DNA of 64,000 nt, from NCBI RefSeq assembly GCF_019973735.1, contig NZ_AP024463.1:1054001-1118000 (forward strand). The letters are read 5' to 3'. Source of the DNA: Arachnia rubra (GTDB taxonomy: Bacteria > Actinomycetota > Actinomycetes > Propionibacteriales > Propionibacteriaceae). The notes beneath the pieces are model-generated. The model was not told where the DNA came from. It searched no databases and worked only from the letters and a program-made list of their open reading frames with translations. Shown piece after piece: positions 1 to 64,000 of this stretch. The stretch's first letter is position 1. Every line of letters starts with the position of its first letter. A program made the translations under genes and the position numbers.

Positions 1-1307
1 AGGAACTGACCGCTGAACTGGCTCTCAACCTGTCGGTGGCGGCTGCCCATACCCTCGGCGAGGCCGGGGTGTTCGGGCGGCGCCAGCCGACGGCCCTCGT
101 GGCACGCGACCCACGCGCCTCGGGGGAGTTCCTGGAGGCCGCGGTCTGCGCCGGGCTGGCCAGCGCAGGCGTGGACGTGCTGAGGGTGGGCGTGGTCCCC
201 ACGCCCGCAGCCGCCTACCTGGTGGGCGAGTACCGCACGGATCTCGGCGTGATGATCTCGGCCTCCCACAATGACATGCCGGACAACGGCATCAAGTTCT
301 TCGCCCGCGGCGGCGTGAAACTCGATGACGACCTCGAGGACGCCATCGAGCAGCGGATGGGGGAGTCGTGGCAGCGTCCCGTCGGCGACAAGGTCGGGCG
401 TATTGTTGATCAGCATCAGGCCGTCGACTCCTACGTGGAGCATCTGGTGAAGTCGTTGCGCGCCGACAAACCCCTCGCGGGCCTGACCGTCGTCCTCGAC
501 TGTGCCAACGGTGCCTCCTACGAGACCGCCATCGCGGCCTTCGAGGCGGCCGGGGCGTCTGTGACCGCCATCCACGCGTCCCCGGACGGGATCAACATCA
601 ATGCCGGTTGTGGCTCCACCCATCCCGAGGATCTGCAGAAGGCTGTCGTCTCCTCGTCCGCGGATCTCGGCCTGGCGTTCGATGGCGACGCCGACCGCTG
701 CCTCGCCGTCGACCACGAGGGGAGCCTCGTCGATGGCGACCAGATCCTGGCGATCCTCGCTTTGGCACTTCAAGAGGACCACCGCCTGGCCTCCAACACG
801 GTCGTCGCGACGGTGATGAGCAACCTCGGGCTGAAACTGGCGCTCGCCGAGCATGACATCCAGATCGACCAGACCAAGGTCGGCGACCGCTATGTGCTGG
901 AGTCCATGAGCGCCAACGGCTTCTCCCTCGGCGGGGAGCAGTCCGGGCACGTCATCATGAATGAGTTCGCCACCACCGGCGATGGTGTGCTGACGGGCCT
1001 GCACCTGGCCAAGCGGGTAGCGACCACGGGCAAGTCCCTGAAGGAGCTGGCCTCGGTAATGACGAAGCTGCCGCAGGTGATCATCAACGTCCGGGGTGTG
1101 GACAAGCTCCGCGCCGGCATCGACACCGAGATCACCTCGGCGGTCTCCGACGCCAGCCACGAGCTCGGCACCACAGGACGAGTCCTGTTGCGTCCCTCCG
1201 GCACCGAGCCGGTGGTGCGTGTCATGGTCGAGGCCCCGACTGACGCCCAGGCCCGCGAGATCGCCGAGCGCCTGGCCGCGCTCGTGAAGGCGCGTCTGGC
1301 CATCTGA
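1..1307 (+). CDS. glmM: Phosphoglucosamine mutase GlmM (5' end outside window)
   Basis: Interconverts glucosamine-6-phosphate and glucosamine-1-phosphate on the cytosolic route to UDP-GlcNAc and peptidoglycan. The frame is already open at base 3 and reads [20 protein letters not shown], matching GlmM a short distance after its start, so only about 15 N-terminal residues are missing; the GTG at 36 is not the true start. Visible family motifs are the phosphoserine loop (ISASHND, where most relatives have ASHNP), the metal loop FDGDADRC, the sugar-binding GGEQSGH and the C-terminal phosphate-binding RPSGTEP. GlmS, which makes its substrate, lies about 4 kb downstream. The gene converges on coaA with 12 bases between stops. 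Very sure of the family. Confidence 0.97.
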
Positions 1308-1319
1308 GCGGCGAGAGAC

Positions 1320-2252
1320 TCACACCTTCCGGATGGCGATCGTCTGAACCCGGTGGTCCGGGCCCTTGCGGAGAACCGCGGTGGCCCGGTCCCGGGTGGT
1401 GACGATGTTCTCTCGCAGATTCGGGCCGTTGATGGTGTCCCACACGTGGCTGCCGAACTGCAGGGCCTCCGCGCGGCTCAGCTGGGTGAAGCGTTTGAAG
1501 AAGCTCTCCGGGTCCCGGAAGGCGGTGTCGCGCAGCACCATGAAACGGTCCAGGAACCAGCGTTTGATGTCTGCCTCGTCGGCGTCCACGTACACCGAGA
1601 AATCGAAGAAGTCACTGATCGCGGCTCCGGAGCGTCCCTGCGCATCGACCCGGGCGGGCAGCAACACATTGAGCCCCTCGACTATCAGGATGTCCGGGTT
1701 CTCGATCACTGCCCGCTCACCCGGGATGATGTCGTAGATCTTGTGGCTGTACACGGGGGCGGTCACGCGCGGCTCCCCGGACTTGACATCGATGACGAAC
1801 TGCAGCAGCGCCCGGCGGTCGTAGGACTCCGGGAAGCCCTTGCGGTCCATCAGGCCCCGCTTCTCCAGCTCCGCGGTAGGCAGCAGGAAGCCGTCGGTGG
1901 TGATCAGGTCCACCTTCGGTTTGCCGGGGGCACGGCGTAGCAGCTCTTGCAGCAGGCGGGCCGTCGTCGACTTCCCGACCGCCACCGACCCGGCGACGCC
2001 GATCACGAACGGCGTGCGGCGCACCTTCAGCTTCAGGAAGCGGTTCGAGCTGTCACACAGCTGCCCGGCGTTCGCGATATACAGGTGCAGCAGCTGGGTC
2101 AGGGGGCGGTAGATCTCGGCGACGTCCTCGGCTGAGGTTGGGTCGCCGAGGCCACGCAGCCGGGCAAGGGTTGCCTCGTCGAGATCGATCTGGGTGTTGT
2201 TTGCCAGCGAGGCCCACGCGCCGCGCCGCAATACCACGTAGGGTCGGGACAC
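1320..2252 (-). CDS. coaA: Type I pantothenate kinase CoaA
   Basis: ATP-dependent phosphorylation of pantothenate, the first step of coenzyme A synthesis. The protein has a Walker A loop GVAGSVAVGKST, then the typical DGFLLP and YSHKIYD segments. I place the start at GTG 2252, giving 310 residues, the usual length for this family (about 310-320). A GGAGA Shine-Dalgarno lies at 2259-2263, six bases upstream, and the protein then begins SRPYVVLRRGAW, the usual N-terminal motif. A longer in-frame extension to 2333 has no such support. Convergent with glmM. Confidence 0.95.
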   Translation of the reverse strand: MSRPYVVLRRGAWASLANNTQIDLDEATLARLRGLGDPTSAEDVAEIYRPLTQLLHLYIANAGQLCDSSNRFLKLKVRRTPFVIGVAGSVAVGKSTTARLLQELLRRAPGKPKVDLITTDGFLLPTAELEKRGLMDRKGFPESYDRRALLQFVIDVKSGEPRVTAPVYSHKIYDIIPGERAVIENPDILIVEGLNVLLPARVDAQGRSGAAISDFFDFSVYVDADEADIKRWFLDRFMVLRDTAFRDPESFFKRFTQLSRAEALQFGSHVWDTINGPNLRENIVTTRDRATAVLRKGPDHRVQTIAIRKV

Positions 2253-2423
2253 TTCATCTCTCCGTCGGGGTAGGCCATACCGGGGAAATGCTAGCAGGGT
2301 GTCGCGAAGCTGGTCTGACCGTGTCGCTGGCACCTCGCCCAGCGAGAATTAGCAGGTTCCACGCCCCGGTTGCCGGACAGTCTGTGGCTGCTCCCGAGGT
2401 TCCTGGCGTCGTGCACCGGGACG

Positions 2424-3011
2424 TCATTCAGCGGGAGGAGCTGAGCTCTCAGCGAGTGTCACCAGCTGGCTGGTGGTCACGACGGTGGCGAACTCCTCAT
2501 GCAGGTTCGCCGCGGTGATCAAGGACAGGGTCTCCGCAGACACGTTCGTCCCGTCCAGGGCGGTGCGGTTGAACGTGTGGGTCGCGTCGATGACGAAGTA
2601 CGTGTCATACCCGAGATTTCCCGCCATCCGGGCTGTTGTCTCGCAGCAGTGGTTCGTGGTGATGCCGCAGATAACAACCTGGGTGATGTCCTGGTCCTTG
2701 AGCCATGCGTCAAGGCTGGGGGTGCCGTAGAAGCTGGAGTTGACCTGCTTGCGGACCAGCAGGTCAGGCGCGCCGGTCACCACGTCCTTGAACTCATGTC
2801 CTGGGGAATCCGGATGAAGTGACGAGCGCGGATCGGTGGAATCGTGCTGGACGAACACCAGCGGCCGGCCAAGCTCGCGCCACAGGGTGATCAGCCTGCC
2901 GATGTTGGCCTCGCATTCAGGGTTGTCGCGCACGCCCCAGTAGTCCGCATCGTCAAAGGACCGCTGCACATCAACGACGACGAGGGCTGGCTGCTTGAAC
3001 AGGTTCGTCAT
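2424..3011 (-). CDS. Isochorismatase-family cysteine hydrolase
   Basis: A 195-residue alpha/beta hydrolase of the isochorismatase/nicotinamidase fold. The triad is visible: Asp14 (LVVVDVQ), Lys88 (VRKQVNSSFYGT) and Cys122 in TTNHCCETT, followed by the STAR-like helix. A cis-peptide region GITTN precedes the nucleophile. nadE lies just upstream on the same strand with a gap of about 70 bases, so nicotinamide deamidation is conceivable, but nicotinamidases carry a metal site (D-x-H-x-H) that I do not see. Substrate is left open. Confidence 0.85.
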   Translation of the reverse strand: MTNLFKQPALVVVDVQRSFDDADYWGVRDNPECEANIGRLITLWRELGRPLVFVQHDSTDPRSSLHPDSPGHEFKDVVTGAPDLLVRKQVNSSFYGTPSLDAWLKDQDITQVVICGITTNHCCETTARMAGNLGYDTYFVIDATHTFNRTALDGTNVSAETLSLITAANLHEEFATVVTTSQLVTLAESSAPPAE

Positions 3012-3083
3012 GCGCCCATGATCCCACTGGCACCAGGCATGTAGGCCTCACCGATGCCGGGCATTGTCGTCCGCAAGGCGTGG

Positions 3084-5147
3084 CTAGGCAGTGGGGACAT
3101 CGCGGGCGATCTCATCCAGCCAGATGCGGGGGCCGACGTCGGAGGGCATCCGCCAGTCGCCGCGTGGTGACAGGGAGCCGCCGGGTACCACCTTGGGGCC
3201 GTTCGGGAGGGTGCTGCGCTTGAACTGGTTCGTCGTGAAGCGGCGCACGAAGGTCTCCAGCCAGCGGCGGATCGCCGCCAGGTCGTAGGAGCGGCGCTCC
3301 CCGGTGGGATGGCCCGCCGGCCAACTGCCGGCCGCCGCGTCATGCCAGGCGTGGTGGGCCAGGAACGCGATCTTCCGGGGCCGCAGGCCATGCCGCAGCA
3401 GATGGTAGAGGGTGAAATCCTGCAGTTCGTAGGGACCGATGGCCGCCTGGGTGGACTGTGGCGCCTCGCCTGGTTTCGCGGGAATCAGCTCTGGGCTGAT
3501 CTCGGTGTCGAGCACCGAGGCCAGCACCTGGTTCACCTCCTCGTCGAACTGACCGGAGGAGACCACCCAGCGGATCAGGTGCTGGATGAGGGTCTTCGGC
3601 ACCCCGGCGTTCACGTTGTAGTGGCTCATGTGATCACCGACGCCGAAGGTGCACCAGCCAAGGGCCAGCTCCGACAAATCGCCTGTACCGACGACAATGC
3701 CGCCATGATGATTGGCGGCGCGGAACAGGAAGTCGTAGCGGATGCCGGCCTGGACGTTCTCGAAGGTGATGTCGTAGGTCTCCTCGCCCTCCGCATAGGG
3801 ATGGCCGAGGTCCGTCAGCATCTGCGTGGCCATCGGCCGGATGTCGACGGTCTCGAAGGTTACCCCGAGGGCCTCTGAGAGAGCCTGGGCGTTGTTGCGG
3901 GTGTGGTCCGTCGTCGCGAAACCCGGCATGGTCCAGGCCAGGATGTGGGTGCGCGGTAGGCCCAGGCGGTCGCACGCCTTCGCGGCGACGATCAGCGCGT
4001 GGGTGGAGTCCAGGCCTCCGGAGACCCCGATGCATAGGCGCGGGGCGCGTGCCGCGTCTCCTCCGCCGATGGCCAGCATGCGCCGTTCCAGGCCCGAGAC
4101 CTGGATGTTGTAGCCCTCGTAGCAGTCCTGCTCCAGGCGGCTGGGATCGTCGGGGACGAAGGGGAAGCGGTCGATGGGGCGCTCCAGGCCCAGGTCCCCG
4201 GATGGGGGGCCGAGGGTGAACTCGATGGTGGCGTGCGGCATCGGGGCGTCCAGGCCTTGGCGGTTGTCGTCGAAGGAGCCCTGGCGCAGCCTTTCCTGCC
4301 GGATGCGGTCCAGGTCCACGTCCGCGACCGTCAGCTGGGCTGAGTCCGGGAAACGCTCGCCTTCCGCCAGGAGGGAGCCGAGTTCGTGGATCATCGTCTG
4401 CCCGTCCCACGACAGGTCCGTGGTGGACTCCCCGAACATCGCGGCCGCATAGACATGGGCTGCCAGGCAGCGCTGTGAGGTGGAGGCGGCCAGCGCCCGC
4501 CGGTCCGCCGCCCTCGCGATCGTGATGGGGGAGGCCGACAGGTTCAGCAGCACAGTCGCCCCGGACAGGGCAGCGAGGTGGCTGGGCGGCACCGGCACCC
4601 ACATGTCCTCGCAGACCTCGGCGTGCACCTTGAGGCCGGGGACGTCGGTGGCGGTGAATATCAGGTCGTTGCCGACGGGGATCAGCTCTCCCCAGCCGGG
4701 GATGCCGACGGTCAGCGGCAGATCGTTCATACCCGCCGCGAAATGGCGTTTCTCGTAGAACTCCCGGTAGTTGGGCAGGTAGGACTTCGGGACGATACCC
4801 AGCACCCGGCCGTGCTGGATCACCACGGCGCAGTTGTACAGGCGGTTGCCCAGCGCGACCGGAGCCCCGACGGCGATCAGCGGCCGGTAGTCCGCGGTTC
4901 CCCGGCACAGCTGAACCACCGCGTCCAGGACAGCGTCTAGCAGTGAGTCGGTCAGCAGCAGGTCATCGATGGCGTAGCCGCTGATTCCCAGCTCCGGGAA
5001 GGCCACCACCGCGACGCCACGTTCATGGGCCTCGCGCACCACCTGAAGTGTGCGTTCCGCATTGGCTGCCGGATCGAAGTCGGCGACGGGCAGCGTGGCG
5101 GCCGCCACCCGGGCGAAACCCTGGGCGTAGACATTGAAGAAGTCCAT
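3084..5147 (-). CDS. nadE: Glutamine-dependent NAD+ synthetase NadE
   Basis: Amidates nicotinic acid adenine dinucleotide to NAD+, using ammonia from its own glutaminase domain. The N-terminal nitrilase domain shows Glu (FPELGISGY), Lys (VPKSYLPNYREFYEKR) and Cys (HAEVCEDMWVP). The C-terminal synthetase domain has the PP-loop GVSGGLDSTHA and the GTGDLSELALGW segment. I choose ATG 5147, which gives 687 residues beginning MDFFNVYAQGFARVAA; the actinobacterial two-domain enzymes begin like this. Upstream in-frame ATGs at 5168 and beyond come from a 21-bp tandem repeat and only add MDLYASR units. There is no clear Shine-Dalgarno. A TATGCT hexamer six bases before the ATG suggests leaderless initiation. 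Confidence 0.95.
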   Translation of the reverse strand: MDFFNVYAQGFARVAAATLPVADFDPAANAERTLQVVREAHERGVAVVAFPELGISGYAIDDLLLTDSLLDAVLDAVVQLCRGTADYRPLIAVGAPVALGNRLYNCAVVIQHGRVLGIVPKSYLPNYREFYEKRHFAAGMNDLPLTVGIPGWGELIPVGNDLIFTATDVPGLKVHAEVCEDMWVPVPPSHLAALSGATVLLNLSASPITIARAADRRALAASTSQRCLAAHVYAAAMFGESTTDLSWDGQTMIHELGSLLAEGERFPDSAQLTVADVDLDRIRQERLRQGSFDDNRQGLDAPMPHATIEFTLGPPSGDLGLERPIDRFPFVPDDPSRLEQDCYEGYNIQVSGLERRMLAIGGGDAARAPRLCIGVSGGLDSTHALIVAAKACDRLGLPRTHILAWTMPGFATTDHTRNNAQALSEALGVTFETVDIRPMATQMLTDLGHPYAEGEETYDITFENVQAGIRYDFLFRAANHHGGIVVGTGDLSELALGWCTFGVGDHMSHYNVNAGVPKTLIQHLIRWVVSSGQFDEEVNQVLASVLDTEISPELIPAKPGEAPQSTQAAIGPYELQDFTLYHLLRHGLRPRKIAFLAHHAWHDAAAGSWPAGHPTGERRSYDLAAIRRWLETFVRRFTTNQFKRSTLPNGPKVVPGGSLSPRGDWRMPSDVGPRIWLDEIARDVPTA

Positions 5148-5184
5148 GCGGGAAGCATAGAGGTCCATGCGGGAGGCATAGAGA
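5143..5184. repeat. Two-copy 21-bp tandem repeat over the nadE start
   Basis: Units 5143-5163 and 5164-5184 are near identical (one or two mismatches), and a partial third unit follows toward 5200. Each contains CATGCGGGA and GCATAGAG. On the minus strand each unit contributes an ATG and a TATGCT/TATGCC hexamer, so the repeat duplicates both a possible start codon and a possible -10 box of nadE. Confidence 0.85.
5155..5160 (-). promoter_or_regulatory. Candidate -10 box of nadE (leaderless)
   Basis: TATGCT on the minus strand ends six bases before ATG 5147, so transcription would begin at or next to the start codon. A related hexamer (TATGCC) occurs one repeat unit upstream. No convincing -35. 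Confidence 0.4.
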
Positions 5185-5259
5185 CAGCTGCCATCAGCGC
5201 CGACGTCTCTTCGAGACAAGTCACAGAATTCTCAAGTCAAGAAGTGAGCATTTTTGATG

Positions 5260-5265
5260 TACAGT
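5260..5265 (+). promoter_or_regulatory. Candidate -10 box of glmS (leaderless)
   Basis: TACAGT sits eight bases before the GTG start of glmS at 5274, with no Shine-Dalgarno between them. This spacing suits a leaderless transcript beginning at the GTG. The nadE start is only 126 bases away on the other strand, so both promoters share this interval. Confidence 0.4.
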
Positions 5266-5273
5266 TTGCCAAC

Positions 5274-7103
5274 GTGTGTGGAATTGTTGGATACCTCGGA
5301 AGCCGCGATGGGCGGCAGGTTGTCATCGACGGACTACGTCGGCTCGAGTACCGCGGCTACGATTCGGCGGGCATCGCCGTCGTCGCCGGAGGGGAACTCT
5401 ACACCCGCAAGAAGGCGGGAAAGATCGCCAATCTGGTGGCGGCCATCGAGGCTGACCCGCTGCCGGAGTCAGGCACCGCCATCGGCCATACCCGCTGGGC
5501 CACCCATGGGGCGCCCACGGACGTGAACTCGCATCCGCACGTCGCGGGCCGCATCGCCGTGGTGCACAACGGTATCCTCGAGAACCACGCGGCCCTCAGG
5601 GAGGGGCTGGGCGCCGAGTTCACCTCGGAGACCGACACCGAGGTGGCAGCTCAGCTGCTGAACCGCGAGGTTGTCGCCGGGGCCAGCCTGGTCGACGCGA
5701 TGCGGGCGGTGGTCACCCGCCTGGAGGGGGCATTCACGCTGGTCGCGGTCAGCGCCGACGAGCCCGACAAGATCGTCGCGGCCCGCCGCAACTCGCCACT
5801 CGTGGTCGGGATCGGCGACGGCGAGTGCTTCCTCGCCTCTGATGTCGCCGCATTCATCGAGCACACCCGCGATGCCATTGAGCTGGGGCAGGACCAGGTC
5901 GTCGAGCTGACCCGGGACGGCGTGGTCGTGACAAACTTCGACGGCACCCCGGCCACCACCCGCGAGTTCCACGTCGACTGGGACCTGAGCGCCGCCCAGA
6001 AGCAGGGCTACGACTGGTTCATGCGCAAGGAAATCTTCGAGCAGCCCCGGGCCGTGGCCGACACCCTGCTGGGGCGCACCAACGAGCTCGGTGAGATCGT
6101 CCTGGATGAGATCCGCATCAGCCCCGAGGAGCTGCGGCTGGTGAACAAGATTGTCATCGTCGCCTGCGGCACCGCCTTCTACGCGGGGCTCGTCGCGAAA
6201 TACGCCATCGAGCACTGGACCCGCATTCCCTGCGAGGTCGACCTGGCCAGCGAGTTCCGCTACCGCGACCCCATCATCGACCCCACCACCCTGGTGGTGA
6301 CCATCTCCCAGTCCGGCGAGACCGCCGACACCCTGATGGCCATCCGGCATGCCCGGGAGCAGCACGCCAAGGTGGTGGCGATCTGCAACACCAACGGCGC
6401 GACCATCCCGCGCGAGTCCGACGCGGTCATCTACACCCACGCTGGGCCTGAGATCGGGGTCGCCTCCACGAAGGGGTTCACCACTCAGCTCATCGCCTGT
6501 TATCTGCTCGGCCTCTACCTGGCGCAGGTGCGCGGCACCAAGTACTCCGACGAGATCGGCGGGGTCCTCGCGGAGCTGGAGCGGATGCCCGCTGAACTGC
6601 AACGGGTCCTGGACGCCCAGCAGTCGGTGCTGGAGCTCGCCGCCCAGCTGAAGGACAACCCGTCCATCCTGTTCCTCGGCCGTCACGTCGGCTACCCCGT
6701 CGCCCTTGAGGGGGCACTGAAGCTCAAGGAGCTGGCCTATATCCATGCGGAGGGCTTCGCTGCCGGTGAGCTGAAGCATGGTCCGATCGCCCTGATCAGC
6801 AAGGGCCTGCCGGTGTTCGTCGTGGTGCCGCCATACAGCCGCGACCAGCTGCGGGACAAGGTGATCTCGAACATCGCGGAGGTGCGTGCCCGGGGCGCTC
6901 GCACCATCGTGCTGGCGGAGGCAGGCGACGCGGCCGCACGGGCCCACGCCGACCACTTCATCGAGCTGCCGAGCGTCTCCACGCTGCTCCAGCCGCTGCC
7001 CGCCATCCTGCCGCTGCAGCTGTTCGCCTGCGAGATCGCGACCCTCCGGGGTCACGACGTCGACCAGCCACGCAACCTGGCGAAGTCGGTGACCGTCGAG
7101 TAA
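5274..7103 (+). CDS. glmS: Glutamine-fructose-6-phosphate aminotransferase GlmS
   Basis: Makes glucosamine-6-phosphate from fructose-6-phosphate and glutamine, feeding GlmM. I choose GTG 5274 because the next codon is Cys, which becomes the N-terminal nucleophile after Met removal (CGIVGYLGSRDGRQVV). An open frame continues upstream to 5025 but is shadow of nadE. 609 residues, normal length. The N-terminal glutaminase domain shows RWATHG and HNG. Two C-terminal SIS domains show CGTAFYAG, SQSGETADT, STKGFTTQ and GEFAAGELKHGP-like (EGFAAGELKHGP); the protein ends NLAKSVTVE as usual. Confidence 0.97.
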   Translation: MCGIVGYLGSRDGRQVVIDGLRRLEYRGYDSAGIAVVAGGELYTRKKAGKIANLVAAIEADPLPESGTAIGHTRWATHGAPTDVNSHPHVAGRIAVVHNGILENHAALREGLGAEFTSETDTEVAAQLLNREVVAGASLVDAMRAVVTRLEGAFTLVAVSADEPDKIVAARRNSPLVVGIGDGECFLASDVAAFIEHTRDAIELGQDQVVELTRDGVVVTNFDGTPATTREFHVDWDLSAAQKQGYDWFMRKEIFEQPRAVADTLLGRTNELGEIVLDEIRISPEELRLVNKIVIVACGTAFYAGLVAKYAIEHWTRIPCEVDLASEFRYRDPIIDPTTLVVTISQSGETADTLMAIRHAREQHAKVVAICNTNGATIPRESDAVIYTHAGPEIGVASTKGFTTQLIACYLLGLYLAQVRGTKYSDEIGGVLAELERMPAELQRVLDAQQSVLELAAQLKDNPSILFLGRHVGYPVALEGALKLKELAYIHAEGFAAGELKHGPIALISKGLPVFVVVPPYSRDQLRDKVISNIAEVRARGARTIVLAEAGDAAARAHADHFIELPSVSTLLQPLPAILPLQLFACEIATLRGHDVDQPRNLAKSVTVE

Positions 7104-7132
7104 CCCCCGGTGCTACGCCATAGGCTGGGCGC

Positions 7133-7483
7133 ATGATCGTTGGCATCGGCACAGACCTGTGTGTCGTCGCGAGGTTTGAGGCCATGCTGGCCCGGCGGCC
7201 CCGCCTGGCGGAGCGGTTGCTCACGGAGACCGAGCGGGCGCTTCCCGTCCAGTCGCAGGCCGCGCGGTTCGCGGCGAAGGAGGCCCTCGCCAAAGCCCTC
7301 GGCAGTCCTGGTGGGCTGCGCTGGCTGGACGCAGAGGTGGTCACCTCCGCCGCCGGGGCGCCGTCCTTCCGATTGTCCGGCACGGTTGCGGAGCGCGCCG
7401 CCGCCCTGGGGATCGGTGGCGTTCACCTGAGCATCTCGCACGACGGTGGGTTCGCCACCGCGATGGTGGTGTGTGAGTCATGA
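7133..7483 (+). CDS. acpS: Holo-[acyl-carrier-protein] synthase AcpS
   Basis: Transfers 4'-phosphopantetheine from CoA to acyl carrier protein. A 116-residue AcpS with the two magnesium ligands visible: Asp8 in IGTDL and Glu50 in FAAKEALAKALG. It starts at ATG 7133, 29 bases after glmS, and its stop overlaps the nnrD start (ATGA at 7480), so the two are translationally coupled. The pairing of acpS with nnrD is conserved in actinobacteria. Confidence 0.94.
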   Translation: MIVGIGTDLCVVARFEAMLARRPRLAERLLTETERALPVQSQAARFAAKEALAKALGSPGGLRWLDAEVVTSAAGAPSFRLSGTVAERAAALGIGGVHLSISHDGGFATAMVVCES

Positions 7484-8289
7484 CCAGGGCAGTGACGCAG
7501 GTGACCGCCGAGGACCTGGCGGCCTGGTGGCCGGTCCCCGGGGCCGACAGCCACAAATACACCCGCGGTGTGGTTGGCATTGACACTGGCTCCGAGGACT
7601 ACCCGGGGGCAGCGTTGCTGAGCATCGCGGGGGCGCTGGGCGCCGGACCCGGCATGGCGCGATACCTCGGCACAGCGCCCCGTGATCTGATCTTGGGCAG
7701 GTTCCCCAGCGTCGTTCTGGTCCCTGGTCAGGTTCAAGCCCTGGTGGTCGGATCGGGCTGGGGGCAGCGCCCGGATGCCGAGGCGCGGCTGTCCGGGGCT
7801 GTGAGCCGGGGCGTTCCCCTGCTGGTCGACGCGGATGCCCTGCAGCTGCTCCCGGCGCACCTGCCCCCGGAGTCGCTGCTGACCCCCCACGCTGGGGAAC
7901 TCGCCCGTATGCTGTCCATGCGTCGGGCCGAGGTGGAGGCGGACCCTGTTGCCGCAGCCCGTGAGGCTGCCCGTGCATTCGGGTGCGCGGTGCTGCTGAA
8001 GGGCGCGATGCAGCCTCTGGCCACCCCGGATGGGGAGGTGCGGCTCGCGATCCCGGGGCCGGCCTGGACCGCCCAGGCCGGTTCGGGGGACGTGCTGGCC
8101 GGGGCCTGCGGCACGCTTCTCGCGGCAGGCCTGCCTGCGTGGCGAGCAGGTCTGCTGGGAGCCAGCCTCCAGGCATTGACGGCGTCGCTTTTCCCGGGGC
8201 CACACACACCCGATGCCCAGGCTCGGCGGTTTCCCGAAGTCCTGGCGCAGACCATACAACCTGACCGACTCAGAAATACCCTCCTCTAA
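7480..8289 (+). CDS. nnrD: ADP-dependent NAD(P)H-hydrate dehydratase NnrD
   Basis: Repairs damaged NAD(P)H hydrates using ADP. A single-domain 269-residue ribokinase-fold protein. Visible are the TPHAGE motif, the LLKGA strand and the ATP/ADP loop QAGSGDVLAGACG with the catalytic Asp. It lacks the epimerase (NnrE) domain fused in many bacteria. The ancestral operon ends here: the next recognisable core gene lies about 35 kb away beyond the IS cluster and island. No alanine racemase follows, although alr is usual at this place in relatives. Confidence 0.93.
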   Translation: MTRAVTQVTAEDLAAWWPVPGADSHKYTRGVVGIDTGSEDYPGAALLSIAGALGAGPGMARYLGTAPRDLILGRFPSVVLVPGQVQALVVGSGWGQRPDAEARLSGAVSRGVPLLVDADALQLLPAHLPPESLLTPHAGELARMLSMRRAEVEADPVAAAREAARAFGCAVLLKGAMQPLATPDGEVRLAIPGPAWTAQAGSGDVLAGACGTLLAAGLPAWRAGLLGASLQALTASLFPGPHTPDAQARRFPEVLAQTIQPDRLRNTLL

Positions 8290-8331
8290 AACCTGGAGAC
8301 TAATCCACAGCTGCTAGCAACCGGGCTCTGA

Positions 8332-8362
8332 CATGGGGTTTCGTTGTTTTCGAAACCCCATG
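8332..8362. terminator. Perfect 12-bp stem hairpin after nnrD
   Basis: Arms 8332-8343 (CATGGGGTTTCG) and 8351-8362 pair perfectly around a T-rich 7-base loop. It lies 42 bases after the nnrD stop. There is no clean U-tract directly after it, though TTTTT follows about 20 bases on. Either the operon terminator or a scar from an older insertion. Confidence 0.5.
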
Positions 8363-8412
8363 AATAAGCCTCGTTTCCCTGATTTTTAGGCCCATGTGGA
8401 AAGGGTTTGGTG

Positions 8413-9710
8413 TGGAGTGCCCGGCGTTTCGTGGACAGTGGTGAAAAACCTGAGTTTATTCGAACATGTGAGGTAAAATCTGTACTATGCCGGCTTCGAA
8501 ATTTAGTAAAGAGTTTAAAGAACAAATCATCGCGGAGGTTCTTGAGGGGTCTCGGCCGATAGCGGAAGTGGCGAAGTCCTACAATCTGGTTCCGGCGAAC
8601 TGTGGGTAACTGGGTGAGAATATGGCGGAAGCAGCATCCCGACCCAGGTATGGTAGAAGCCTCGTCGGATCAGGTGGCGGAACATCAAACGCTTGCAGGC
8701 CGAGGCTGGGTGAAGCGAAGACGGAGGGTTCGAGTTCAGAGATAAAGCGGCGGCCTTCTTCGCGCAGGAATCCCGGTAGCAGCGAAGAATGTGTTTATAT
8801 ACCTCCGCGAGGAAGGCAGCTATCCTGTGTATCTGATGTGCCGCTGGGCCAGCGTATCTCGTTCCGGCTACCACAAGGTGGCGGAATCAGGGCTTATCCG
8901 AGACGCAGAAACGCCGGGAAGAACTCACTATTTTAATTACGCATTTCTTCCACGAGTCTGAGCAAACCTACGGGTATCGACGTATCCACGCAGCTCTGGT
9001 TGAACGGGGAATCCACGCGAGCCCAGAGCTGGTGCGTCAGCTCATGCACCGGGCTGGCTTGGTGGCCTGTCAGCCCCGGAAACGGGTCCGTACCACCATC
9101 CCGGCCCAGGATCTTCACCACCGCCCGGATCTGGTGAAAAGGAATTTTACCGCCAACAAACCAGGGCAGAAATGGGTAGGCGATATCACCTACATCCCCA
9201 CCTGGGAAGGATTCACTTATCTAGCAACCGTCATGGATTGCTACCCGAGATGAAGATCATCGGTTATGCGATCACTGGGAATATGCGCACCCGGCTTGTT
9301 GCCGAGGCTTTACACATGGCAGTCAGAAATTGCCCAGTAACCCGAGGTGAAACCGTCTTCCATTCGGATCGTGGTTCGCAATACACCTCAGCTGATTACG
9401 CGGAAATCATGAACACATATGGTATCCGTGCCTCGGTAGGTAGAACTGGGTCGTGTTACGACAATGCCGCAGCAGAATCATTTAATGCCACCTGCAAGAA
9501 GGAGGTAGTGAACCGGAAGATCTACCCAACACGGAAACACGCCATAAAGGATGTGACAGCCTGGATCGAGTTACGCTACAATCAGAAACGACTCCACTCG
9601 GCGTTAGGGTACCGAACCCCCAACCACGTCCACCAAGAATGGAGCCAACACCAGAAAGCAGCCTAGAAATCCCATTTTTCAGTAGTGTCCACAAAACCCA
9701 TAGCACTCCA
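8413..9710 (+). mobile_element. IS3-family element, copy A (inactive)
   Basis: Bounded by imperfect inverted repeats of about 36 bp, both outer ends reading TGGAGTGC and sharing GTGGACA and TGAAAAA. A 3-bp target duplication GTG flanks it (8410-8412 and 9711-9713). Length 1298 bp. Its transposase genes are broken. Same family as copies B (11260), C (13178) and D (35162). Confidence 0.9.
8487..9666 (+). pseudogene. IS3 transposase OrfA/OrfB, copy A, broken
   Basis: OrfA starts at ATG 8487 like the intact copies (MPASKFSKEFKEQ) but frameshifts near 8597, where a GCGA-type change replaces the CAA of copy C, and stops soon after. Further small indels follow to about 8880. OrfB reads well from about 8940 (HFFHESEQTYGYRR), frameshifts at 9241-9252 (CCCGAGATG where copies B and D have TCGAAAA), then keeps the catalytic end (HSDRGSQYTS and SCYDNAAAESF) to the stop at 9664. 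No functional transposase is expected. Confidence 0.88.
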
Positions 9711-9744
9711 GTGCATTCAAGACGGCAGGTTTTGTTTTAAGAGG

Positions 9745-9915
9745 GCTATATCAAGGATGTGACATCCTGGATCGAGTTGCGATACAATCAGAAAAGACGT
9801 CACTTCGCACTCGGGTACAAAACCCCCAACCATGTCCATCAAGAGTGGACTGAAACCCAGATTCCAGCCTGAAAACCCATTTTTCACAAGTGTCCACAAA
9901 ACCCATAGCAGTCCA
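9745..9915 (+). pseudogene. 3' remnant of a second, diverged IS3-type element
   Basis: Translates to the OrfB tail (KDVTSWIELRYNQK, then ALGYKTPNHVHQEW) with differences from the four main copies. It ends in an IS3-like terminus (TCACAAGTGTCCACAAAACC ... GCAGTCCA) at 9915. The rest of that element is gone. A related end fragment lies at 15297-15345. Confidence 0.75.
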
Positions 9916-9964
9916 GCTTGCTCTTTTGAGATAACCGGGTGCGAAAACAAACCATCACCTGAAA

Positions 9965-10658
9965 ATGCCAGCACAAAACCCTGATGCCAGTGGAATCCTC
10001 GACCTATGCGCAGACGCCCACACCCGAGACCGGCCACCTACCTGCCGGATCACACACACCCGGCCTCCTCACCAGTATTCGCCCCTTACGCCACAACATC
10101 ACCCAAGAACTTGCTCACGGAGCTGTTTGAGATTTCTCACTCCATGGTCAGCAGGCGTTGTCAACGCCTACACCCCACCCATCGCCGAGGTCCTCCACGT
10201 TCGGGTTCTCACCCTGGAAGACCCCCCGACCCAACAACTGAATCCTCGACCGACGCTCCCCCAGCCCTGCTGGTCCTGGCATCAGCCATCAGCATCCGGA
10301 GCTGTACTCGGGCAGAGAGCATCACACCACCGGAGCCCCCCATCCAGGTGGCCTGCATCCAGGCGGGAAGACCTACACAGGTTCCACAACCCCTCCCAGA
10401 CACACACCCCACGACCTCACAGCGCTGAAGACTCCCGACTCCTCGACGTCATTCATCAAGCCACCCACACCGGCGATAAAGACCACACTCCAACACCAAG
10501 ATTGACCACCCCGACCAAGAAACCCGCCAGTCATGAACCACACAACACCAAAAAGAAGTTCAATAAAAAGATCAACACCATCCCCCACCTCATAGAACAA
10601 ACTCAAGGGGGCGGTTGAAGACCTGGCACATCCCCCACACCGACTACCACCAACCCAT
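9965..10658 (+). pseudogene. Decayed IS5-type transposase gene, 5' part (outermost of a nested set)
   Basis: Several frames carry pieces of a DDE transposase similar to that of the IS5 element beside it: RHNITQEL and EISHSMVSRR (HTH region), IAEVLHVRVLTLED, ELYSG with TTG, then GDK and a KKKFNKKINTI stretch, and KTWHIPHTDYHQP. The order matches the neighbour's transposase but frames shift repeatedly. The piece ends exactly at the left inverted repeat of the IS5 element at 10659 and resumes after 12855. No function expected. Confidence 0.72.
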
Positions 10659-11259
10659 GAGGCTTAGTCAGAATGTGTTTCTGTAGAATTCGAGTGCGGC
10701 TACTGTGGTGATTGTTTCTGGGAATGTTGTGAAGGGTCTGCGGTAGTCGGTGTGGAGAATTCTCCAGGTTTTGAGGTTGGCGATGACTCGTTCGATCATG
10801 TAGCGTATCGCGTTTACTGACTTGTTGAACCTTTTTTCTTCTTCTGTGTGTTGTTGTTTCGGTTGGGTTCGGATGGGGGTGATCATGCCGAGTCCGATGT
10901 ATCCTTTGTCGCCGATGAGTTGCCCGGTGGTGATGTGGTCGAGTAGGCCGGTTTCTTTGAGTGCGTGTGCGTCATGGGTGCGGCCGGGCATCGGGTCGGA
11001 GATGAAGGCGAGCCGTCCTGTCAGGTCGCATGCAACCTGGACGTTGACGCCGGTGGTTTTGTGTTTGCCGGAGTACAGTTCTGGCATGGTGCGCCATGAC
11101 CAGGTCGGCAGTAGGGTGCCATCGACGATGAGTGGTTCGCTGACATCGAGGTCGTCGACCGTGGGGGTGCAGTCCTGCAGGGCCTGTCCCAGGATGGGCA
11201 TCCAGGATGCGATGGTTCGAGAGATCGTTTTCTGGGAGACGTGGAACTGGTCGGCAATC

Positions 11260-12553
11260 TGGAGTGCTATGGGTTTTGTGGACACTACTGAAAAATGGGA
11301 TTTCTAGGCTGCTTTCTGGTGTTGGCTCCATTCTTGGTGGACGTGGTTGGGGGTTCGGTACCCTAACGCCGAGTGAAGTCGTTTCTGATTGTAACGTAAC
11401 TCGATCCAGGCTGTCACATCCTTTATAGCATGTTTCCGTGTTGGGTAGATCTTCCGGTTCACTACCTCCTTCTTGCAGGTGGCATTAAATGATTCCGCTG
11501 CGGCATTGTCGTAACACGACCCAGTTCTACCTACCGAGGCACGGATACCATATGTGTTCATGATTTCCGCGTAATCAGCTGAGGTGTATTGCGAACCACG
11601 ATCCGAATGGAAGACGGTTTCACCTCGGGTTACTGGGCAATTTCTGACTGCCATGTGTAAAGCCTCGGCAACAAGCCGGGTGCGCATATTCCCGGCGATC
11701 GCATAACCGATGATCTTTTTCGAGTAGCAATCCATGACGGTTGCTAGATAAGTGAATCCTTCCCAGGTGGGGATGTAGGTGATATCGCCTACCCATTTCT
11801 GCCCTGGTTTGTTGGCGGTAAAATTCCTTTTCACCAGATCCGGGCGGTGGTGAAGATCCTGGGCCGGGATGGTGGTACGGACCCGTTTCCGGGGCTGACA
11901 GGCCACCAAGCCAGCCCGGTGCATGAGCTGACGCACCAGCTCTGGGCTCGCGTGGATTCCCCGTTCAACCAGAGCTGCGTGGATACGTCGATACCCGTAG
12001 GTTTGCTCAGACTCGTGGAAGAAATGCGTAATTAAAATAGTGAGTTCTTCCCGGCGTTTCTGCGTCTCGGATAAACCCTGATTCCGCCACCTTGTGGTAG
12101 CCGGAACGAGACACTCTGGCCCAGCGGCACATCAGATACACAGGATAGCTGCCTTCCTCGCGGAGGTATATAAACACATTCTTCGCTGCTACCGGGATTC
12201 CTGCGCGAAGAAGGCCGCCGCTTTTTTCAAAAACTCGATCTCCATCTTCGCTTCACCCAGCCTCGGCCTGCAAGCGTTTGATGTTCCGCCACCTGATCCG
12301 ACGAGGCTTCTACCATACCTGGGTCGGGATGCTGCTTCCGCCATATTCTCACCCAGTTACCCACAGTTCGCCGGAACCAGATTGTAGGACTTCGCCACTT
12401 CCGCTATCGGCCGAGACCCCTCAAGAACCTCCGCGATGATTTGTTCTTTAAACTCTTTACTAAATTTCGAAGCCGGCATAGTACAGATTTTACCTCACAT
12501 GTTCGAATAAACTCAGGTTTTTCACCACTGTCCACGAAACGCCGGGCACTCCA
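11260..12553 (-). mobile_element. IS3-family element, copy B
   Basis: Same inverted ends as copy A (TGGAGTGC at both outer edges). Flanked by the 3-bp duplication ATC (11257-11259, 12554-12556). It lies inside the IS5 transposase gene. It shares the orfA lesions of copy A but not the orfB frameshift of copies A and C. Confidence 0.92.
11304..12479 (-). pseudogene. IS3 transposase OrfA/OrfB, copy B, partly broken
   Basis: OrfA starts at ATG 12479 but carries the same frameshift as copy A near 12365-12372. The 5' part of OrfB is also shifted around 12090. From about 11936 the frame is intact for 210 residues through the whole catalytic core: GDITYIP, MDCYSKKIIGYAI, HSDRGSQYTS and CYDNAAAESF carry the D, D and E of the DDE site. 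A full OrfAB product cannot be made. Confidence 0.87.
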
Positions 12554-12727
12554 ATCGATGCTTGTGTGCGGTTGGATCGCAGATAGATCAAGGCCACAAC
12601 AACACACTTGTACAGTCCTAGTGTGGGTTTCCGTCCTGCTCGGGAGGCTGGTGCCTCGCGGAGGTCATGGATGCGTGCGACAAGGTCGGTGATCTGTTCG
12701 CTGCTAAGACCTGTGCTAGAGTACATG

Positions 12728-12790
12728 GGAAGGCTCAACTTTCGATTGACTGTGTTGGTACTATCAATTATTCAGGAAGTTGAGCCTTCC
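12728..12790. repeat. 14-bp inverted repeat hairpin over the IS5 transposase start
   Basis: Arms 12728-12741 (GGAAGGCTCAACTT) and 12777-12790 are perfect complements separated by 35 bases. The transposase start region (12727-12738, minus strand) falls in one arm. Read through from an outside promoter, the RNA would fold over the start. This resembles the known protection of IS10/IS50 transposase genes from impinging transcription, but here it is inference. Confidence 0.6.
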
Positions 12791-12855
12791 TCGCGCATAC
12801 CGACACGCACAACACGTCAATTAACTATTGCAGCCACCGATTCTGACTAAGCCTC

Positions 12856-12912
12856 CATCACAACCCTCACTACCACCATCAACACCATCCTCAGAATCAT
12901 ATCCACCTACAC
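12856..12912 (+). pseudogene. 3' remnant of the outer decayed IS5-type transposase
   Basis: Directly after the CAT duplication the sequence reads TTLTTTINTILRII, matching the C-terminal TTFPETITTVAALEF region of the IS5 transposase. It joins in sense with the piece ending at 10658 (HTDYHQP). This shows the IS5 element interrupted this gene. Confidence 0.6.
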
Positions 12913-13251
12913 CCCGCGGTGGTGTCATAGGGTCGTAGCAACAGTGTTTGTTAGGGAGGGGTTGTTGGTGCGGCGGTTGTTGACGGTGACGGATCGGGCT
13001 GGGATCGCGAGGGGTTTGGCGGAGGGGTGTGGGTTGCGTGAGATTGCTCGGCGGATTGGTAGGGATGTGTCGGTGGTTTCGCGGGAAGTGGCCCGGAATC
13101 AGGGTGAGACGGGGTACAAGTGTGTGGCTGCTGATGTAGCTGCGCAGCGGCGGCGTGCCCGGCCCAAGCTCCGCAAGTGGAGTGCCCGGCGTTTCGTGGA
13201 CAGTGGTGAAAAACCTGAGTTTATTCGAACATGTGAGGTAAAATCTGTACT

Positions 13252-13539
13252 ATGCCGGCTTCGAAATTTAGTAAAGAGTTTAAAGAACAAATCATCGCGG
13301 AGGTTCTTGAGGGGTCTCGGCCGATAGCGGAAGTGGCGAAGTCCTACAATCTGGTTCCGCAAACTGTGGGTAACTGGGTGAGAATATGGCGGAAGCAGCA
13401 TCCCGACCCAGGTATGGTAGAAGCCTCGTCGGATCAGGTGGCGGAGAACAAGCGCTTGCAGGCTGAGTTGCGTGAAGCGAAGATGGAGATCGAGTTTTTG
13501 AAAAAAGCGGCGGCCTTCTTCGCGCAGGAATCCCGGTAG
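13252..13539 (+). CDS. IS3 transposase OrfA, copy C
   Basis: A 95-residue HTH protein (SKEFKEQIIAEVLEGS ... YNLVPQTVGNWVRIW) followed by a leucine-zipper-like helix (ENKRLQAELREAKMEIEFLKK). It contains the slippery run AAAAAAG at 13501-13507. A -1 shift there enters the OrfB frame, which is open from that point, so the normal product would be an OrfAB fusion. Confidence 0.92.
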   Translation: MPASKFSKEFKEQIIAEVLEGSRPIAEVAKSYNLVPQTVGNWVRIWRKQHPDPGMVEASSDQVAENKRLQAELREAKMEIEFLKKAAAFFAQESR

Positions 13540-14422
13540 CAGCGAAATATGTTTATATTCACCGCGAGGAAGGCAGCTATCCTGTGTATCTGATGTGCCG
13601 CTGGGCCAGAGTGTCTCGTTCCGGCTACTACAGATGGCGGAATCAGGGTTTATCCGAGACGCAGAAACGCCGGGAAGAACTCACTATTTTAATTACGCAT
13701 TTCTTCCACGAGTCTGAGCAAACCTACGGGTATCGACGTATCCACGCAGCTCTGGTTGAACGGGGAATCCACGCGAGCCCAGAGCTGGTGCGTCAGCTCA
13801 TGCACCGGGCTGGCTTGGTGGCCTGTCAGCCCCGGAAACGGGTCCGTACCACCATCCCGGCCCAGGATCTTCACCACCGCCCGGATCTGGTGAAAAGGAA
13901 TTTTACCGCCAACAAACCAGGGCAGAAATGGGTAGGCGATATCACCTACATCCCCACCTGGGAAGGATTCACTTATCTAGCAACCGTCATGGATTGCTAC
14001 CCGAGATGAAGATCATCGGTTATGCGATCGCCGGGAATATGCGCACCCGGCTTGTTGCCGAGGCTTTACACATGGCAGTCAGAAATTGCCCAGTAACCCG
14101 AGGTGAAACCGTCTTCCATTCGGATCGTGGTTCGCAATACACCTCAGCTGATTACGCGGAAATCATGAACACATATGGTATCCGTGCCTCGGTAGGTAGA
14201 ACTGGGTCGTGTTACGACAATGCCGCAGCGGAATCATTTAATGCCACCTGCAAGAAGGAGGTAGTGAACCGGAAGATCTACCCAACACGGAAACATGCTA
14301 TAAAGGATGTGACAGCCTGGATCGAGTTACGTTACAATCAGAAACGACTTCACTCGGCGTTAGGGTACCGAACCCCCAACCACGTCCACCAAGAATGGAG
14401 CCAACACCAGAAAGCAGCCTAG
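13503..14422 (+). pseudogene. IS3 transposase OrfB, copy C, frameshifted
   Basis: Open in the -1 frame from the slippery site (internal start ATG at 13584, YLMCRWARVSRSGYYRW). It reads to MDCYPR at about 14006, where CCCGAGATG replaces TCGAAAA (two extra bases), and stops. The rest of the catalytic core continues in another frame to the TAG at 14422. Copy A has the identical lesion, so A and C share descent. Confidence 0.9.
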
Positions 14423-15296
14423 AAATCCCATTTTTCAGTAGTGTCCACAAAACCCATAGCACTCCAAAGATTGATGCTGATCTGGTGTTGAAGCAGCGGG
14501 TGATTGCTGATCTTCGGAGGTCTCGTACACCACGTCAGATCGCGGGAAGATTACGTGCTGAGGCTGGGGGTGACAGGCTTGAACCGTGTCAGGGTTCCCC
14601 CACGGCCCAAGGAGCGAGCGTGTCTCATGAAGCGATCTACACCTGGATTTATGCGATGCCGAAGAAGACGCTGCGGGAGCACGGTGTCATGCTCGGGTCG
14701 AAACGCACTAGCCGTCAGTCCCGGCGTCGTTTGGGTGAGCGGAAATCCCCGATTGTGGGAATGGTCAGTATCGATCAGCGGCCTCAGGAGGTTACAGGAC
14801 GGAAGGTTCCCGGTCATTGGGAAGGAGACTTGATCATCGGCGCCTACGGCAGAACAGCCGCGATCACCCTCGTCGAACGAACCACCCGGTTCGTCACGAT
14901 CCTCGCCCTGCCGAAGGGCAAGAACGCAGACGGGGTGTGTGACGCCCTGATCGACCACATCACTGGGCTGCCCGAATTGATGAAGGGCACCCTGACCTGG
15001 GATCAGGGCTCTGAGATGGCCCGGCACGCCGCGTTCACCATGGCCACCCAGATGCCGGTGTACTTCGCCCATCCCCACTCTCCCTGGGAACGCGGCAGCA
15101 ATGAGAACACCAACCGACTCATCCGTGACTACCTGCCCAAAGGCACTCCCATCCCCCAACACCAGCCCTATCTCACAGCCATCGCCGAAGAACTGAACGA
15201 ACGCCCCCGAGCCACCCTCGGCTACCTCACCCCACGAGAAGCTTTCCAGAAACTACTCGTTGCTTCCACCACTTGACACCGCCCGCGAATAAGCCT

Positions 15297-15345
15297 CAAA
15301 ACCCCCAGCCATGTCTGTCGGGAGTGAAGTCAAACCCAGACCCTG
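15297..15345 (+). pseudogene. Short IS3-type end fragment
   Basis: Resembles the tail of the remnant at 9745-9915 (CAAAACCCCCAGCCATGTC ... GACC) but degenerate. It sits between the IS30 and IS256 elements. A leftover of an older insertion. Confidence 0.45.
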
Positions 15346-15360
15346 GAGGGTTATTCGGGT

Positions 15361-16742
15361 CTGTCTGATTAACGGTGTGTAGGGTCCGGTGGTTTTCATC
15401 AGTGGGTGGTTCGGTTGAACCGTTCAGCGAAGGTGATTGCGAACGCGTTGAGTGCGGGCTTCCACCTGATCACCCAGCGTGCCCGGCTCCCGCTGGTGGG
15501 GTCAAGGGAGCGGGTCACTAGGTACAGGCACTTCAATGCGGCTTGCTCGTTGGGGAAGTGCTCACGGGCCCGCATGGCCCGGTGGTACCTCGCGTTGATG
15601 GACTCGATGGTGTTGGTCGTGTAGATCACCTTCCGGTTCTCCATGTCGTAGGCTAGGAACGGTACGATACTGCGCCCACGTGTTGCGCCACAGCTGCACG
15701 ATCGCCGGATACCGGTCGCCCCACTCGGTGGCGAACTCGGCAAACCGGTCCTTGGTCGCTTGCTCGGACGGGGCCGTGTACACCGGTTTGAGGGACTTCA
15801 CGATCGCGTCGCGGTGCTGCCGGCCGGCGTAGCGGAAGCTGTTGCGGAACCAGGTAGATCGATGCACTGCTGCACGATGGTGTGTTCCCAGGTCGTGTTG
15901 ATCGCCTCAGGGAGTCCCTTCAACCCGTCACACACCGCGATCATCACCTCGACGATGCCTCGGTTCTTCACCTCCGAAAAGATCTGCAGCCAGAACCGGG
16001 CACCCTCAGCACCGTCACCAGCCCAGATCCCTGTGGATGTCGCGTTCCCCGTTCATCGTGACACCCATGACAACGTAGAACGGGGTGTTACGGACTTGAC
16101 CGTCGCGGACCTTCACGTGCGAATCGCGCCGGGCGAAGATCACCGGGTAGACAGGATCCAACGGCCGACTCGACCACTCGGCGAGCTCACCGACGATCTT
16201 CTCGGTGATCCGGCTGATGGTGTCCTTCGACACCCTCGCTCCGTACACCTCCTCGAAGTGGGCAGCGACTTCACCGGTGGTCAGCCCGCGGGCGGTCAAC
16301 GACAACACGATCTGATCGATGCCGTCCAAACGTCGCTTCCGTTTCGGGACGATGATCGGCTCGAAGGAGCCGTCACGATCACGGGGTACCACCGGTCTCG
16401 ACCGGCCCGATCTGGGTCAACACCGTCTTGACGCGGGTGCCGTTGCGCATGTTCGCCTCGATCGGCGTGCCACCGTGCTCGTGACCCAGATGCTCGGTCA
16501 ACTCGGCGTTCAACGCCGCCTCCAGGACGTTCCTTGGTGAGCTGGTTCAACAACCCTCCCGGGCCGACCAGACTCACCCCCTGTTCCCTGGCCTGCGCCA
16601 GCAGACACTCGGCCAGGTCCTTCTGATCGATGATCTCTCCGGTCACGGGATCGATCATCTCGTCTTCCATCATGTCGGTCGTGTCAGCCACAGCCATCTC
16701 CTCTCGAATCAGACCGGACCCCACACACCGTTAATCAGACAG
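15361..16742 (-). mobile_element. IS256-family element (inactive)
   Basis: Perfect 20-bp inverted repeats beginning CTGTCTGATTAACGG at 15361-15380 and ending at 16742. Length 1382 bp. It encloses a Mutator-type transposase on the minus strand. The flanking 8-9 bases do not match, so the target duplication is lost or the ends were rearranged. Confidence 0.88.
15399..16724 (-). pseudogene. IS256-family (Mutator) transposase, multiple frameshifts
   Basis: Pieces in three frames together cover the whole protein. From 16724: MEDEMIDPVTGEIIDQKDLA and LLNQLTKE; then VPRDRDGSFEPIIVPKRKRR and GLTTGEVAAHFEEVYG (DUF-type N-terminal part); VYPVIFARRDSHVKVRDGQV carrying the first catalytic region; RDAIVKSLKPVYTA; and finally NTIESINARYHRA to the C-terminus FAERFNRTTH. 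Shifts occur near 16540, 16395, 16030, 15880 and 15690. Not functional. Confidence 0.88.
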
Positions 16743-16886
16743 TCCCACAACTGGCAGGCACTCGAAGGTGGCCCGGGATAGGAGCCGAGTCGTGCGGCCG
16801 CACCACAACTTGGAGTTGGTGTGGAGATGATGCTGAGGGTCTGGTGCAACCGCTACGGGCTCGCGGGCGGGTAAAGTTCGTCGAGA

Positions 16887-16892
16887 TAAAAT
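16887..16892 (+). promoter_or_regulatory. Candidate -10 box for the island operon
   Basis: TAAAAT in a GATAAAATCC context, the only AT-rich hexamer between the IS256 end and the first island gene. It would place the RNA start about 20 bases before the Shine-Dalgarno at 16912-16917. No clear -35. An imperfect inverted repeat (CACCACAACT/AGTTGGTGTG, about 16799-16821) upstream could be an operator. Confidence 0.35.
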
Positions 16893-16922
16893 CCAGGGCT
16901 TGGACGGCAAAGAGGGAATGAT

Positions 16923-17009
16923 GTGACTGCTTGGCGGGATATACCTAACGGTGGCCCTGTGGCTAGCTGGGAGACAGCGCCTGCGTCGACGGCGGGCTGC
17001 TGGTGCTGA
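16923..17009 (+). CDS. 28-residue peptide overlapping the MFS start (leader peptide or precursor?)
   Basis: A short ORF from GTG 16923 with a strong Shine-Dalgarno GAGGGA (16912-16917, five-base spacer). It encodes TAWRDIPNGGPVASW and ends GCWC before TGA 17007-17009. The MFS start GTG 17003 lies inside its last two sense codons, so translation of the two would be coupled. It is rich in Trp (3), Gly and Ala and has two Cys at the very end. I do not recognise it. A regulatory leader for the exporter is the simplest idea; a modified-peptide precursor is possible, but no modifying enzyme is next to it. Confidence 0.4.
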   Translation: MTAWRDIPNGGPVASWETAPASTAGCWC

Positions 17010-18193
17010 CTCACTCATCGCCTGACTTCCGTCGACTGTTGGTCATCTCTTTTGTCAGTAGCTTCGGCGAGTGGATGAGTCTGATGGCACTCAGTTACAT
17101 CGTCTTCATCGCCTCTGGCCTGACCGCCCTCGGCATCCTGACGTCGGTACCGGTGGTAGCAGGCACGGCACTGTCCCCGTGGGTCGGTGCCTGGGTCGAC
17201 CGACTGAACGCCCGCCGTGTTGTGCTATTGACCACCATCGCCCTTGCAGTCGTCACCGCCGCGCTGCAATGGTACCAGCCGCTCGCCTACGTTCTGCTCC
17301 TGGCGGTCCGGCAAGTCCTCGGGGGCCTCATGTACACCGCACAGGGCCGTCTGGTTCCGGCGGTGGTCCCCTCAACGGAGCTCGAACGAGGAGCTGGGCT
17401 ACTAAATGGAGCCGACCGGATCGGCGCCGGGCTAGGGCTCGCCGTCGGGCCGGTCTTGGCGGCTCAACTGGGCCCAACGGTCTTCCTTGTCAACAGCGCC
17501 ACCCTCCTTCTCGCCTCGGCACTTTTCTGGGGCTTGCGTGCAGACGTCGCGCCGGCACCCACCGGGAAACACGGACGTACCGTGCGTGAGGCCCTGCCGT
17601 GGCTTCGCTCGAACGCCATTGTTCTCGCCCTCTACTGTCTCGGCTCGATTCTGTGGGGGCTGAGGGACATCGGCACCCTGCCGGTTGTTGAGCAACGCCT
17701 CGGTCTCGATATCGCGACCTGGTCGGGTGCGTTCGCGGCCATCGCTCTGGTTGGAGAGGTACTCGGTGCCGCCGTCCTCGCCTGGCACAACCCCGACGTC
17801 CGGACCCACGGGCTACAGATCGTCGGCGGACTAGTGGTGGCACTGGCCCTGACGATCATGCTCCCCGCCCTGGTCGTGTGGCTCCCGCTTGTTGTAGCGG
17901 TCAAAGTGGTCGAGGGTCTCGCATCCAACCTCCTCGGCTCCGTGGCTACGATCGTGTTGATCTTTCAGGCACCAGAGGGGCTGCGTGGTAGGGTCGCCGG
18001 AGTGTTGTTTTCACTTACCATGTCGGTACTCGCCATGTCGAAGCTTGTTTGGGGGTACGCGATCGATCAGTGGGGCGTCGTTCTAGTCTACGTTGGGGCG
18101 CTCGTGGTCACAGTCGTTGTTGTTTTCGCTCTCTCGGCCGCCGGGTTCGGTGAGTCGAAGCAGCTCGGGCGGTCTCGCCCATCCGATTCCTGA
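17003..18193 (+). CDS. MFS transporter (probable exporter of the island)
   Basis: A 396-residue major facilitator with about 12 hydrophobic segments, the loop motif GAWVDRLNARRV after helix 2 and ARQVLGG-like (AVRQVLGGLMYTAQGRLVPAVV) helix 4-5 region, as in the MFS_3/macrolide-efflux type family. First full gene of the island operon. Its position matches an exporter of the cluster product, as lmrA does for lincomycin, but LmrA is a larger 14-helix type, so this is a functional analogy only. Start GTG 17003 overlaps the preceding 28-codon ORF. Substrate unknown. Confidence 0.82.
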   Translation: MLTHSSPDFRRLLVISFVSSFGEWMSLMALSYIVFIASGLTALGILTSVPVVAGTALSPWVGAWVDRLNARRVVLLTTIALAVVTAALQWYQPLAYVLLLAVRQVLGGLMYTAQGRLVPAVVPSTELERGAGLLNGADRIGAGLGLAVGPVLAAQLGPTVFLVNSATLLLASALFWGLRADVAPAPTGKHGRTVREALPWLRSNAIVLALYCLGSILWGLRDIGTLPVVEQRLGLDIATWSGAFAAIALVGEVLGAAVLAWHNPDVRTHGLQIVGGLVVALALTIMLPALVVWLPLVVAVKVVEGLASNLLGSVATIVLIFQAPEGLRGRVAGVLFSLTMSVLAMSKLVWGYAIDQWGVVLVYVGALVVTVVVVFALSAAGFGESKQLGRSRPSDS

Positions 18194-18233
18194 AGTGGGG
18201 GACCGCTTGGACAACAGAGAGAGGAAGAATCAA

Positions 18234-18506
18234 GTGGTAGTGGCGAAGACCGACCAACCGCGGCACAAGGTGTCCGAGAACGTCGAGCTGTTGCTCTACA
18301 GCGGGTTCGCAGTCATGCCCGAAGCCCCCTCGCTCAACGAGGTCGAGGCATGTCGGGGCGCCGTGCACGTGCTACACGCCAGCGCGCCTGGCAGCCAGGC
18401 GAAGTGCACCTCTCCGGCTGATCCCCCTCATACTGTAAGGCAACCCGACAGGGCGCAGCGATCCCAGGGGATCTCCTGCATCGGTCGTACTCGACGTGGC
18501 GTATAA
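18234..18506 (+). pseudogene. N-terminal remnant of a phytanoyl-CoA dioxygenase (PhyH)-like gene
   Basis: From GTG 18234 (GAGAGAGGAAG upstream at 18217-18227) the translation reads VELLLYSGFAVMPEAPSLNE VEACRG in one frame, close to the PhyH N-terminal pattern (LYRDGFAVIPGALSPEEV). After about 60 residues similarity stops and the frame closes at 18506. The iron-binding HxD...H core is absent. A deleted Fe(II)/2-oxoglutarate oxygenase once belonging to this operon is the likely reading; a small unknown protein is the alternative. Confidence 0.5.
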
Positions 18507-18525
18507 GCTGGACAGCTAGGGCACG

Positions 18526-19632
18526 ATGACGACTAACACGGTTCACCATCACCCCGGGCCGATACCGTCGTCGGCCGCTGCACGTTCCTACGCCGGCAAG
18601 AGCGTGTTAGTGACCGGTGGGAACGGCTTCATCGGCGCGAACCTCACAGCAGTGCTTTTGGCGGCTGGTGCGCGCGTCACTGTAGCCGACCTAGATTGCA
18701 CGCCGAGCCGGGCCTCCGCGCTCAGTTGCCAGGGTCTGCTGGATCACCCAAAACTGCGGATGGTCGAGCTTGACGTTCTTGATGCCAACGCGCTGCGCGC
18801 TGAGATGGTTCGCACGCGCCACGATGTGATCGTGCATCTGGCTGCGTGCTCAGTGATCGAGCGGTCCGCAATGCAACCGCACGAGGCGATCCGAACCAAC
18901 GCGATGGGGGTGGTGACTCTGCTCAGCACCTTGCTCGAAGATGATGTCCCGGTGCCCGATTCGATTGTGACGATCTCAACCGACAAGGTCTACGGTGAGT
19001 CGGGGAATGAGCCAACGGACGAAGGCGCACCCTTGGGGGGGCTTGGAGTCTATGAAGCAGGCAAGGCCGCAGGCGATATCCTCGCCCGCGCCTTCCACGC
19101 CACGCGCGGGCTTCCTGTAACCGTCCTGCGACCGTGCAATGTCTACGGCCCGCATGACTACGGCGGCTCACGCCTGATACCAAGGGCCCTGAGCGCTCTT
19201 TACGCGCACGATGAGCCGCTCCCGCCGCAGCTGTACGCGGACTCGGTGCAGCACAGTCGCGATTTTTTATACATCGAAGACGTCATCGAGATGGTGTTAG
19301 CGGCGGGAACGTCGTCAGCAGCCATTGGCGAGGTATTCAATCTGGCGGGCAAGTTTAATGCGGCCCCGGCGGAGATCCTCGACCTATTGGTCCAGTGCGC
19401 GGCGGAGTGGGAGACCGGCTTCGACCGAACCCGCGCCCAACGCATCCGTGACAACGGTGTGGTGGTCGAGCCGTCTTCGCCGCCGCCCGGCACGCTCGTC
19501 ATCTCGACGCAGCGTATCGACGGTAGGAAGCTGTCCCGGACGCTGGGGGTTGTCCCCGTCGTCAGCATTGAAGAGGGTTTGCGTCGCACGATCGCCGTCT
19601 ACCGCGACCATTACCGGGAGGGGCGCGGATGA
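18526..19632 (+). CDS. NAD-dependent epimerase/dehydratase (CDP-glucose 4,6-dehydratase-like)
   Basis: A 368-residue extended SDR. It shows the NAD-binding GGNGFIGANL (about residues 30-40), then STDKVYGE, a motif typical of CDP-glucose 4,6-dehydratases, then the catalytic YEAGK and RPCNVYGPHDYGGSRLIPR. It should act on an NDP-sugar in the cytosol. Its stop overlaps the next SDR gene by ATGA at 19629. It has no counterpart I know in the lincomycin sugar block, so it may decorate the product or make a second sugar. The substrate nucleotide cannot be set from sequence alone. Confidence 0.8.
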   Translation: MTTNTVHHHPGPIPSSAAARSYAGKSVLVTGGNGFIGANLTAVLLAAGARVTVADLDCTPSRASALSCQGLLDHPKLRMVELDVLDANALRAEMVRTRHDVIVHLAACSVIERSAMQPHEAIRTNAMGVVTLLSTLLEDDVPVPDSIVTISTDKVYGESGNEPTDEGAPLGGLGVYEAGKAAGDILARAFHATRGLPVTVLRPCNVYGPHDYGGSRLIPRALSALYAHDEPLPPQLYADSVQHSRDFLYIEDVIEMVLAAGTSSAAIGEVFNLAGKFNAAPAEILDLLVQCAAEWETGFDRTRAQRIRDNGVVVEPSSPPPGTLVISTQRIDGRKLSRTLGVVPVVSIEEGLRRTIAVYRDHYREGRG

Positions 19633-20591
19633 GCGACGCATGGTCCGGACTACGTTGTTTGGTGACGGGCGGGGCGGGGTTCGGCGGTCGTCGCTTGGTC
19701 GACGAGCTCATCTGCAAAGGCGCCGAAGTTACGGTCCTCGACCGTCGTCTCGGCACTCGTGCTTGTCCTGAAGTCGACTATGTCGTTGGGGACGTCCGCG
19801 ACGACGCGCTGGTGCGCACGCTGCTGCGGACGCGGCACGTCGACGCTGTGTTCCACCTCGCTGCCGAGGCGCTGGTGCCTTATAGCGTGGCGCACCCGGC
19901 TGAAGTCTTGGACGTAAACGCGCGCGGTACCTACGTGATGCTCGAGGCGTGGCGTCAGGAGCGCCCGGATGCCCGGTTCATCTTTGCTTCCAGCGGCGCG
20001 TATTACGGCGATACCACCTCGTCGGAGCCACTTCCCGAGTCCGCCAGCCCGCTAGCCGCTGCCAATTTGTACGCCTCCTCTAAGGCCGCCGCCGACCTCG
20101 CGGTGCAGGGGTACGCTGCGACCTACGATCTACGTGCAGCCGTGTGCCGCTTCATGAACACCTATGGCCCTGGTGATACACATCGCTCGCGCCTAGTCCC
20201 GCGGGCGCTCGCCCTGCTTGCCAGCGCAGGACCCTTCGACTTTGGCAACCGCGACGATGGTACGAGCGCCCTGGACTTTCTCTACATCGACGACATGGTG
20301 AGCGGCTACCTCGCGGTCGCTGAACACCTTGAGTACGGTGATAGTGGGGCGTTTAATTTCGGCTCGGGTCGATGTGTGCCGATCGCGGAGGTGGCCACCC
20401 GGGCGAGCGTAGTCTGGGATGGCCTGTCCCGAGTGCCGGTGTTCTCCGGCGCTCGGCGGGCAGCACCCCGGCGCAAGTGGCTCGACATCCGCAAGGCACG
20501 AGACCTCCTCGGGTGGGAGCCAAGAACAGACCTCGATACGGGGCTTGCGGCCACAGTCCGCTGGTTCCGTGAGGCCAAGCGTGGATGCTGA
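19629..20591 (+). CDS. NAD-dependent epimerase/dehydratase (second SDR)
   Basis: A 320-residue extended SDR with GGAGFGGRRL (the usual GFIG is GFGG here), FASSGAYYGD, catalytic YASSK, RFMNTYGPGD and DFLYIDDMVSGY. The C-terminal ending KARDLLGWEP with TVRWF is typical of GDP-mannose/UDP-glucose-type epimerases and reductases. It is coupled to the preceding SDR by ATGA. The pair may carry out sequential dehydration and epimerisation or reduction. The downstream aminotransferase gene (now broken) began at 20586, inside its last codons. Confidence 0.8.
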   Translation: MSDAWSGLRCLVTGGAGFGGRRLVDELICKGAEVTVLDRRLGTRACPEVDYVVGDVRDDALVRTLLRTRHVDAVFHLAAEALVPYSVAHPAEVLDVNARGTYVMLEAWRQERPDARFIFASSGAYYGDTTSSEPLPESASPLAAANLYASSKAAADLAVQGYAATYDLRAAVCRFMNTYGPGDTHRSRLVPRALALLASAGPFDFGNRDDGTSALDFLYIDDMVSGYLAVAEHLEYGDSGAFNFGSGRCVPIAEVATRASVVWDGLSRVPVFSGARRAAPRRKWLDIRKARDLLGWEPRTDLDTGLAATVRWFREAKRGC

Positions 20592-21758
20592 CGGTCGATT
20601 TGGTCCTTGACGTTGACGCACTGCGACATAGAGCGTTCCCCGCGTCACCCGTGAGCTGGCCTATCTTGCACATGCGGCGGTGGCATTGTTGCTTGCTGTA
20701 ACGGTCGATGCCATTACCGGCCTCGCCCAGCGCGCCGGCCCGCGCGGCCAGTTCGAGTACCTGTTGGGGGACGCCGGGTCGCAGGTACGTGGGCTGGCCG
20801 CAGCCATGCTGGCGGTGTCGGCCGACGAGGTCGCCCTTGTGCCGTTCACCTCGGCCGGACTATCAATGGTGGCCGCAGGGCTGGAATGGTGACCGGGCGA
20901 CAACACCGTGGTTGAGGCTGGCGACTTCCCGTCCAACACCTACGTGTGGCGGGCACTACGCCACCTCGGCGTGCAAGTTCGGGAGGTCGAAGTCGGCCCG
21001 TCCCTCTCAGTCGCATGCATCTTCAGCCATGCGTCAACGAACGGACTTGCCTCGTTGCGTTCAGTAGCACCCACTACTTATCCGGCCGACCCGTCGACGA
21101 CCTGTGCGGCATTGACGTCTTGCTGTGCGTCGACGCGATCCAGACTCTCGGGGCGCAACCGCTGTGCGGCCGCCACATCGACTTCACCGTGGCGGACGGT
21201 CACAAGTGGCTCCTAGCGCCAAAAGGGATGGGAGTGCTTTCGGTGCGGAGCGAGCTGTTTCCCTTACTGCCTCTGGCCGTCCTAGGATGGCGGTCCGTGG
21301 ACGATTATCGCAGTCTTTGCGTCCGGGAGACCCTCGCCAGTACCGCCCGCCGCTACGAATCAGGTAGCCTGAACGAGATGGGGCTGATCGGTCTGGAGGC
21401 CTCCTTGGGACTACTCGTTCAGGTCGGTCAGCACCATGACCCCAAACGGTTGCGGGTGGCTAGGCTACAGCTAGTGGGCGGACTGCGCGCGCTCGGTCTA
21501 CCGGTGCTGGGTACCCCTAGGCTCCACGACTGGGCCGCTATAGTCAGCTTTCACATGCCGGATACGCATAGTGCAGAGGTCGCGCGCGAGCTTCAGCGGG
21601 CCGGGGTCGTCGTGTCCGTTCGGTACGAAACCTCCGGTACAGAATTCCTCCAGTCCGCGCCGCACCTCTACACCACTGACGATGACATCGACCGGCTGCT
21701 CGACGCCCTTTCGGGGCACTCGAAGTGTCAGTCACGGCACGAAGGGACGAAGCAATGA
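20586..21758 (+). pseudogene. Class V aminotransferase-like PLP enzyme, three lesions
   Basis: Ancestral start ATG 20586 overlaps the preceding gene. A frameshift near 20645-20660 separates MLTVDLVLDVDALRHRAFP from ELAYLAHAAVALL. TGA at 20890 interrupts SAGLSMVAAGLEW/PGDNTVVEAGDF, where relatives have Arg (CGA to TGA). A third shift near 21010-21055 leads into FSSTHYLSGRPVD, CVDAIQTLGAQP and the PLP-lysine motif TVADGHKWLLAPKGMG. The rest is intact to 21758. The fold is that of isopenicillin-N-epimerase/cysteine-desulfurase enzymes, the family I associate with lincosamide LmbF/CcbF, which act late on the sulfur arm. No active product is expected. Confidence 0.85.
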
Positions 21759-22732
21759 TCAAGCTGGACGACGGGAGACGACTGCCTGCCGCCCACGTAA
21801 ACTGGACCGCTCCCGCCGCTGCAGGTCGCGTCCGGTCCGGGGCTGGGGTCGACGTACGCCGTCTCCTACCGCCCTTTGAGGTTGTCACCATGCTGCACTC
21901 AGCGCGGGCATGGGAACGACACCACGGCCCGGTCGACCTTTACACCGACCAGGACGGGTACCGGTGGCTTACGCACTGGGGCCTCGAAGATCTGTACCGC
22001 GCCATCGACCTCAATGTGCTGGCCAGCGTTGACCATAAGCTCTACGACCCTTCGACCTACTACACTCTCGGCAAAGTGTTTGCCTTGGCCGCGTCAAATA
22101 CCGCACTGACTTGGCTTGATACTGATCTTTACCTGCACCGCCCCATTGAGAACCTCGGTGGTGAGGTCTTCGTGGTTGCCCACCGTGAAGCCGTCGGCAA
22201 CGTTGTCTACCCCACCCGGGACCGGCTGCCCGACCCAAACGGCATCGTTGAGGACGGGTGGGACTTCAGGAGGTCAGCCGCCAACACGGCGCTGGCCTAC
22301 TTCGGCTCCGCCGTGCACCGGGATGCGTTCGTGCGCAGCTGTCTGGCGTTTGCCGCGCGGAACCATACACCCATCGAAGGGTATGACCCCCGGCCGGCCT
22401 TCGCGGAGCAGCGCGTTTCGGTGTTTGAGGCGGCCTCGCTCGGTGTCCCGGTGCGCTGCGTCGTCGACACCGTCTGGGACCCTGCGGCGCGTGAGTGGGA
22501 TCCGGTACCGACGGACGCCGCCTTCCATCACACCTGGCGGGAGAAGAAGCGCCTGGCCAGAAACCCCGTGGCCGCTCGCGCATACCTACAGCAGGAGGTC
22601 ATCTGCTTTATCAGCCGTTTCCCTGACGATGCTGACCGGATATCCCGGCTCGCTGAGCGCGGCCTTTTCGACTCGATCTGTGACGCGGCCGACGTGTACT
22701 CGTGGGTGGATCAGGCGGGAGCGCTGCGGTGA
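21755..22732 (+). CDS. Putative glycosyltransferase with DxD motif (DUF6734-like)
   Basis: A 325-residue soluble protein. FEVVTMLHSARAWERHHGPV and DLYTDQDGYRWL resemble the nucleotide-binding half of capsular GT32-like/DUF6734 proteins; Asp122-Thr-Asp124 (TWLDTDLYLHRP) is the likely metal-binding DxD. The start ATG 21755 overlaps the pseudogene stop (ATGA) and has AAGGGA upstream; its stop overlaps malQ (TGATG). The acceptor is unknown. In the island it could transfer a sugar to the octose or an oligosaccharide. Confidence 0.6.
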   Translation: MIKLDDGRRLPAAHVNWTAPAAAGRVRSGAGVDVRRLLPPFEVVTMLHSARAWERHHGPVDLYTDQDGYRWLTHWGLEDLYRAIDLNVLASVDHKLYDPSTYYTLGKVFALAASNTALTWLDTDLYLHRPIENLGGEVFVVAHREAVGNVVYPTRDRLPDPNGIVEDGWDFRRSAANTALAYFGSAVHRDAFVRSCLAFAARNHTPIEGYDPRPAFAEQRVSVFEAASLGVPVRCVVDTVWDPAAREWDPVPTDAAFHHTWREKKRLARNPVAARAYLQQEVICFISRFPDDADRISRLAERGLFDSICDAADVYSWVDQAGALR

Positions 22733-24633
22733 TGAGCTGTCCGAACCCAATCGAAGTGGCGGCCTCGTGGGGTGTAATGGTCGAGCACGTTGACGGTCTG
22801 CGTCGGGTGCGCCAGCTCGATCCCGTCGTCGCCGCCGATCTTGTGCGCTACCTCGGCGGCGATCCTGAAGAGGCCCGTCAGGACGTGGCCGCGTCGATAC
22901 TCACGGTTCGCGGCGACGAACCGGTCGCCTTCGCCGACAAGGGCGAACTCGTCCTGGCCAACGGCCAAATGGTGGCGGTCTCACCGGACGTCCCAACTAC
23001 CGTTCCAGTCGGCTACCACAGATTCTATCCGACCGGGTCTATGGAGCCTGTGACCGTGGTGGGCAGCCCTGCGGTTGCCGCACCCACCCCAGGCCGCGGT
23101 TGGGGACTCAGCGTGCAACCCTACGCCCTGCGCTCCAGCCAGGACTGGGGAATAGGTGACCTGGGCACGGTGCGCGACCTCGCGCGCTGGGCGGCGCAGC
23201 AGGGGGCGACAACGTTGTTGCTCGGTCCGATGCTCGCCGCCGCACCGACCACACCCCGCGAGCCGAGCCCGTACTACCCGGCCACACGCCTTTTCCTGGA
23301 CCCGCTCTATCTGTCCATGCAGGACGTGCGCGCACCGGACGGAACGCCTGTTGCTGTGTCCCGTCCGGCGGGACTCAGTGACTCCGCTGATGCGCCGATC
23401 GACCGCGATGCGGTGCATACCGCCAAGTACGCCACGCTGAGGGCGCTCTGGACAGACCTTGATGGCAGTCCGGACCCCTTGCTGCAGGACTTTCTTGCCG
23501 CCAGTGCGCTTCCTGTGCAGCTCTTCGCCACCTGGTGCGTCCTTACCGATAAGCTCGGGGGCGATTGGCGACAGTGGCCAACGGAACTTCAGGACCCGCG
23601 TTCGGCGCAGGTCGAAGCCTTTGCAGAGCAGCACGCTGATGATGTCAGTTTCCATGTCTGGCTGCAGTGGATGTGCGAGCAGCAGATGGCGAGGATCGCT
23701 GGCGAAATCGACGTCATTAACGACCTACCGGTCGGCTTCGACCCCGGCGGCTTCGATGGCTGGTTGTGGCAGGAGGCACTAGTCCCACAGGTGCGTATCG
23801 GTGCTCCGCCGGATGGATTCGCGCCTGATGGCCATGGCTGGGACAGCGCTCCCTTCTCGCCGATGGCCTTGGAACGGCTGCGGTTCGCGCCGTTGGTGGC
23901 GGTCTGGAGGGCGAACATGGCTCGTGGCGCAGGCCTGCACCTAGACCATGCAATGCACCTCACCAGGCTGTTCTGGGTGCCGTGGGACAGGACGCCGGCC
24001 GAAGGGGCGTATGTTGAGTACCCTTTCCGGGAGATCCTCGACCTATTGGTGCTGGAAAGTGTTGCGAATAGCTGTTACGTGGTAACGGAGGACCTCGGAA
24101 ATGTCCCCTCCGATTTCCGGCAGCAGATTGGGGAGCGCGGCCTTCTACGAACAATCATTTTGTGGTTTGTCAAGATTCCCCCGAACAAGTGGCCCGAAGC
24201 CGCAGTTGCCTACGTCTCGAACCATGACCACCCGCCGGTGGCGGCAGTCTGGGCCGACCACGACGCTGGCGCAAGGTTGATCGACGTCGATCCGCAAAGT
24301 GAGGAAGCGTTTGCCCGGCTGTCGCACCATCAGCGCCTCGTCGCGCTAGGTGAGGGGACGCCGGTCGATGCAGACCTGTTCACCGCGCTCCGCCGGACTC
24401 ACGAGGGCCTAGGGCGCAGCGGAGCCGGCCTCGTACTAAGCCAGGTGCTCGACCTGATGCTCGGGGCTCAGCGGGTGAACTCTCCCACCGGCGACCGGTC
24501 GCAGAGCTGGCGCACGTCTCTGCCAATGCTGCTCGATGATCTGGTGGAGGATGAGGTGGCGCGTGAGCTGTGTAGCGTGCTCGCCGCCGCGCGCAATAAG
24601 GACCGATCCGACTTCGACCTCACGGGAGGATAA
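22732..24633 (+). CDS. malQ: 4-alpha-glucanotransferase (GH77, MalQ family; LmbQ-like position)
   Basis: A 633-residue amylomaltase, moving alpha-1,4-glucan segments between chains. After a beta-rich N-terminal domain (about 1-110), GH77 motifs follow: GLSVQPYALRSSQDWGIGDLG, PSPYYPATRLFLDPLYL, nucleophile Asp405 (GLHLDHAMHL), acid/base Glu453 (VTEDLG) and Asp499 (SNHDHPP). The Arg two residues before the nucleophile, nearly invariant in the GH13/GH77 clan (RIDH), is His403 here. The gene starts inside the GT stop. A gene of this family sits next to the transaldolase gene in the lincomycin cluster (lmbQ, as I recall). Catalytic triad complete but activity may be altered. Confidence 0.87.
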   Translation: MSCPNPIEVAASWGVMVEHVDGLRRVRQLDPVVAADLVRYLGGDPEEARQDVAASILTVRGDEPVAFADKGELVLANGQMVAVSPDVPTTVPVGYHRFYPTGSMEPVTVVGSPAVAAPTPGRGWGLSVQPYALRSSQDWGIGDLGTVRDLARWAAQQGATTLLLGPMLAAAPTTPREPSPYYPATRLFLDPLYLSMQDVRAPDGTPVAVSRPAGLSDSADAPIDRDAVHTAKYATLRALWTDLDGSPDPLLQDFLAASALPVQLFATWCVLTDKLGGDWRQWPTELQDPRSAQVEAFAEQHADDVSFHVWLQWMCEQQMARIAGEIDVINDLPVGFDPGGFDGWLWQEALVPQVRIGAPPDGFAPDGHGWDSAPFSPMALERLRFAPLVAVWRANMARGAGLHLDHAMHLTRLFWVPWDRTPAEGAYVEYPFREILDLLVLESVANSCYVVTEDLGNVPSDFRQQIGERGLLRTIILWFVKIPPNKWPEAAVAYVSNHDHPPVAAVWADHDAGARLIDVDPQSEEAFARLSHHQRLVALGEGTPVDADLFTALRRTHEGLGRSGAGLVLSQVLDLMLGAQRVNSPTGDRSQSWRTSLPMLLDDLVEDEVARELCSVLAAARNKDRSDFDLTGG

Positions 24634-24635
24634 CC

Positions 24636-25288
24636 ATGACGAAGGTCTACGTCGACAGCGCAGACGTGGAGGAGTGCGCATACTGGTTTGCCACCGGCCT
24701 CGTCGTGGGAACCACCGCTAATTCCACGCTAGTACGCACTGCCGGTGCGCTGAGCCTGTGCGACCTCGCGGGCCAGTTACTGGCGCTCGATCCCACTGAG
24801 CTGCATCTGCAGGTGCTGCCGGAAGACCCAGCGGAGGCCTTCGACCAGGCAAGGACGCTGGCGGCGCAGGGTGACAAGGTGCGGGTTAAGATCCCACTGC
24901 TAACCGGCTCTGGTGAGCTCCGGACGTCGCTCATCAGTCGCTGCGCGCAGAACGGCATCAAGGTCAATGTCACTGCGTGCACTACCCCAGGGCAGGCGAT
25001 GGCAGCTGTGGGCCTTGGTGTGAGCCATGTCAGCCTGCTGTGGTGCCGAATGCGCGACGCCGGCATCAACCCAGCCCGGGCTCTCAAGCAGGTCACTGCT
25101 CACCGTGACCGCAGTGGTTTGTCGGCCAAGACAGTGATTGGCAGCATCCGCAAACCGGCGGACGCTTCAGACGCACTCGCGGCTGGCGCGCAGTACCGTC
25201 GTCAGTTCTGCGGGCGTGGCTGGCCCCGGACCCGAGCCGCCTGTTTGCTGAACAGTTCAGCACCGACTCTGTCCACCTCACGCTGTGA
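24636..25288 (+). pseudogene. Transaldolase (LmbR-like, FSA/TalC type) with C-terminal frameshift
   Basis: A small TalC-type transaldolase; LmbR makes an octulose 8-phosphate in lincomycin biosynthesis. Start ATG 24636 has GGGAGGA. Schiff-base lysine is Lys85 (VRVKIPLL), followed by VNVTACTTPGQA and GSIRKPADASDALAAGA. After about residue 187 the current frame becomes Arg/Cys-rich and ends at 25304. The alternative frame reads VLRAWLAPDPSRLFAEQF and stops at 25288, overlapping the next start as GTGA. That overlap shows the ancestral end, so one or two bases are lost or gained near 25190-25215. A real lesion or a read error cannot be told apart here. Confidence 0.85.
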
Positions 25289-26475
25289 GCGGCGGGATGG
25301 TTGAGCAAGAAGTGGGCACTGCTATTGAGCCGGTCGTGGTGCCGTTCGCAGCGCCGTACCTCGGGAGCGAGGAGCAACAGGCGGTGCTGTCCGTCGTCGA
25401 GAGCGGGTGGATCGGGACCGGCGAGGTCGCGCGCGACACTGAGTCCCGGTTCGCGACCTACCTGAATGTCCCGCACGCGCTGCTACTGAGCTCCGGCACG
25501 GCTGCCTTACACCTGGCACTGCTAGGACTGGGCGTCGGTGCGGGCGATGAGGTCGTGGTGCCGACTGTAACCTTCACGGCGACAGCAGCCACGGTCGTGC
25601 ACGCTGGGGCGCGGCCGGTGCTGGTCGACGTTGAGCCTGAAACGCTGAACATCGACCTCGAGTCTGCGCGTCGGGCCCTCACGCCGCGCACCAAGGCCCT
25701 CGTTATCGTGCATATGTCAGGCCGGATGGCCGATGTACGTGCTGCCAGGAAGTTCTGCGATGAGCACGGGCTGCGTCTCGTAGAGGACTCCGCGCACGCG
25801 CTCCCGGCAGAGCGGGACGGCATTACCCCCGGCGCACTGTCGGACGCCGCAGCTTTCTCGTTCTTCGTCACCAAGCCGCTCACCAGCGCGGAGGGCGGTC
25901 TGCTTGTCACACCTCACGCGGACGTTGAGCAGAGATGCCGCGTGCTGAGTAGACACGGTATCGACCGAAGCACGCACGACCGGCACCGTTTCGGCCGCTC
26001 GCCCCACTACGACGTAGTCGCCGCCGGGTTCAAGTACAACCTGCCAGATATCCTCGCGGCGGTATTGCGGTGCCAGTTGGCGCGTGCTGACGAGTTGCAC
26101 GCGCGGCGCGCTGGCATCGCCCGCATCTATCTGGAAGGGCTGGACGGCGTCCCGGGGCTCGACTTGCCGCCCGCCGACACTCGTACCAACAGATCGTCCT
26201 GGTACCTATTCATCGTCCGCATCCCGGCGCACCTCAAGCGTGACGAGCTGGCCACCCGGCTGGCGGCCGACGGTGTGGGCACTAGCGTGCATCTGCGCCC
26301 GCTCCACCAATTCAGCTACTACGCCGATCACTTCCCCACCGATCCGGCCCATGTCCGGGTGGCTGATGAGGTGTACCCTCGGCTACTCTCTCTTCCCATC
26401 TTCCCAGCGATGACAGACGAGCAGGTCGCGCATGTCGTGAGCACTGTCCGCAGGCACGCGATGGCCCGGTCATGA
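25285..26475 (+). CDS. DegT/DnrJ/EryC1/StrS aminotransferase (LmbS-like)
   Basis: PLP-dependent sugar aminotransferase, 396 residues. Motifs are SSGTAALHLAL (PLP phosphate), VVVPTVTFTATAA, EDSAHALPAE and the Schiff-base Lys197 in FVTKPLTSAEGG, with the C-terminal SVHLRPLHQF and YPRLLSLPIFPAM typical of the family. LmbS and CcbS install the amino group on the GDP-octose of lincosamides; the gene sits between the transaldolase and nucleotidyltransferase genes as lmbS does. GTG 25285 overlaps the ancestral transaldolase stop. Confidence 0.9.
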   Translation: MSGGMVEQEVGTAIEPVVVPFAAPYLGSEEQQAVLSVVESGWIGTGEVARDTESRFATYLNVPHALLLSSGTAALHLALLGLGVGAGDEVVVPTVTFTATAATVVHAGARPVLVDVEPETLNIDLESARRALTPRTKALVIVHMSGRMADVRAARKFCDEHGLRLVEDSAHALPAERDGITPGALSDAAAFSFFVTKPLTSAEGGLLVTPHADVEQRCRVLSRHGIDRSTHDRHRFGRSPHYDVVAAGFKYNLPDILAAVLRCQLARADELHARRAGIARIYLEGLDGVPGLDLPPADTRTNRSSWYLFIVRIPAHLKRDELATRLAADGVGTSVHLRPLHQFSYYADHFPTDPAHVRVADEVYPRLLSLPIFPAMTDEQVAHVVSTVRRHAMARS

Positions 26476-27161
26476 GGCAGGTCGTCGTACTGTGTGGGGG
26501 CGCTGGGACCCGGCTGCGTCAGATCACCAGGGGATCACAGAAGTGCATGGTTGAGGTCGCTGGGGCACCATTCCTCGCCCACGTGCTCGGCGTGGTCGAC
26601 CAATGGAAGCCGGACGAGGTGCTGTTGCTGGTGAGCCACCACGCCGAACAGGTCATCGCGTTCGCGGCGTCGTCCGAGCGGCCGTACCGGGTAAAGTATC
26701 GGCGCGAGGCTACGCCGGCAGGGACAGTGGGCGCTCTGCGCGCTGCAAGAGGTCTGCTTGCCTCGGAGTTTCTGCTCGTCCTCGGTGACGTCCTGCCCCC
26801 GAAAGTCGGTCGTATCTGGGAGCGCCTGGTACAGGTGGCACAGCGCACCAGCGCTGCGGCGGTCATGACGACGGCCGCTGCGTCGCAATCGATGGACCAG
26901 GGGAATATCGACGTAGACGCCGACCTGGTTGTGTCCTACGACAAGTCTTCGCCGTTGCCGCTAATCGACCGCGGGACGCGGTACCTGCGGGCAGACGCAC
27001 TCGACGCGTTCAGTGGCAACGATGACGATACTTTTTTCGGATCGATGGTGCCGACGCGAGCGCTCGCCCACTTATTTGTCGAAGGGCCGGTGCTCGACGT
27101 TGGCACGCCGGAGCGGCTACAGCGAGTGCGGTCCGCACTGGTAGGGTTGCATCGTGCCTGA
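26472..27161 (+). CDS. Sugar-1-phosphate nucleotidyltransferase (LmbO/HddC-like)
   Basis: A 229-residue nucleotidyltransferase activating a sugar 1-phosphate. Motifs are LCGGAGTRLRQ, the Lys region KCMVEVAGAPFL, ATPAGTVGALRAAR and LVLGDVL, then VLDVGTPERLQRV at the end. HddC makes GDP-heptose and LmbO makes GDP-octose with this fold, so GTP is the expected donor, though sequence alone does not prove it. Coupled to the aminotransferase by ATGA, and its end overlaps the kinase start by eight bases. Confidence 0.87.
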   Translation: MRQVVVLCGGAGTRLRQITRGSQKCMVEVAGAPFLAHVLGVVDQWKPDEVLLLVSHHAEQVIAFAASSERPYRVKYRREATPAGTVGALRAARGLLASEFLLVLGDVLPPKVGRIWERLVQVAQRTSAAAVMTTAAASQSMDQGNIDVDADLVVSYDKSSPLPLIDRGTRYLRADALDAFSGNDDDTFFGSMVPTRALAHLFVEGPVLDVGTPERLQRVRSALVGLHRA

Positions 27162-28137
27162 CGCAATAGTCTCGGCTGCCCCGATGCGCCTTCCAGTGGC
27201 CGGCGGTGGCACGGATCTACCGGAGTTCTACCAGCGGAGCCAGACTCGGGTACTGGCCGTGGCGATCGACCGCGAGGTCGTCGTCTCCGTCGCGAGCGAT
27301 CCCGAGGCCGCGCGCGCCGCGGTCCCGTCGCAGGCCGGGTGGTACTGGGTCGAGCACGCTGCCGAATCCGCCGACCCATACGTCGGCGCCGCAGCCGCCT
27401 GCCTAGAGACCGCGCCAGTCGTTCACGTCGTTGTAACCTCACCGATAGCACCCGGCTCGGGTCTTGGCGGGTCGGGCGCCTACCTGGTCGCACTCGTCGA
27501 TGCGCTCGCACGCCATGTCGGTCGGGTCTTGCCAAAGCCAGAGATCGCCGAGATCGCATTCACCATCGAGCGTGACCTGTTGGGCCGTACGGTCGGTAAA
27601 CAGGACAGTTGGGTGGCAGCGATCGGTGGCGCGGTGCAGCTTGACATCGACACTAAAGGGCATGTATTCTATCATACCCGCTTCGACTTGCTGCATGCCG
27701 CGACGCGACTCCTCAAGGACTCTCAGCTGCTCCTATTTGGCCTGCCCGAAACCCGCGACGCTGCGACAGTCCTCGCCTCGTCCGGCCTAGTCAATTCCGC
27801 GATCGTGGACACGGCGCTTCGGCTCACGGACGAGAACGAGCGCGCTTTTCTCGGCCAGGACATCAAGCAGATCGGCGCGGTGTTGCGTCGACACTGGGAT
27901 GAGAAGGTGAGGCGAAACCCCGCAGCGGACCATCCAGCCTGCCGTCGACTGACTGCTTGTGCGGACTCGATGGGTGTGCTGGGGTTCAAGGTCGTTGGAG
28001 CTGGCGGAGGTGGGCACCTGCTGGTAGCAGTGATGCCTGGTCGGGCGCAGGATCTTCGGGCGTCGATGGCCACATGGGGCCTGCGGCACATACGAGTGCG
28101 ACCAGTTGCGACCGGTCTGCGCAGATGGTTTCGGTAG
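27154..28137 (+). CDS. GHMP kinase (LmbP/HddA-like sugar 1-kinase)
   Basis: A 327-residue GHMP kinase. APMRLPVAGGGTDLPEFY is the signature of D-glycero-D-manno-heptose 7-phosphate kinases (HddA), PIAPGSGLGGSGAYLVA is the ATP loop, GKQDSWVAAIGG the substrate region and VVGAGGGGHLLV the C-terminal GHMP motif. Expected role: phosphorylation at C1 of the C7 or C8 aldose phosphate before GmhB-type dephosphorylation. The start is GTG 27154 inside the previous gene. Confidence 0.9.
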   Translation: MPDAIVSAAPMRLPVAGGGTDLPEFYQRSQTRVLAVAIDREVVVSVASDPEAARAAVPSQAGWYWVEHAAESADPYVGAAAACLETAPVVHVVVTSPIAPGSGLGGSGAYLVALVDALARHVGRVLPKPEIAEIAFTIERDLLGRTVGKQDSWVAAIGGAVQLDIDTKGHVFYHTRFDLLHAATRLLKDSQLLLFGLPETRDAATVLASSGLVNSAIVDTALRLTDENERAFLGQDIKQIGAVLRRHWDEKVRRNPAADHPACRRLTACADSMGVLGFKVVGAGGGGHLLVAVMPGRAQDLRASMATWGLRHIRVRPVATGLRRWFR

Positions 28138-28186
28138 GCGGTCGCTGCGATGATTTCATGACCACTAGAGGAAGTATGAGGATGAC

Positions 28187-29179
28187 GTGCGGGTAGGTAT
28201 TGTGGGAGCCGGGCTGCAGGCCAACCGACGGTTGGCGGCGCTGGCGCCGGAAGACCGACTGGTCGCGCTGTACTCCCAGCGAGATAGGCGCGCCGAAGCA
28301 CTTATTGAGAGATACGGCGGCGAAGCGGTCGACAATTGGCAGGACCTCGTGGCGCGAAAGGACTTGGACGCCGTGATCGTTGCCTCGCCGCCGAGGTCAC
28401 ATCGCGAGATCGTCGTCGCGGCACTGGAGGCCGGAAAGCACGTGTTGTGCGAGAAGCCGCTTGCCGCGTCCAGTGAGGAGGCAACGGTAATGGCAGAGGC
28501 CGCAGCCCGGCGGGGCCGGATCCTAATTTGCGGCTTCAACCATCGGTTCCACCCGGCCATCACGGCCGCGCGCGAGCTACTCGAGACTGGAATCCACGGT
28601 AGAGTGCTAGCGCTGGACGCTGCCTACGGACACGGCTTGCGCGGCGGGTATGCAGAAGAGTGGCGGTCCGACCCGGCGCAGGTATCTGGGGGGCAGTTGA
28701 TGGAGCAGGGCATCCACCTAGTGGATTTAGTCGAGTATCTGGTGTCGCCCGTCGACGCCGTGGTTGCCCGGCTAGGCCACCACTTCGCCCTGCCGGGCAA
28801 CCTTGAGGATGACGCGCGCCTGCTGCTTGCCCTGCGTTCGGGTGTGACCGCCACTGTGCATAGCAGCCTCGCCTTCTGGCGCAACCGCTTCACGTTCGAG
28901 GTCACGTGCGAGCGGGCGACCATCCGGGTCGTGGGCCTCGGTGGTTCGTACGGGGTGGAGACTTTGGTGGTCGAACCCCGCATCGATGGTCCGTTCCGTC
29001 AGGAGATCACCGAGTTTCGCGGCAGCGACTGTTCCTGGGATCGTGAGTGGGAGTATTTCCGGGAGGCGACGGCGCGACCGCAGCACCAGGAGAGCGACGC
29101 TGGACGGCGAGCTCTCGCCGTCGTCGAGGCCGCCTACCGGTCAGTGAAACACCAACGATGGGAGCAGGTTGCGTCATGA
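28187..29179 (+). CDS. Gfo/Idh/MocA-family oxidoreductase (LmbZ-like)
   Basis: A 330-residue NAD(P)-dependent sugar oxidoreductase: Rossmann VGIVGAGLQANRRL at the N-terminus, VIVASPPRSHREIV and the catalytic-lysine motif CEKPLAAS, then GFNHRFHPAI. LmbZ/CcbZ belong to this family and act on the GDP-octose before transamination. Start GTG 28187 with GAGGA upstream; the 49-base gap before it is the largest inside the core block. Its last codon overlaps the SIS gene start by ATGA at 29176. Confidence 0.87.
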   Translation: MRVGIVGAGLQANRRLAALAPEDRLVALYSQRDRRAEALIERYGGEAVDNWQDLVARKDLDAVIVASPPRSHREIVVAALEAGKHVLCEKPLAASSEEATVMAEAAARRGRILICGFNHRFHPAITAARELLETGIHGRVLALDAAYGHGLRGGYAEEWRSDPAQVSGGQLMEQGIHLVDLVEYLVSPVDAVVARLGHHFALPGNLEDDARLLLALRSGVTATVHSSLAFWRNRFTFEVTCERATIRVVGLGGSYGVETLVVEPRIDGPFRQEITEFRGSDCSWDREWEYFREATARPQHQESDAGRRALAVVEAAYRSVKHQRWEQVAS

Positions 29180-29793
29180 CTACAGCAGACGAGATCGCGA
29201 CGTTGTGGAGGAATTCCGCCGATGCATTCAGCCGAATTAGCGGTAAAGACATCCTGAGCGCCGCCGAGGTTTTGCACCAGGTCCGGGTGCGCAACGGCGT
29301 CGTTCTCGTTGCCGGCAATGGTGGTTCCAGCTCGACCGCGGCGCATTTCGCGGCGGACCTTACGAAGTTCACTCGTCGGACAGGGTGGCCCCACTTGCGC
29401 ACCGTGTCTCTGACGAACGATGTTAGTTGCCTCACTGCATGGACGAATGATGAGGACCCCGCGCTGGCGTTGGCGCACCTCGCTGAGCCATGGCTACAGG
29501 GTGAGTACCCAGTCGGTACGAACGCCGTGGTGCTCTTCTCCGTGCACGGGGGCTCGCGGGACGGATTGGTATCGAGCAATCTAGTCGAGCTCGCGAGTCT
29601 CGCAAGGTCGCACGGTACTGCGGTCATCGCCGTCACCGGCTTCGACGGGGGTGCACTGGGCGACCTCGCTGACGTGCACGTAAACGTGGAGATGGATGTG
29701 GAGCCATACGCAACACCGGGAGTGGAGTCGCTGCACCTACTGGTCGCGCACGCCATCTGCCTCGCGATGCGCACTACGGGGGAAGAGCTGTGA
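29176..29793 (+). CDS. SIS-domain phosphosugar isomerase (GmhA-like; LmbN isomerase part)
   Basis: A 205-residue SIS protein related to sedoheptulose-7-phosphate isomerase: VLVAGNGGSSSTAAHFAADL and DLTKFTRR, LTNDVSCLTAWTND and VVLFSVHGGSRDG (usually STSGNS). It should isomerise a ketose phosphate to the aldose phosphate. LmbN in lincomycin biosynthesis is this domain preceded by a carrier-protein domain; here I start at ATG 29176 (ATGA overlap), and the longer open frame to 29047 does not encode a carrier domain. So the fused carrier is absent. Confidence 0.87.
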   Translation: MTTADEIATLWRNSADAFSRISGKDILSAAEVLHQVRVRNGVVLVAGNGGSSSTAAHFAADLTKFTRRTGWPHLRTVSLTNDVSCLTAWTNDEDPALALAHLAEPWLQGEYPVGTNAVVLFSVHGGSRDGLVSSNLVELASLARSHGTAVIAVTGFDGGALGDLADVHVNVEMDVEPYATPGVESLHLLVAHAICLAMRTTGEEL

Positions 29794-30749
29794 ACGGACG
29801 AACGCTGGTCACCGGCGGCGCCGGCTTCATTGGCAGCCATGTCGTTGACGCACTCGTCGCCGAAGGGCGCACGCCGGTGGTTGTCGACAACCTCTCTAAT
29901 AGCACGATGCGATGGATCGCACCGCACGTGGAGGTCGGGACGTGCCTATTCGAGCAGATCGATATTCTCGACACCCAGGCCCTTCAGCGTGTAATGGACA
30001 GCAACGAAGTCGACGACGTCGTGCACCTCGCTGCAAGCGTTGACATGCGGGTGGGCCTTGTCAACAACTGGGTTGACGTAGAGCAGTCCGTCCTCGGAAC
30101 CCGCTCAGTGCTGGAGGCAATGCGCGCCACCGGCTGCACAAGAATCGCGTTCTCGTCGTCATCCACGGTCTATGGCGAGCCTACGCAGCGGCCGACGTCG
30201 GAATCGTATGGACCCCTTCTACCCATCTCTGTGTACGGCGCTTCCAAGCTGGCGGCCGAGGCGTTGATCTCGTCCTACAACCACCTGTATGGCATAGAGG
30301 GGACTATCCTGCGTTTTGGTAACGTCGTGGGCGGCCGTCTCAACCACGGCGTCGTGTATGATTTTCTACATAAGCTGCGTAAGGACCCCACGAGACTTGA
30401 AGTGCTCGGTGATGGATGTCAGCGCAAGAATTACTTCTTAGTTGAGGATTGTGCTCGGGCCCTTCTCACCTTTCCGGCTCACACCGCTGGCGGTATTCTG
30501 GTCGCAAATCTCGGAGCAGAAGACACCGTCAGCGTGTCGGAGATCGCGCAGATGGTCGCCAAGGAGCTCGGGGTCAATCCTCTGATCGAGTTCGGCGCTA
30601 CAAGCCGTGGCTGGCCGGGAGACGTCCCGGTGGTCGAGTTCGACCTCTCGCTGGCCCATGGGCTCGGCTGGCACGCATCCGTCACGTCGCATGACGCGCT
30701 GGTCACGTGCGTGCGTCGACTACTGCAGGAGCACAGAACCAATGGGTGA
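29790..30749 (+). CDS. NAD-dependent epimerase (LmbM-like, UDP-glucose 4-epimerase family)
   Basis: A 319-residue extended SDR: TLVTGGAGFIGSHVVDALV, SSSSTVYGEP, catalytic Tyr149-x3-Lys153 (SVYGASK), RFGNVVGGRLNHGV and a C-terminal substrate domain. LmbM is a GDP-octose epimerase of this family. Start GTG 29790 overlaps the previous stop (GTGA), and its stop lies inside the next gene start. The neighbouring SIS, Gfo/Idh and dehydrogenase genes argue for the octose pathway instead of galactose metabolism. Confidence 0.87.
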   Translation: MNGRTLVTGGAGFIGSHVVDALVAEGRTPVVVDNLSNSTMRWIAPHVEVGTCLFEQIDILDTQALQRVMDSNEVDDVVHLAASVDMRVGLVNNWVDVEQSVLGTRSVLEAMRATGCTRIAFSSSSTVYGEPTQRPTSESYGPLLPISVYGASKLAAEALISSYNHLYGIEGTILRFGNVVGGRLNHGVVYDFLHKLRKDPTRLEVLGDGCQRKNYFLVEDCARALLTFPAHTAGGILVANLGAEDTVSVSEIAQMVAKELGVNPLIEFGATSRGWPGDVPVVEFDLSLAHGLGWHASVTSHDALVTCVRRLLQEHRTNG

Positions 30750-32022
30750 GGTCGTTGTCGTGGGGGACTGGCACCTCGCGTCGGTCACGTCAGCGGGTCT
30801 GCTCAACCTTGGCTACTCTGTTCGGGGTTGGGACCGTGATAGGGATGCGCGCGAGGTCCTCGAGACACTTGGCGGCACGGCCGGTGAACCTGGCGTGGCC
30901 GATGTTTTGGCGACCGCTGCCGCCGACGGTCGCTACGTCGTGCTGGCCGATGAGGTGGACTTGGACCAGGCGCTGGGGGGCGCGGGGCTTGTTGTGGTGG
31001 CCTACGACTCGCGTACGACCGTCGACGGCGAGATCGACGACTCGCGCTCCGAGGATGCGGTCCGCGCACTACTGGAGCGCGGTGTCAGCGGACCGGCAAT
31101 AATGCTCTGCAGTCAGGTTCGGGCAGGCACCTGCGAGCGGCTTCTGCGATCGAGCGGCCTGCCGGCGGACAGCCAGGCGTTGGTCCACGTGCCCGAGAAC
31201 CTGCGGCTCGGGTCGGCACTCGAGGACTTCCTGCACCCCGAGCGCCTTGTCGTGGGCTGCGATGCTCCGGAGCTTCCGCCCGCAGTCGCGGAGCTAGTTG
31301 CCCGGTGGAAAGCACGAGATATCCGTCGGGTCCGGCTTGTGGAAGCCGAACTGGTCAAACACGGCACGAACGTCTTTCTGTCCATGTGCATCGTCTTCGC
31401 TAATGATCTCGGGTGGATCGCCCGCGAACTCGGCGCAGACCCGGTCGCCGTGACGGAGGCTGTCCGGGCAGACTCGAGGGTGAGCCCAAAGGCCCCCCTA
31501 CGCCCCGGACAGGCATATGCCGGCGCGACGCTGCAGCGCGATGTCCGGGCGCTGTGGGAGGTGGGTGAATTGTTCGGCCGCGATACCCTATTCGCTGCGG
31601 TCAGCCGCTCGAATGCCAGCCATGCGCTCGCGCCGGTGGCTCTCCTAGACCGGATTCTCGATGGTCTGTATCAGCGGCGCGTGTGCCTGCTGGGGCTGAC
31701 CTACAAGCCGGGGATCGCGACGCTGCGAGACTCACCGGCCCTGCGACTAGCCAAAGAGCTCACTGCGTTCGGCTGTACGGTGACGGCGCACGACCCACAC
31801 GCGGAACAAATCGCGCTCGATGCGGTTGACCGCCACTGCACGGTTTCATCCGCGGCAGCCGAAGCTGACTGCGTTGTGCTGGTCACCGCCCACGAGGAGT
31901 ACCGGTCGCTCGACCTGGGCTCACTGCCCGTCCGCCGACCGAACCTGCTTAACCTGTGCGCGGCCGCCTCAAATCTGCGCGGGCATGACGGATGGCAGCT
32001 GCACGACATGTGGGGAAAATGA
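30742..32022 (+). CDS. UDP-glucose/GDP-mannose dehydrogenase-like protein without catalytic Cys (LmbL-like)
   Basis: A 426-residue three-domain dehydrogenase. The N-terminal Rossmann domain is divergent. The central helix domain has VEAELVKHGTNVFLS (Lys206, Asn210), and the C-terminal NAD domain has VCLLGLTYKPGIATLRDSPA. At the GGxCxPKD motif the protein reads AGATLQRD, with Thr263 where the nucleophilic Cys should be. Without it the classical four-electron oxidation to a uronic acid should not work. A two-electron oxidation of a secondary alcohol to a ketone is plausible and agrees with LmbL, assigned to octose C6 oxidation. Start ATG 30742 overlaps the epimerase by eight bases. Confidence 0.86.
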   Translation: MGEVVVVGDWHLASVTSAGLLNLGYSVRGWDRDRDAREVLETLGGTAGEPGVADVLATAAADGRYVVLADEVDLDQALGGAGLVVVAYDSRTTVDGEIDDSRSEDAVRALLERGVSGPAIMLCSQVRAGTCERLLRSSGLPADSQALVHVPENLRLGSALEDFLHPERLVVGCDAPELPPAVAELVARWKARDIRRVRLVEAELVKHGTNVFLSMCIVFANDLGWIARELGADPVAVTEAVRADSRVSPKAPLRPGQAYAGATLQRDVRALWEVGELFGRDTLFAAVSRSNASHALAPVALLDRILDGLYQRRVCLLGLTYKPGIATLRDSPALRLAKELTAFGCTVTAHDPHAEQIALDAVDRHCTVSSAAAEADCVVLVTAHEEYRSLDLGSLPVRRPNLLNLCAAASNLRGHDGWQLHDMWGK

Positions 32023-32028
32023 GGCGGG

Positions 32029-32595
32029 ATGTCAGATCGATGGGCGGTATTCTTTGACCGTGACGGTACCTTAAACGCGCACGTAGCGCGCGATGACCGC
32101 CGGAGTTCGCCATGGCGAATCGACGAGTTCGCGCTCCTGCCGGACGCCGTCGTGGCAGCCGCGGCCCTACGTGACGCTGGGGCGCGCATGTTCGTCGTGA
32201 CGAATCAGCCCGACCTACAACGCGGCCTACTCGACCCTTGCGACCTGGACAGCATGCACTGCCAACTGCGTGAGATACTCGTCCTTGACCACGTCTACGT
32301 CTGCCCGCACGTTGCGGCGTTACGGTGCGCGTGCCGCAAGCCGGCGGGCACCCTATTCCGCCGTGCGGTCGAGGAGTTCGGGATCGACTTGAGCCACTCT
32401 TGGATGCTCGGAGATCGGGCCACTGATGCCCAGGCGGCGCTGTCTGCCGGACTGCGCGCCGTAATCATCACGCCTGTGCAGCGGGCTACCGAGAGTACTG
32501 TGCCGGAACTTTCCTATGCCACTAGCCTGATGAGCGGCGTCCGCGAAGTTTTGCGGGCCCGAGATATCCGACACACGATTAGGAGTACGGAATGA
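32029..32595 (+). CDS. HAD-family phosphatase (LmbK/GmhB-like)
   Basis: A 188-residue HAD phosphatase of the histidinol/heptose-bisphosphate type. Nucleophile Asp10 and Asp12 in FFDRDGTLN, VVTNQPDL, the zinc loop CPH...CACRKP and LGDRATDAQAA. GmhB and LmbK remove the distal phosphate from a heptose or octose 1,7/1,8-bisphosphate. Start ATG 32029 has GAGGCGG just upstream. It ends in an ATGA overlap with the synthetase-like gene. Confidence 0.9.
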   Translation: MSDRWAVFFDRDGTLNAHVARDDRRSSPWRIDEFALLPDAVVAAAALRDAGARMFVVTNQPDLQRGLLDPCDLDSMHCQLREILVLDHVYVCPHVAALRCACRKPAGTLFRRAVEEFGIDLSHSWMLGDRATDAQAALSAGLRAVIITPVQRATESTVPELSYATSLMSGVREVLRARDIRHTIRSTE

Positions 32596-33512
32596 AGCTG
32601 GGAACCGTCATCGCCACTCAGGAGATCGAGCAGATGGCCGGCGGCGATGTGACCGCCGAGGCCCTCGATCGAGGGTGGATTCACGAGTTTGCCGAAGGGC
32701 AGTACATCTATGGCGCTCCGTGGGTCAGGCTCCTGCGCAAGCTGCAGAGCGCGGTGCTCGACCGTGCCGCCGAACTCGGCTTTGAGGAGTGGTTGTTCCC
32801 GCGGCTGATCCCGCGCGAGGCCCTCGACAGCTTCCGCCTCAGCCAGTACGCACCGGAGCTGCTCGTTCCCGCAGGCATCGACGCCGATCAAGTGCTTGAT
32901 CCTGTCCAGTGCATCAGCCTTTACCAGATGCTCCGTGGCCGTGAGCTCGACATCTCCACGACACCGATCCGTATCGTCGAGACCCTCGGCGGGTGGACGT
33001 GGCGCAACGAGCTGTCACGCCACCTAGATGGCCCCATTAAGGCGCGGGAATTCATGCGGGTCGAGCATGTGTTTCTGGGCAGTCGGGACGACGTCCGGCG
33101 TATCCGCGGCGAGGTACGTGAGGCCTTGACCGGGCTGCTGAGTAGCTGGGGTCTTGCCTGGCAGGTCGTCGTCGCTGAGGGCTGTATGGAGATCCCGTCG
33201 CTGGTACAGATGCAGGAAGATGCTCAGACCCCCGATGAGGTTCCGGTGCAGGACATTGAGGTGCCGCTTAGCAGTTTGCGCGCCGACCGGTTCCGGCCCG
33301 AGTGGGCCAACCACTTCGATGACCGCTTCGACCTGCGCGAGATCTCCGGCTGCTCCGCCGAGGGCAACCACATGACCCAGAGTTTCGGGATCAGCAGCTC
33401 GGATGGCGAGGAACTGTGGAGCGGTTGCTGCGGTATCGGGATGAACCGGCTCGTGGTCGCTTACCTCTACCGCCACGGTTTCGACGACGCTCTGTCCAGC
33501 CTAAATGGCTGA
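32592..33512 (+). CDS. Class II aminoacyl-tRNA synthetase-like enzyme (archaeal-type SerRS core)
   Basis: A 306-residue catalytic core with no tRNA-binding N-terminal domain. Motif 2 is KAREFMRVEHVFLG (Arg156, Glu158); motif 3 is SGCCGIGMNRL (Arg286). Cys107 (DPVQCISLY), Glu158 and Cys279 or Cys280 match the places of the zinc ligands of archaeal-type SerRS and amino acid:carrier-protein ligases, where the metal holds the amino group. It most likely activates a small amino acid for the product. Lincomycin uses LmbC/LmbD and a carrier domain for this; none are seen here, so this enzyme may replace them. Neither partner nor substrate is known. Confidence 0.75.
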   Translation: MKLGTVIATQEIEQMAGGDVTAEALDRGWIHEFAEGQYIYGAPWVRLLRKLQSAVLDRAAELGFEEWLFPRLIPREALDSFRLSQYAPELLVPAGIDADQVLDPVQCISLYQMLRGRELDISTTPIRIVETLGGWTWRNELSRHLDGPIKAREFMRVEHVFLGSRDDVRRIRGEVREALTGLLSSWGLAWQVVVAEGCMEIPSLVQMQEDAQTPDEVPVQDIEVPLSSLRADRFRPEWANHFDDRFDLREISGCSAEGNHMTQSFGISSSDGEELWSGCCGIGMNRLVVAYLYRHGFDDALSSLNG

Positions 33513-34872
33513 CCACCGGGTGGCAGTGCTCCTAGTTACAAATGAGGGGTTCTACCGCGTCGACGGTGGGGTAGCGCGCTACGTCCGCAACATCCTGGAC
33601 GCGCGGGCGATTTCCCAGGAGGTTGCCGCTGCGCACGGCGTGGACCTGAGCTGGCATGTAGCCGAAAGGACGTTGGGAGGTCGTGTTGATGATGCCGCGC
33701 TTGAGCAGGCAATGGAGCAGTACATCCGCCCGGGGCACGTCGAGTTCCATCCGCTTGTCGACCCCCGCCGCTCCAACTCGGAGCCGGACCATCTGGAACA
33801 CTTCGTCGCTCTCGGCGCCGCCGTGGGGCAGCTAGTGGCACATCTCGCCCGGTCGGTTGATTCTGTCCTGGTGGTCGGCGGGATGAGTATGTTTTCGATA
33901 GCACCACGGTTCGTGCTGAGAGCCGCAGACCAGTTGGGGCTGCGCGTCAGTTACGTGCATATGACGCATAACCCGGTCATAAGCGCGCACGGCGGGGCAG
34001 ACCGGCCCGAGGCATACAGCGATGCCGTGATGGGTCACTTAGCCCGCTCTGACGAACGCGTGAACGTCGGCTGGGAGTCTGCGTGGATGCGTCGGCAGTA
34101 CGCGAGCGTCTACGGCATCGACGAGGATGACATGATCTTCGCTCGTGCCGGGGTGCCGACCAGCGACGCGAAGTTTCGGCGCCAGTCCGACGCGACCGTG
34201 CACCATACGCTACGCGCCCTCGGCGTGCCACTCGATCGGCCCCTGGCGCTCAGCTGGGGTCGCGCGGGGGCAGGGAAGGGCTTCTCGCTGCTCGTCCGCG
34301 CATGTCGGGCGATTGATGACCGGGTCGTGCCCGTGGTACTGAATCCGGTACCCAACCAATCGTTGGCGCATACTGTGGCCGCGCTCGAGTCGTCTGCGGT
34401 GCTACTGGACGGTCAGGACGATGACGTCATCTCAGCGCTGTGTCAATGGGAGGGTACGCTCACAGCGACCTTCTTGTCCTGGGGAGAGGCCGCTTCGGTC
34501 ACCCCGATTGAGGCGGCGCTAATGAGCGACGGAGGGGGATCAGTGGTGTCAGCCGTCCCGACCGGAGTGTATAGGGAACTGGTGGTCCCCGGACGAAACG
34601 GCGTCCTAGCGGAGGATCGCAGCGTCGACGGTGTCGCCCGGATGCTTGACTGCCTCACCCGAATGCCCCTCCAAGAGCGAGTTCGACTTGGCGCCGTCGC
34701 CGCCGAGGACGCCCGACGCCACCACGACTTCGCCACGAACTGGCGTACCACCCTGAACGAAGCGCTTGGGCGACACCTTCACGTTATCAGCCGGTCGGCG
34801 GCTCAGCGTCGCGACTTGCAGCGTCAGCGGTTCCTCTACGCACCCGGGCCAGACCGGGAGGCCGTTCGATGA
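33505..34872 (+). CDS. Glycosyltransferase, GT4-like (candidate LmbT role)
   Basis: A 455-residue GT-B protein: N-terminal GGVARYVRN (acceptor domain), a middle LSWGRAGAGKGFSLLVRA and the donor-side WGEAASVTPIEAALMS carrying the E-x7-E-like pair. Start ATG 33505 overlaps the synthetase-like gene by eight bases. Last gene of the main operon; an IS5-type remnant and IS3 copy D follow. In lincosamides LmbT joins the GDP-octose to ergothioneine; position in the operon suits such a role but I cannot prove homology to LmbT from the sequence alone. Confidence 0.72.
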   Translation: MADHRVAVLLVTNEGFYRVDGGVARYVRNILDARAISQEVAAAHGVDLSWHVAERTLGGRVDDAALEQAMEQYIRPGHVEFHPLVDPRRSNSEPDHLEHFVALGAAVGQLVAHLARSVDSVLVVGGMSMFSIAPRFVLRAADQLGLRVSYVHMTHNPVISAHGGADRPEAYSDAVMGHLARSDERVNVGWESAWMRRQYASVYGIDEDDMIFARAGVPTSDAKFRRQSDATVHHTLRALGVPLDRPLALSWGRAGAGKGFSLLVRACRAIDDRVVPVVLNPVPNQSLAHTVAALESSAVLLDGQDDDVISALCQWEGTLTATFLSWGEAASVTPIEAALMSDGGGSVVSAVPTGVYRELVVPGRNGVLAEDRSVDGVARMLDCLTRMPLQERVRLGAVAAEDARRHHDFATNWRTTLNEALGRHLHVISRSAAQRRDLQRQRFLYAPGPDREAVR

Positions 34873-34937
34873 TTACACGGTTCCGGGAGGGTTATTCAGT
34901 GAATCCAGAAGCTCGGCCAAAAAGTAGAGTCTAAATA

Positions 34938-35161
34938 ATGGCAAGAGCGGCTCGTTTCAGAAGCCGTACTCCGGCAAACACCATCAGGCTGGGGTTAACA
35001 TCCAGATCCTCGCAGACACCCACGGTCGGCTGCAATGGGCATCACCCCCTCTACCCGACTCCACCCATGATGCCACAAGTGTTCGATGCCCATGCCATCC
35101 TCGCCCATCTTACAGCTGACACAATCATCGCTGACACGGGCTACATCGGTCGAGGTCTCAT
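34938..35161 (+). pseudogene. IS5-type transposase fragment cut by IS3 copy D
   Basis: One frame reads SGKHHQAGVNIQILADTHGR and then PLPDSTHDA, then shifts to HLTADTIIADTGYIGRGLI, which matches the central part of the IS5-type transposases at 10668 (SGKHKTTGVNVQ, GDKGYIGLGM). It ends exactly at the IS3 copy D edge, and the matching 3' part is not found beyond the IS. Bases 34873-34937 hold nothing I recognise. Confidence 0.7.
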
Positions 35162-35205
35162 TGGAGTGCTATGGGTTTTGTGGACACTACTGAAAAATGG
35201 GATTT

Positions 35206-36042
35206 CTAGGCTGCTTTCTGGTGTTGGCTCCATTCTTGGTGGACGTGGTTGGGGGTTCGGTACCCTAACGCCGAGTGAAGTCGTTTCTGATTGTAACGTA
35301 ACTCGATCCAGGCTGTCACATCCTTTATAGCATGTTTCCGTGTTGGGTAGATCTTCCGGTTCACTACCTCCTTCTTGCAGGTGGCATTAAATGATTCCGC
35401 TGCGGCATTGTCGTAACACGACCCAGTTCTACCTACCGAGGCACGGATACCATATGTGTTCATGATTTCCGCGTAATCAGCTGAGGTGTATTGCGAACCA
35501 CGATCCGAATGGAAGACGGTTTCACCTCGGGTTACTGGGCAATTTCTGACTGCCATGTGTAAAGCCTCGGCAACAAGCCGGGTGCGCATATTCCCGGCGA
35601 TCGCATAACCGATGATCTTTTTCGAGTAGCAATCCATGACGGTTGCTAGATAAGTGAATCCTTCCCAGGTGGGGATGTAGGTGATATCGCCTACCCATTT
35701 CTGCCCTGGTTTGTTGGCGGTAAAATTCCTTTTCACCAGATCCGGGCGGTGGTGAAGATCCTGGGCCGGGATGGTGGTACGGACCCGTTTCCGGGGCTGA
35801 CAGGCCACCAAGCCAGCCCGGTGCATGAGCTGACGCACCAGCTCTGGGCTCGCGTGGATTCCCCGTTCAACCAGAGCTGCGTGGATACGTCGATACCCGT
35901 AGGTTTGCTCAGACTCGTGGAAGAAATGCGTAATTAAAATAGTGAGTTCTTCCCGGCGTTTCTGCGTCTCGGATAAACCCTGATTCCGCCATCTGTAGTA
36001 GCCGGAACGAGACACTCTGGCCCAGCGGCACATCAGATACAC
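35206..36042 (-). CDS. IS3 transposase OrfB, copy D
   Basis: A 278-residue rve-type integrase-core protein, expressed in the family by -1 frameshifting from OrfA. HTH_21 region (RREELTILITHFFHESEQTYGYRRIHAALV), then catalytic Asp in KWVGDITYIP, Asp in FHSDRGSQYTS and Glu in YDNAAAESFNATCKKE. No lesion is seen, so this is the only complete OrfB of the four copies and could move the others in trans. Confidence 0.93.
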   Translation of the reverse strand: MYLMCRWARVSRSGYYRWRNQGLSETQKRREELTILITHFFHESEQTYGYRRIHAALVERGIHASPELVRQLMHRAGLVACQPRKRVRTTIPAQDLHHRPDLVKRNFTANKPGQKWVGDITYIPTWEGFTYLATVMDCYSKKIIGYAIAGNMRTRLVAEALHMAVRNCPVTRGETVFHSDRGSQYTSADYAEIMNTYGIRASVGRTGSCYDNAAAESFNATCKKEVVNRKIYPTRKHAIKDVTAWIELRYNQKRLHSALGYRTPNHVHQEWSQHQKAA

Positions 36043-36086
36043 AGGATAGCTGCCTTCCTCGCGGTGAATATAAACATATTTCGCTG

Positions 36087-36374
36087 CTACCGGGATTCCT
36101 GCGCGAAGAAGGCCGCCGCTTTTTTCAAAAACTCGATCTCCATCTTCGCTTCACGCAACTCAGCCTGCAAGCGCTTGTTCTCCGCCACCTGATCCGACGA
36201 GGCTTCTACCATACCTGGGTCGGGATGCTGCTTCCGCCATATTCTCACCCAGTTACCCACAGTTTGCGGAACCAGATTGTAGGACTTCGCCACTTCCGCT
36301 ATCGGCCGAGACCCCTCAAGAACCTCCGCGATGATTTGTTCTTTAAACTCTTTACTAAATTTCGAAGCCGGCAT
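36087..36374 (-). CDS. IS3 transposase OrfA, copy D
   Basis: 95 residues, identical in sense to OrfA of copy C: HTH (KEFKEQIIAEVLEG, YNLVPQTVGNWVRIW) then a coiled helix. The slippery AAAAAAG on the minus strand at 36119-36125 allows a -1 shift into OrfB. Confidence 0.93.
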   Translation of the reverse strand: MPASKFSKEFKEQIIAEVLEGSRPIAEVAKSYNLVPQTVGNWVRIWRKQHPDPGMVEASSDQVAENKRLQAELREAKMEIEFLKKAAAFFAQESR

Positions 36375-36448
36375 AGTACAGATTTTACCTCACATGTTCG
36401 AATAAACTCAGGTTTTTCACCACTGTCCACGAAACGCCGGGCACTCCA

Positions 36449-37268
36449 GTAGACTCGAGGTGGTCGTCGTCGCCACACCTCTGTCATCCTAGACGGAGGT
36501 TGCCGTGACGGCCCTCAATGCTGGTTGCCACGTGTCGGTCGAGTGTCCTATGGTCACTGGTGCCGTGGAGGCCGACGTGGTCCGTTCGGCCGCCGAACGC
36601 GGCGGGCGGCTCGCAGCTCTCGCCGAGTCTTTCTGTTACTTCCCGCAGTGCTGGCGATACAGCTGGGAGCTGTCCATCCTAGGCGGCAGCGTGCTGGGGC
36701 GGCGAGGGCTGGTCCTGAAGATGGACTCCAGCGCGCCAGCCGCTCGGTAGCGGGAGGATCTGGGAATGTCGAGGTACCTAACCGATGGCCTCAGGCCGCT
36801 CCTGCACCTGACGGATGACCAGGCGACTGTCGTCACCGGTGTCGAGCCGCTTAGCCGGCGCGGGTCCCTACAACCGGTAGCCCTTGCGCAGACCGCTGCC
36901 GGCGCTGCTCACTACATAGTGAGCAGCAGCCTGGTGCCCCGCCCGGTGACCCGGTGGAACCTCACCGGCGAGTGGTAGTCCCTTGAGTCGGATCCGGCAG
37001 GCGCCTACCAGGGTGACCTACGGGTGTACCGGCACGATAGCAGGGGACATGGACGACAGCTCCCACCTGCCCGGCCGAACTATACGGAGATTTGTGGGGC
37101 CTGGGCCGCGAGCCCGAGCGGCTGATGCTTAGGCGCTTCTTGGTGGCTGTCGCGGGTGACCTACCGGACCTGTCGCTCGAGACGTCGCTCAACATTGCAC
37201 TCGCGGGCGCCGCTGCCGCCGAGTCGGCCCGTGCGGGCGGGCAGCCCGTACCCATCCCGGTGAGGTGA
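36449..37268 (+). pseudogene. Gfo/Idh/MocA oxidoreductase remnant, N-terminus deleted
   Basis: Begins at the IS3 edge, already inside the Rossmann domain (VVVVATPLS, then VTALNAGCHVSVECPM, where the catalytic EKP has become ECP, and LAALAESFCYFPQ). After frameshifts it continues as YLTDGLRPLLHLTDDQATVV and ends with the family's usual ending, ALAGAAAAESARAGGQPVPI before TGA 37268. About 70 N-terminal residues are missing. This was a second Gfo/Idh enzyme of the island. Confidence 0.75.
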
Positions 37269-37277
37269 GAATGTCTG

Positions 37278-38051
37278 ATGGGCAGGATCGCGCTCGCGAG
37301 GCCTGTGGGCAGGTTTCCCCTGAGTTTGCGAGGCCGTGGCAGTCAGGACCGTGGGGGCTCGCACTTGGCTCTTCGGCTGGGACACCTCGGCCGAAGAGGC
37401 GGAGCGACTGATGGGTGCGGTACTCGACCACGGCATCACCTACTTCGACACCGCCAATAACTATGGCCGCGGCCGGTCTGAGCAAATCGTCGGTGCCTTC
37501 CTCGCACCTGTCCGCGACGAGGTCGTGATCAGTACCAAAGTGTACGCACCGTTCGGGCCCCGGTCTGCCGACCGGGGTCTGTCAGCGGACGCAGCTAGAC
37601 GCGCGACTGAGATCTCGCTACGCCGGCTGGGCACTGACCGTATTGACTTGCTGCTGTTGCATCGTCCCGATCCAGACGTCCCAGCCGAGGAGACCGCAGG
37701 TGCGTTTGCAGAGCTTGTCACCGAGGGCAAGGATCTGCAGATTGGGACGAGCACGTTCCGCAACCACCAGCTCGATGCGCTCCAGCAGGCTCCGCCGGCC
37801 GTGTTGTATAACCAAGCTCCGTATAGAGCATGTTCGAACACGCTGTCGAACACGTCGCGGCCGCGGCTCTGGACCGCTGGGATATAGGGGTGGTCGCGTG
37901 GAGCCCGCTAGCCGAAGGGTTGCTCACCGGCAAGTACGCCGATCCCTCGCCTTCAGGACGGTTACTGCGCTGGTCCGTCGCAGACGAGCCCCGCTTCCGC
38001 GCAGGCCCCGTGCGCTCGCCGACGAGCTCGAAACTGGGCTCACGCAGTTGA
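37278..38051 (+). pseudogene. Aldo/keto reductase remnant
   Basis: TWLFGWDTSAEEAERLMGAV and HGITYFDTANNYGRGRSEQI are the AKR N-terminal barrel; Asp and Tyr of the active site (DTANNYG) are visible, then ISTKVY and RLGTDRIDLLLLHRPDP. Near 37830 the frame shifts to WDIGVVAWSPLAEGLLTGKY. The start is also shifted (about 37278-37336), and the last quarter is missing where the amylase gene overlaps. It follows the Gfo/Idh remnant by ten bases. Confidence 0.8.
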
Positions 38052-39878
38052 CGCCGGCGCGGCGTCGAGCTCCCACACCTCGAACGAAGGACCCTCGCCG
38101 GGCACCTCGGCGACGCCGTCGGGTCTCTCTCGTAGAGGCACCTGCCCGTAGAGCAGGGCGGCGCTGGCGGTGCGACAGCCGAGAAGGAGTTCGGGCGGCA
38201 GGGGCACGGGTCGGTGGGCGCGCCGGCTGGCCCGCACGAGCAGGCGCTGACTGGCGCTCTCTCGTAAAAAGATCAAGACGTCCTCTCCAACGTGAACCCA
38301 GCGGAAGCCACCCCGTGAAAAGGCGACATGCTCGCACCTCAGATGGATGAGTCGGCGGTACTCCTCGAACAAGGCGGTGTCCCAACGGCTCTCGTCCCAA
38401 ACCATTGGGGAGCGCGCCAGGTCTCCCTTGGATCCGGTGAGGCCGATCTCATCGCCGTACAGCATCGACGGCACACCGGGGTAGCTCATTAGCAGCCCGA
38501 CCCCGACCACAGCAGTCTCAACGTCTCGGGCCACTGTCCGCCATCGCGGCGTGTCGTGGGAGCCCAGTAGGTTCAGCGCATGCGTCGCCGCCGTCCATGG
38601 TGCGTTGGCGCGATAAGCGTCAAGGGCTTCGGCGACGTCCTGGCCGGAGAGGGAGGGCATCACGGGATTTCCCATGAACCAAGCCCGCCCGAGCAACTCG
38701 ACGTCCCCTAGCCAGCCGAGTACCGGCCACGTGAAACCTGAATAGTTCGTAACGCCGTGCCAACCATCGCCAAGGAGGTCCGGAGAGGCATCGTACATGT
38801 GCTCACCGACGAGGTAGGTCGCGGGGTTCACCTTGCTCATCGCGCGCCGGGTTGCGCGTGCGATTGGCTTGTTTTCATCCGAGTCTCGGTATCGCCCAAC
38901 CATATTGGCTAGGTCGATCCTCCACCCGTCCAGCTCGAAGGGAGGCCGCAGCCAACGGGTAACGACGGAATTACTCCCCGTCACCATCGCCTGGCGAACA
39001 CGTGAGGAACGATAATCGAGTTTGGGTAAGGTCGGGATTCCGCGGCAATATGCGAAGTCTGTCCCCTCCCACGGGAAGTACTCCGAAGTGGCCGCCGCCT
39101 GTCCGAGCTCATGCGCGGATTGGAACCACTGATGCGTCGAGCCGCAGTGGTGAAGTGTTAGATCACCCAGGATCCGCATTCCGCGACGGTGCACTTCGGC
39201 CGACAACATTGCAAGTCCCTCGTCGCCCCCGAGGAGGGGGTCAACGTGAGTGAAATCATCTGCGTTATACCGGTGGGAAGAGGGCGCGCTGAAGAACGGG
39301 GTTAGGTACAGAGCGTTGACACCCAGTCGTTCCATGTGGTCGAGGCGCTCGGCGATGCCCTGGAGGTCTCCGCCGTAGACCTGCCGGATGGATACCCGCC
39401 AATCGGTCGAGACTGGATCGTCCCAGGCCGACCGCAGCGACCATTCCGGCCATTCGCGCGTGGCACCCGAGTTGGCGAAACAGTCGGGAAAGATCTGGTA
39501 GAAGACGCTGTTCGACACCCAGTCCGGAGGCCCAGCGAAGGTCGTTAAGCAGAAGTCTGTACTCTCTGGTGGTTCCCAGCGCGAGACGCCGGCCGCTGTC
39601 AACCACGACAGGCCCCCAGGGGAGCGAAGCTGGAACCGGTACCGCGTTACCTGGTTGTGAATAGGTAACTCACACCGCCAGATGACGTCGTGCTCCTCGA
39701 CCCGGTCCGGGACGCCCTCCCGTAAATGCAGCGTTCCATCGGGCCGCGAACGCACCCATACTTGGCGCACGTCGACCCACCGCGGCACGCGGACGAACAC
39801 GGCGACGAGTTCGCCAAGCTGTGGGTGCGGATCGCTGACGTACAGCTCTGATCCATCGTGGTGTGGAGGGAGTCTCAT
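38040..39878 (-). CDS. GH13 alpha-amylase-family enzyme (neopullulanase/maltodextrin glucosidase type)
   Basis: A 612-residue cytosolic enzyme (no signal peptide). An N-terminal beta domain (about 1-110) is followed by a TIM barrel: VFYQIFPDCFANS, GVNALYLTPFF, LGDLTLHHCG, nucleophile Asp322 (DGWRIDLAN), acid Glu359 (LVGEHMYD) and Asp442 (LLGSHDTPR), so all three catalytic residues are present. Expected to cut or transfer maltodextrin units. Start ATG 38040-side strand at 39878 shares TGATG with the GT4 gene stop, so the two are coupled. With MalQ it forms an alpha-glucan module in the island. Confidence 0.86.
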   Translation of the reverse strand: MRLPPHHDGSELYVSDPHPQLGELVAVFVRVPRWVDVRQVWVRSRPDGTLHLREGVPDRVEEHDVIWRCELPIHNQVTRYRFQLRSPGGLSWLTAAGVSRWEPPESTDFCLTTFAGPPDWVSNSVFYQIFPDCFANSGATREWPEWSLRSAWDDPVSTDWRVSIRQVYGGDLQGIAERLDHMERLGVNALYLTPFFSAPSSHRYNADDFTHVDPLLGGDEGLAMLSAEVHRRGMRILGDLTLHHCGSTHQWFQSAHELGQAAATSEYFPWEGTDFAYCRGIPTLPKLDYRSSRVRQAMVTGSNSVVTRWLRPPFELDGWRIDLANMVGRYRDSDENKPIARATRRAMSKVNPATYLVGEHMYDASPDLLGDGWHGVTNYSGFTWPVLGWLGDVELLGRAWFMGNPVMPSLSGQDVAEALDAYRANAPWTAATHALNLLGSHDTPRWRTVARDVETAVVGVGLLMSYPGVPSMLYGDEIGLTGSKGDLARSPMVWDESRWDTALFEEYRRLIHLRCEHVAFSRGGFRWVHVGEDVLIFLRESASQRLLVRASRRAHRPVPLPPELLLGCRTASAALLYGQVPLRERPDGVAEVPGEGPSFEVWELDAAPASTA

Positions 39879-41071
39879 CAAGGTGCGCACATCGTTGCTC
39901 GGGCACGCTCATATACACCCGTCACAGTTGCCGCTACCTCATCCCAGCTGGGAACTGACCTGAGGTCGTCGGCGGCAGTACGGACTAGTCGCTCGGCGAG
40001 ACCGGCTTCAAGTAGCACGCGGTCGATAGCTGCCACGAGGGCTTCCACATCGCCCGGCGGGTAGGTCAACGCATTTCGCTCGTTCTGGACGTGCTCGAGT
40101 AAGCCACCGGTTGCGGCGACCACTCTCGGCACTCCGGCCGCGGCGGCTTCCAACGCGACCAGACCGAATGGCTCGTACCGGCTCGGGATTACGACCACCG
40201 ACGCAGCGGCCAGCAACTCTGCCAGTTGGTCCTGCGGGACGAAGCCCACGAGATCGACGATGTCTTGGACACCCTGCTTGGCAGCCTCGGCAAGGAGGTC
40301 TTCGCGTCGGTGGCCCTCACCCGCAACGACGACTCGCAGGCCGCGATGACGGTGTCGCAGTAACGCCGTCGCCCGGATAAGGTCCCCGACACCCTTCTCA
40401 CGTACGAGACGCGCGATGCAAGCCAGTAGTGGACCGGAACTGTGCTCTCCGACACTGCTCCGAGCAACAGGTTGCGCTAAAGGTGACCACGCACGCGCGT
40501 CCACGCCGTTAGGCACCACCTCGACTAGACCGACGGCGGGAGCGAACAAGCACTGGACCTCATCGCGCATGTGCGTCGAGCACACCACCACCCGGTTTGC
40601 TGACTCCAGCATCCAGCGTTCGACTCCGTGGATCTTGCGGTGTAGATCGGTCCGCAGCGAATCCCCATGACGGCCGGATTCGGTGGCGTGCACGGTCACG
40701 ACAAGCGGCGCACCGGTCGCAACACTCAAGTTGACACCTGCGTGAGCGACCAACCAGTCGTGGACGTGGACTACATCGAACGGGCCCTCTAATGCAAGCG
40801 CACCGCGAGTGAGGGCGTGATTGAAGGCCAGGGCCCAGGTGACGATGTCATCGGGGCCTATCTTGGGCACCGCCGGGTCGGGCTCGGTGCGGATAATCCG
40901 GACGCCCTCGAAAACTATAAGGGCAGGGCTGGTGCCGTCATCAGCTCCCCTGGTCATCACGGTCACCTCATGCCCAGCCGCAGCGAGCGCGACACTCAGG
41001 CCGTGGACGTGGCGGCCAAGGCCACCGACGACGACTGGGGGGTACTCCCAAGACAATATAAGCACTCGCAC
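39878..41071 (-). CDS. GT4 glycosyltransferase (glycogen synthase/GlgM-like)
   Basis: A 397-residue retaining GT-B enzyme. N-terminus ILSWEYPPVVVGGLGRHVHGL is typical of GlgM/Rv3032-type alpha-glucan synthases; DVVHVHDWLVAHAG, VVPNGVDA, the donor-binding LLACIARLVREKGV and the E-x7-E motif in SRYEPFGLVALEAAAAG are all present. Start GTG 41071. Coupled to the GH13 gene, so an oligosaccharide made or trimmed by the pair is likely. Divergent from the methyltransferase gene across 74 bases. Confidence 0.86.
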   Translation of the reverse strand: MRVLILSWEYPPVVVGGLGRHVHGLSVALAAAGHEVTVMTRGADDGTSPALIVFEGVRIIRTEPDPAVPKIGPDDIVTWALAFNHALTRGALALEGPFDVVHVHDWLVAHAGVNLSVATGAPLVVTVHATESGRHGDSLRTDLHRKIHGVERWMLESANRVVVCSTHMRDEVQCLFAPAVGLVEVVPNGVDARAWSPLAQPVARSSVGEHSSGPLLACIARLVREKGVGDLIRATALLRHRHRGLRVVVAGEGHRREDLLAEAAKQGVQDIVDLVGFVPQDQLAELLAAASVVVIPSRYEPFGLVALEAAAAGVPRVVAATGGLLEHVQNERNALTYPPGDVEALVAAIDRVLLEAGLAERLVRTAADDLRSVPSWDEVAATVTGVYERARATMCAP

Positions 41072-41145
41072 TCTCGTATGATGGCACAGTTGCTTCCCAC
41101 GGCTGCCGCCAGGGCGTGGAATCGTTACGAGTCGAGGAACCCTTC

Positions 41146-41964
41146 ATGAGTGCATGGTCCGGTCGCAGCACGGCTGGTGACGTAGCTGGGTCGTTGCGCG
41201 GTCGAGCGTCGGACTACGCCGCGATGATGCGGGAACCCTGGCACCAGCTGCGGATTGAACTTGTATGGCGTACTCTGGAACCGTTCATTCCCCCGAGGTC
41301 GAAGTTGCTCGACGTAGGCTGCGGCGACGGTAGCCTCGCACTGCGGGCGGCGGGCGCCGGTCACAGCATCACGATTGCCGACATTGATCCAGACATGGTG
41401 GCGGTGGCGACCGACGCGCTGCGCGGTGTGGCCTCTGCGGGCTCATGGGAGCCGCTTATGCTCCACGAACCAGCCGAGGCCGCGTTGGGCGAGCACGCGG
41501 AATTCTATGACGTAGTTACAGCGCACAACGTTCTCGAGTACGTCGCCGATCGGACGAGTTTCGCCCGAGCACTTGCCGGCCGGTCGCGACCCGGCGGGAT
41601 CGTGTCGCTGGTGGTGGCCAACCCGGTTGCGGTGCCTCTGACGACAGCCGTGCGCACCCAGGATCCTCGTGCATTGCTCAGTGACCTGCGCGGGGAAGGT
41701 CTGCGACTGGGTATGCCTGGTAAGCAGGTTGCCGCCCCTCCAGTCGACACCACTGCGGTCGTGGACGAGATCGTGGCAGCCGGGTTCACGCCCGTAGGCT
41801 TCTACGGAATCCGGGTCTTCAACGAGGTGATGACTGACGAGCACCGCAAGCACGGGCCTGGCTGGTTGACCGATATGGTCGAGGCTGAACTTCTCGCTGC
41901 CGAGCGTGAGGAATACCGGGCGATAGCCCGGCACCATCACCTCGTCTTGCGCCGCGAGAACTGA
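41146..41964 (+). CDS. Class I SAM-dependent methyltransferase
   Basis: A 272-residue methyltransferase: motif I LLDVGCGDGSLALRAAGAG, acidic end of strand 2 (IADIDPDMV), motif IV VVTAHNVLEYV. I prefer ATG 41146 (GAGGA at 41134-41138, seven-base spacer) over GTG 41116. Substrate is unknown; in a lincosamide setting an N-methyltransferase like LmbJ/CcbJ is one idea, and CmoM-like tRNA methylation another. Its 3' end overlaps the erm gene tail to tail by 28 bases. Confidence 0.75.
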   Translation: MSAWSGRSTAGDVAGSLRGRASDYAAMMREPWHQLRIELVWRTLEPFIPPRSKLLDVGCGDGSLALRAAGAGHSITIADIDPDMVAVATDALRGVASAGSWEPLMLHEPAEAALGEHAEFYDVVTAHNVLEYVADRTSFARALAGRSRPGGIVSLVVANPVAVPLTTAVRTQDPRALLSDLRGEGLRLGMPGKQVAAPPVDTTAVVDEIVAAGFTPVGFYGIRVFNEVMTDEHRKHGPGWLTDMVEAELLAAEREEYRAIARHHHLVLRREN

Positions 41965-42785
41965 GGTCCACGCCGATACTTCGTCGATGTGGCGGACACC
42001 TTACCGACGAGGCTGTGGAAGACCGTGACCCACTGGTCCGGGGATACGTAGGCCACGACGGCGTCTGCCGGCACCCCTGCTGCGCCGAGGCTCTCGCGCA
42101 CCAAGGCCGAGGGGTATTTCTTACTCAGCGACGCTCTCACCGATCCGCCGACGCCGCTGAACGCTAGCTCGACCATTGCGGCGTACGCCTGCATCCGGCA
42201 AGTTGCGACCAACGGAGAGTCGCGACGGTGCAGGTGCAAGACCCCAGCGTCCACCCGGGGAACTGGCCGGAAGTCGGTGCGGGGGATCCGTCCACGCAGC
42301 TCCCACTCGTGCTCCGGCCAGGTCGTGGCCGTCAGGCGGGTCCACCGGCCGTACGCACCAGTACGTTTCTTGGCATACTCAAGTTGGGTGATAAACGTTG
42401 CCGACCTGACCGCTTGGAGACCCAGCACACGGTCAACGATCGCCGACGTCGTCCCAAAGGGGATGTTCCCCACCACCTTGATTGGGCCGGTTGGCAGAGC
42501 AGCCGCGAGGAAGTCCTCGTAGACGATCGCGACGTTTGTCCGACGGGCGACTTCTGCCTCAAGCTTGCTCGACCAGCTTCGGTCGACCTCGTAGGCCACG
42601 AGGCGTGCACAGCGCTCGGCGAGTAGCCCGGTAAGTGCGCCTGAGCCGGCGCCAACCTCCACCACCTTGTCGTCACGCTCCAGTTCGGCGGCGTCCAGGA
42701 ATCTGGAGATGGAGCTCGGCTTGACTAGAAAGTTCTGCGAGAACGTCCGTCGACGCTCGTCGCGTAACGTTCGAATCTGGCTCAT
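41937..42785 (-). CDS. erm: Erm-type 23S rRNA (adenine-N6)-methyltransferase
   Basis: A 282-residue rRNA adenine methyltransferase: RRRTFSQNFLVKPSSISRFL, motif I VVEVGAGSGALTGLL, VAYEVDRSW and the NIPF catalytic motif in VVGNIPFGTTSAI. The NIPF and FGTT context is closer to Erm than to KsgA, which has NLPY. I start at ATG 42785, behind a strong GGAGGGAG; the open frame to 42896 is not needed. Erm methylates A2058 and blocks macrolides, lincosamides and streptogramin B, so self-protection for a lincosamide-type product is likely (compare lmrB). No attenuator leader ORF was found upstream. Confidence 0.88.
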   Translation of the reverse strand: MSQIRTLRDERRRTFSQNFLVKPSSISRFLDAAELERDDKVVEVGAGSGALTGLLAERCARLVAYEVDRSWSSKLEAEVARRTNVAIVYEDFLAAALPTGPIKVVGNIPFGTTSAIVDRVLGLQAVRSATFITQLEYAKKRTGAYGRWTRLTATTWPEHEWELRGRIPRTDFRPVPRVDAGVLHLHRRDSPLVATCRMQAYAAMVELAFSGVGGSVRASLSKKYPSALVRESLGAAGVPADAVVAYVSPDQWVTVFHSLVGKVSATSTKYRRGPQFSRRKTR

Positions 42786-42918
42786 GGCGCTCCCTCCGTT
42801 GCTTCTCGTGATGACGTCCCCCTGAGTCATGCGGTTCCGCGCCAGCCGTACGGGCGTATGGGCCAAGCGTGTTGCAACCCCAGGGTACCTGGTCACTGGG
42901 AAGGTGAATCGCCCTGGG

Positions 42919-42956
42919 TTCGGTTGAGGCTCTTAGATTCGGTTGAGGCTCTTAGA
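42919..42956. repeat. 19-bp perfect tandem repeat at the island's right side
   Basis: TTCGGTTGAGGCTCTTAGA occurs twice back to back (42919-42937 and 42938-42956), upstream of erm and next to a phage/plasmid-type remnant. A recombination scar or a protein-binding pair. Confidence 0.75.
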
Positions 42957-43194
42957 CCAGTGAAGGATGTGAGCCACGGCAGCACCGAGGAAGTGTAGCG
43001 TCGAGCTTCAGCATCGCTCGACGTGGATGGCGATGGAGACCTCCGTCAGACTCACGAGTGGATCGACACCGTGGGCCCCGCCACGGCAGCCGGGTTCTGG
43101 TTCCCGTGTGCTGACGCCGGTGCTGTCCCGCGGGAGAGGAAGCCCGCCCATTCCTCGTGCGACGTCGGAGGTACCGGCGCGCGAGGAGGAGACC

Positions 43195-43433
43195 CCGATG
43201 ACGACAAGGCCCGCATCCCGTACACCCGGACATGGAACGGCTTCGTCGACCAGGCGGCTCACCACCAGTTGACCGTCCTGCACGACGAGGGCCTGTACCG
43301 GCACCTGCGGATGGCCGCGCCGGGAATGTCGATGTGGCACTGGGAGGTCGTCACCTGGGCGGGCCACCTGTCGATCACCGGGGCGGAAATCCGGCGTGAC
43401 AAGGGGTTTCAGCGTCAGCTGCCCTCAACCTGA
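43195..43433 (+). pseudogene. Fragment of an actinophage/plasmid-type protein
   Basis: The frame reads RIPYTRTWNGFVDQAAHHQL and then TVLHDEGLYRHLRMAAPGMS with HWEVVTWAGHL, which resembles a small conserved protein of actinobacterial phages and plasmids. The part before it (43023-43195) has no clear similarity to me, and the end merges into the mgtA 3' flank. A relic of the element that brought the island is possible. Confidence 0.5.
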
Positions 43434-43452
43434 GCCTGTCGGGCGAGGCCCG

Positions 43453-44594
43453 TCAGTGATCCCTGTTGAGGGACTTGCGGCGCACGCTCAGACGGATGGC
43501 CTCCTCGTAGTGCCCGACCAGCTCTCCGCAGACATTGGCCCAGGTGCGGGTGAGCACGGACTCACGGCCGCCGCCCCGAAGGCGATGCGTTTGGCGTCGT
43601 CCCCGACGAGGTCTGCAACCCGGGCGAGCAGCTCCGCCAGGTTTCCCGGCTCGTAGAGCCAGCCGGTGCGCGACGGGTCGACGAGGTCGATGGGGCCCCC
43701 GCGCCTGGGGGCCACGACGGGCAGCCCCGAGGCCTTCGCCTCCTGGATGGCCTGGCAGAAGGTCTCCAGCTCACCGGTGTGGACGAACAGGTCGAGGCTG
43801 GCCATGGCGCGTGGCAGATCGTCGCCGCCCAGCTGCCCCAGGAAGGCCGCCTCAGGCAGCGCCTGCTCCAGCTCGGGGCGGGAGGGACCGTCGCCGATGA
43901 TCACCAGCCGGGCGCCGGGGACGCCCTTCAGGGCGGTCAGGTCCTGGACCTGCTTCTCGGCGGCCAGGCGACCCACGTAGCCGATCAGGCATCCGTCGGG
44001 GCCGGCGAGCTGGCGGTGGAGACCGTGATCGCGCTTGGCCGGGTCGAAGCGCTCCGAGTCCACGCCACGCCCCCAGATGCGGACGCGGGGGATGCCGTGG
44101 CTGATCAGCTGCTGCTGGGCATACGTCGACGGGGCGAAGTTCAGCGTCGCCAGGGAGTGCACCTGCGTCACGTGATGCCACAGCAGGTACTCGGCGTGTG
44201 GGAAGCCATACCGGGCGGCAAACGAGGGAACGTCCGTCTGGTAGATCGCCACCATGGGGATGCCCAGCCTGGCGGCGACGGAGGCGGCCTTGAACCCCAC
44301 GATGAATGGGGCGGCCAAGTGGATCACATCGGGGTTGAAACGGCTCAACAGCCGTTCGATGGTGAAGGAGGGAGTCGTCACCACCCGCACCGAGCCGTAT
44401 CCGGGAAGGCCGATGGAGGCGACGGTCTCCACAGGGAATCCCGCATAGTCCCTCGGGGTCCTGTCACCGTCAGCTGGTGCGATCACCATCGCCTCATGTC
44501 CGATGCCCCGGAGGTGCTCAAGCACCCGCAGGACGGAGTTCGTCACTCCGTTGACCTGCGGCAGGAACGACTCCGCAACGACGGCCACACGCAC
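43453..44594 (-). pseudogene. GT4 mannosyltransferase (MgtA-like) with a 3' frameshift
   Basis: GDP-mannose-dependent mannosyltransferase of lipomannan/glycolipid synthesis. N-terminus [55 protein letters not shown] and the donor motif [20 protein letters not shown] all match the family. The present frame ends at 43488 with an unusual SPCSPAPGP tail. One missing base near 43566-43575 would restore [20 protein letters not shown] and a stop at 43453. First core gene right of the island. The shift may be a sequencing slip; the lost tail is only about 35 residues. Confidence 0.82.
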
Positions 44595-44641
44595 TGCATC
44601 AGTCTACCTAGTCAACGACGCGCGACACCCCTGCCGTAAGT

Positions 44642-44647
44642 TATGAT
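44642..44647 (+). promoter_or_regulatory. Candidate -10 box of the MFS-TetR operon
   Basis: TATGAT lies 28 bases before GTG 44676 (five of six consensus bases). The -35 region is poor. TetR-type operators often lie here, but I see no clear palindrome. Confidence 0.4.
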
Positions 44648-44675
44648 GGTAAGCTGCCAAAAATAGGTGTAGGTT

Positions 44676-45932
44676 GTGGATGTGACCGCTGGCAGCAGGC
44701 GTAAAAATGGGGTGTCGCGACCCCAGACCCCTTTGCTTCTGAGCACTGTGCTCATGGTGTACGTGGGTCAGATGACCCTCAACCCGATCATTGCCCCACT
44801 GGCCCGTGACCTCGGGCTGCAGGACTGGCAGGTGGGGGTGACCATCTCCAGCGCTGCGCTGATGGTGGTGCTCACCTCGCAGGTCTGGGGCAGGCGTGCC
44901 CAGGCACTGGGTGCCAAACCCGTGCTGGTGGCAGCGTTGTCCATGGCTGTCATCACCATGGCCCTGTTCACCTGGGTGACGGCCGTGGGGCTGAGTGGCG
45001 GGCTGAGCGGGTGGCTGCTGTTCGCCCTGTTCCTGCTGCTGCGCGGTGTGGCGTTCGGGGTGGCCATCGCCGCAGTGCTTCCCACGGCCCAGTCCTATAT
45101 CGCCGAGGTCACCGACGACGGTCCGGAGCGTGTCAAGGGCATGGCCGGGATCGGTGCGGTGCAGGGGCTCGCGTCCATCCTGGGAGCCATCATCGGGGGT
45201 GCGCTGGCCGGATTCGGACTGCTCGTCCCCATCGGCGTGATTCCTCTGATGATCGGCATCAGCCTGATCCTCGTGGCTCTCCAGCTCGGACATGGGGAAC
45301 GCGGCCAGCTCATCGCGGCCCCGAAGCGGGTCAGCCCAGCCGATGCGCGCATCTGGCCGTTCCTGCTCGCCGGGTTCGGCATGTTCACGGCTCTGGGATT
45401 CATCCAGGTCACGGCGGGCTTCCTCATCAAGGACCGGCTCCTGCTGGGCTCTGAGGAGGCGGGCCAGATCACCGGCCTGATGATGCTCTGCATGGGGCTG
45501 GGCATGGTGCTGTCGCAGGTGGTGATCGTCCCCAAGAGCACGTGGGCTCCGCCCACGCTGCTTCGCGTTGGGACGGTGGTGTCTGCGCTGGGATTTGTGG
45601 CCCTGCTCCCGGAGACGGGAATGTGGCTGTTGCTCGTCGCCCTCTCGCTGCTGGGTCTGGGGCTCGGGATCGCCATCCCCGGGTACATGGCGGGGCCCAC
45701 CATGCTGGTGCGGCATGACGAGCAAGGTGGAGTCGCCGGGGTGGTCGGCGCGACAAACGGCCTCACCTACGTCATGGCCCCGACGCTCAGCACCATCCTG
45801 TATGGCTGGTGGCAGCCCCTTCCTGTCGTAATCTCGCTGATCGTGTTGACGTTCGTTGCCGTATTCGTGACGGTGCACCCGGCTTTCCGACGTTTCCAGC
45901 CACTCGCGGAGCAGCAGGAGGTTGAGCTTTGA
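44676..45932 (+). CDS. MFS transporter, drug-efflux type
   Basis: A 418-residue 12-helix MFS protein with VLMVYVGQMTLNPIIAPLAR in helix 1, QVWGRRAQALGAKPV after helix 2 and LLRGVAFGVAIAAVLPTAQSYIAE in helices 4-5 (antiporter-like region). GTG 44676 or GTG 44682 could be the start. It is coupled to a TetR regulator (TTGA overlap at 45929), so regulated efflux of a small molecule is likely; the substrate is unknown. It is on the core side of the island. Confidence 0.85.
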   Translation: MDVTAGSRRKNGVSRPQTPLLLSTVLMVYVGQMTLNPIIAPLARDLGLQDWQVGVTISSAALMVVLTSQVWGRRAQALGAKPVLVAALSMAVITMALFTWVTAVGLSGGLSGWLLFALFLLLRGVAFGVAIAAVLPTAQSYIAEVTDDGPERVKGMAGIGAVQGLASILGAIIGGALAGFGLLVPIGVIPLMIGISLILVALQLGHGERGQLIAAPKRVSPADARIWPFLLAGFGMFTALGFIQVTAGFLIKDRLLLGSEEAGQITGLMMLCMGLGMVLSQVVIVPKSTWAPPTLLRVGTVVSALGFVALLPETGMWLLLVALSLLGLGLGIAIPGYMAGPTMLVRHDEQGGVAGVVGATNGLTYVMAPTLSTILYGWWQPLPVVISLIVLTFVAVFVTVHPAFRRFQPLAEQQEVEL

Positions 45933-46624
45933 CGGCGGCGGAGGGGCGAAGAGGGCGTCCGCCCCGGCTCACCCGGGGGATGGTGGCGCAGGCGGTGCTT
46001 GAGACCGGTTTCCCCAGGCTGACGTTCGCGGCGGTGAGGGAGCGTCTCGGGGTGGGGGAGAGCACTCTGTTCCGTTATGCACCCGACCGTGATGAACTGG
46101 TGCGGTTGGGGCTCGGCCTCGTCATCGGGTCCATAGCCTGGCCCGAGCTGGAGGGGACCTGGCGTGAAGTGCTGGCCCGGTACGCCCACTGCGCCTGGTG
46201 GGGGTATGAAAGCCACCCCGGCTCGGCCACCGAGGTGTCCAGGGGCATCATTCCATCTGAGGGAATCCGGATCCTGGACGATGTGTGCGTCCACCTGATG
46301 GACTGCGGGTTCACCGCGCAGGAGGCGGTACTGTCCTGCGACCTGGTGTTCGACCTCGTGGTCGACAGCCGCCGCGGCGTGGAGCACCTTGATGGGCTGC
46401 TGGGTGATGACGGCTCAAGGCGCGCAGAGATCAAGGAGGTCTGGGGTTCGGAGGCAGAGACCGGTTGGGACGCGTGTCACAGGGCCGTTGCGGAGGCGAG
46501 ACGAGCCGCCGTCGGCGTCGCCCCCTTCGAGTGGTTCCGCAGAAAGCTGGAGGTGCTCCTGGACGGTCTGTCCGTGACCATCGGGCACAACTCCGACAAC
46601 CTCCCTGTCGAGCGTCCGGAGTGA
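45929..46624 (+). CDS. TetR-family transcriptional regulator
   Basis: A 231-residue protein with an N-terminal HTH (GMVAQAVLETGFPRLTFAAV, RERLGVGESTLFRYAPDRDE) and a helical ligand domain. TTG 45929 overlaps the MFS stop. It probably represses its own operon. No DNA operator was identified with confidence. Confidence 0.8.
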   Translation: MTAAEGRRGRPPRLTRGMVAQAVLETGFPRLTFAAVRERLGVGESTLFRYAPDRDELVRLGLGLVIGSIAWPELEGTWREVLARYAHCAWWGYESHPGSATEVSRGIIPSEGIRILDDVCVHLMDCGFTAQEAVLSCDLVFDLVVDSRRGVEHLDGLLGDDGSRRAEIKEVWGSEAETGWDACHRAVAEARRAAVGVAPFEWFRRKLEVLLDGLSVTIGHNSDNLPVERPE

Positions 46625-46666
46625 TCGGCTGTGCCTGATGATTGGGTCCAGGGCGCTTTCGTGGGC

Positions 46667-46672
46667 TACAGT
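46667..46672 (+). promoter_or_regulatory. Candidate -10 box for the DEAD-box helicase
   Basis: TACAGT in GGGCTACAGTGATG, about 200 bases before the helicase start. That would give a long 5' UTR, as is common for cold-shock RNA helicases. The interval 46625-46870 holds no gene that I can support. Confidence 0.35.
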
Positions 46673-46870
46673 GATGCGTCGGCCTCATTGGCCCGGCCCG
46701 GGGCGTCGCTGACCAATCCCCGGGTTCCCTGAGCCGGATACCGGCTGTCAGCATCGCGCATCAAGCGCCAACGGCCGTCTTGTGTTGAGAGCTTCTCTTA
46801 TGGGACGAGACGAGCCACAGCCCGCGGATCTCTCCGCTGGGCCCGAGACGAGCACGTTTGAGGACCTGAC

Positions 46871-48908
46871 ATGGCCATGCCCAAGAAGAAACCCAAGTCG
46901 CACAAGGCGGACGGTACCCCGAAGAGACGTTGGACCGCCGCCGAGCGCGCAGCCCGCGGCCACAAACCCCGCAAATCCGGAGGAGTCCGCAACCCCGAGG
47001 CGCGCGCCCGGCGCGACGAGATCCCGGGCCGCGTGGAACGCGCCGACTGGCATGAGCGTCGCGACGACCCCCGTCAGTCCCGGTTCTCCCGTGATGACAG
47101 GGATGGCGACCACTCGCGAGGCGGGAGATTCCGCGACCGCGACGAGCCCTTCCGCGACGGGGGGCGGCGGGGCCGGCGGTTCGGGGACTCGCGTGAACGG
47201 TTCCGCGGGGATGACCGCCGCGACAGTGGCCGCTGGCGCGGTGAGCACGATGCCGACCGGCGGGAAGGCCGGCGATATGATTCGCGCCGGGACTGGGACA
47301 GGGATTCCAGGCGTCCGGGACGGCGTGACGTCGATCGCGACGCTGATCGTCGTGGTTGGCGCGATGACCGAGGCTTCGAACGCCATGACTCCGACCGTCG
47401 ACGTGGCTTCGACCGGGACGACCGCCCCCGCGGCTACCGGGGCCCCGCCAGGGGACACCATGACCGTTCCCGTGGTCGCCGCGAACACGAGCCCCGTGGC
47501 TTCGACCGCCGCCGAGACCATGAGCCCCACGACGTCCAGGATTCCGGTCTGGACCAGATGAGCTGGCAGGCCACCACCGTCGACGTTGAGGTCACCGAAC
47601 GCGACGAGACCTCAGGGTTCGCCGAGCTGGGGGTGGCCATCCCGCTCGTGGCGGCCCTCGCCCAGCAGGGCATCACAGATCCCTTCCCGATCCAGCGCGC
47701 CACCATCGCCGACGCCATCGCGGGTCGGGACGTGCTGGGGCGCGGACGCACCGGCTCCGGGAAGACCCTGGCCTTCGGCCTGCCGCTGCTGACCCGTCTG
47801 GCTGCCGGTGAGGCGACAGGTACCCCCCCGCGCCGTGGTCCTGACCCCCACCCGCGAACTGGCGTTGCAGATCGCCGACAACCTGTCCCCGCTGGCCGCC
47901 GTGATGGGGCTACGCCTGTTCCTGGTGGCTGGTGGCATGGCCTACGCGCCGCAGATCAAGGCCTTCGAACGGGGAGTGGACGTGGTGGTGGCCACCCCCG
48001 GCCGGCTCATCGATCTCCTGGAGCAGGGAGCCGCCGACCTCAGCCAGGTCGAGGTGATGGTCCTCGACGAGGCCGACCACATGAGCGACCTCGGTTTCCT
48101 GCCAGCCGTCACCACCATCCTCGACGCCGTGCCGGCCGACGGGCAGCGGCTGTTGTTCTCCGCCACCCTCGACGGCGCCGTCGACAAGCTGGTCAGGCGC
48201 TATCTCGCGGATCCTGTGACCCATGAGGTGGACTCTGGCAAGGCGTCGGTGACCACCATGAGTCATCATGTGCTGCTCCTGGCACCACATCACAAGAACC
48301 AGGTCACGGCTGAGATCGCGAACCGCGAGGGCAGGACCGTCATCTTTGCCCGCACCCAGATGGGAACCGACCGCATCGCAGGACAGCTGCGCGACGCCGG
48401 GGTAATGGCGGGGGCGCTGCACGGCGGTCTCACCCAGGGGGCGCGTGCGCGCATCCTCGCGGCCTTCAAGAGCGGGGAGGTGCCTGTCCTGGTAGCCACC
48501 GATGTGGCGGCGCGGGGCATCCACGTCGACGACGTCTCCCTGGTGCTCCAGGTGGACCCGCCCAAGACCCACAAGGACTACCTCCACCGCGCCGGGCGCA
48601 CTGCCCGGGCAGGGGAGGAGGGGGCCGTGGTGAGTCTCGTCCTGCCGCATCAGCGCAAGCAGATGCGCCGCATGGTGGGTCAGGCCGGGGTCAAGACTGA
48701 ACCGGTTGAGGTGACGCCGGGCAGCGAGGCGCTCACGTCGCTGACAGGTTCCCGGCCCTGCCTCGGTGCGCCTGTCACGGAGGCCGACTACCAGGCCCTG
48801 ATCGCACCTCGCCCACAGCAGCGACGCCGTCCCGGCGGCGGCCGTGGCCGCGGCCCCTGGCGGCGTGGCGGGCGGCGGGATCGTGGCCACCGGGAAGACC
48901 GGGATTAA
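46871..48908 (+). pseudogene. DEAD-box RNA helicase split by a frameshift at a C7 run
   Basis: ATG 46871 begins a Lys-rich start and then a long Arg/Asp-rich low-complexity tail (about residues 40-230, RDDRD-type repeats). The helicase core follows: Q motif GITDPFPIQ, motif I GRTGSGKT. At CCCCCCC 47823-47829 the frame ends in PPRRGPD; the next frame reads PPRAVVLTPTRELALQI, then VVATPGRL, VLDEADHM (motif II), FSATL, VATDVAARGIHVDD and HRAGRTARAG to 48908. One C too many explains it: sequencing slip, real mutation, or slippage-based phase variation. If corrected, about 678 residues. Confidence 0.85.
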
Positions 48909-48920
48909 AATCTGCCCGCC

Positions 48921-49838
48921 ATGACCGACACTCTTCAGGTACGGCTGGCCACCGCAGCCGATGCCCCAGGAATGCTGCGCGTCAGCCAGACCGCCTTTTC
49001 CGCCCGTCGCCCCGCAGGGCCCCCGCCAGCTGCGCTTTCAGACAGTCTCGCTGATGTGGAGCGGGCCCTGGCCAAGGGGTGGGGGGTGTGCGCCTTCGAC
49101 GGCGGTCGCATGGTCGGGAGCCTGCTGGTGGCGCGGGACGGCGAGACCGCCACATTGCGGCGGGTCTGCGTCCTCCCCGATGCGGCCGGCCGCGGAGTCG
49201 CGAAGGCTATGGTCGGCGGTGCCGTCTCGCTCGCGGTGGACGCAGGCCTGCGGAGAGTGGAACTCCTGTGCCGCCCTGAATTCCCGGAGCTCGCGAAGTG
49301 GTGGTCGGAGCATGGCTTCACCCTGGTCCGCCAGAACACCGACGGGCTGGTCCTGGGACGTGACCTGCCCGTCGGGATTACCGTCCCCACGCCTGGGGCG
49401 ATGCAGGCCCTCGGAGTGGAGCTGGCGGGCCTGCTCCGGGCCGGAGACGTGATCATCGCCACCGGCGGGCTGGGTGCGGGCAAGACCACCCTTGCGCAGG
49501 GCATCGGTGAGGGCCTGCGCGTCGAGGGGCCGGTGATCTCACCCACTTTCGTGCTCTCCCGCATCCACCCGTCTGCCGGTGCCGGCCCCAGCCTGGTGCA
49601 CGTCGATGCCTACCGCATGACGGACGCGGGAGAACTGGCTGACATCGACCTCGATGCCACCCTGCCGGAGGCGGTGACCCTCGTCGAGTGGGGGGAGGGG
49701 CTTGCTGAATGGCTCTCGGAGGACCGTCTGGAGATAGACATCGACCGTCAGGCCGGTGATGATGCCCGATACGTGACCCTGACCGGCGTCGGTCCCCGCT
49801 GGGCCGGAGCGCTGGAACCCCTGAGGAGGCAACCATGA
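48921..49838 (+). CDS. tsaE: GNAT domain fused to tRNA t6A ATPase TsaE
   Basis: 305 residues. An N-terminal GNAT acetyltransferase domain (about 5-148, with LPDAAGRGVAKAMV as the acetyl-CoA loop) is joined to TsaE: P-loop GGLGAGKT (182-189), SPTFVLSRIH, HVDAYRM and LVEWGE. TsaE drives the TsaBD complex that makes t6A37 in tRNA. Its stop overlaps tsaB (ATGA, 49835). The tRNA role is clear; the acetylation target is not. The order tsaE-tsaB-rimI-tsaD is conserved in actinobacteria. Confidence 0.93.
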   Translation: MTDTLQVRLATAADAPGMLRVSQTAFSARRPAGPPPAALSDSLADVERALAKGWGVCAFDGGRMVGSLLVARDGETATLRRVCVLPDAAGRGVAKAMVGGAVSLAVDAGLRRVELLCRPEFPELAKWWSEHGFTLVRQNTDGLVLGRDLPVGITVPTPGAMQALGVELAGLLRAGDVIIATGGLGAGKTTLAQGIGEGLRVEGPVISPTFVLSRIHPSAGAGPSLVHVDAYRMTDAGELADIDLDATLPEAVTLVEWGEGLAEWLSEDRLEIDIDRQAGDDARYVTLTGVGPRWAGALEPLRRQP

Positions 49839-50455
49839 CCTGGACCCTGGGAATCGACACCTCCCACCATGTGGCCGCCGGCCTCGCCCGGGACGGGGAG
49901 CCGGTGGCCTCCGAGGTGGTGCCCGACACCCGGGCCCACGGCGAGACCCTCATCCCCTTGGTCCAGCGTCTCTGCGCCTCGGTGGGTATCGCCGTGACCG
50001 ACGTCGGCGCCTATGCCGTCGGGATGGGTCCTGGGCCGTTCACCGGGCTGCGGGTCGGAATCGTCGCGGCCCGGACTCTGGCATCGGTCTCGGGCAGGCC
50101 TCTGCATGGCGTCTGTTCCCTGGATGTGCTGGCCGCGCAGTGGGTCGACGCGCCGCCGGAGTTCGTCGTGGCCTCCGATGCCCGGCGCAGGGAGTTCTAC
50201 TGGGCGCTCTACCGGGACGGCACCAGGGTCGACGACCCCCAGGTGAGCGCACCGGAAACCCTGCCCGGCTTGCCTGCGGCCGGCCCGGTCTTCGATGATC
50301 CCGCTGGTCCGCGGGCCCTCGACGCGGGCGTGCTGGCAGCCTGCTGGGGCAGCCTGCCGCCCGTTGACGGCGAACCCTTCTACCTGCGGCCCGCGGACGC
50401 CACGGTGCCGAAGGCCCGCAAGTCGGCGCTGCCCCGGCTCAGGGCCCCGCGATGA
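49835..50455 (+). CDS. tsaB: tRNA t6A threonylcarbamoyladenosine complex subunit TsaB
   Basis: 206 residues of the ASKHA fold: LGIDTSHHVAAGLARDGE, YAVGMGPGPFTGLRVGI and VASDARRREFYWALYRD are family marks. It binds TsaD and TsaE. Coupled on both sides by ATGA overlaps (49835, 50452). Confidence 0.93.
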   Translation: MTWTLGIDTSHHVAAGLARDGEPVASEVVPDTRAHGETLIPLVQRLCASVGIAVTDVGAYAVGMGPGPFTGLRVGIVAARTLASVSGRPLHGVCSLDVLAAQWVDAPPEFVVASDARRREFYWALYRDGTRVDDPQVSAPETLPGLPAAGPVFDDPAGPRALDAGVLAACWGSLPPVDGEPFYLRPADATVPKARKSALPRLRAPR

Positions 50456-50907
50456 TTGTCCGTCCAGCCCACCCGGCGGATGCTCCCGCGCTGGCCGGCC
50501 TGGAGACTGCGTTCCCGATGCGGCGGCGCTGGTCGGAGGTGTCCTGGCTGGAAGAGATCTCTGGGCCCGGGCGGCTCGTCGAGGTTGCTGAAGCCGGCAC
50601 GGTGATTGCCTGCGCGGCCTGGCGCTGTGCCGGGGAGACCGTCGACCTGGACCGGATCATCGTCGCTGGGGAGCATCGTAGGCGGGGGATCGCGGCTCAT
50701 CTCCTGGAGAGCGGGCTTTCCTGGGCCACGAAGCAGGGCGCACGGAATGTGATGCTGGAGGTGGCCGATGACAATCCGGCGGCCATCGAGCTCTACCGTG
50801 GAGCCGGGTTCGCCGCTGTCGCCCGGCGTGCGAGCTACTACGGCGGCGCCGATGCGCTGGTCCTGGAGATGACGCTGGCACCGGAAGGCGTGAAGGAGTA
50901 CCAATGA
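50452..50907 (+). CDS. rimI: GNAT N-acetyltransferase RimI
   Basis: A 151-residue GNAT protein with [20 protein letters not shown] (acetyl-CoA loop) and [19 protein letters not shown], the RimI signature. It acetylates a protein N-terminus, in E. coli that of ribosomal S18. ATGA overlaps with tsaB and tsaD on either side. Confidence 0.92.
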
Positions 50908-51947
50908 GCGAACCGTTGATCCTGGGTATCGAGTCCTCGTGCGACGAGACCGGCGTGGGGATCGTCCGCGGCGACCAGCTGCTGGCCAGTGAGGTCGCCA
51001 GCTCCGTCGACCTGCATGTGCGTTTCGGCGGGGTCGTGCCGGAGATCGCATCCCGTGCGCACCTCTCGGCTTTCGTACCGACCTTGGAACGCGCCGTCGC
51101 CGCCGCTGGCGTTGACCTCGCTGAGATCGACGCCAGCGCGGTCACCGCCGGGCCCGGCCTGATGGGGGCGCTGCTGGTGGGAATCTCGGCCGCCAAGGCC
51201 CTCGCCGCGTACCTCGGCAAACCGCTGTACGGGGTGAACCACCTCGTCGGGCACATCGCCGTCGACCTCCTCGACCACGGCCCCCTCCCGATGCCCGCCC
51301 TGGCCCTGCTGGTCTCCGGAGGTCACACCTCCCTGCTGCACGTCCGCGACCTGGCCCGCGACATCGAGGAACTGGGCTCCACCATCGACGACGCCGCGGG
51401 TGAGGCCTACGACAAGGTGGCGCGACTGCTCGGCCTGCCCTACCCGGGTGGTCCCGTCATCGATCGCGCCGCGGCCGGTGGCGATCCCGCGGCCATCCGT
51501 TTCCCGCGCGGCCTGACGGCGCGCCACGACCTCGAGAAACACCGCTTCGACTTCTCCTTCTCCGGGTTGAAGACGGCGGTGGCGCGTTGGGTGGAGACCG
51601 CCCGGTTGGAGGGCCGGGAGGTTCCTGTGGGAGACGTGTGCGCCAGCTTCCAGGAAGCCGTCGCCGATGTGCTGGTCTCCAAAACCCTTGACGCTGCCCA
51701 GCATCTCGGGGTGGAGACGATCCTGCTCGGAGGGGGAGTAGCCGCCAACTCACGGCTGCGTGGACTGCTTGAGGAACGGGCCGGCGGAGAGGGGCTTGCG
51801 GTGCGGCGACCGAGGCCGGGGCTGTGCACCGACAACGGGGCCATGATCGCCGCCGTCGGCCTGACAGCCGTGCGCGCAGGATTGCCGTCGTCGCCGCTGG
51901 ACTTCTCCGCTCAGACCGGGCTGCCGGTCACTCGGATTGTGGTCTGA
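50904..51947 (+). CDS. tsaD: tRNA N6-adenosine threonylcarbamoyltransferase TsaD
   Basis: Transfers threonylcarbamoyl to A37 of ANN-decoding tRNAs. 347 residues, normal length: [13 protein letters not shown], the metal ligands His113 and His117 (YGVNHLVGH), [28 protein letters not shown] and the C-terminal TDNGAMIA. Last gene of the t6A operon. Confidence 0.96.
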
Positions 51948-51970
51948 ACTGTGGTCTGATAAGGGGTCTC

Positions 51971-51985
51971 ACGTATCAGATACGT
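51971..51985. promoter_or_regulatory. 15-bp palindrome before the peptide-transport operon
   Basis: ACGTATCAGATACGT is a perfect palindrome with 7-bp arms. GTCTCAC flanks it on both sides (51966 and about 51995). It lies 117 bases before the binding-protein start, so a repressor site for the transporter operon is plausible. Confidence 0.45.
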
Positions 51986-52101
51986 AACAATATGTCTCAC
52001 AACTGACCCCCGGGGTGCGTGATGACTTCGACTACCACTAGGGTCCGATGCCAACCGGTCCTGTGGTGGGACCGCATGTCGGCTCACGACAAGGAGAAAA
52101 C

Positions 52102-53919
52102 ATGAAGTTCAGGGGAACCAAGGCGGCCCTGGCTGTGCTGGTGAGCGGAGCGCTGGTGCTCAGTGCCTGTTCCAGTGGCGACGAGGCCGAAGACAATGCC
52201 AAGCCCGCAGCCTCCGAGACCGCCATCGGAGGCGACAATCCATGCGTCCGGGACGTGGGTATCAAGGAGACTGCCGATGGTCAGGTGGTCTACAGCCCCG
52301 GCGCTGGAAACTGGGGTGCCTACAACTCGCTCACCTCGGCGACGAACTCCGTCTACAACCAGGTGGTCGTTGATCAGCTTCTCGGTAATTTCTGGTACTT
52401 CGGTACTGACGGCACCATCTGCGAGGACAAGGAATTCGGTTCTTTCGAGACAGTCAGCCAGGACCCGCTCGAGATGAAGTACACCATCTCCGACAAGGCT
52501 ACGTGGTCGGATGGAACCCCTGTCACCATCAACGACTTCCTGCTGGCCTGGGCCGCCCAGAACCCCGAGTTCGTGGCGCCGGGTCTGATCAGTGGAACGG
52601 ACGAGAATGCCCAGGCTGTCTTCAACCATGTCTCCACGGTGTGGGCGGAACAGGTCCCGGAGGGGCCGCAGGGTGAGATCAACGGCAAGACCTTCACCAT
52701 GAAGTTCAAGGGCAATTACCCTGACTACAAAATCATGGTGGATCCCCCGCTCCCGGCCCATGTGGTCGCCAAGCAGGCCGGTCTTACCTCCGACCAGCTT
52801 GCTCAGGCGATCCTGAGCCGCGATGCGGACACGGTCAAGAAGGCGGCTGATTTCTGGAATAGCGGCTGGATCTTCAACCCGGGCGAGTTGCCCAATTCCG
52901 ATCTGGTCCCGTCCTCGAACCGCTACCAGCTCAAGGCGTGGAAGGACAACAACGTCACTCTGGAGGCGAACCCGAACTACTGGGGAACCCCAGCAGGGAC
53001 GAAGAATCTGGTGTTCTCCTACGTGGACGACAACCAGATGGCGCAGTCGCTGCAGAACGGTGACCTGGATGTGATTCGTCCGCAGGCTACCGTTGACACC
53101 GTCGACACCCTTAAGGGCATGGGGTCCTCCGTCAACATGTCGACCTACTCGGAACTGACCTGGGAACACCTGGACTTCAACTTCCGTGACAACAACGTGT
53201 TCTCTGACTCCCAGGGTGGACAGAAGCTGCGCGAGGCCTTCGCCTACTGCATTCCGCGCCAGACCATCGTCGACACCATCATCAAACCGATTGATCCCAA
53301 TGCGACGGTGATGAACGCCCGGGAAGCGTTCCCGTTCCAGTCCGACTACAAGACGATCACTTCAACGTCCTACGATGGTCGGTACGACACGGTCGACATC
53401 GAGAAGGCCAAGCAGCTGGTGGCAGAAAGCGGCGTTCAGACTCCCGTCAAAGTTCGGCTCGGATACAAAGCCGGCAACCAGCGGCGCACGGAAACCGTCC
53501 AGGCCATCCAGTCCTCCTGCAAGGATGCCGGCTTCAACGTGGTGGATTCCCCTGCGCCGGACTTCTTCCAGAAGGATCTCGTGAATGGCGACTACGAGGT
53601 CGCTCTTTATGCCTGGTCGAGCTCCGGTCAGATCGTCACCGGACAGAACATCCAGGCCACCGGTAGGCCCCAGAACTACGGTAAGTACTCCAACGCGACA
53701 GTGGACCAGGCCTGGGACAAGATGACCAACACCCTTGACCGGGGGGAGCAGCTCGAGCAGCTCAAGATCATCGAGAAGACGGAATGGGACACACTGTTCA
53801 ACATCCCGCTTTACGCCCACCCGGGCGTCACCGCGTGGAAGAACAAGGTCAAGAACGTCCGCCCCACATCCACCCAGACCCTGACGTCCTGGAACGCCTA
53901 CCAATGGCGGGTGAAGTGA
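52102..53919 (+). CDS. Peptide ABC transporter substrate-binding lipoprotein (SBP family 5)
   Basis: 605 residues with a lipoprotein signal: basic start MKFRGTK, hydrophobic helix and lipobox LSAC with Cys23. The mature part has the family 5 pattern (YTISDKATWSDGTPVTINDF, LVPSSNRYQLKAWKDNNVTL, EANPNYWGTP). It captures di- or oligopeptides at the cell surface for the permeases downstream. ATG 52102 has AAGGAG seven bases upstream. Confidence 0.93.
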   Translation: MKFRGTKAALAVLVSGALVLSACSSGDEAEDNAKPAASETAIGGDNPCVRDVGIKETADGQVVYSPGAGNWGAYNSLTSATNSVYNQVVVDQLLGNFWYFGTDGTICEDKEFGSFETVSQDPLEMKYTISDKATWSDGTPVTINDFLLAWAAQNPEFVAPGLISGTDENAQAVFNHVSTVWAEQVPEGPQGEINGKTFTMKFKGNYPDYKIMVDPPLPAHVVAKQAGLTSDQLAQAILSRDADTVKKAADFWNSGWIFNPGELPNSDLVPSSNRYQLKAWKDNNVTLEANPNYWGTPAGTKNLVFSYVDDNQMAQSLQNGDLDVIRPQATVDTVDTLKGMGSSVNMSTYSELTWEHLDFNFRDNNVFSDSQGGQKLREAFAYCIPRQTIVDTIIKPIDPNATVMNAREAFPFQSDYKTITSTSYDGRYDTVDIEKAKQLVAESGVQTPVKVRLGYKAGNQRRTETVQAIQSSCKDAGFNVVDSPAPDFFQKDLVNGDYEVALYAWSSSGQIVTGQNIQATGRPQNYGKYSNATVDQAWDKMTNTLDRGEQLEQLKIIEKTEWDTLFNIPLYAHPGVTAWKNKVKNVRPTSTQTLTSWNAYQWRVK

Positions 53920-53946
53920 CATCTGATCTGATCTGAACTGAACTCT

Positions 53947-53986
53947 TTCGTGGGGGTGGGCTGTCTTGGAGGCTCGCCCCCACGAA
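53947..53986. terminator. Hairpin between binding protein and permease genes
   Basis: Left arm from 53947 (TTCGTGGGGG) and right arm ending 53986 (CCCCCACGAA) form ten perfect pairs plus more with wobble. It lies 27 bases after the binding-protein stop. It may act as a partial terminator so that the lipoprotein is made in excess over the permeases. Confidence 0.6.
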
Positions 53987-54116
53987 CTGTTTCCAAGGGA
54001 CTACTCGTCTCAAAGGTGAAAGGTGGCCGGCGCATTGTTGCCCGGAAGTGCTCTATCATCGGGCGCTATGGGTCAGCCAGGCGTTGGCCTGACAGCCTCC
54101 TGGAATAGGAACTCTC

Positions 54117-55637
54117 GTGATCAAGTACATTGCCAAACGCTTGGGGATCTCTGTGGTGGTCCTCCTGCTGGGCTCTCTGCTGATGTTTGTCCTGGCCATC
54201 AACGCAGGTGATCCGCTGGCGGATCTGCGCGAATCGAACTCGCCCAACAGGGACAACCTGATGAAGCAACGGATCGCCTTCATGGGGCTCGACAAGCCTT
54301 GGTATGAGCGGTACTTGGAGTGGCTCGGAGGCGCGGCGAAGTGTCTGTACGGCCAGTGTGACCTGGGTACTGCCAGCAGCGGTCAGCCCGTTACCGTCCT
54401 GCTCTCCTCGGCGGCCTCGGTCTCGGTCAGGCTGGTGATCTTCGCGGTCTGCCTGGCCATTGTCACGGGTGTCATTCTGGGCATCCTGACCGCCATCAGG
54501 CAGTACAGCGGATTCGACTATGCCATCACTTTGATGGCTTTCGTGTTCTTCTCGCTCCCGGTGTTCTGGTTTGCGGTGCTACTGAAGCAGTACGCGGCCA
54601 TCGAGTTCAACAACTGGATAGAGAAGGCGCGTTTCGCGCCCTTGACGATAGCGGTGACAGCTGTGGTACTCGCCTTCATCGTTGCAGCGATCGTCGGCGG
54701 TTCGTGGAAGCGGCGCCTGATCACCTTCGGGTCCCTGGCCGTGAGTTTTGCCGGGATCATGGTCTACTTCGACGCCGTGCGCTGGCTCCGTAAACCCGTC
54801 TTCGGGATCCCCATGTACATCCTGGTGGTGATTGGCATCGGTGCCCTGATGGTCGTGCTCACCAGCGGTTTTGAGAACAAGAAGGTGCGCAACGCAGTGG
54901 GGGCAACGGTTCTTGGGGGGATCATCGGCTATGTCGCTCTGCGTGGGGAGTTGATGACGAATCCCTCAGTGCCGCTGCTGCTCGGTCTGCTGGCAGCCGC
55001 CATCGTGGTCGGCATTGCTGCGGGGCAGCTGCTGGGTGGGTTCTCCAAGCGTCAGGCGACCTTCGCCTCGGTGATCACCTCGCTGCTGGCCTCTCTGACT
55101 GCGATGATCGATCTGCTGCTGAGCAACTGGGCCGCCTATCTGAAGGACGTCGATCACCCCATCCCCACCATCGGAGCGTCCACGCCGAACCTGGACACCA
55201 GCTGGTGGGGATACACCATCGATGGCCTCACCCACATACTGCTCCCGACGATGGCGCTGACCCTGATCTCGATTGCCTCCTACACCCGGTATACACGAGC
55301 CTCCATGCTGGAGGTCCTGAACCAGGACTACATTCGCACAGCCCGTTCCAAGGGTGTTTCCGAGCGTAAGGTCATCACCCGTCACGCGTTGCGTAATGCC
55401 CTGATCCCACTTGCCACGATCGTGGCATTCGACTTCGCCGGTCTCGTCGGTGGCGCGGTTATCACCGAGACCGTCTTCGGCTGGCAGGGCATGGGCATGC
55501 TCTTCAAGGAAGGGTTGTTGGCCGCCGACCCCAACAGGATCATGGGCTTCTTCCTAGTGACAGGTACCGCCGCCGTCGTCATGAACATGGTGGCCGACAT
55601 CGCCTACGCCTTCCTCGACCCGAGGATCTCCCGATGA
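54117..55637 (+). CDS. Peptide ABC transporter permease, DppB/OppB type, enlarged
   Basis: 506 residues, about 170 longer than usual. The family start (YIAKRLGISVVVLLLGSLLM) and the end, with the EAA-type loop YTRYTRASMLEVLNQDYIRT ARSKG and GLVGGAVITETVFGWQGMG, are normal. Between residue about 155 and 330 an additional hydrophobic block with several predicted membrane helices is inserted (VVLAFIVAAIVGG, ILVVIGIGALMVVL, LLLGLLAAAIVVGIAAGQLL). GTG 54117 has AGGA upstream. It overlaps the next permease by ATGA. Confidence 0.88.
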   Translation: MIKYIAKRLGISVVVLLLGSLLMFVLAINAGDPLADLRESNSPNRDNLMKQRIAFMGLDKPWYERYLEWLGGAAKCLYGQCDLGTASSGQPVTVLLSSAASVSVRLVIFAVCLAIVTGVILGILTAIRQYSGFDYAITLMAFVFFSLPVFWFAVLLKQYAAIEFNNWIEKARFAPLTIAVTAVVLAFIVAAIVGGSWKRRLITFGSLAVSFAGIMVYFDAVRWLRKPVFGIPMYILVVIGIGALMVVLTSGFENKKVRNAVGATVLGGIIGYVALRGELMTNPSVPLLLGLLAAAIVVGIAAGQLLGGFSKRQATFASVITSLLASLTAMIDLLLSNWAAYLKDVDHPIPTIGASTPNLDTSWWGYTIDGLTHILLPTMALTLISIASYTRYTRASMLEVLNQDYIRTARSKGVSERKVITRHALRNALIPLATIVAFDFAGLVGGAVITETVFGWQGMGMLFKEGLLAADPNRIMGFFLVTGTAAVVMNMVADIAYAFLDPRISR

Positions 55638-56698
55638 GCCCCACAGAACCCGAGGAAAAGATGTCCGAGCAGAACAAACCGGAACAACCGGAACACAAAG
55701 ACGCAGAGCAGGCCACCTCGGAGCAGGGGCAAGGCGTCCCTGAAACCAGTGAACCCGATCAGGTGAGTCCGGATCCGGGAGAATACGAATTGGAAGAGAC
55801 GATCGACGAAGCGGGCCGGAACTCCTACTCTCAAGGCGCCCTGGTGCGTCGCCGTTTCCTCCACCACAAGGGAGCGATGGCGGCGAGTATCATCCTGCTC
55901 CTGGTCATTGTGCTCGCGTTCTCCTCCAGCCTCTGGTGGCCGAAAAACCACGTCGACCTGTACCCGCTGGCCAAAGCGAACGGTGCCCCCACCTTCCAGC
56001 TGTGGCCCTTCTCCTTGGGGGAGAACCCCTTCGGGCAGAACACCATTGGCAAGGACTACTTCGCCCTGGTGATGCAGGGCACCCAGAAGTCCGTGATCAT
56101 CGCCTTCGTCGTCGGTTTCATTGCGACCGCGATCGGAACCGTCGTCGGCTCCGCTGCCGGCTACTTCCGTGGGCGTGTCGAATCAGTCCTCATGCGGGCC
56201 ACTGACCTCGTGATCATCATCCCGCTGCTCGTATTGGCCGCGGTGTTGGGGCGCATGGTCGACGGTGCGAACATCTACATTCTGGCCGGAGTGCTGGGGC
56301 TCGTGGTGTGGACCGGGATGGCACGCCTGGTGCGTGGCGAGGTGCTTTCGTTGCGGGAACGTGAGTTCGTGCATGCGGCCAAAGCCATCGGTACATCGGA
56401 TTGGCGCATCATCTTCCGGCACATCCTACCGAACTGCATCGGCACCATCGTGGTGAACTCGACCCTGCTGATTGCCTCGGCCATTCTGTTGGAGACGGCG
56501 CTGTCCTACCTGGGATTCGGAGTCAGGTCTCCCGAGACCTCGCTGGGTCTGTTGATTTCCGAGAACCAGGCTGCCATGGGCACTCGACCCTGGCTGTTCT
56601 GGTGGCCGGGCCTGTTCATCCTGGTCATTGCGCTGTGCGTCAACTTCATCGGCGACGGCCTGCGCGATGCCTTCGACCCGCGGCAGCAGATGGACTGA
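55634..56698 (+). CDS. Peptide ABC transporter permease, DppC/OppC type
   Basis: 354 residues. A long hydrophilic acidic N-terminal stretch (about 65 residues, Glu/Gln/Pro-rich) precedes RRRFLHHKGAMAASIILLLVI. The EAA loop REFVHAAKAIGTSDWRII and the C-terminal ALSYLGFGVRSPETSLG are typical. Coupled to the other permease by ATGA. Confidence 0.9.
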   Translation: MSPTEPEEKMSEQNKPEQPEHKDAEQATSEQGQGVPETSEPDQVSPDPGEYELEETIDEAGRNSYSQGALVRRRFLHHKGAMAASIILLLVIVLAFSSSLWWPKNHVDLYPLAKANGAPTFQLWPFSLGENPFGQNTIGKDYFALVMQGTQKSVIIAFVVGFIATAIGTVVGSAAGYFRGRVESVLMRATDLVIIIPLLVLAAVLGRMVDGANIYILAGVLGLVVWTGMARLVRGEVLSLREREFVHAAKAIGTSDWRIIFRHILPNCIGTIVVNSTLLIASAILLETALSYLGFGVRSPETSLGLLISENQAAMGTRPWLFWWPGLFILVIALCVNFIGDGLRDAFDPRQQMD

Positions 56699-56708
56699 GG
56701 GGAAAGAA

Positions 56709-58469
56709 ATGAGCACTGAAGTCAACGAGACCACTCCGTCTTCCAAAGAACTCGAGCCGGTGCTCCAGTTCAGGGAACTGGATGTCAGCTTCCGTACTGA
56801 GTTCGGGCGGGTTCAGGCCGTCAAGGGCGTCAGCCTCGCGGTCAAGCCCGGCGAAGTGGTGGCCTTGGTCGGCGAATCGGGTTCGGGCAAGTCGGTGACA
56901 GCCACCACGGCCCTCGGTCTGCTGCCCAGGACCGCGCGTATAACCGGCGACACGATGGTTGCGGACAAGACAGTGGGGAGCCTCAGCCCGCGTGAAATGC
57001 GCAGTCTGCGTGGCAATCGTGTTGCCATGGTTTTCCAGGAGCCGATGACTGCCCTGAACCCGGTCATCAAGATCGGCGAGCAACTCACCGAGTCGATGGA
57101 GGTGCACAACGTCGCACACGGTGAGGTCGCCTGGCAGAAGGCGATCGACCTGCTCAAAGCCGTCGGTATCCCGAATGCGGAGCGGCGCGTCAAGCAGTAC
57201 CCCCACGAGCTATCCGGTGGTATGCGGCAACGTGTGGTGATCGCCATGGCCCTTGCCTGCGACCCCGAGGTGATCATCGCCGACGAGCCCACCACTGCCC
57301 TCGACGTGACCGTGCAGGCCGACATCCTCGATCTGCTGAGATCGCTGAAGGAAAAACTGAACACCGGAATCCTGCTCATCACCCACAACATGGGTGTCGT
57401 GGCGGACATGGCCGATCGAGTCGCAGTGATGTTCAAGGGCAACATCGTCGAACGCGGTACGGCAGAGGAGGTCCTCCTCAACCCGCAGCACCCCTACACC
57501 AAAAAACTCCTGGACGCGGTTCCGCACCTGGGGGCAGGGCATGGCCAGTTCGGTTCTGTACCGTCCGATGTCGCCGAGAACGCCACGTCGGCCCTCGAGG
57601 TCAATGAACTGGTCGTGGAGTACAAACGCACCGGAAAAAGACCGTTCCGTGCGGTTGACGGCGTCACCTTTGACGTGAAACGCGGTGAGATCGTCGGCCT
57701 GGTGGGGGAGTCGGGTTCCGGGAAATCCACCATTGGCAGGGCGCTGTTGGGACTGATCCCAGCCGCCGGGGGCGACGTGAAGGTGCTCGGCCAGGAACTG
57801 GTCCGGGGAGCCAGCTCGAAGAAGGGCCCACAGGGCCGAAACCTGAAGGAGCTGCGGCGCCGTATCGGGGTGATTTTCCAGGACCCTGCCGCATCCCTTA
57901 ACCCGCGCCTTCCCATTGGCGATGTGATCTCCGAACCACTGGAGGTGCACAAGGTCGGGGACAAGGCATCGCGGCAGAAACGGGTCTACGAGCTGCTGGA
58001 GGCCGTCGAGCTTCCAAGGAGCGCCTTCAACCGTTATCCGCACGAACTCTCCGGCGGCCAGCGGCAGCGTGTCTCGATCGCACGCGCGCTCTCGCTGAGC
58101 CCGGACCTGCTGATCGCCGACGAGCCGACGTCGGCTCTCGACGTGTCGGTGCAGGCCCAGGTGCTGGGAATGCTGACCGACCTGCAACGCGATTTCGGCT
58201 TTGCCTGCCTGTTCATCAGCCATGACCTAGCCGTCATCGACTCCCTCGCCCACCGTGTCGTCGTGATGCAGCACGGCAAGATCGTCGAGAAGGGGGATCG
58301 TGCGCAGGTGCTACTCGATCCGCAGGAGGAATACACCAAACGGCTCCTGGCCGCTGCCCCCGTCCCGAATCCCATCGAGCAGCGCGAACGGCGTGAGGAG
58401 CGTCACCGCCTGCTGGCGGCGTTGGGTGACGAAGTCGTGGAACTCGACACCCGCGAACTGGATCAGTAG
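56709..58469 (+). CDS. Peptide ABC transporter ATPase, DppD-DppF fusion
   Basis: 586 residues carrying two full ABC domains. Domain 1: Walker A GESGSGKSV, LSGGMRQRV, Walker B VIIADEPTTALD. Domain 2 (from about residue 295): Walker A GESGSGKST, LSGGQRQRV, Walker B LLIADEPTSALD. The linker carries the usual oligopeptide C-terminal motif HPYTKKLL. Start ATG 56709 with GGGGAAAG upstream. It completes the transporter begun at 52102. Confidence 0.94.
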   Translation: MSTEVNETTPSSKELEPVLQFRELDVSFRTEFGRVQAVKGVSLAVKPGEVVALVGESGSGKSVTATTALGLLPRTARITGDTMVADKTVGSLSPREMRSLRGNRVAMVFQEPMTALNPVIKIGEQLTESMEVHNVAHGEVAWQKAIDLLKAVGIPNAERRVKQYPHELSGGMRQRVVIAMALACDPEVIIADEPTTALDVTVQADILDLLRSLKEKLNTGILLITHNMGVVADMADRVAVMFKGNIVERGTAEEVLLNPQHPYTKKLLDAVPHLGAGHGQFGSVPSDVAENATSALEVNELVVEYKRTGKRPFRAVDGVTFDVKRGEIVGLVGESGSGKSTIGRALLGLIPAAGGDVKVLGQELVRGASSKKGPQGRNLKELRRRIGVIFQDPAASLNPRLPIGDVISEPLEVHKVGDKASRQKRVYELLEAVELPRSAFNRYPHELSGGQRQRVSIARALSLSPDLLIADEPTSALDVSVQAQVLGMLTDLQRDFGFACLFISHDLAVIDSLAHRVVVMQHGKIVEKGDRAQVLLDPQEEYTKRLLAAAPVPNPIEQRERREERHRLLAALGDEVVELDTRELDQ

Positions 58470-58506
58470 AGGTCCTCGGCGCGAGCTGGTCGACTCGAGG
58501 GGGTTT

Positions 58507-58866
58507 TCAATCCCCCGATCCCATCAGCTTGTCGATGGCCCTGCGGTCCTTCTTCGTCGGGCGCCCCGCGCCGCGATCGCGTTTGGCAACTGGCACGTTG
58601 AGGAACGCGGGACGTTCGGGGGAATGGTCCACGTAGGCCTTCCGGGCGATGGGTGCTCCGACCCGCTTGCTCAGCAGTTCCATCACCTCGAATTCCCGTG
58701 TCCAGCCGGGCTCTTTGACGGTGACGCGATCCCCGGGCCTGATTGTGTGTGCCGGTTTGACGGGGTCGCCGTTGAGCCGGATGTGCCCTCCGGTGACGGC
58801 TTTCGTCGCCAGTGAACGGGTCTTGAAAAGCCGGACGCTCCACAGCCACACGTCGATTCGGGTCAT
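58507..58866 (-). CDS. S4-domain RNA-binding protein (RqcP/HslR family)
   Basis: 119 residues. MTRIDVWLWSVRLFKTRSLA is the classical S4 start, followed by VTGGHIRLNG and RPGDRVTVKE. The basic C-terminus has GRPTKKDRRAIDKL. HslR/Hsp15 and RqcP act on stalled 50S subunits. It converges on the transporter genes. Confidence 0.87.
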   Translation of the reverse strand: MTRIDVWLWSVRLFKTRSLATKAVTGGHIRLNGDPVKPAHTIRPGDRVTVKEPGWTREFEVMELLSKRVGAPIARKAYVDHSPERPAFLNVPVAKRDRGAGRPTKKDRRAIDKLMGSGD

Positions 58867-58970
58867 GCAGGAATTCTAGGAGAATTGCGGATGAGTGCCT
58901 GCCGCCAGGTCTTTCACGAACTGAGTGGTTTCGGCTCGGTCGGCTCAACCGGAACCCCTAGGCTGCGTGT

Positions 58971-60107
58971 GTGGACATTCTGAGCGATGACGGTGCCATG
59001 GCTCTGGAAATGGCGGCAGCGGAGTCCGATCCGGATTCACTCGGCGCAGCCGAGCGGCTGCGGCGGCGTTTCCCGTCGGAACTGGCTGCTGCTGCTCTGA
59101 CCCAGGTGGCCCTGAGGCGCCGGGCCCGGGGGAAACTGCCGATGGCGGAACAGATGTTTTTCACCCCCGATGGGTTGGAACAAGCGACTCGCTGGGTGGT
59201 GGCCCGGTGGCGTGCCGCCCGGTTCGTCGATACCGGTGTCAGCGAGGTCTGGGACCTGGGATGTGGGATCGGGGTTGACGCGATGGCCCTCTCGGAGGCG
59301 GGCCTCGGCGTTCATGCCGTCGAATTGGATCCTGTGACCGCTGCCCTTGCCCGGGCCAACCTGGCTTTGGTCGGGGGTGGAGAGGTGACCGTGGGGCGCG
59401 CCGAGGACGTCCAGGTTCCCGAGTGGGGTGGGATCTTCCTCGACCCGGCCCGCCGTACCGCGCGGGGCCGGACCTGGGACGTCGCCGACCTCACCCCGCC
59501 GTGGCCGCTGGTGGAAGGCCATCTGACGGGGGAGCAGGCAGCCATCGCCAAGCTCGGCCCTGGCCTGCCGAAGCAGCTCATCCCTGACGGCGCCGGTGCC
59601 GCGTGGGTCTCGGTGGGGGGAGATGTGGTCGAGGTCATGCTCAGCAACATTTCACCGCCTGGCCCCAGGGCTGTGGTGTTTCCCAGGGGAGAGACCGAGC
59701 CCGACATCCTGGTGCGGGGCGCCGGGCCGCTGCCCGTCGCCCCGCCGGGAGGGTTCATTCACGAACCCGACAATGCCGTCATCCGTGCCGGGCTCGTCGC
59801 GGAGGCCGTCCCAGGCGGCTGGCTGCTGGCCGCCGGGGTGGCCTATGCCTCCTCTGAGGCCCCGGCCTCCAGCCCCTTCGTGACCGACTATCAGGTGCGC
59901 GAGGTCCTCGAATACGACGTCGCCACCCTGAGGCGCTGGGTCCGGCAGCACCGCATCGGGCGGCTGGAGATCAAACGCCGCGCCATCGACGTCGATCCCG
60001 CCGTTCTGCGGAAACAGCTGAAACCGAGGGGCGACGGGGCCGCGACCCTGCTGCTGGCCCGGACCGCCGCCGGAGCCAGGGCCTTCGTGGTCGAACGGGT
60101 GGGCTGA
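58971..60107 (+). CDS. SAM-dependent methyltransferase with THUMP-like domain
   Basis: 378 residues: N-terminal helical region, motif I VWDLGCGIGVDAMALSEAG, then FLDPARRTARGRTW and a THUMP-like C-terminal part (LPKQLIPDGAGAAWVS ... LKPRGDGAATLLLAR). The target is unknown; an RNA base is likely by domain type. Start GTG 58971. Confidence 0.82.
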   Translation: MDILSDDGAMALEMAAAESDPDSLGAAERLRRRFPSELAAAALTQVALRRRARGKLPMAEQMFFTPDGLEQATRWVVARWRAARFVDTGVSEVWDLGCGIGVDAMALSEAGLGVHAVELDPVTAALARANLALVGGGEVTVGRAEDVQVPEWGGIFLDPARRTARGRTWDVADLTPPWPLVEGHLTGEQAAIAKLGPGLPKQLIPDGAGAAWVSVGGDVVEVMLSNISPPGPRAVVFPRGETEPDILVRGAGPLPVAPPGGFIHEPDNAVIRAGLVAEAVPGGWLLAAGVAYASSEAPASSPFVTDYQVREVLEYDVATLRRWVRQHRIGRLEIKRRAIDVDPAVLRKQLKPRGDGAATLLLARTAAGARAFVVERVG

Positions 60108-60288
60108 CCTGCTGTTCGAGATGGAGCAGCCGCTCGGACTTCTTACTCCCGGGCGCCTGGGGTGCGCATCGCCGAGCTCGTGGACGCCGAAGTGGATCTG
60201 GTTCCTGAAAGCACGCTGCGCCCTGGCCTCAGGCAGCGGGTGCTGGAGGAGGCGGTCCCGCTGTGAGGTGTTCGGATCCGACACTTTC

Positions 60289-60315
60289 TTGGCACTCGGC
60301 TTGATTGAGTGCTAA
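60289..60315 (+). promoter_or_regulatory. CIRCE operator (HrcA site) of groES-groEL
   Basis: TTGGCACTC, nine bases, GAGTGCTAA: matches the CIRCE consensus TTAGCACTC-N9-GAGTGCTAA with one change. HrcA repressor would bind here. The possible -35 TTGATT (60301-60306) and -10 TATAGC (60322-60327) overlap or follow it. Confidence 0.9.
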
Positions 60316-60333
60316 CGGGGGTATAGCCTTTTT

Positions 60334-60374
60334 CTGGCACTCGGTAGGCCCGGGTGCCACCCGGGTGGCACCCG
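60334..60374 (+). promoter_or_regulatory. Degenerate second CIRCE and 24-bp perfect palindrome in the groES leader
   Basis: CTGGCACTC (60334-60342), nine bases, GGGTGCCAC (60352-60360) is a weakened CIRCE. Overlapping it, 60351-60374 is a perfect palindrome with 12-bp arms (CGGGTGCCACCC and its complement), a very strong RNA stem about 70 bases before groES. It could be a second repressor site or an RNA stability or thermosensing element. Confidence 0.6.
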
Positions 60375-60443
60375 CGACGACGCCCGGACCGGACACCGAA
60401 CTGAATCCGGCGTCAGCCGGACAACTACAGAAAGGGGTTTGTC

Positions 60444-60740
60444 GTGGCAACCACGATCAAGCCGCTCGAGGACCGCGTCCTCGTCCAGCCGCTCGAGGCC
60501 GAGCAGACCACCGCTTCCGGCCTGGTCATCCCTGACACCGCCAAGGAGAAGCCGCAGGAGGGCCGCGTCGTGGCCACCGGGCCCGGCCGCATTGATGACA
60601 AGGGCAACCGCGTTCCGCTCGACGTCGCCGAGGGCGATGTCGTGGTCTTCAGCAAGTACGGCGGCACCGAGGTCAAGTACGACGGCACTGACTACCTGCT
60701 GCTCAACGCCCGCGACATCCTCGCGGTCGTAACCCGCTGA
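60444..60740 (+). CDS. groES: Co-chaperonin GroES
   Basis: 98 residues, the 10-kDa lid of the GroEL chamber: [20 protein letters not shown], mobile loop [18 protein letters not shown] and the roof region. GTG 60444 with AAAGGGG eight bases upstream. Cotranscribed with groEL (15-base gap). Confidence 0.97.
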
Positions 60741-60752
60741 ATCGGGAAGTGA

Positions 60753-62345
<1,593 letters not shown>

Positions 62346-62358
62346 GCTGAATCCTCTT

Positions 62359-62396
62359 TGAGGGGGCTCCAGGGCAGTGATCCTGGAGCCCCCTCA
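62359..62396 (+). terminator. Rho-independent terminator after groEL
   Basis: Perfect 15-bp stem (TGAGGGGGCTCCAGG at 62359-62373 and its complement 62382-62396), 8-base loop, then ATGTGTTTT. It ends the groESL operon 14 bases after the stop. Confidence 0.85.
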
Positions 62397-62513
62397 ATGT
62401 GTTTTCACAAGGGATTTTGCCGCTGGTTCGGGTGCATGCGCCGACGGAGCTTCCGACAGCCTTTGGTAGAAAAATAGAAGTAAGTGTCATCCAATTGGAC
62501 GACTTGTGACTAA

Positions 62514-62527
62514 TGGAAGCGCTCTCA
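62514..62527. promoter_or_regulatory. LacI-family/cre-like operator
   Basis: TGGAAGCGCTCTCA fits the LacI/CcpA-type pattern TGNAANCGNTNNCA. It lies 81 bases before the start of the secreted beta-helix gene, a usual place for a sugar-responsive repressor. Rest of 62397-62607: nothing else seen. Confidence 0.6.
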
Positions 62528-62607
62528 TAAGTTGACGTCAATGACTCAACGGTGAATCATCTTCATCGCTGGTCGGACCGCATGTTCCCTACCGAGCGGA
62601 GCTCAGA

Positions 62608-64000
62608 ATGTCCATCAGTCGTCGCAGCATCCTGGCCACTGCAGTTGCGCTACCCGCGGTAAGCCTGCTGGCAGGTGCACCTGCTGCATCGGCGCGGTCG
62701 CGCAGAACCTTCTATCTTGCCGAGAATGGCAACGATGAGGCTGCCGGCACCTCCACTGACGCGCCCTGGAAATCCATCGACCGGGTCAACAAGGCCATGG
62801 CCGAGGGGGATATCGCGTATGGCGACACCATATTGTTCCAGCGTGGTCAGCGTTTCTACGGGGAGTTCCCCAGTCTGCCGGACCCCTCCGGTGATGAGCG
62901 GCTGACGTTTGGCGCCTATGGCAAGGGTGATCGCCCCCAGATCATGGGGTACAAGGTGCTGAACAAACGTGAGGCCTGGTCGAAGGCCGGCGCGAACCTC
63001 TGGCAGATCTACCTGGGAGATGCCAACAACTACTTCGGGAACACCTCCTCGACGGAGGAACGTGGGGGCAACGTCGGCCTGCTACGCCTGAACAACAACC
63101 TGCACGGCAATAAGAAGGCATCTGTGGCCGAGCTCAAGGCCGACTGGGACTTCCACTCGGACTCGACCACCAAGGTGTTGACCATCTGCATCCCAGAGAA
63201 TCCGACCGGCTACGGTGATCTCCGTGTCGCCGTCGACGGCCGCATCTTCCAGGCCAGGTCGAACACCACCATTCAGGGCCTCGACCTGATTGGTTGTGGC
63301 GGCCATGGAATCCAGGTGGTGGGCGCCTCTGGGGTCCGCATCTTCAACAACCGCGTCCGCCAGATCGGCGGCAGCGAGCTGATCGGCTACAGCGTCCCCA
63401 ACACGCGCTACGGCAATGGCATCGAGATGTGGATCGGCAGCAGCGACGTGATGGTGGAGAGCAACATCATCTATGACGTCTACGACGTCGCTGTCACCCT
63501 TCAGGGCGAGCAGGAGAACGACTTCATCGGATGGAAGAACGTCCACGTGAAGAACAATCGGATCACACGCTGCAGCCAGTCCTTCGAGGTGTGGTCACGC
63601 GGGAACAACCTGAGCTCCGGCGCCGGGTATGTGAACTGCTCCTTCACCGGCAACAACTGCACCGATGCGGGCATCGGCAGCTGGGGCTACGAGGCCCGTC
63701 CGAACAAGGACGAGGGCGGTGTGCACCTGCTTGCTTACAACGAGGAGCTCCCCATGGAGCTATCCATCACGGGGAACCGGTTCATTGGGGCTAAGAATGC
63801 CTACATGTACCGTCTGACTGAGGGTAAGTCTCGGATGGTCATCGACAACAACGAGATCGAGCTGGCCGCGGGGCAGCGTCTCCAGCAGCCGCGTCCCCCG
63901 GAGAAGCAGGAGCAGCGGGAAGAGACCATCGAACAGCATGAGGCGTGGTCGGACGCGACTGGATTCGACAAGAACAGCACCTTCAAGATCGCTGGATCCA
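62608..64000 (+). CDS. Tat-exported right-handed beta-helix protein (pectate-lyase-like), 3' end outside window
   Basis: At least 464 residues, no stop before the window end. The signal has twin Arg at 5-6 (SISRRSILATAVALP), then a hydrophobic helix and AASA cleavage near 29. The mature part begins TFYLAENGNDEAAGTSTDAP WKSI, the usual entry of parallel beta-helix polysaccharide enzymes, and continues with repeated N-rich turns (VRIFNNRVRQI, VMVESNIIYDV, VHVKNNRITRC, CSFTGNNCTDAG). It probably acts on an extracellular polysaccharide. Catalytic residues cannot be set in the visible part. ATG 62608 with GGAGCTC upstream; an operator-like site at 62514. Confidence 0.8.
   Translation, partial: MSISRRSILATAVALPAVSLLAGAPAASARSRRTFYLAENGNDEAAGTSTDAPWKSIDRVNKAMAEGDIAYGDTILFQRGQRFYGEFPSLPDPSGDERLTFGAYGKGDRPQIMGYKVLNKREAWSKAGANLWQIYLGDANNYFGNTSSTEERGGNVGLLRLNNNLHGNKKASVAELKADWDFHSDSTTKVLTICIPENPTGYGDLRVAVDGRIFQARSNTTIQGLDLIGCGGHGIQVVGASGVRIFNNRVRQIGGSELIGYSVPNTRYGNGIEMWIGSSDVMVESNIIYDVYDVAVTLQGEQENDFIGWKNVHVKNNRITRCSQSFEVWSRGNNLSSGAGYVNCSFTGNNCTDAGIGSWGYEARPNKDEGGVHLLAYNEELPMELSITGNRFIGAKNAYMYRLTEGKSRMVIDNNEIELAAGQRLQQPRPPEKQEQREETIEQHEAWSDATGFDKNSTFKIAGS

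Follow-up and report, generated by a model that had tools for sequence, protein, structure and literature searches.

Does a block of consecutive sugar genes in the chromosome of Arachnia rubra encode a lincosamide-type amino-octose pathway and, if so, how would the amide of its product be formed? The lincosamides form a small class of clinically used antibiotics, and the clusters described for them (lmb and ccb) have one unusual amide-forming system in common. We have addressed this question in a stretch of 64,000 nucleotides (here called the window), which represents bases 1,054,001–1,118,000 in a genome of 3.32 Mb assembled as one contig. The results indicate that the block is likely to be a copy, broken in part, of a cluster from a distinct branch of the lincosamide antibiotics, in which a relative of the class II aminoacyl-tRNA synthetases (aaRS) is the obvious candidate for the amide-forming enzyme.

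Searches with Pfam and NCBIfam models bore out the ten families, in the order in which a sequence-only reading of the locus had listed them, namely GH77 (MalQ-like), transaldolase (TAL/FSA), DegT, NTP_transferase, GHMP, Gfo/Idh, SIS, SDR, UGDH-like and HAD (Table 1). Spacing within the block is tight, with intergenic distances of −20 to +49 bp, and directly 3′ of the HAD gene, without a gap, are a class II aaRS-like gene and then a glycosyltransferase (GT) gene. The malQ gene holds the position assigned to it in that reading, ending 2 bp before the start of the transaldolase gene, but no counterpart was found in the related clusters that were read and we therefore rejected it as a pathway gene. 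In the transaldolase, the lysine region KVRVKIP is intact and approximately 36 terminal codons at the 3′ end are out of frame by comparison with relatives.

Table 1. Features of the acquired island, with positions as in the window; percentages are identities, Lmb proteins are those of the Streptomyces lincolnensis lincomycin cluster, and L007–L009 are Streptomyces cassettes described in the text
Feature	Coordinates	Strand	Remarks
Acquired island, edges approximate	8413..43465	.	Absent between glmS and GT4 gene in same-genus loci read
MFS transporter, possible exporter	17003..18193	+	
Two SDR nucleotide-sugar dehydratase/epimerase-like genes	18526..20591	+	
Broken class-V aminotransferase-like gene	20632..21758	+	In-frame stop and frame change
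Uncharacterised protein	21725..22732	+	Weak DUF6734 match, below cut-off
MalQ-like GH77	22702..24633	+	By spacing in cassette operon
Transaldolase/FSA-type, LmbR-like	24636..25304	+	35% to LmbR, 44–46% to L007–L009
DegT/DnrJ aminotransferase, LmbS-like	25285..26475	+	53% to LmbS
Sugar-1-phosphate nucleotidyltransferase, LmbO-like	26472..27161	+	32% to LmbO
GHMP sugar kinase, LmbP-like	27154..28137	+	40% to LmbP
Gfo/Idh oxidoreductase, LmbZ-like	28187..29179	+	46% to LmbZ; no fused carrier domain
SIS isomerase, LmbN isomerase-domain-like	29176..29793	+	53% to LmbN; no fused carrier domain
SDR epimerase, LmbM-like	29790..30749	+	54% to LmbM
UGDH-like dehydrogenase, LmbL-like	30736..32022	+	43% to LmbL; Thr at catalytic Cys position
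HAD phosphatase, LmbK-like	32029..32595	+	39% to LmbK
Class II aaRS-like enzyme, 306 residues	32592..33512	+	Type-2 SerRS catalytic core
LmbT-like glycosyltransferase, 455 residues	33505..34872	+	No Pfam match
IS3-type element, one of four near-identical copies	35158..36448	-	Between GT and Gfo2 remnant
Remnant of second Gfo/Idh (Gfo2)	36415..37196	+	Counterparts full length in L007, L008
Broken aldo-keto reductase	37351..38081	+	Counterparts L007 16706–17635, L008 16709–17635
Erm 23S rRNA methyltransferase, producer-type family	41937..42896	-	NF000499, 253.6 bits vs cut-off 212

The reference used for comparison was the lmb cluster of Streptomyces lincolnensis (G461), whose GT gave a full-length match to PDB chains 8il0/8ixp (947 bits); 8ILA, which shares a table row with 8il0, is named as LmbT in PMC12945683. 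Relatives of the window genes lie in this cluster in the order K, L, M, N, Z, P, O, S, R, T, with the identities given in Table 1 and, for LmbT, 30%. The collinearity with the lincomycin cluster that had been proposed for the whole block is strict for eight genes, R-S-O-P-Z-N-M-L, for which the chance of agreement in either direction is 5e-5 if the order were random; K in lmb is found at the L end as in the window but on the opposite strand. The lmbT gene is at the opposite end of the cluster relative to the GT gene of the window. An octose set is also present in the genome G272, the cluster of which may be of the celesticetin type, in Allokutzneria sp. A3M-2-11 16 (L011) and in Rhodococcus sp. 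06-235-1A (L010), and the octose genes of these clusters share 31–54% identity with those of the window. No aaRS-like gene was found in the stretches read of G272, L010 and L011, and the stretch from L010 also lacked a relative of LmbT.

The distinction between an octose and a heptose cassette was approached by phylogeny. In a tree of 83 SIS proteins, those of the window, three Streptomyces strains and four lincosamide-type clusters were separated from the 75 others with a support of 100. The same split was recovered for the GHMP (54 rows, support 82), NTP (20 rows, support 64) and HAD (47 rows, support 29) proteins, which lean weakly to the lincosamide side without strong support, and in the TAL tree (24 rows) it was absent but not rejected (p-AU 0.29). 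Thus, the four proteins which the sequence-only reading had allowed might side with heptose enzymes group away from them, clearly in the case of SIS and weakly in the case of GHMP, HAD and NTP. A heptose/LPS-type reading is therefore rejected for SIS by its tree, the support in the GHMP, NTP and HAD trees being too low to decide alone. Where UGDH-like proteins would carry their catalytic cysteine (GSCFPKD in L025), threonine is present in all eight octose sequences, that of the window included; the cysteine is kept in L012 and L025 but is also threonine in L029, L053 and L061, i.e. in three of five non-octose sequences, so that its loss alone is no proof of LmbL type. Overall, the earlier proposal of a lincosamide-type amino-octose cassette has held up, and that the block encodes a lincosamide-type octose pathway is well supported and, in our view, highly probable.

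The aaRS-like protein has a class II catalytic core and lacks a tRNA-binding domain, and by both fold and sequence its nearest relatives are the type-2 SerRS enzymes and not the amino acid:[carrier protein] ligases. Residues C107, E158 and C279 are invariant and align with cysteines and a glutamate of type-2 SerRS that presumably bind zinc. This is the most conserved protein of the cassette when compared with L007–L009 (73–75% identity), yet its gene is rare, occurring in 1 of 146 related genomes and 1 of 396 genomes across the phylum (in each case the window's own) and in 3 of 392 Streptomyces genomes, namely those of L007, L008 and L009.

The remaining functions expected of a lincosamide cluster were sought by taking all six-frame ORFs of at least 80 aa (n=172) from the lincomycin region (39.3 kb) and comparing them with bases 7001–43500 of the window at an E-value of 1e-5. 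Among the listed ORFs of at least 150 aa, the only window matches were the octose genes, lmbT, Erm and their shadow frames. With lmbC, D, E, F and V taken collectively as among the unmatched ORFs, no relative of the lincosamide synthetase (LmbC, carrier protein and LmbD) or of the proteins for mycothiol exchange and tailoring (LmbV, LmbE and LmbF) was found in bases 7001–43500. Similarly, none of the 15 PF00550 (carrier protein) matches of the genome is inside the window, and the possibility of a carrier protein hidden in the block was rejected because domain searches found none. The absence of condensation and tailoring genes claimed in the sequence-only reading is thereby confirmed; its description of the pathway as ‘reduced’ is offset by the aaRS-like gene, which it did not list. 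We also considered the class-V aminotransferase as an equivalent of LmbF and rejected it, as it had no match better than E 0.9 in lmb, G272, L010 or L011. Since the island has no other lincomycin-cluster relatives and no carrier protein, the aaRS-like enzyme becomes a candidate for the amide-forming step; this is the most economical reading and, we believe, a reasonably probable one. Its acceptor could, nevertheless, be a carrier protein whose gene lies elsewhere, or a molecule other than the octose.

Contrary to the suggestion of a pathway outside Streptomyces, Streptomyces sp. strains Ru62 (L007), NRRL S-340 (L008) and LaPpAH-108 (L009) carry these 11 genes, TAL through GT, in the same order, with cassette proteins 44–75% identical to those of the window. 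In all three, an ABC exporter consisting of a NodI/DrrA-like ATPase and two permeases is encoded downstream, and a divergent gene just upstream of the cassette is related to the lincosamide nucleotidyltransferases. The best NCBIfam model for this gene is Lnu(AN2), with scores below the curated cut-offs (E 4e-44 for the L007 gene and 1e-40 for that of L008), and the L009 protein has 71.5% identity to that of L007; no such Lnu-like gene was found in the window, L010, L011 or the two lincosamide regions. A second Gfo/Idh gene and an aldo-keto reductase gene follow the GT gene in L007 and L008, L009 having neither. When the lincomycin-region ORFs were compared with L007–L009 in the same way, the outcome was as for the window, apart from an ABC-ATPase match near the exporter and, in L008, a match to a gene 3 kb outside the cassette. 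Among the matches listed when proteins were searched, the nearest relative of the SIS protein was that of Brachybacterium sp. GPGPB12 (P0114), at 89% identity, so that a close version exists elsewhere. No published description of an aaRS-bearing cassette was found in open-access PMC among the matches listed, as judged by titles and the starts of abstracts.

The GT of the window is a relative of the S-glycosyltransferase LmbT, as had been proposed. The LmbT residues compared, including Trp101, which stacks on ergothioneine, are those named in PMC12945683. In an alignment of 26 sequences, Trp258 and Arg260 are present in all and Gln313 in 23, and these three residues are kept in the window protein; Trp101 is present in 23, the exceptions being the window protein (Ser), P0094 (Ala) and the Streptomyces protein P0104 (Ser), and Arg290, also missing from the window protein, is present in only four. 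A search for EgtD gave no match at E 0.001 in the window's genome, whereas the five other genomes searched have EgtD; MshC was found in the window's genome. The change of Trp101 to Ser together with the lack of an EgtD match means that the step catalysed by the window enzyme cannot be identical to that of LmbT. The example of P0104 shows that loss of this tryptophan is not tied to genera lacking ergothioneine. The Streptomyces versions may use ergothioneine, but the enzyme of the window would have to work with a different thiol or with ergothioneine taken up from outside. As Arg290 is not kept and the active-site motif of the nucleotidyltransferase is unlike that of LmbO, the nucleotide may not be GDP.

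The block lies on an island. In same-genus loci, the distance from glmS to a GT4 gene (window 43488–44594) is 3.7 kb (L121 and L122) or 2.1 kb (L123; L120 stops short of glmS), and part of the intervening sequence matches window bases to about 8250. In the window, approximately 35 kb separate the two genes, beginning with an IS3-type copy at 8413–9711, and the four IS3-type copies on the island share 96.7–99.6% pairwise identity. The cluster has likely been horizontally acquired and is partly broken. This IS-rich acquired island of ~35 kb with its broken genes had been overlooked in the sequence-only reading, as had the aaRS-like gene and the Streptomyces cassettes. Further sugar genes on the island are two SDRs, a GlgA-like gene, a GH13 gene and MalQ. 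The Erm gene reported earlier is indeed present and scores above the broad Erm cut-off (Table 1); the highest-ranking model is that of the producer-type ErmE/H/O/R family, for which its 315.3 is below the cut-off of 320. It shares about 36% identity with the Erm-type gene in the lincomycin region, and its best-scoring match elsewhere in 31 genomes, its own included, is in another family (45%), with 35% in the genus. It is likely to be a self-resistance gene.

The reading frame of a helicase gene that lies outside the island is lost at seven consecutive C residues, and some of the breaks elsewhere could therefore be sequencing errors; the loss of Gfo2 at an IS copy is not of this kind. With a broken transaldolase end and broken class-V aminotransferase, Gfo/Idh and aldo-keto reductase genes, function in the window genome is doubtful. 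The pathway is probably not fully working there, and it is unlikely that the strain still makes any product.

Our current working model assigns the steps by analogy with LmbR, LmbN, LmbP, LmbK, LmbO, LmbM, LmbL, LmbZ and LmbS. The transaldolase would form an octulose 8-phosphate, which the SIS protein would isomerise, and the GHMP kinase, HAD phosphatase and nucleotidyltransferase would convert it to an NDP-octose, in which the 6-amino group would be introduced by the SDR, the Cys-less UGDH-like, the Gfo/Idh and the DegT enzymes. The LmbT-like enzyme would move the sugar to a thiol, which might be ergothioneine for the Streptomyces versions and would be a different one in the window genome. 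The aaRS-like enzyme would convert an amino acid to its adenylate in a site predicted to contain zinc and then transfer it to the sugar's 6-amino group; because the cluster has no carrier protein, this transfer may be direct, resembling the action of MshC on a sugar amine. Self-protection would be provided by Erm in the window genome and by the Lnu-like nucleotidyltransferase in the Streptomyces versions, which suggests a lincosamide-like inhibitor of the ribosome as the likely product. Saskemycin was considered as the product and rejected as unrelated (PMC12637814). On balance we favour, as probable though by no means certain, a model in which the nine enzymes make a lincosamide-type NDP-amino-octose to which the aaRS-like protein adds an amino acid, replacing the lincosamide synthetase.

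Other readings of the locus have to be weighed. The amino-octose (or a heptose) might serve a cell-surface glycan that the aaRS-like protein decorates with an amino acid, no antibiotic being made. Distant matches of block proteins to the heptose-type models GmhA, HddA, GmhB and HddC would be consistent with such a role, as would the additional sugar genes on the island; however, the SIS protein groups with the LmbN type and apart from the 75 other SIS sequences, an LmbT relative is part of the cassette, Lnu-like and Erm resistance genes accompany it, and the aaRS-bearing version is rare in Streptomyces, so that we consider a glycan role quite improbable. It is also unlikely that the aaRS-like protein acts as an amino acid:[carrier protein] ligase on a carrier encoded elsewhere, with a separate enzyme forming the amide in the manner of LmbC, its carrier protein and LmbD, given that the PF00550 matches all fall outside the window, that island relatives of lincomycin-region ORFs are limited to the octose genes, lmbT and Erm, and that type-2 SerRS is nearest in fold and sequence. 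A search of the open-access PMC literature found no papers on SerRS-like carrier-protein ligases in clusters.

The chances seem to us evenly divided that the window copy is a dead remnant and that Erm-type resistance is all the genome has gained from the island. An IS copy within the cluster, the out-of-frame end of the transaldolase, the broken Gfo2, aldo-keto reductase and class-V aminotransferase genes, the lack of an EgtD match and the loss of Trp101 all point in this direction. Nevertheless, 10 of the 11 cassette genes are uninterrupted, and the motifs examined in the eight octose genes other than the transaldolase are present, that of the nucleotidyltransferase in altered form. The 89% identical SIS gene of Brachybacterium also weighs against a dead copy, as does the frame change at the C-run in the helicase gene beside the island, since it suggests that some frame changes may be sequencing errors.

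Beyond the window, the favoured model leads to a more tentative proposal, to which we give somewhat less than an even chance, of a third lincosamide branch in actinomycetes, in which a lone class II aaRS relative links amino acid and sugar directly, without NRPS parts or mycothiol exchange and with Lnu-type self-protection. If this is true, the producers would be a possible source of clinical lnu resistance genes. Retention of the octose pathway with the condensing machinery swapped for a tRNA-synthetase relative would show the class to be modular, and such a branch would offer a short route (about 11 genes) to thio-octose amides not made before and would open the origin of Lnu resistance to testing. 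Since L007–L009 contain full-length relatives of all 11 genes, the idea is testable now.

The aaRS-like protein shares its class II catalytic core with type-2 SerRS and with amino acid:[carrier protein] ligases such as Bll0957; unlike SerRS it has no tRNA-binding domain, and in contrast to the ligases its gene has no carrier protein gene nearby and lies inside an octose operon. MshC of mycothiol synthesis is likewise described as an aaRS relative, which joins an amino acid to the amine of a sugar (PMC9437257), but the likeness is one of idea only, as MshC is a relative of CysRS (class I) and the window protein belongs to class II. The clusters of G272, L011 and L010 differ from the window in carrying further relatives of the lincomycin region. 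Compared with lmb itself, the window block has the extra aaRS-like gene, lmbK and lmbT are placed elsewhere, and the island is without the lincosamide synthetase, tailoring and propylproline genes, yet both have the nine octose enzymes, an LmbT relative, a UGDH-like LmbL lacking the cysteine and Erm-type resistance. We rate the block as a sister branch of the lincomycin/celesticetin type and not as a member of it.

The approximately 35 kb island holding the octose cassette also carries GH13 maltodextrin-glucosidase-like and GlgA/MshA-like glycosyltransferase genes, with MalQ at 22702, and together these would constitute a second, glucan-related module. Four IS3-type copies in the window are near-identical (96.7-99.6% pairwise); window 7957-9347, a stretch overlapping the first of them, matches six plasmids at ~77-80%, the match being annotated as IS256-family transposase in 4/6 hits. 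The DEAD-box helicase loses frame at a seven-C run, while its matched parts share one frame in the same-genus loci L120-L122. The change is either a real break or a sequencing error.

Coordinates of the features discussed
Feature	Locus	Position	Strand
Gene for a nucleotidyltransferase related to Lnu(AN2)/Lnu(A)	L007	4541-5074	-
Gene for a nucleotidyltransferase related to Lnu(AN2)/Lnu(A)	L008	4528-5043	-
Gene for a nucleotidyltransferase related to Lnu(AN2)/Lnu(A)	L009	4623-5138	-
GH13 maltodextrin-glucosidase-like and GlgA/MshA-like glycosyltransferase genes	window	38040-41071	
IS3-type copy	window	8413-9711	
IS3-type copy	window	11260-12553	
IS3-type copy	window	13178-14470	
IS3-type copy	window	35158-36448	
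DEAD-box helicase, out of frame	window	46871-48908	

Relatives of TAL, SIS and GHMP, often accompanied by NTP or HAD, are co-located in loci L013, L015-L022, L024, L029, L045, L053 and L061, whose hosts include Chloroflexota, Gemmatimonadota, Woesearchaeota and others. Octose families number 8/9 in L029 and 9/9 in L061, and Thr replaces the catalytic Cys of the UGDH-like protein in L029, L053 and L061. It is possible that these loci encode further higher-sugar pathways.

Outside Streptomyces, octose sets with further lincomycin-region relatives occur in Allokutzneria sp. A3M-2-11 16 (L011) and Rhodococcus sp. 06-235-1A (L010). All three Streptomyces loci with the cassette (L007, L008 and L009) have the Lnu(AN2)/Lnu(A)-related gene in divergent orientation to it. 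On the producer side, this gene may be related to the resistance genes that encode lincosamide nucleotidyltransferases.
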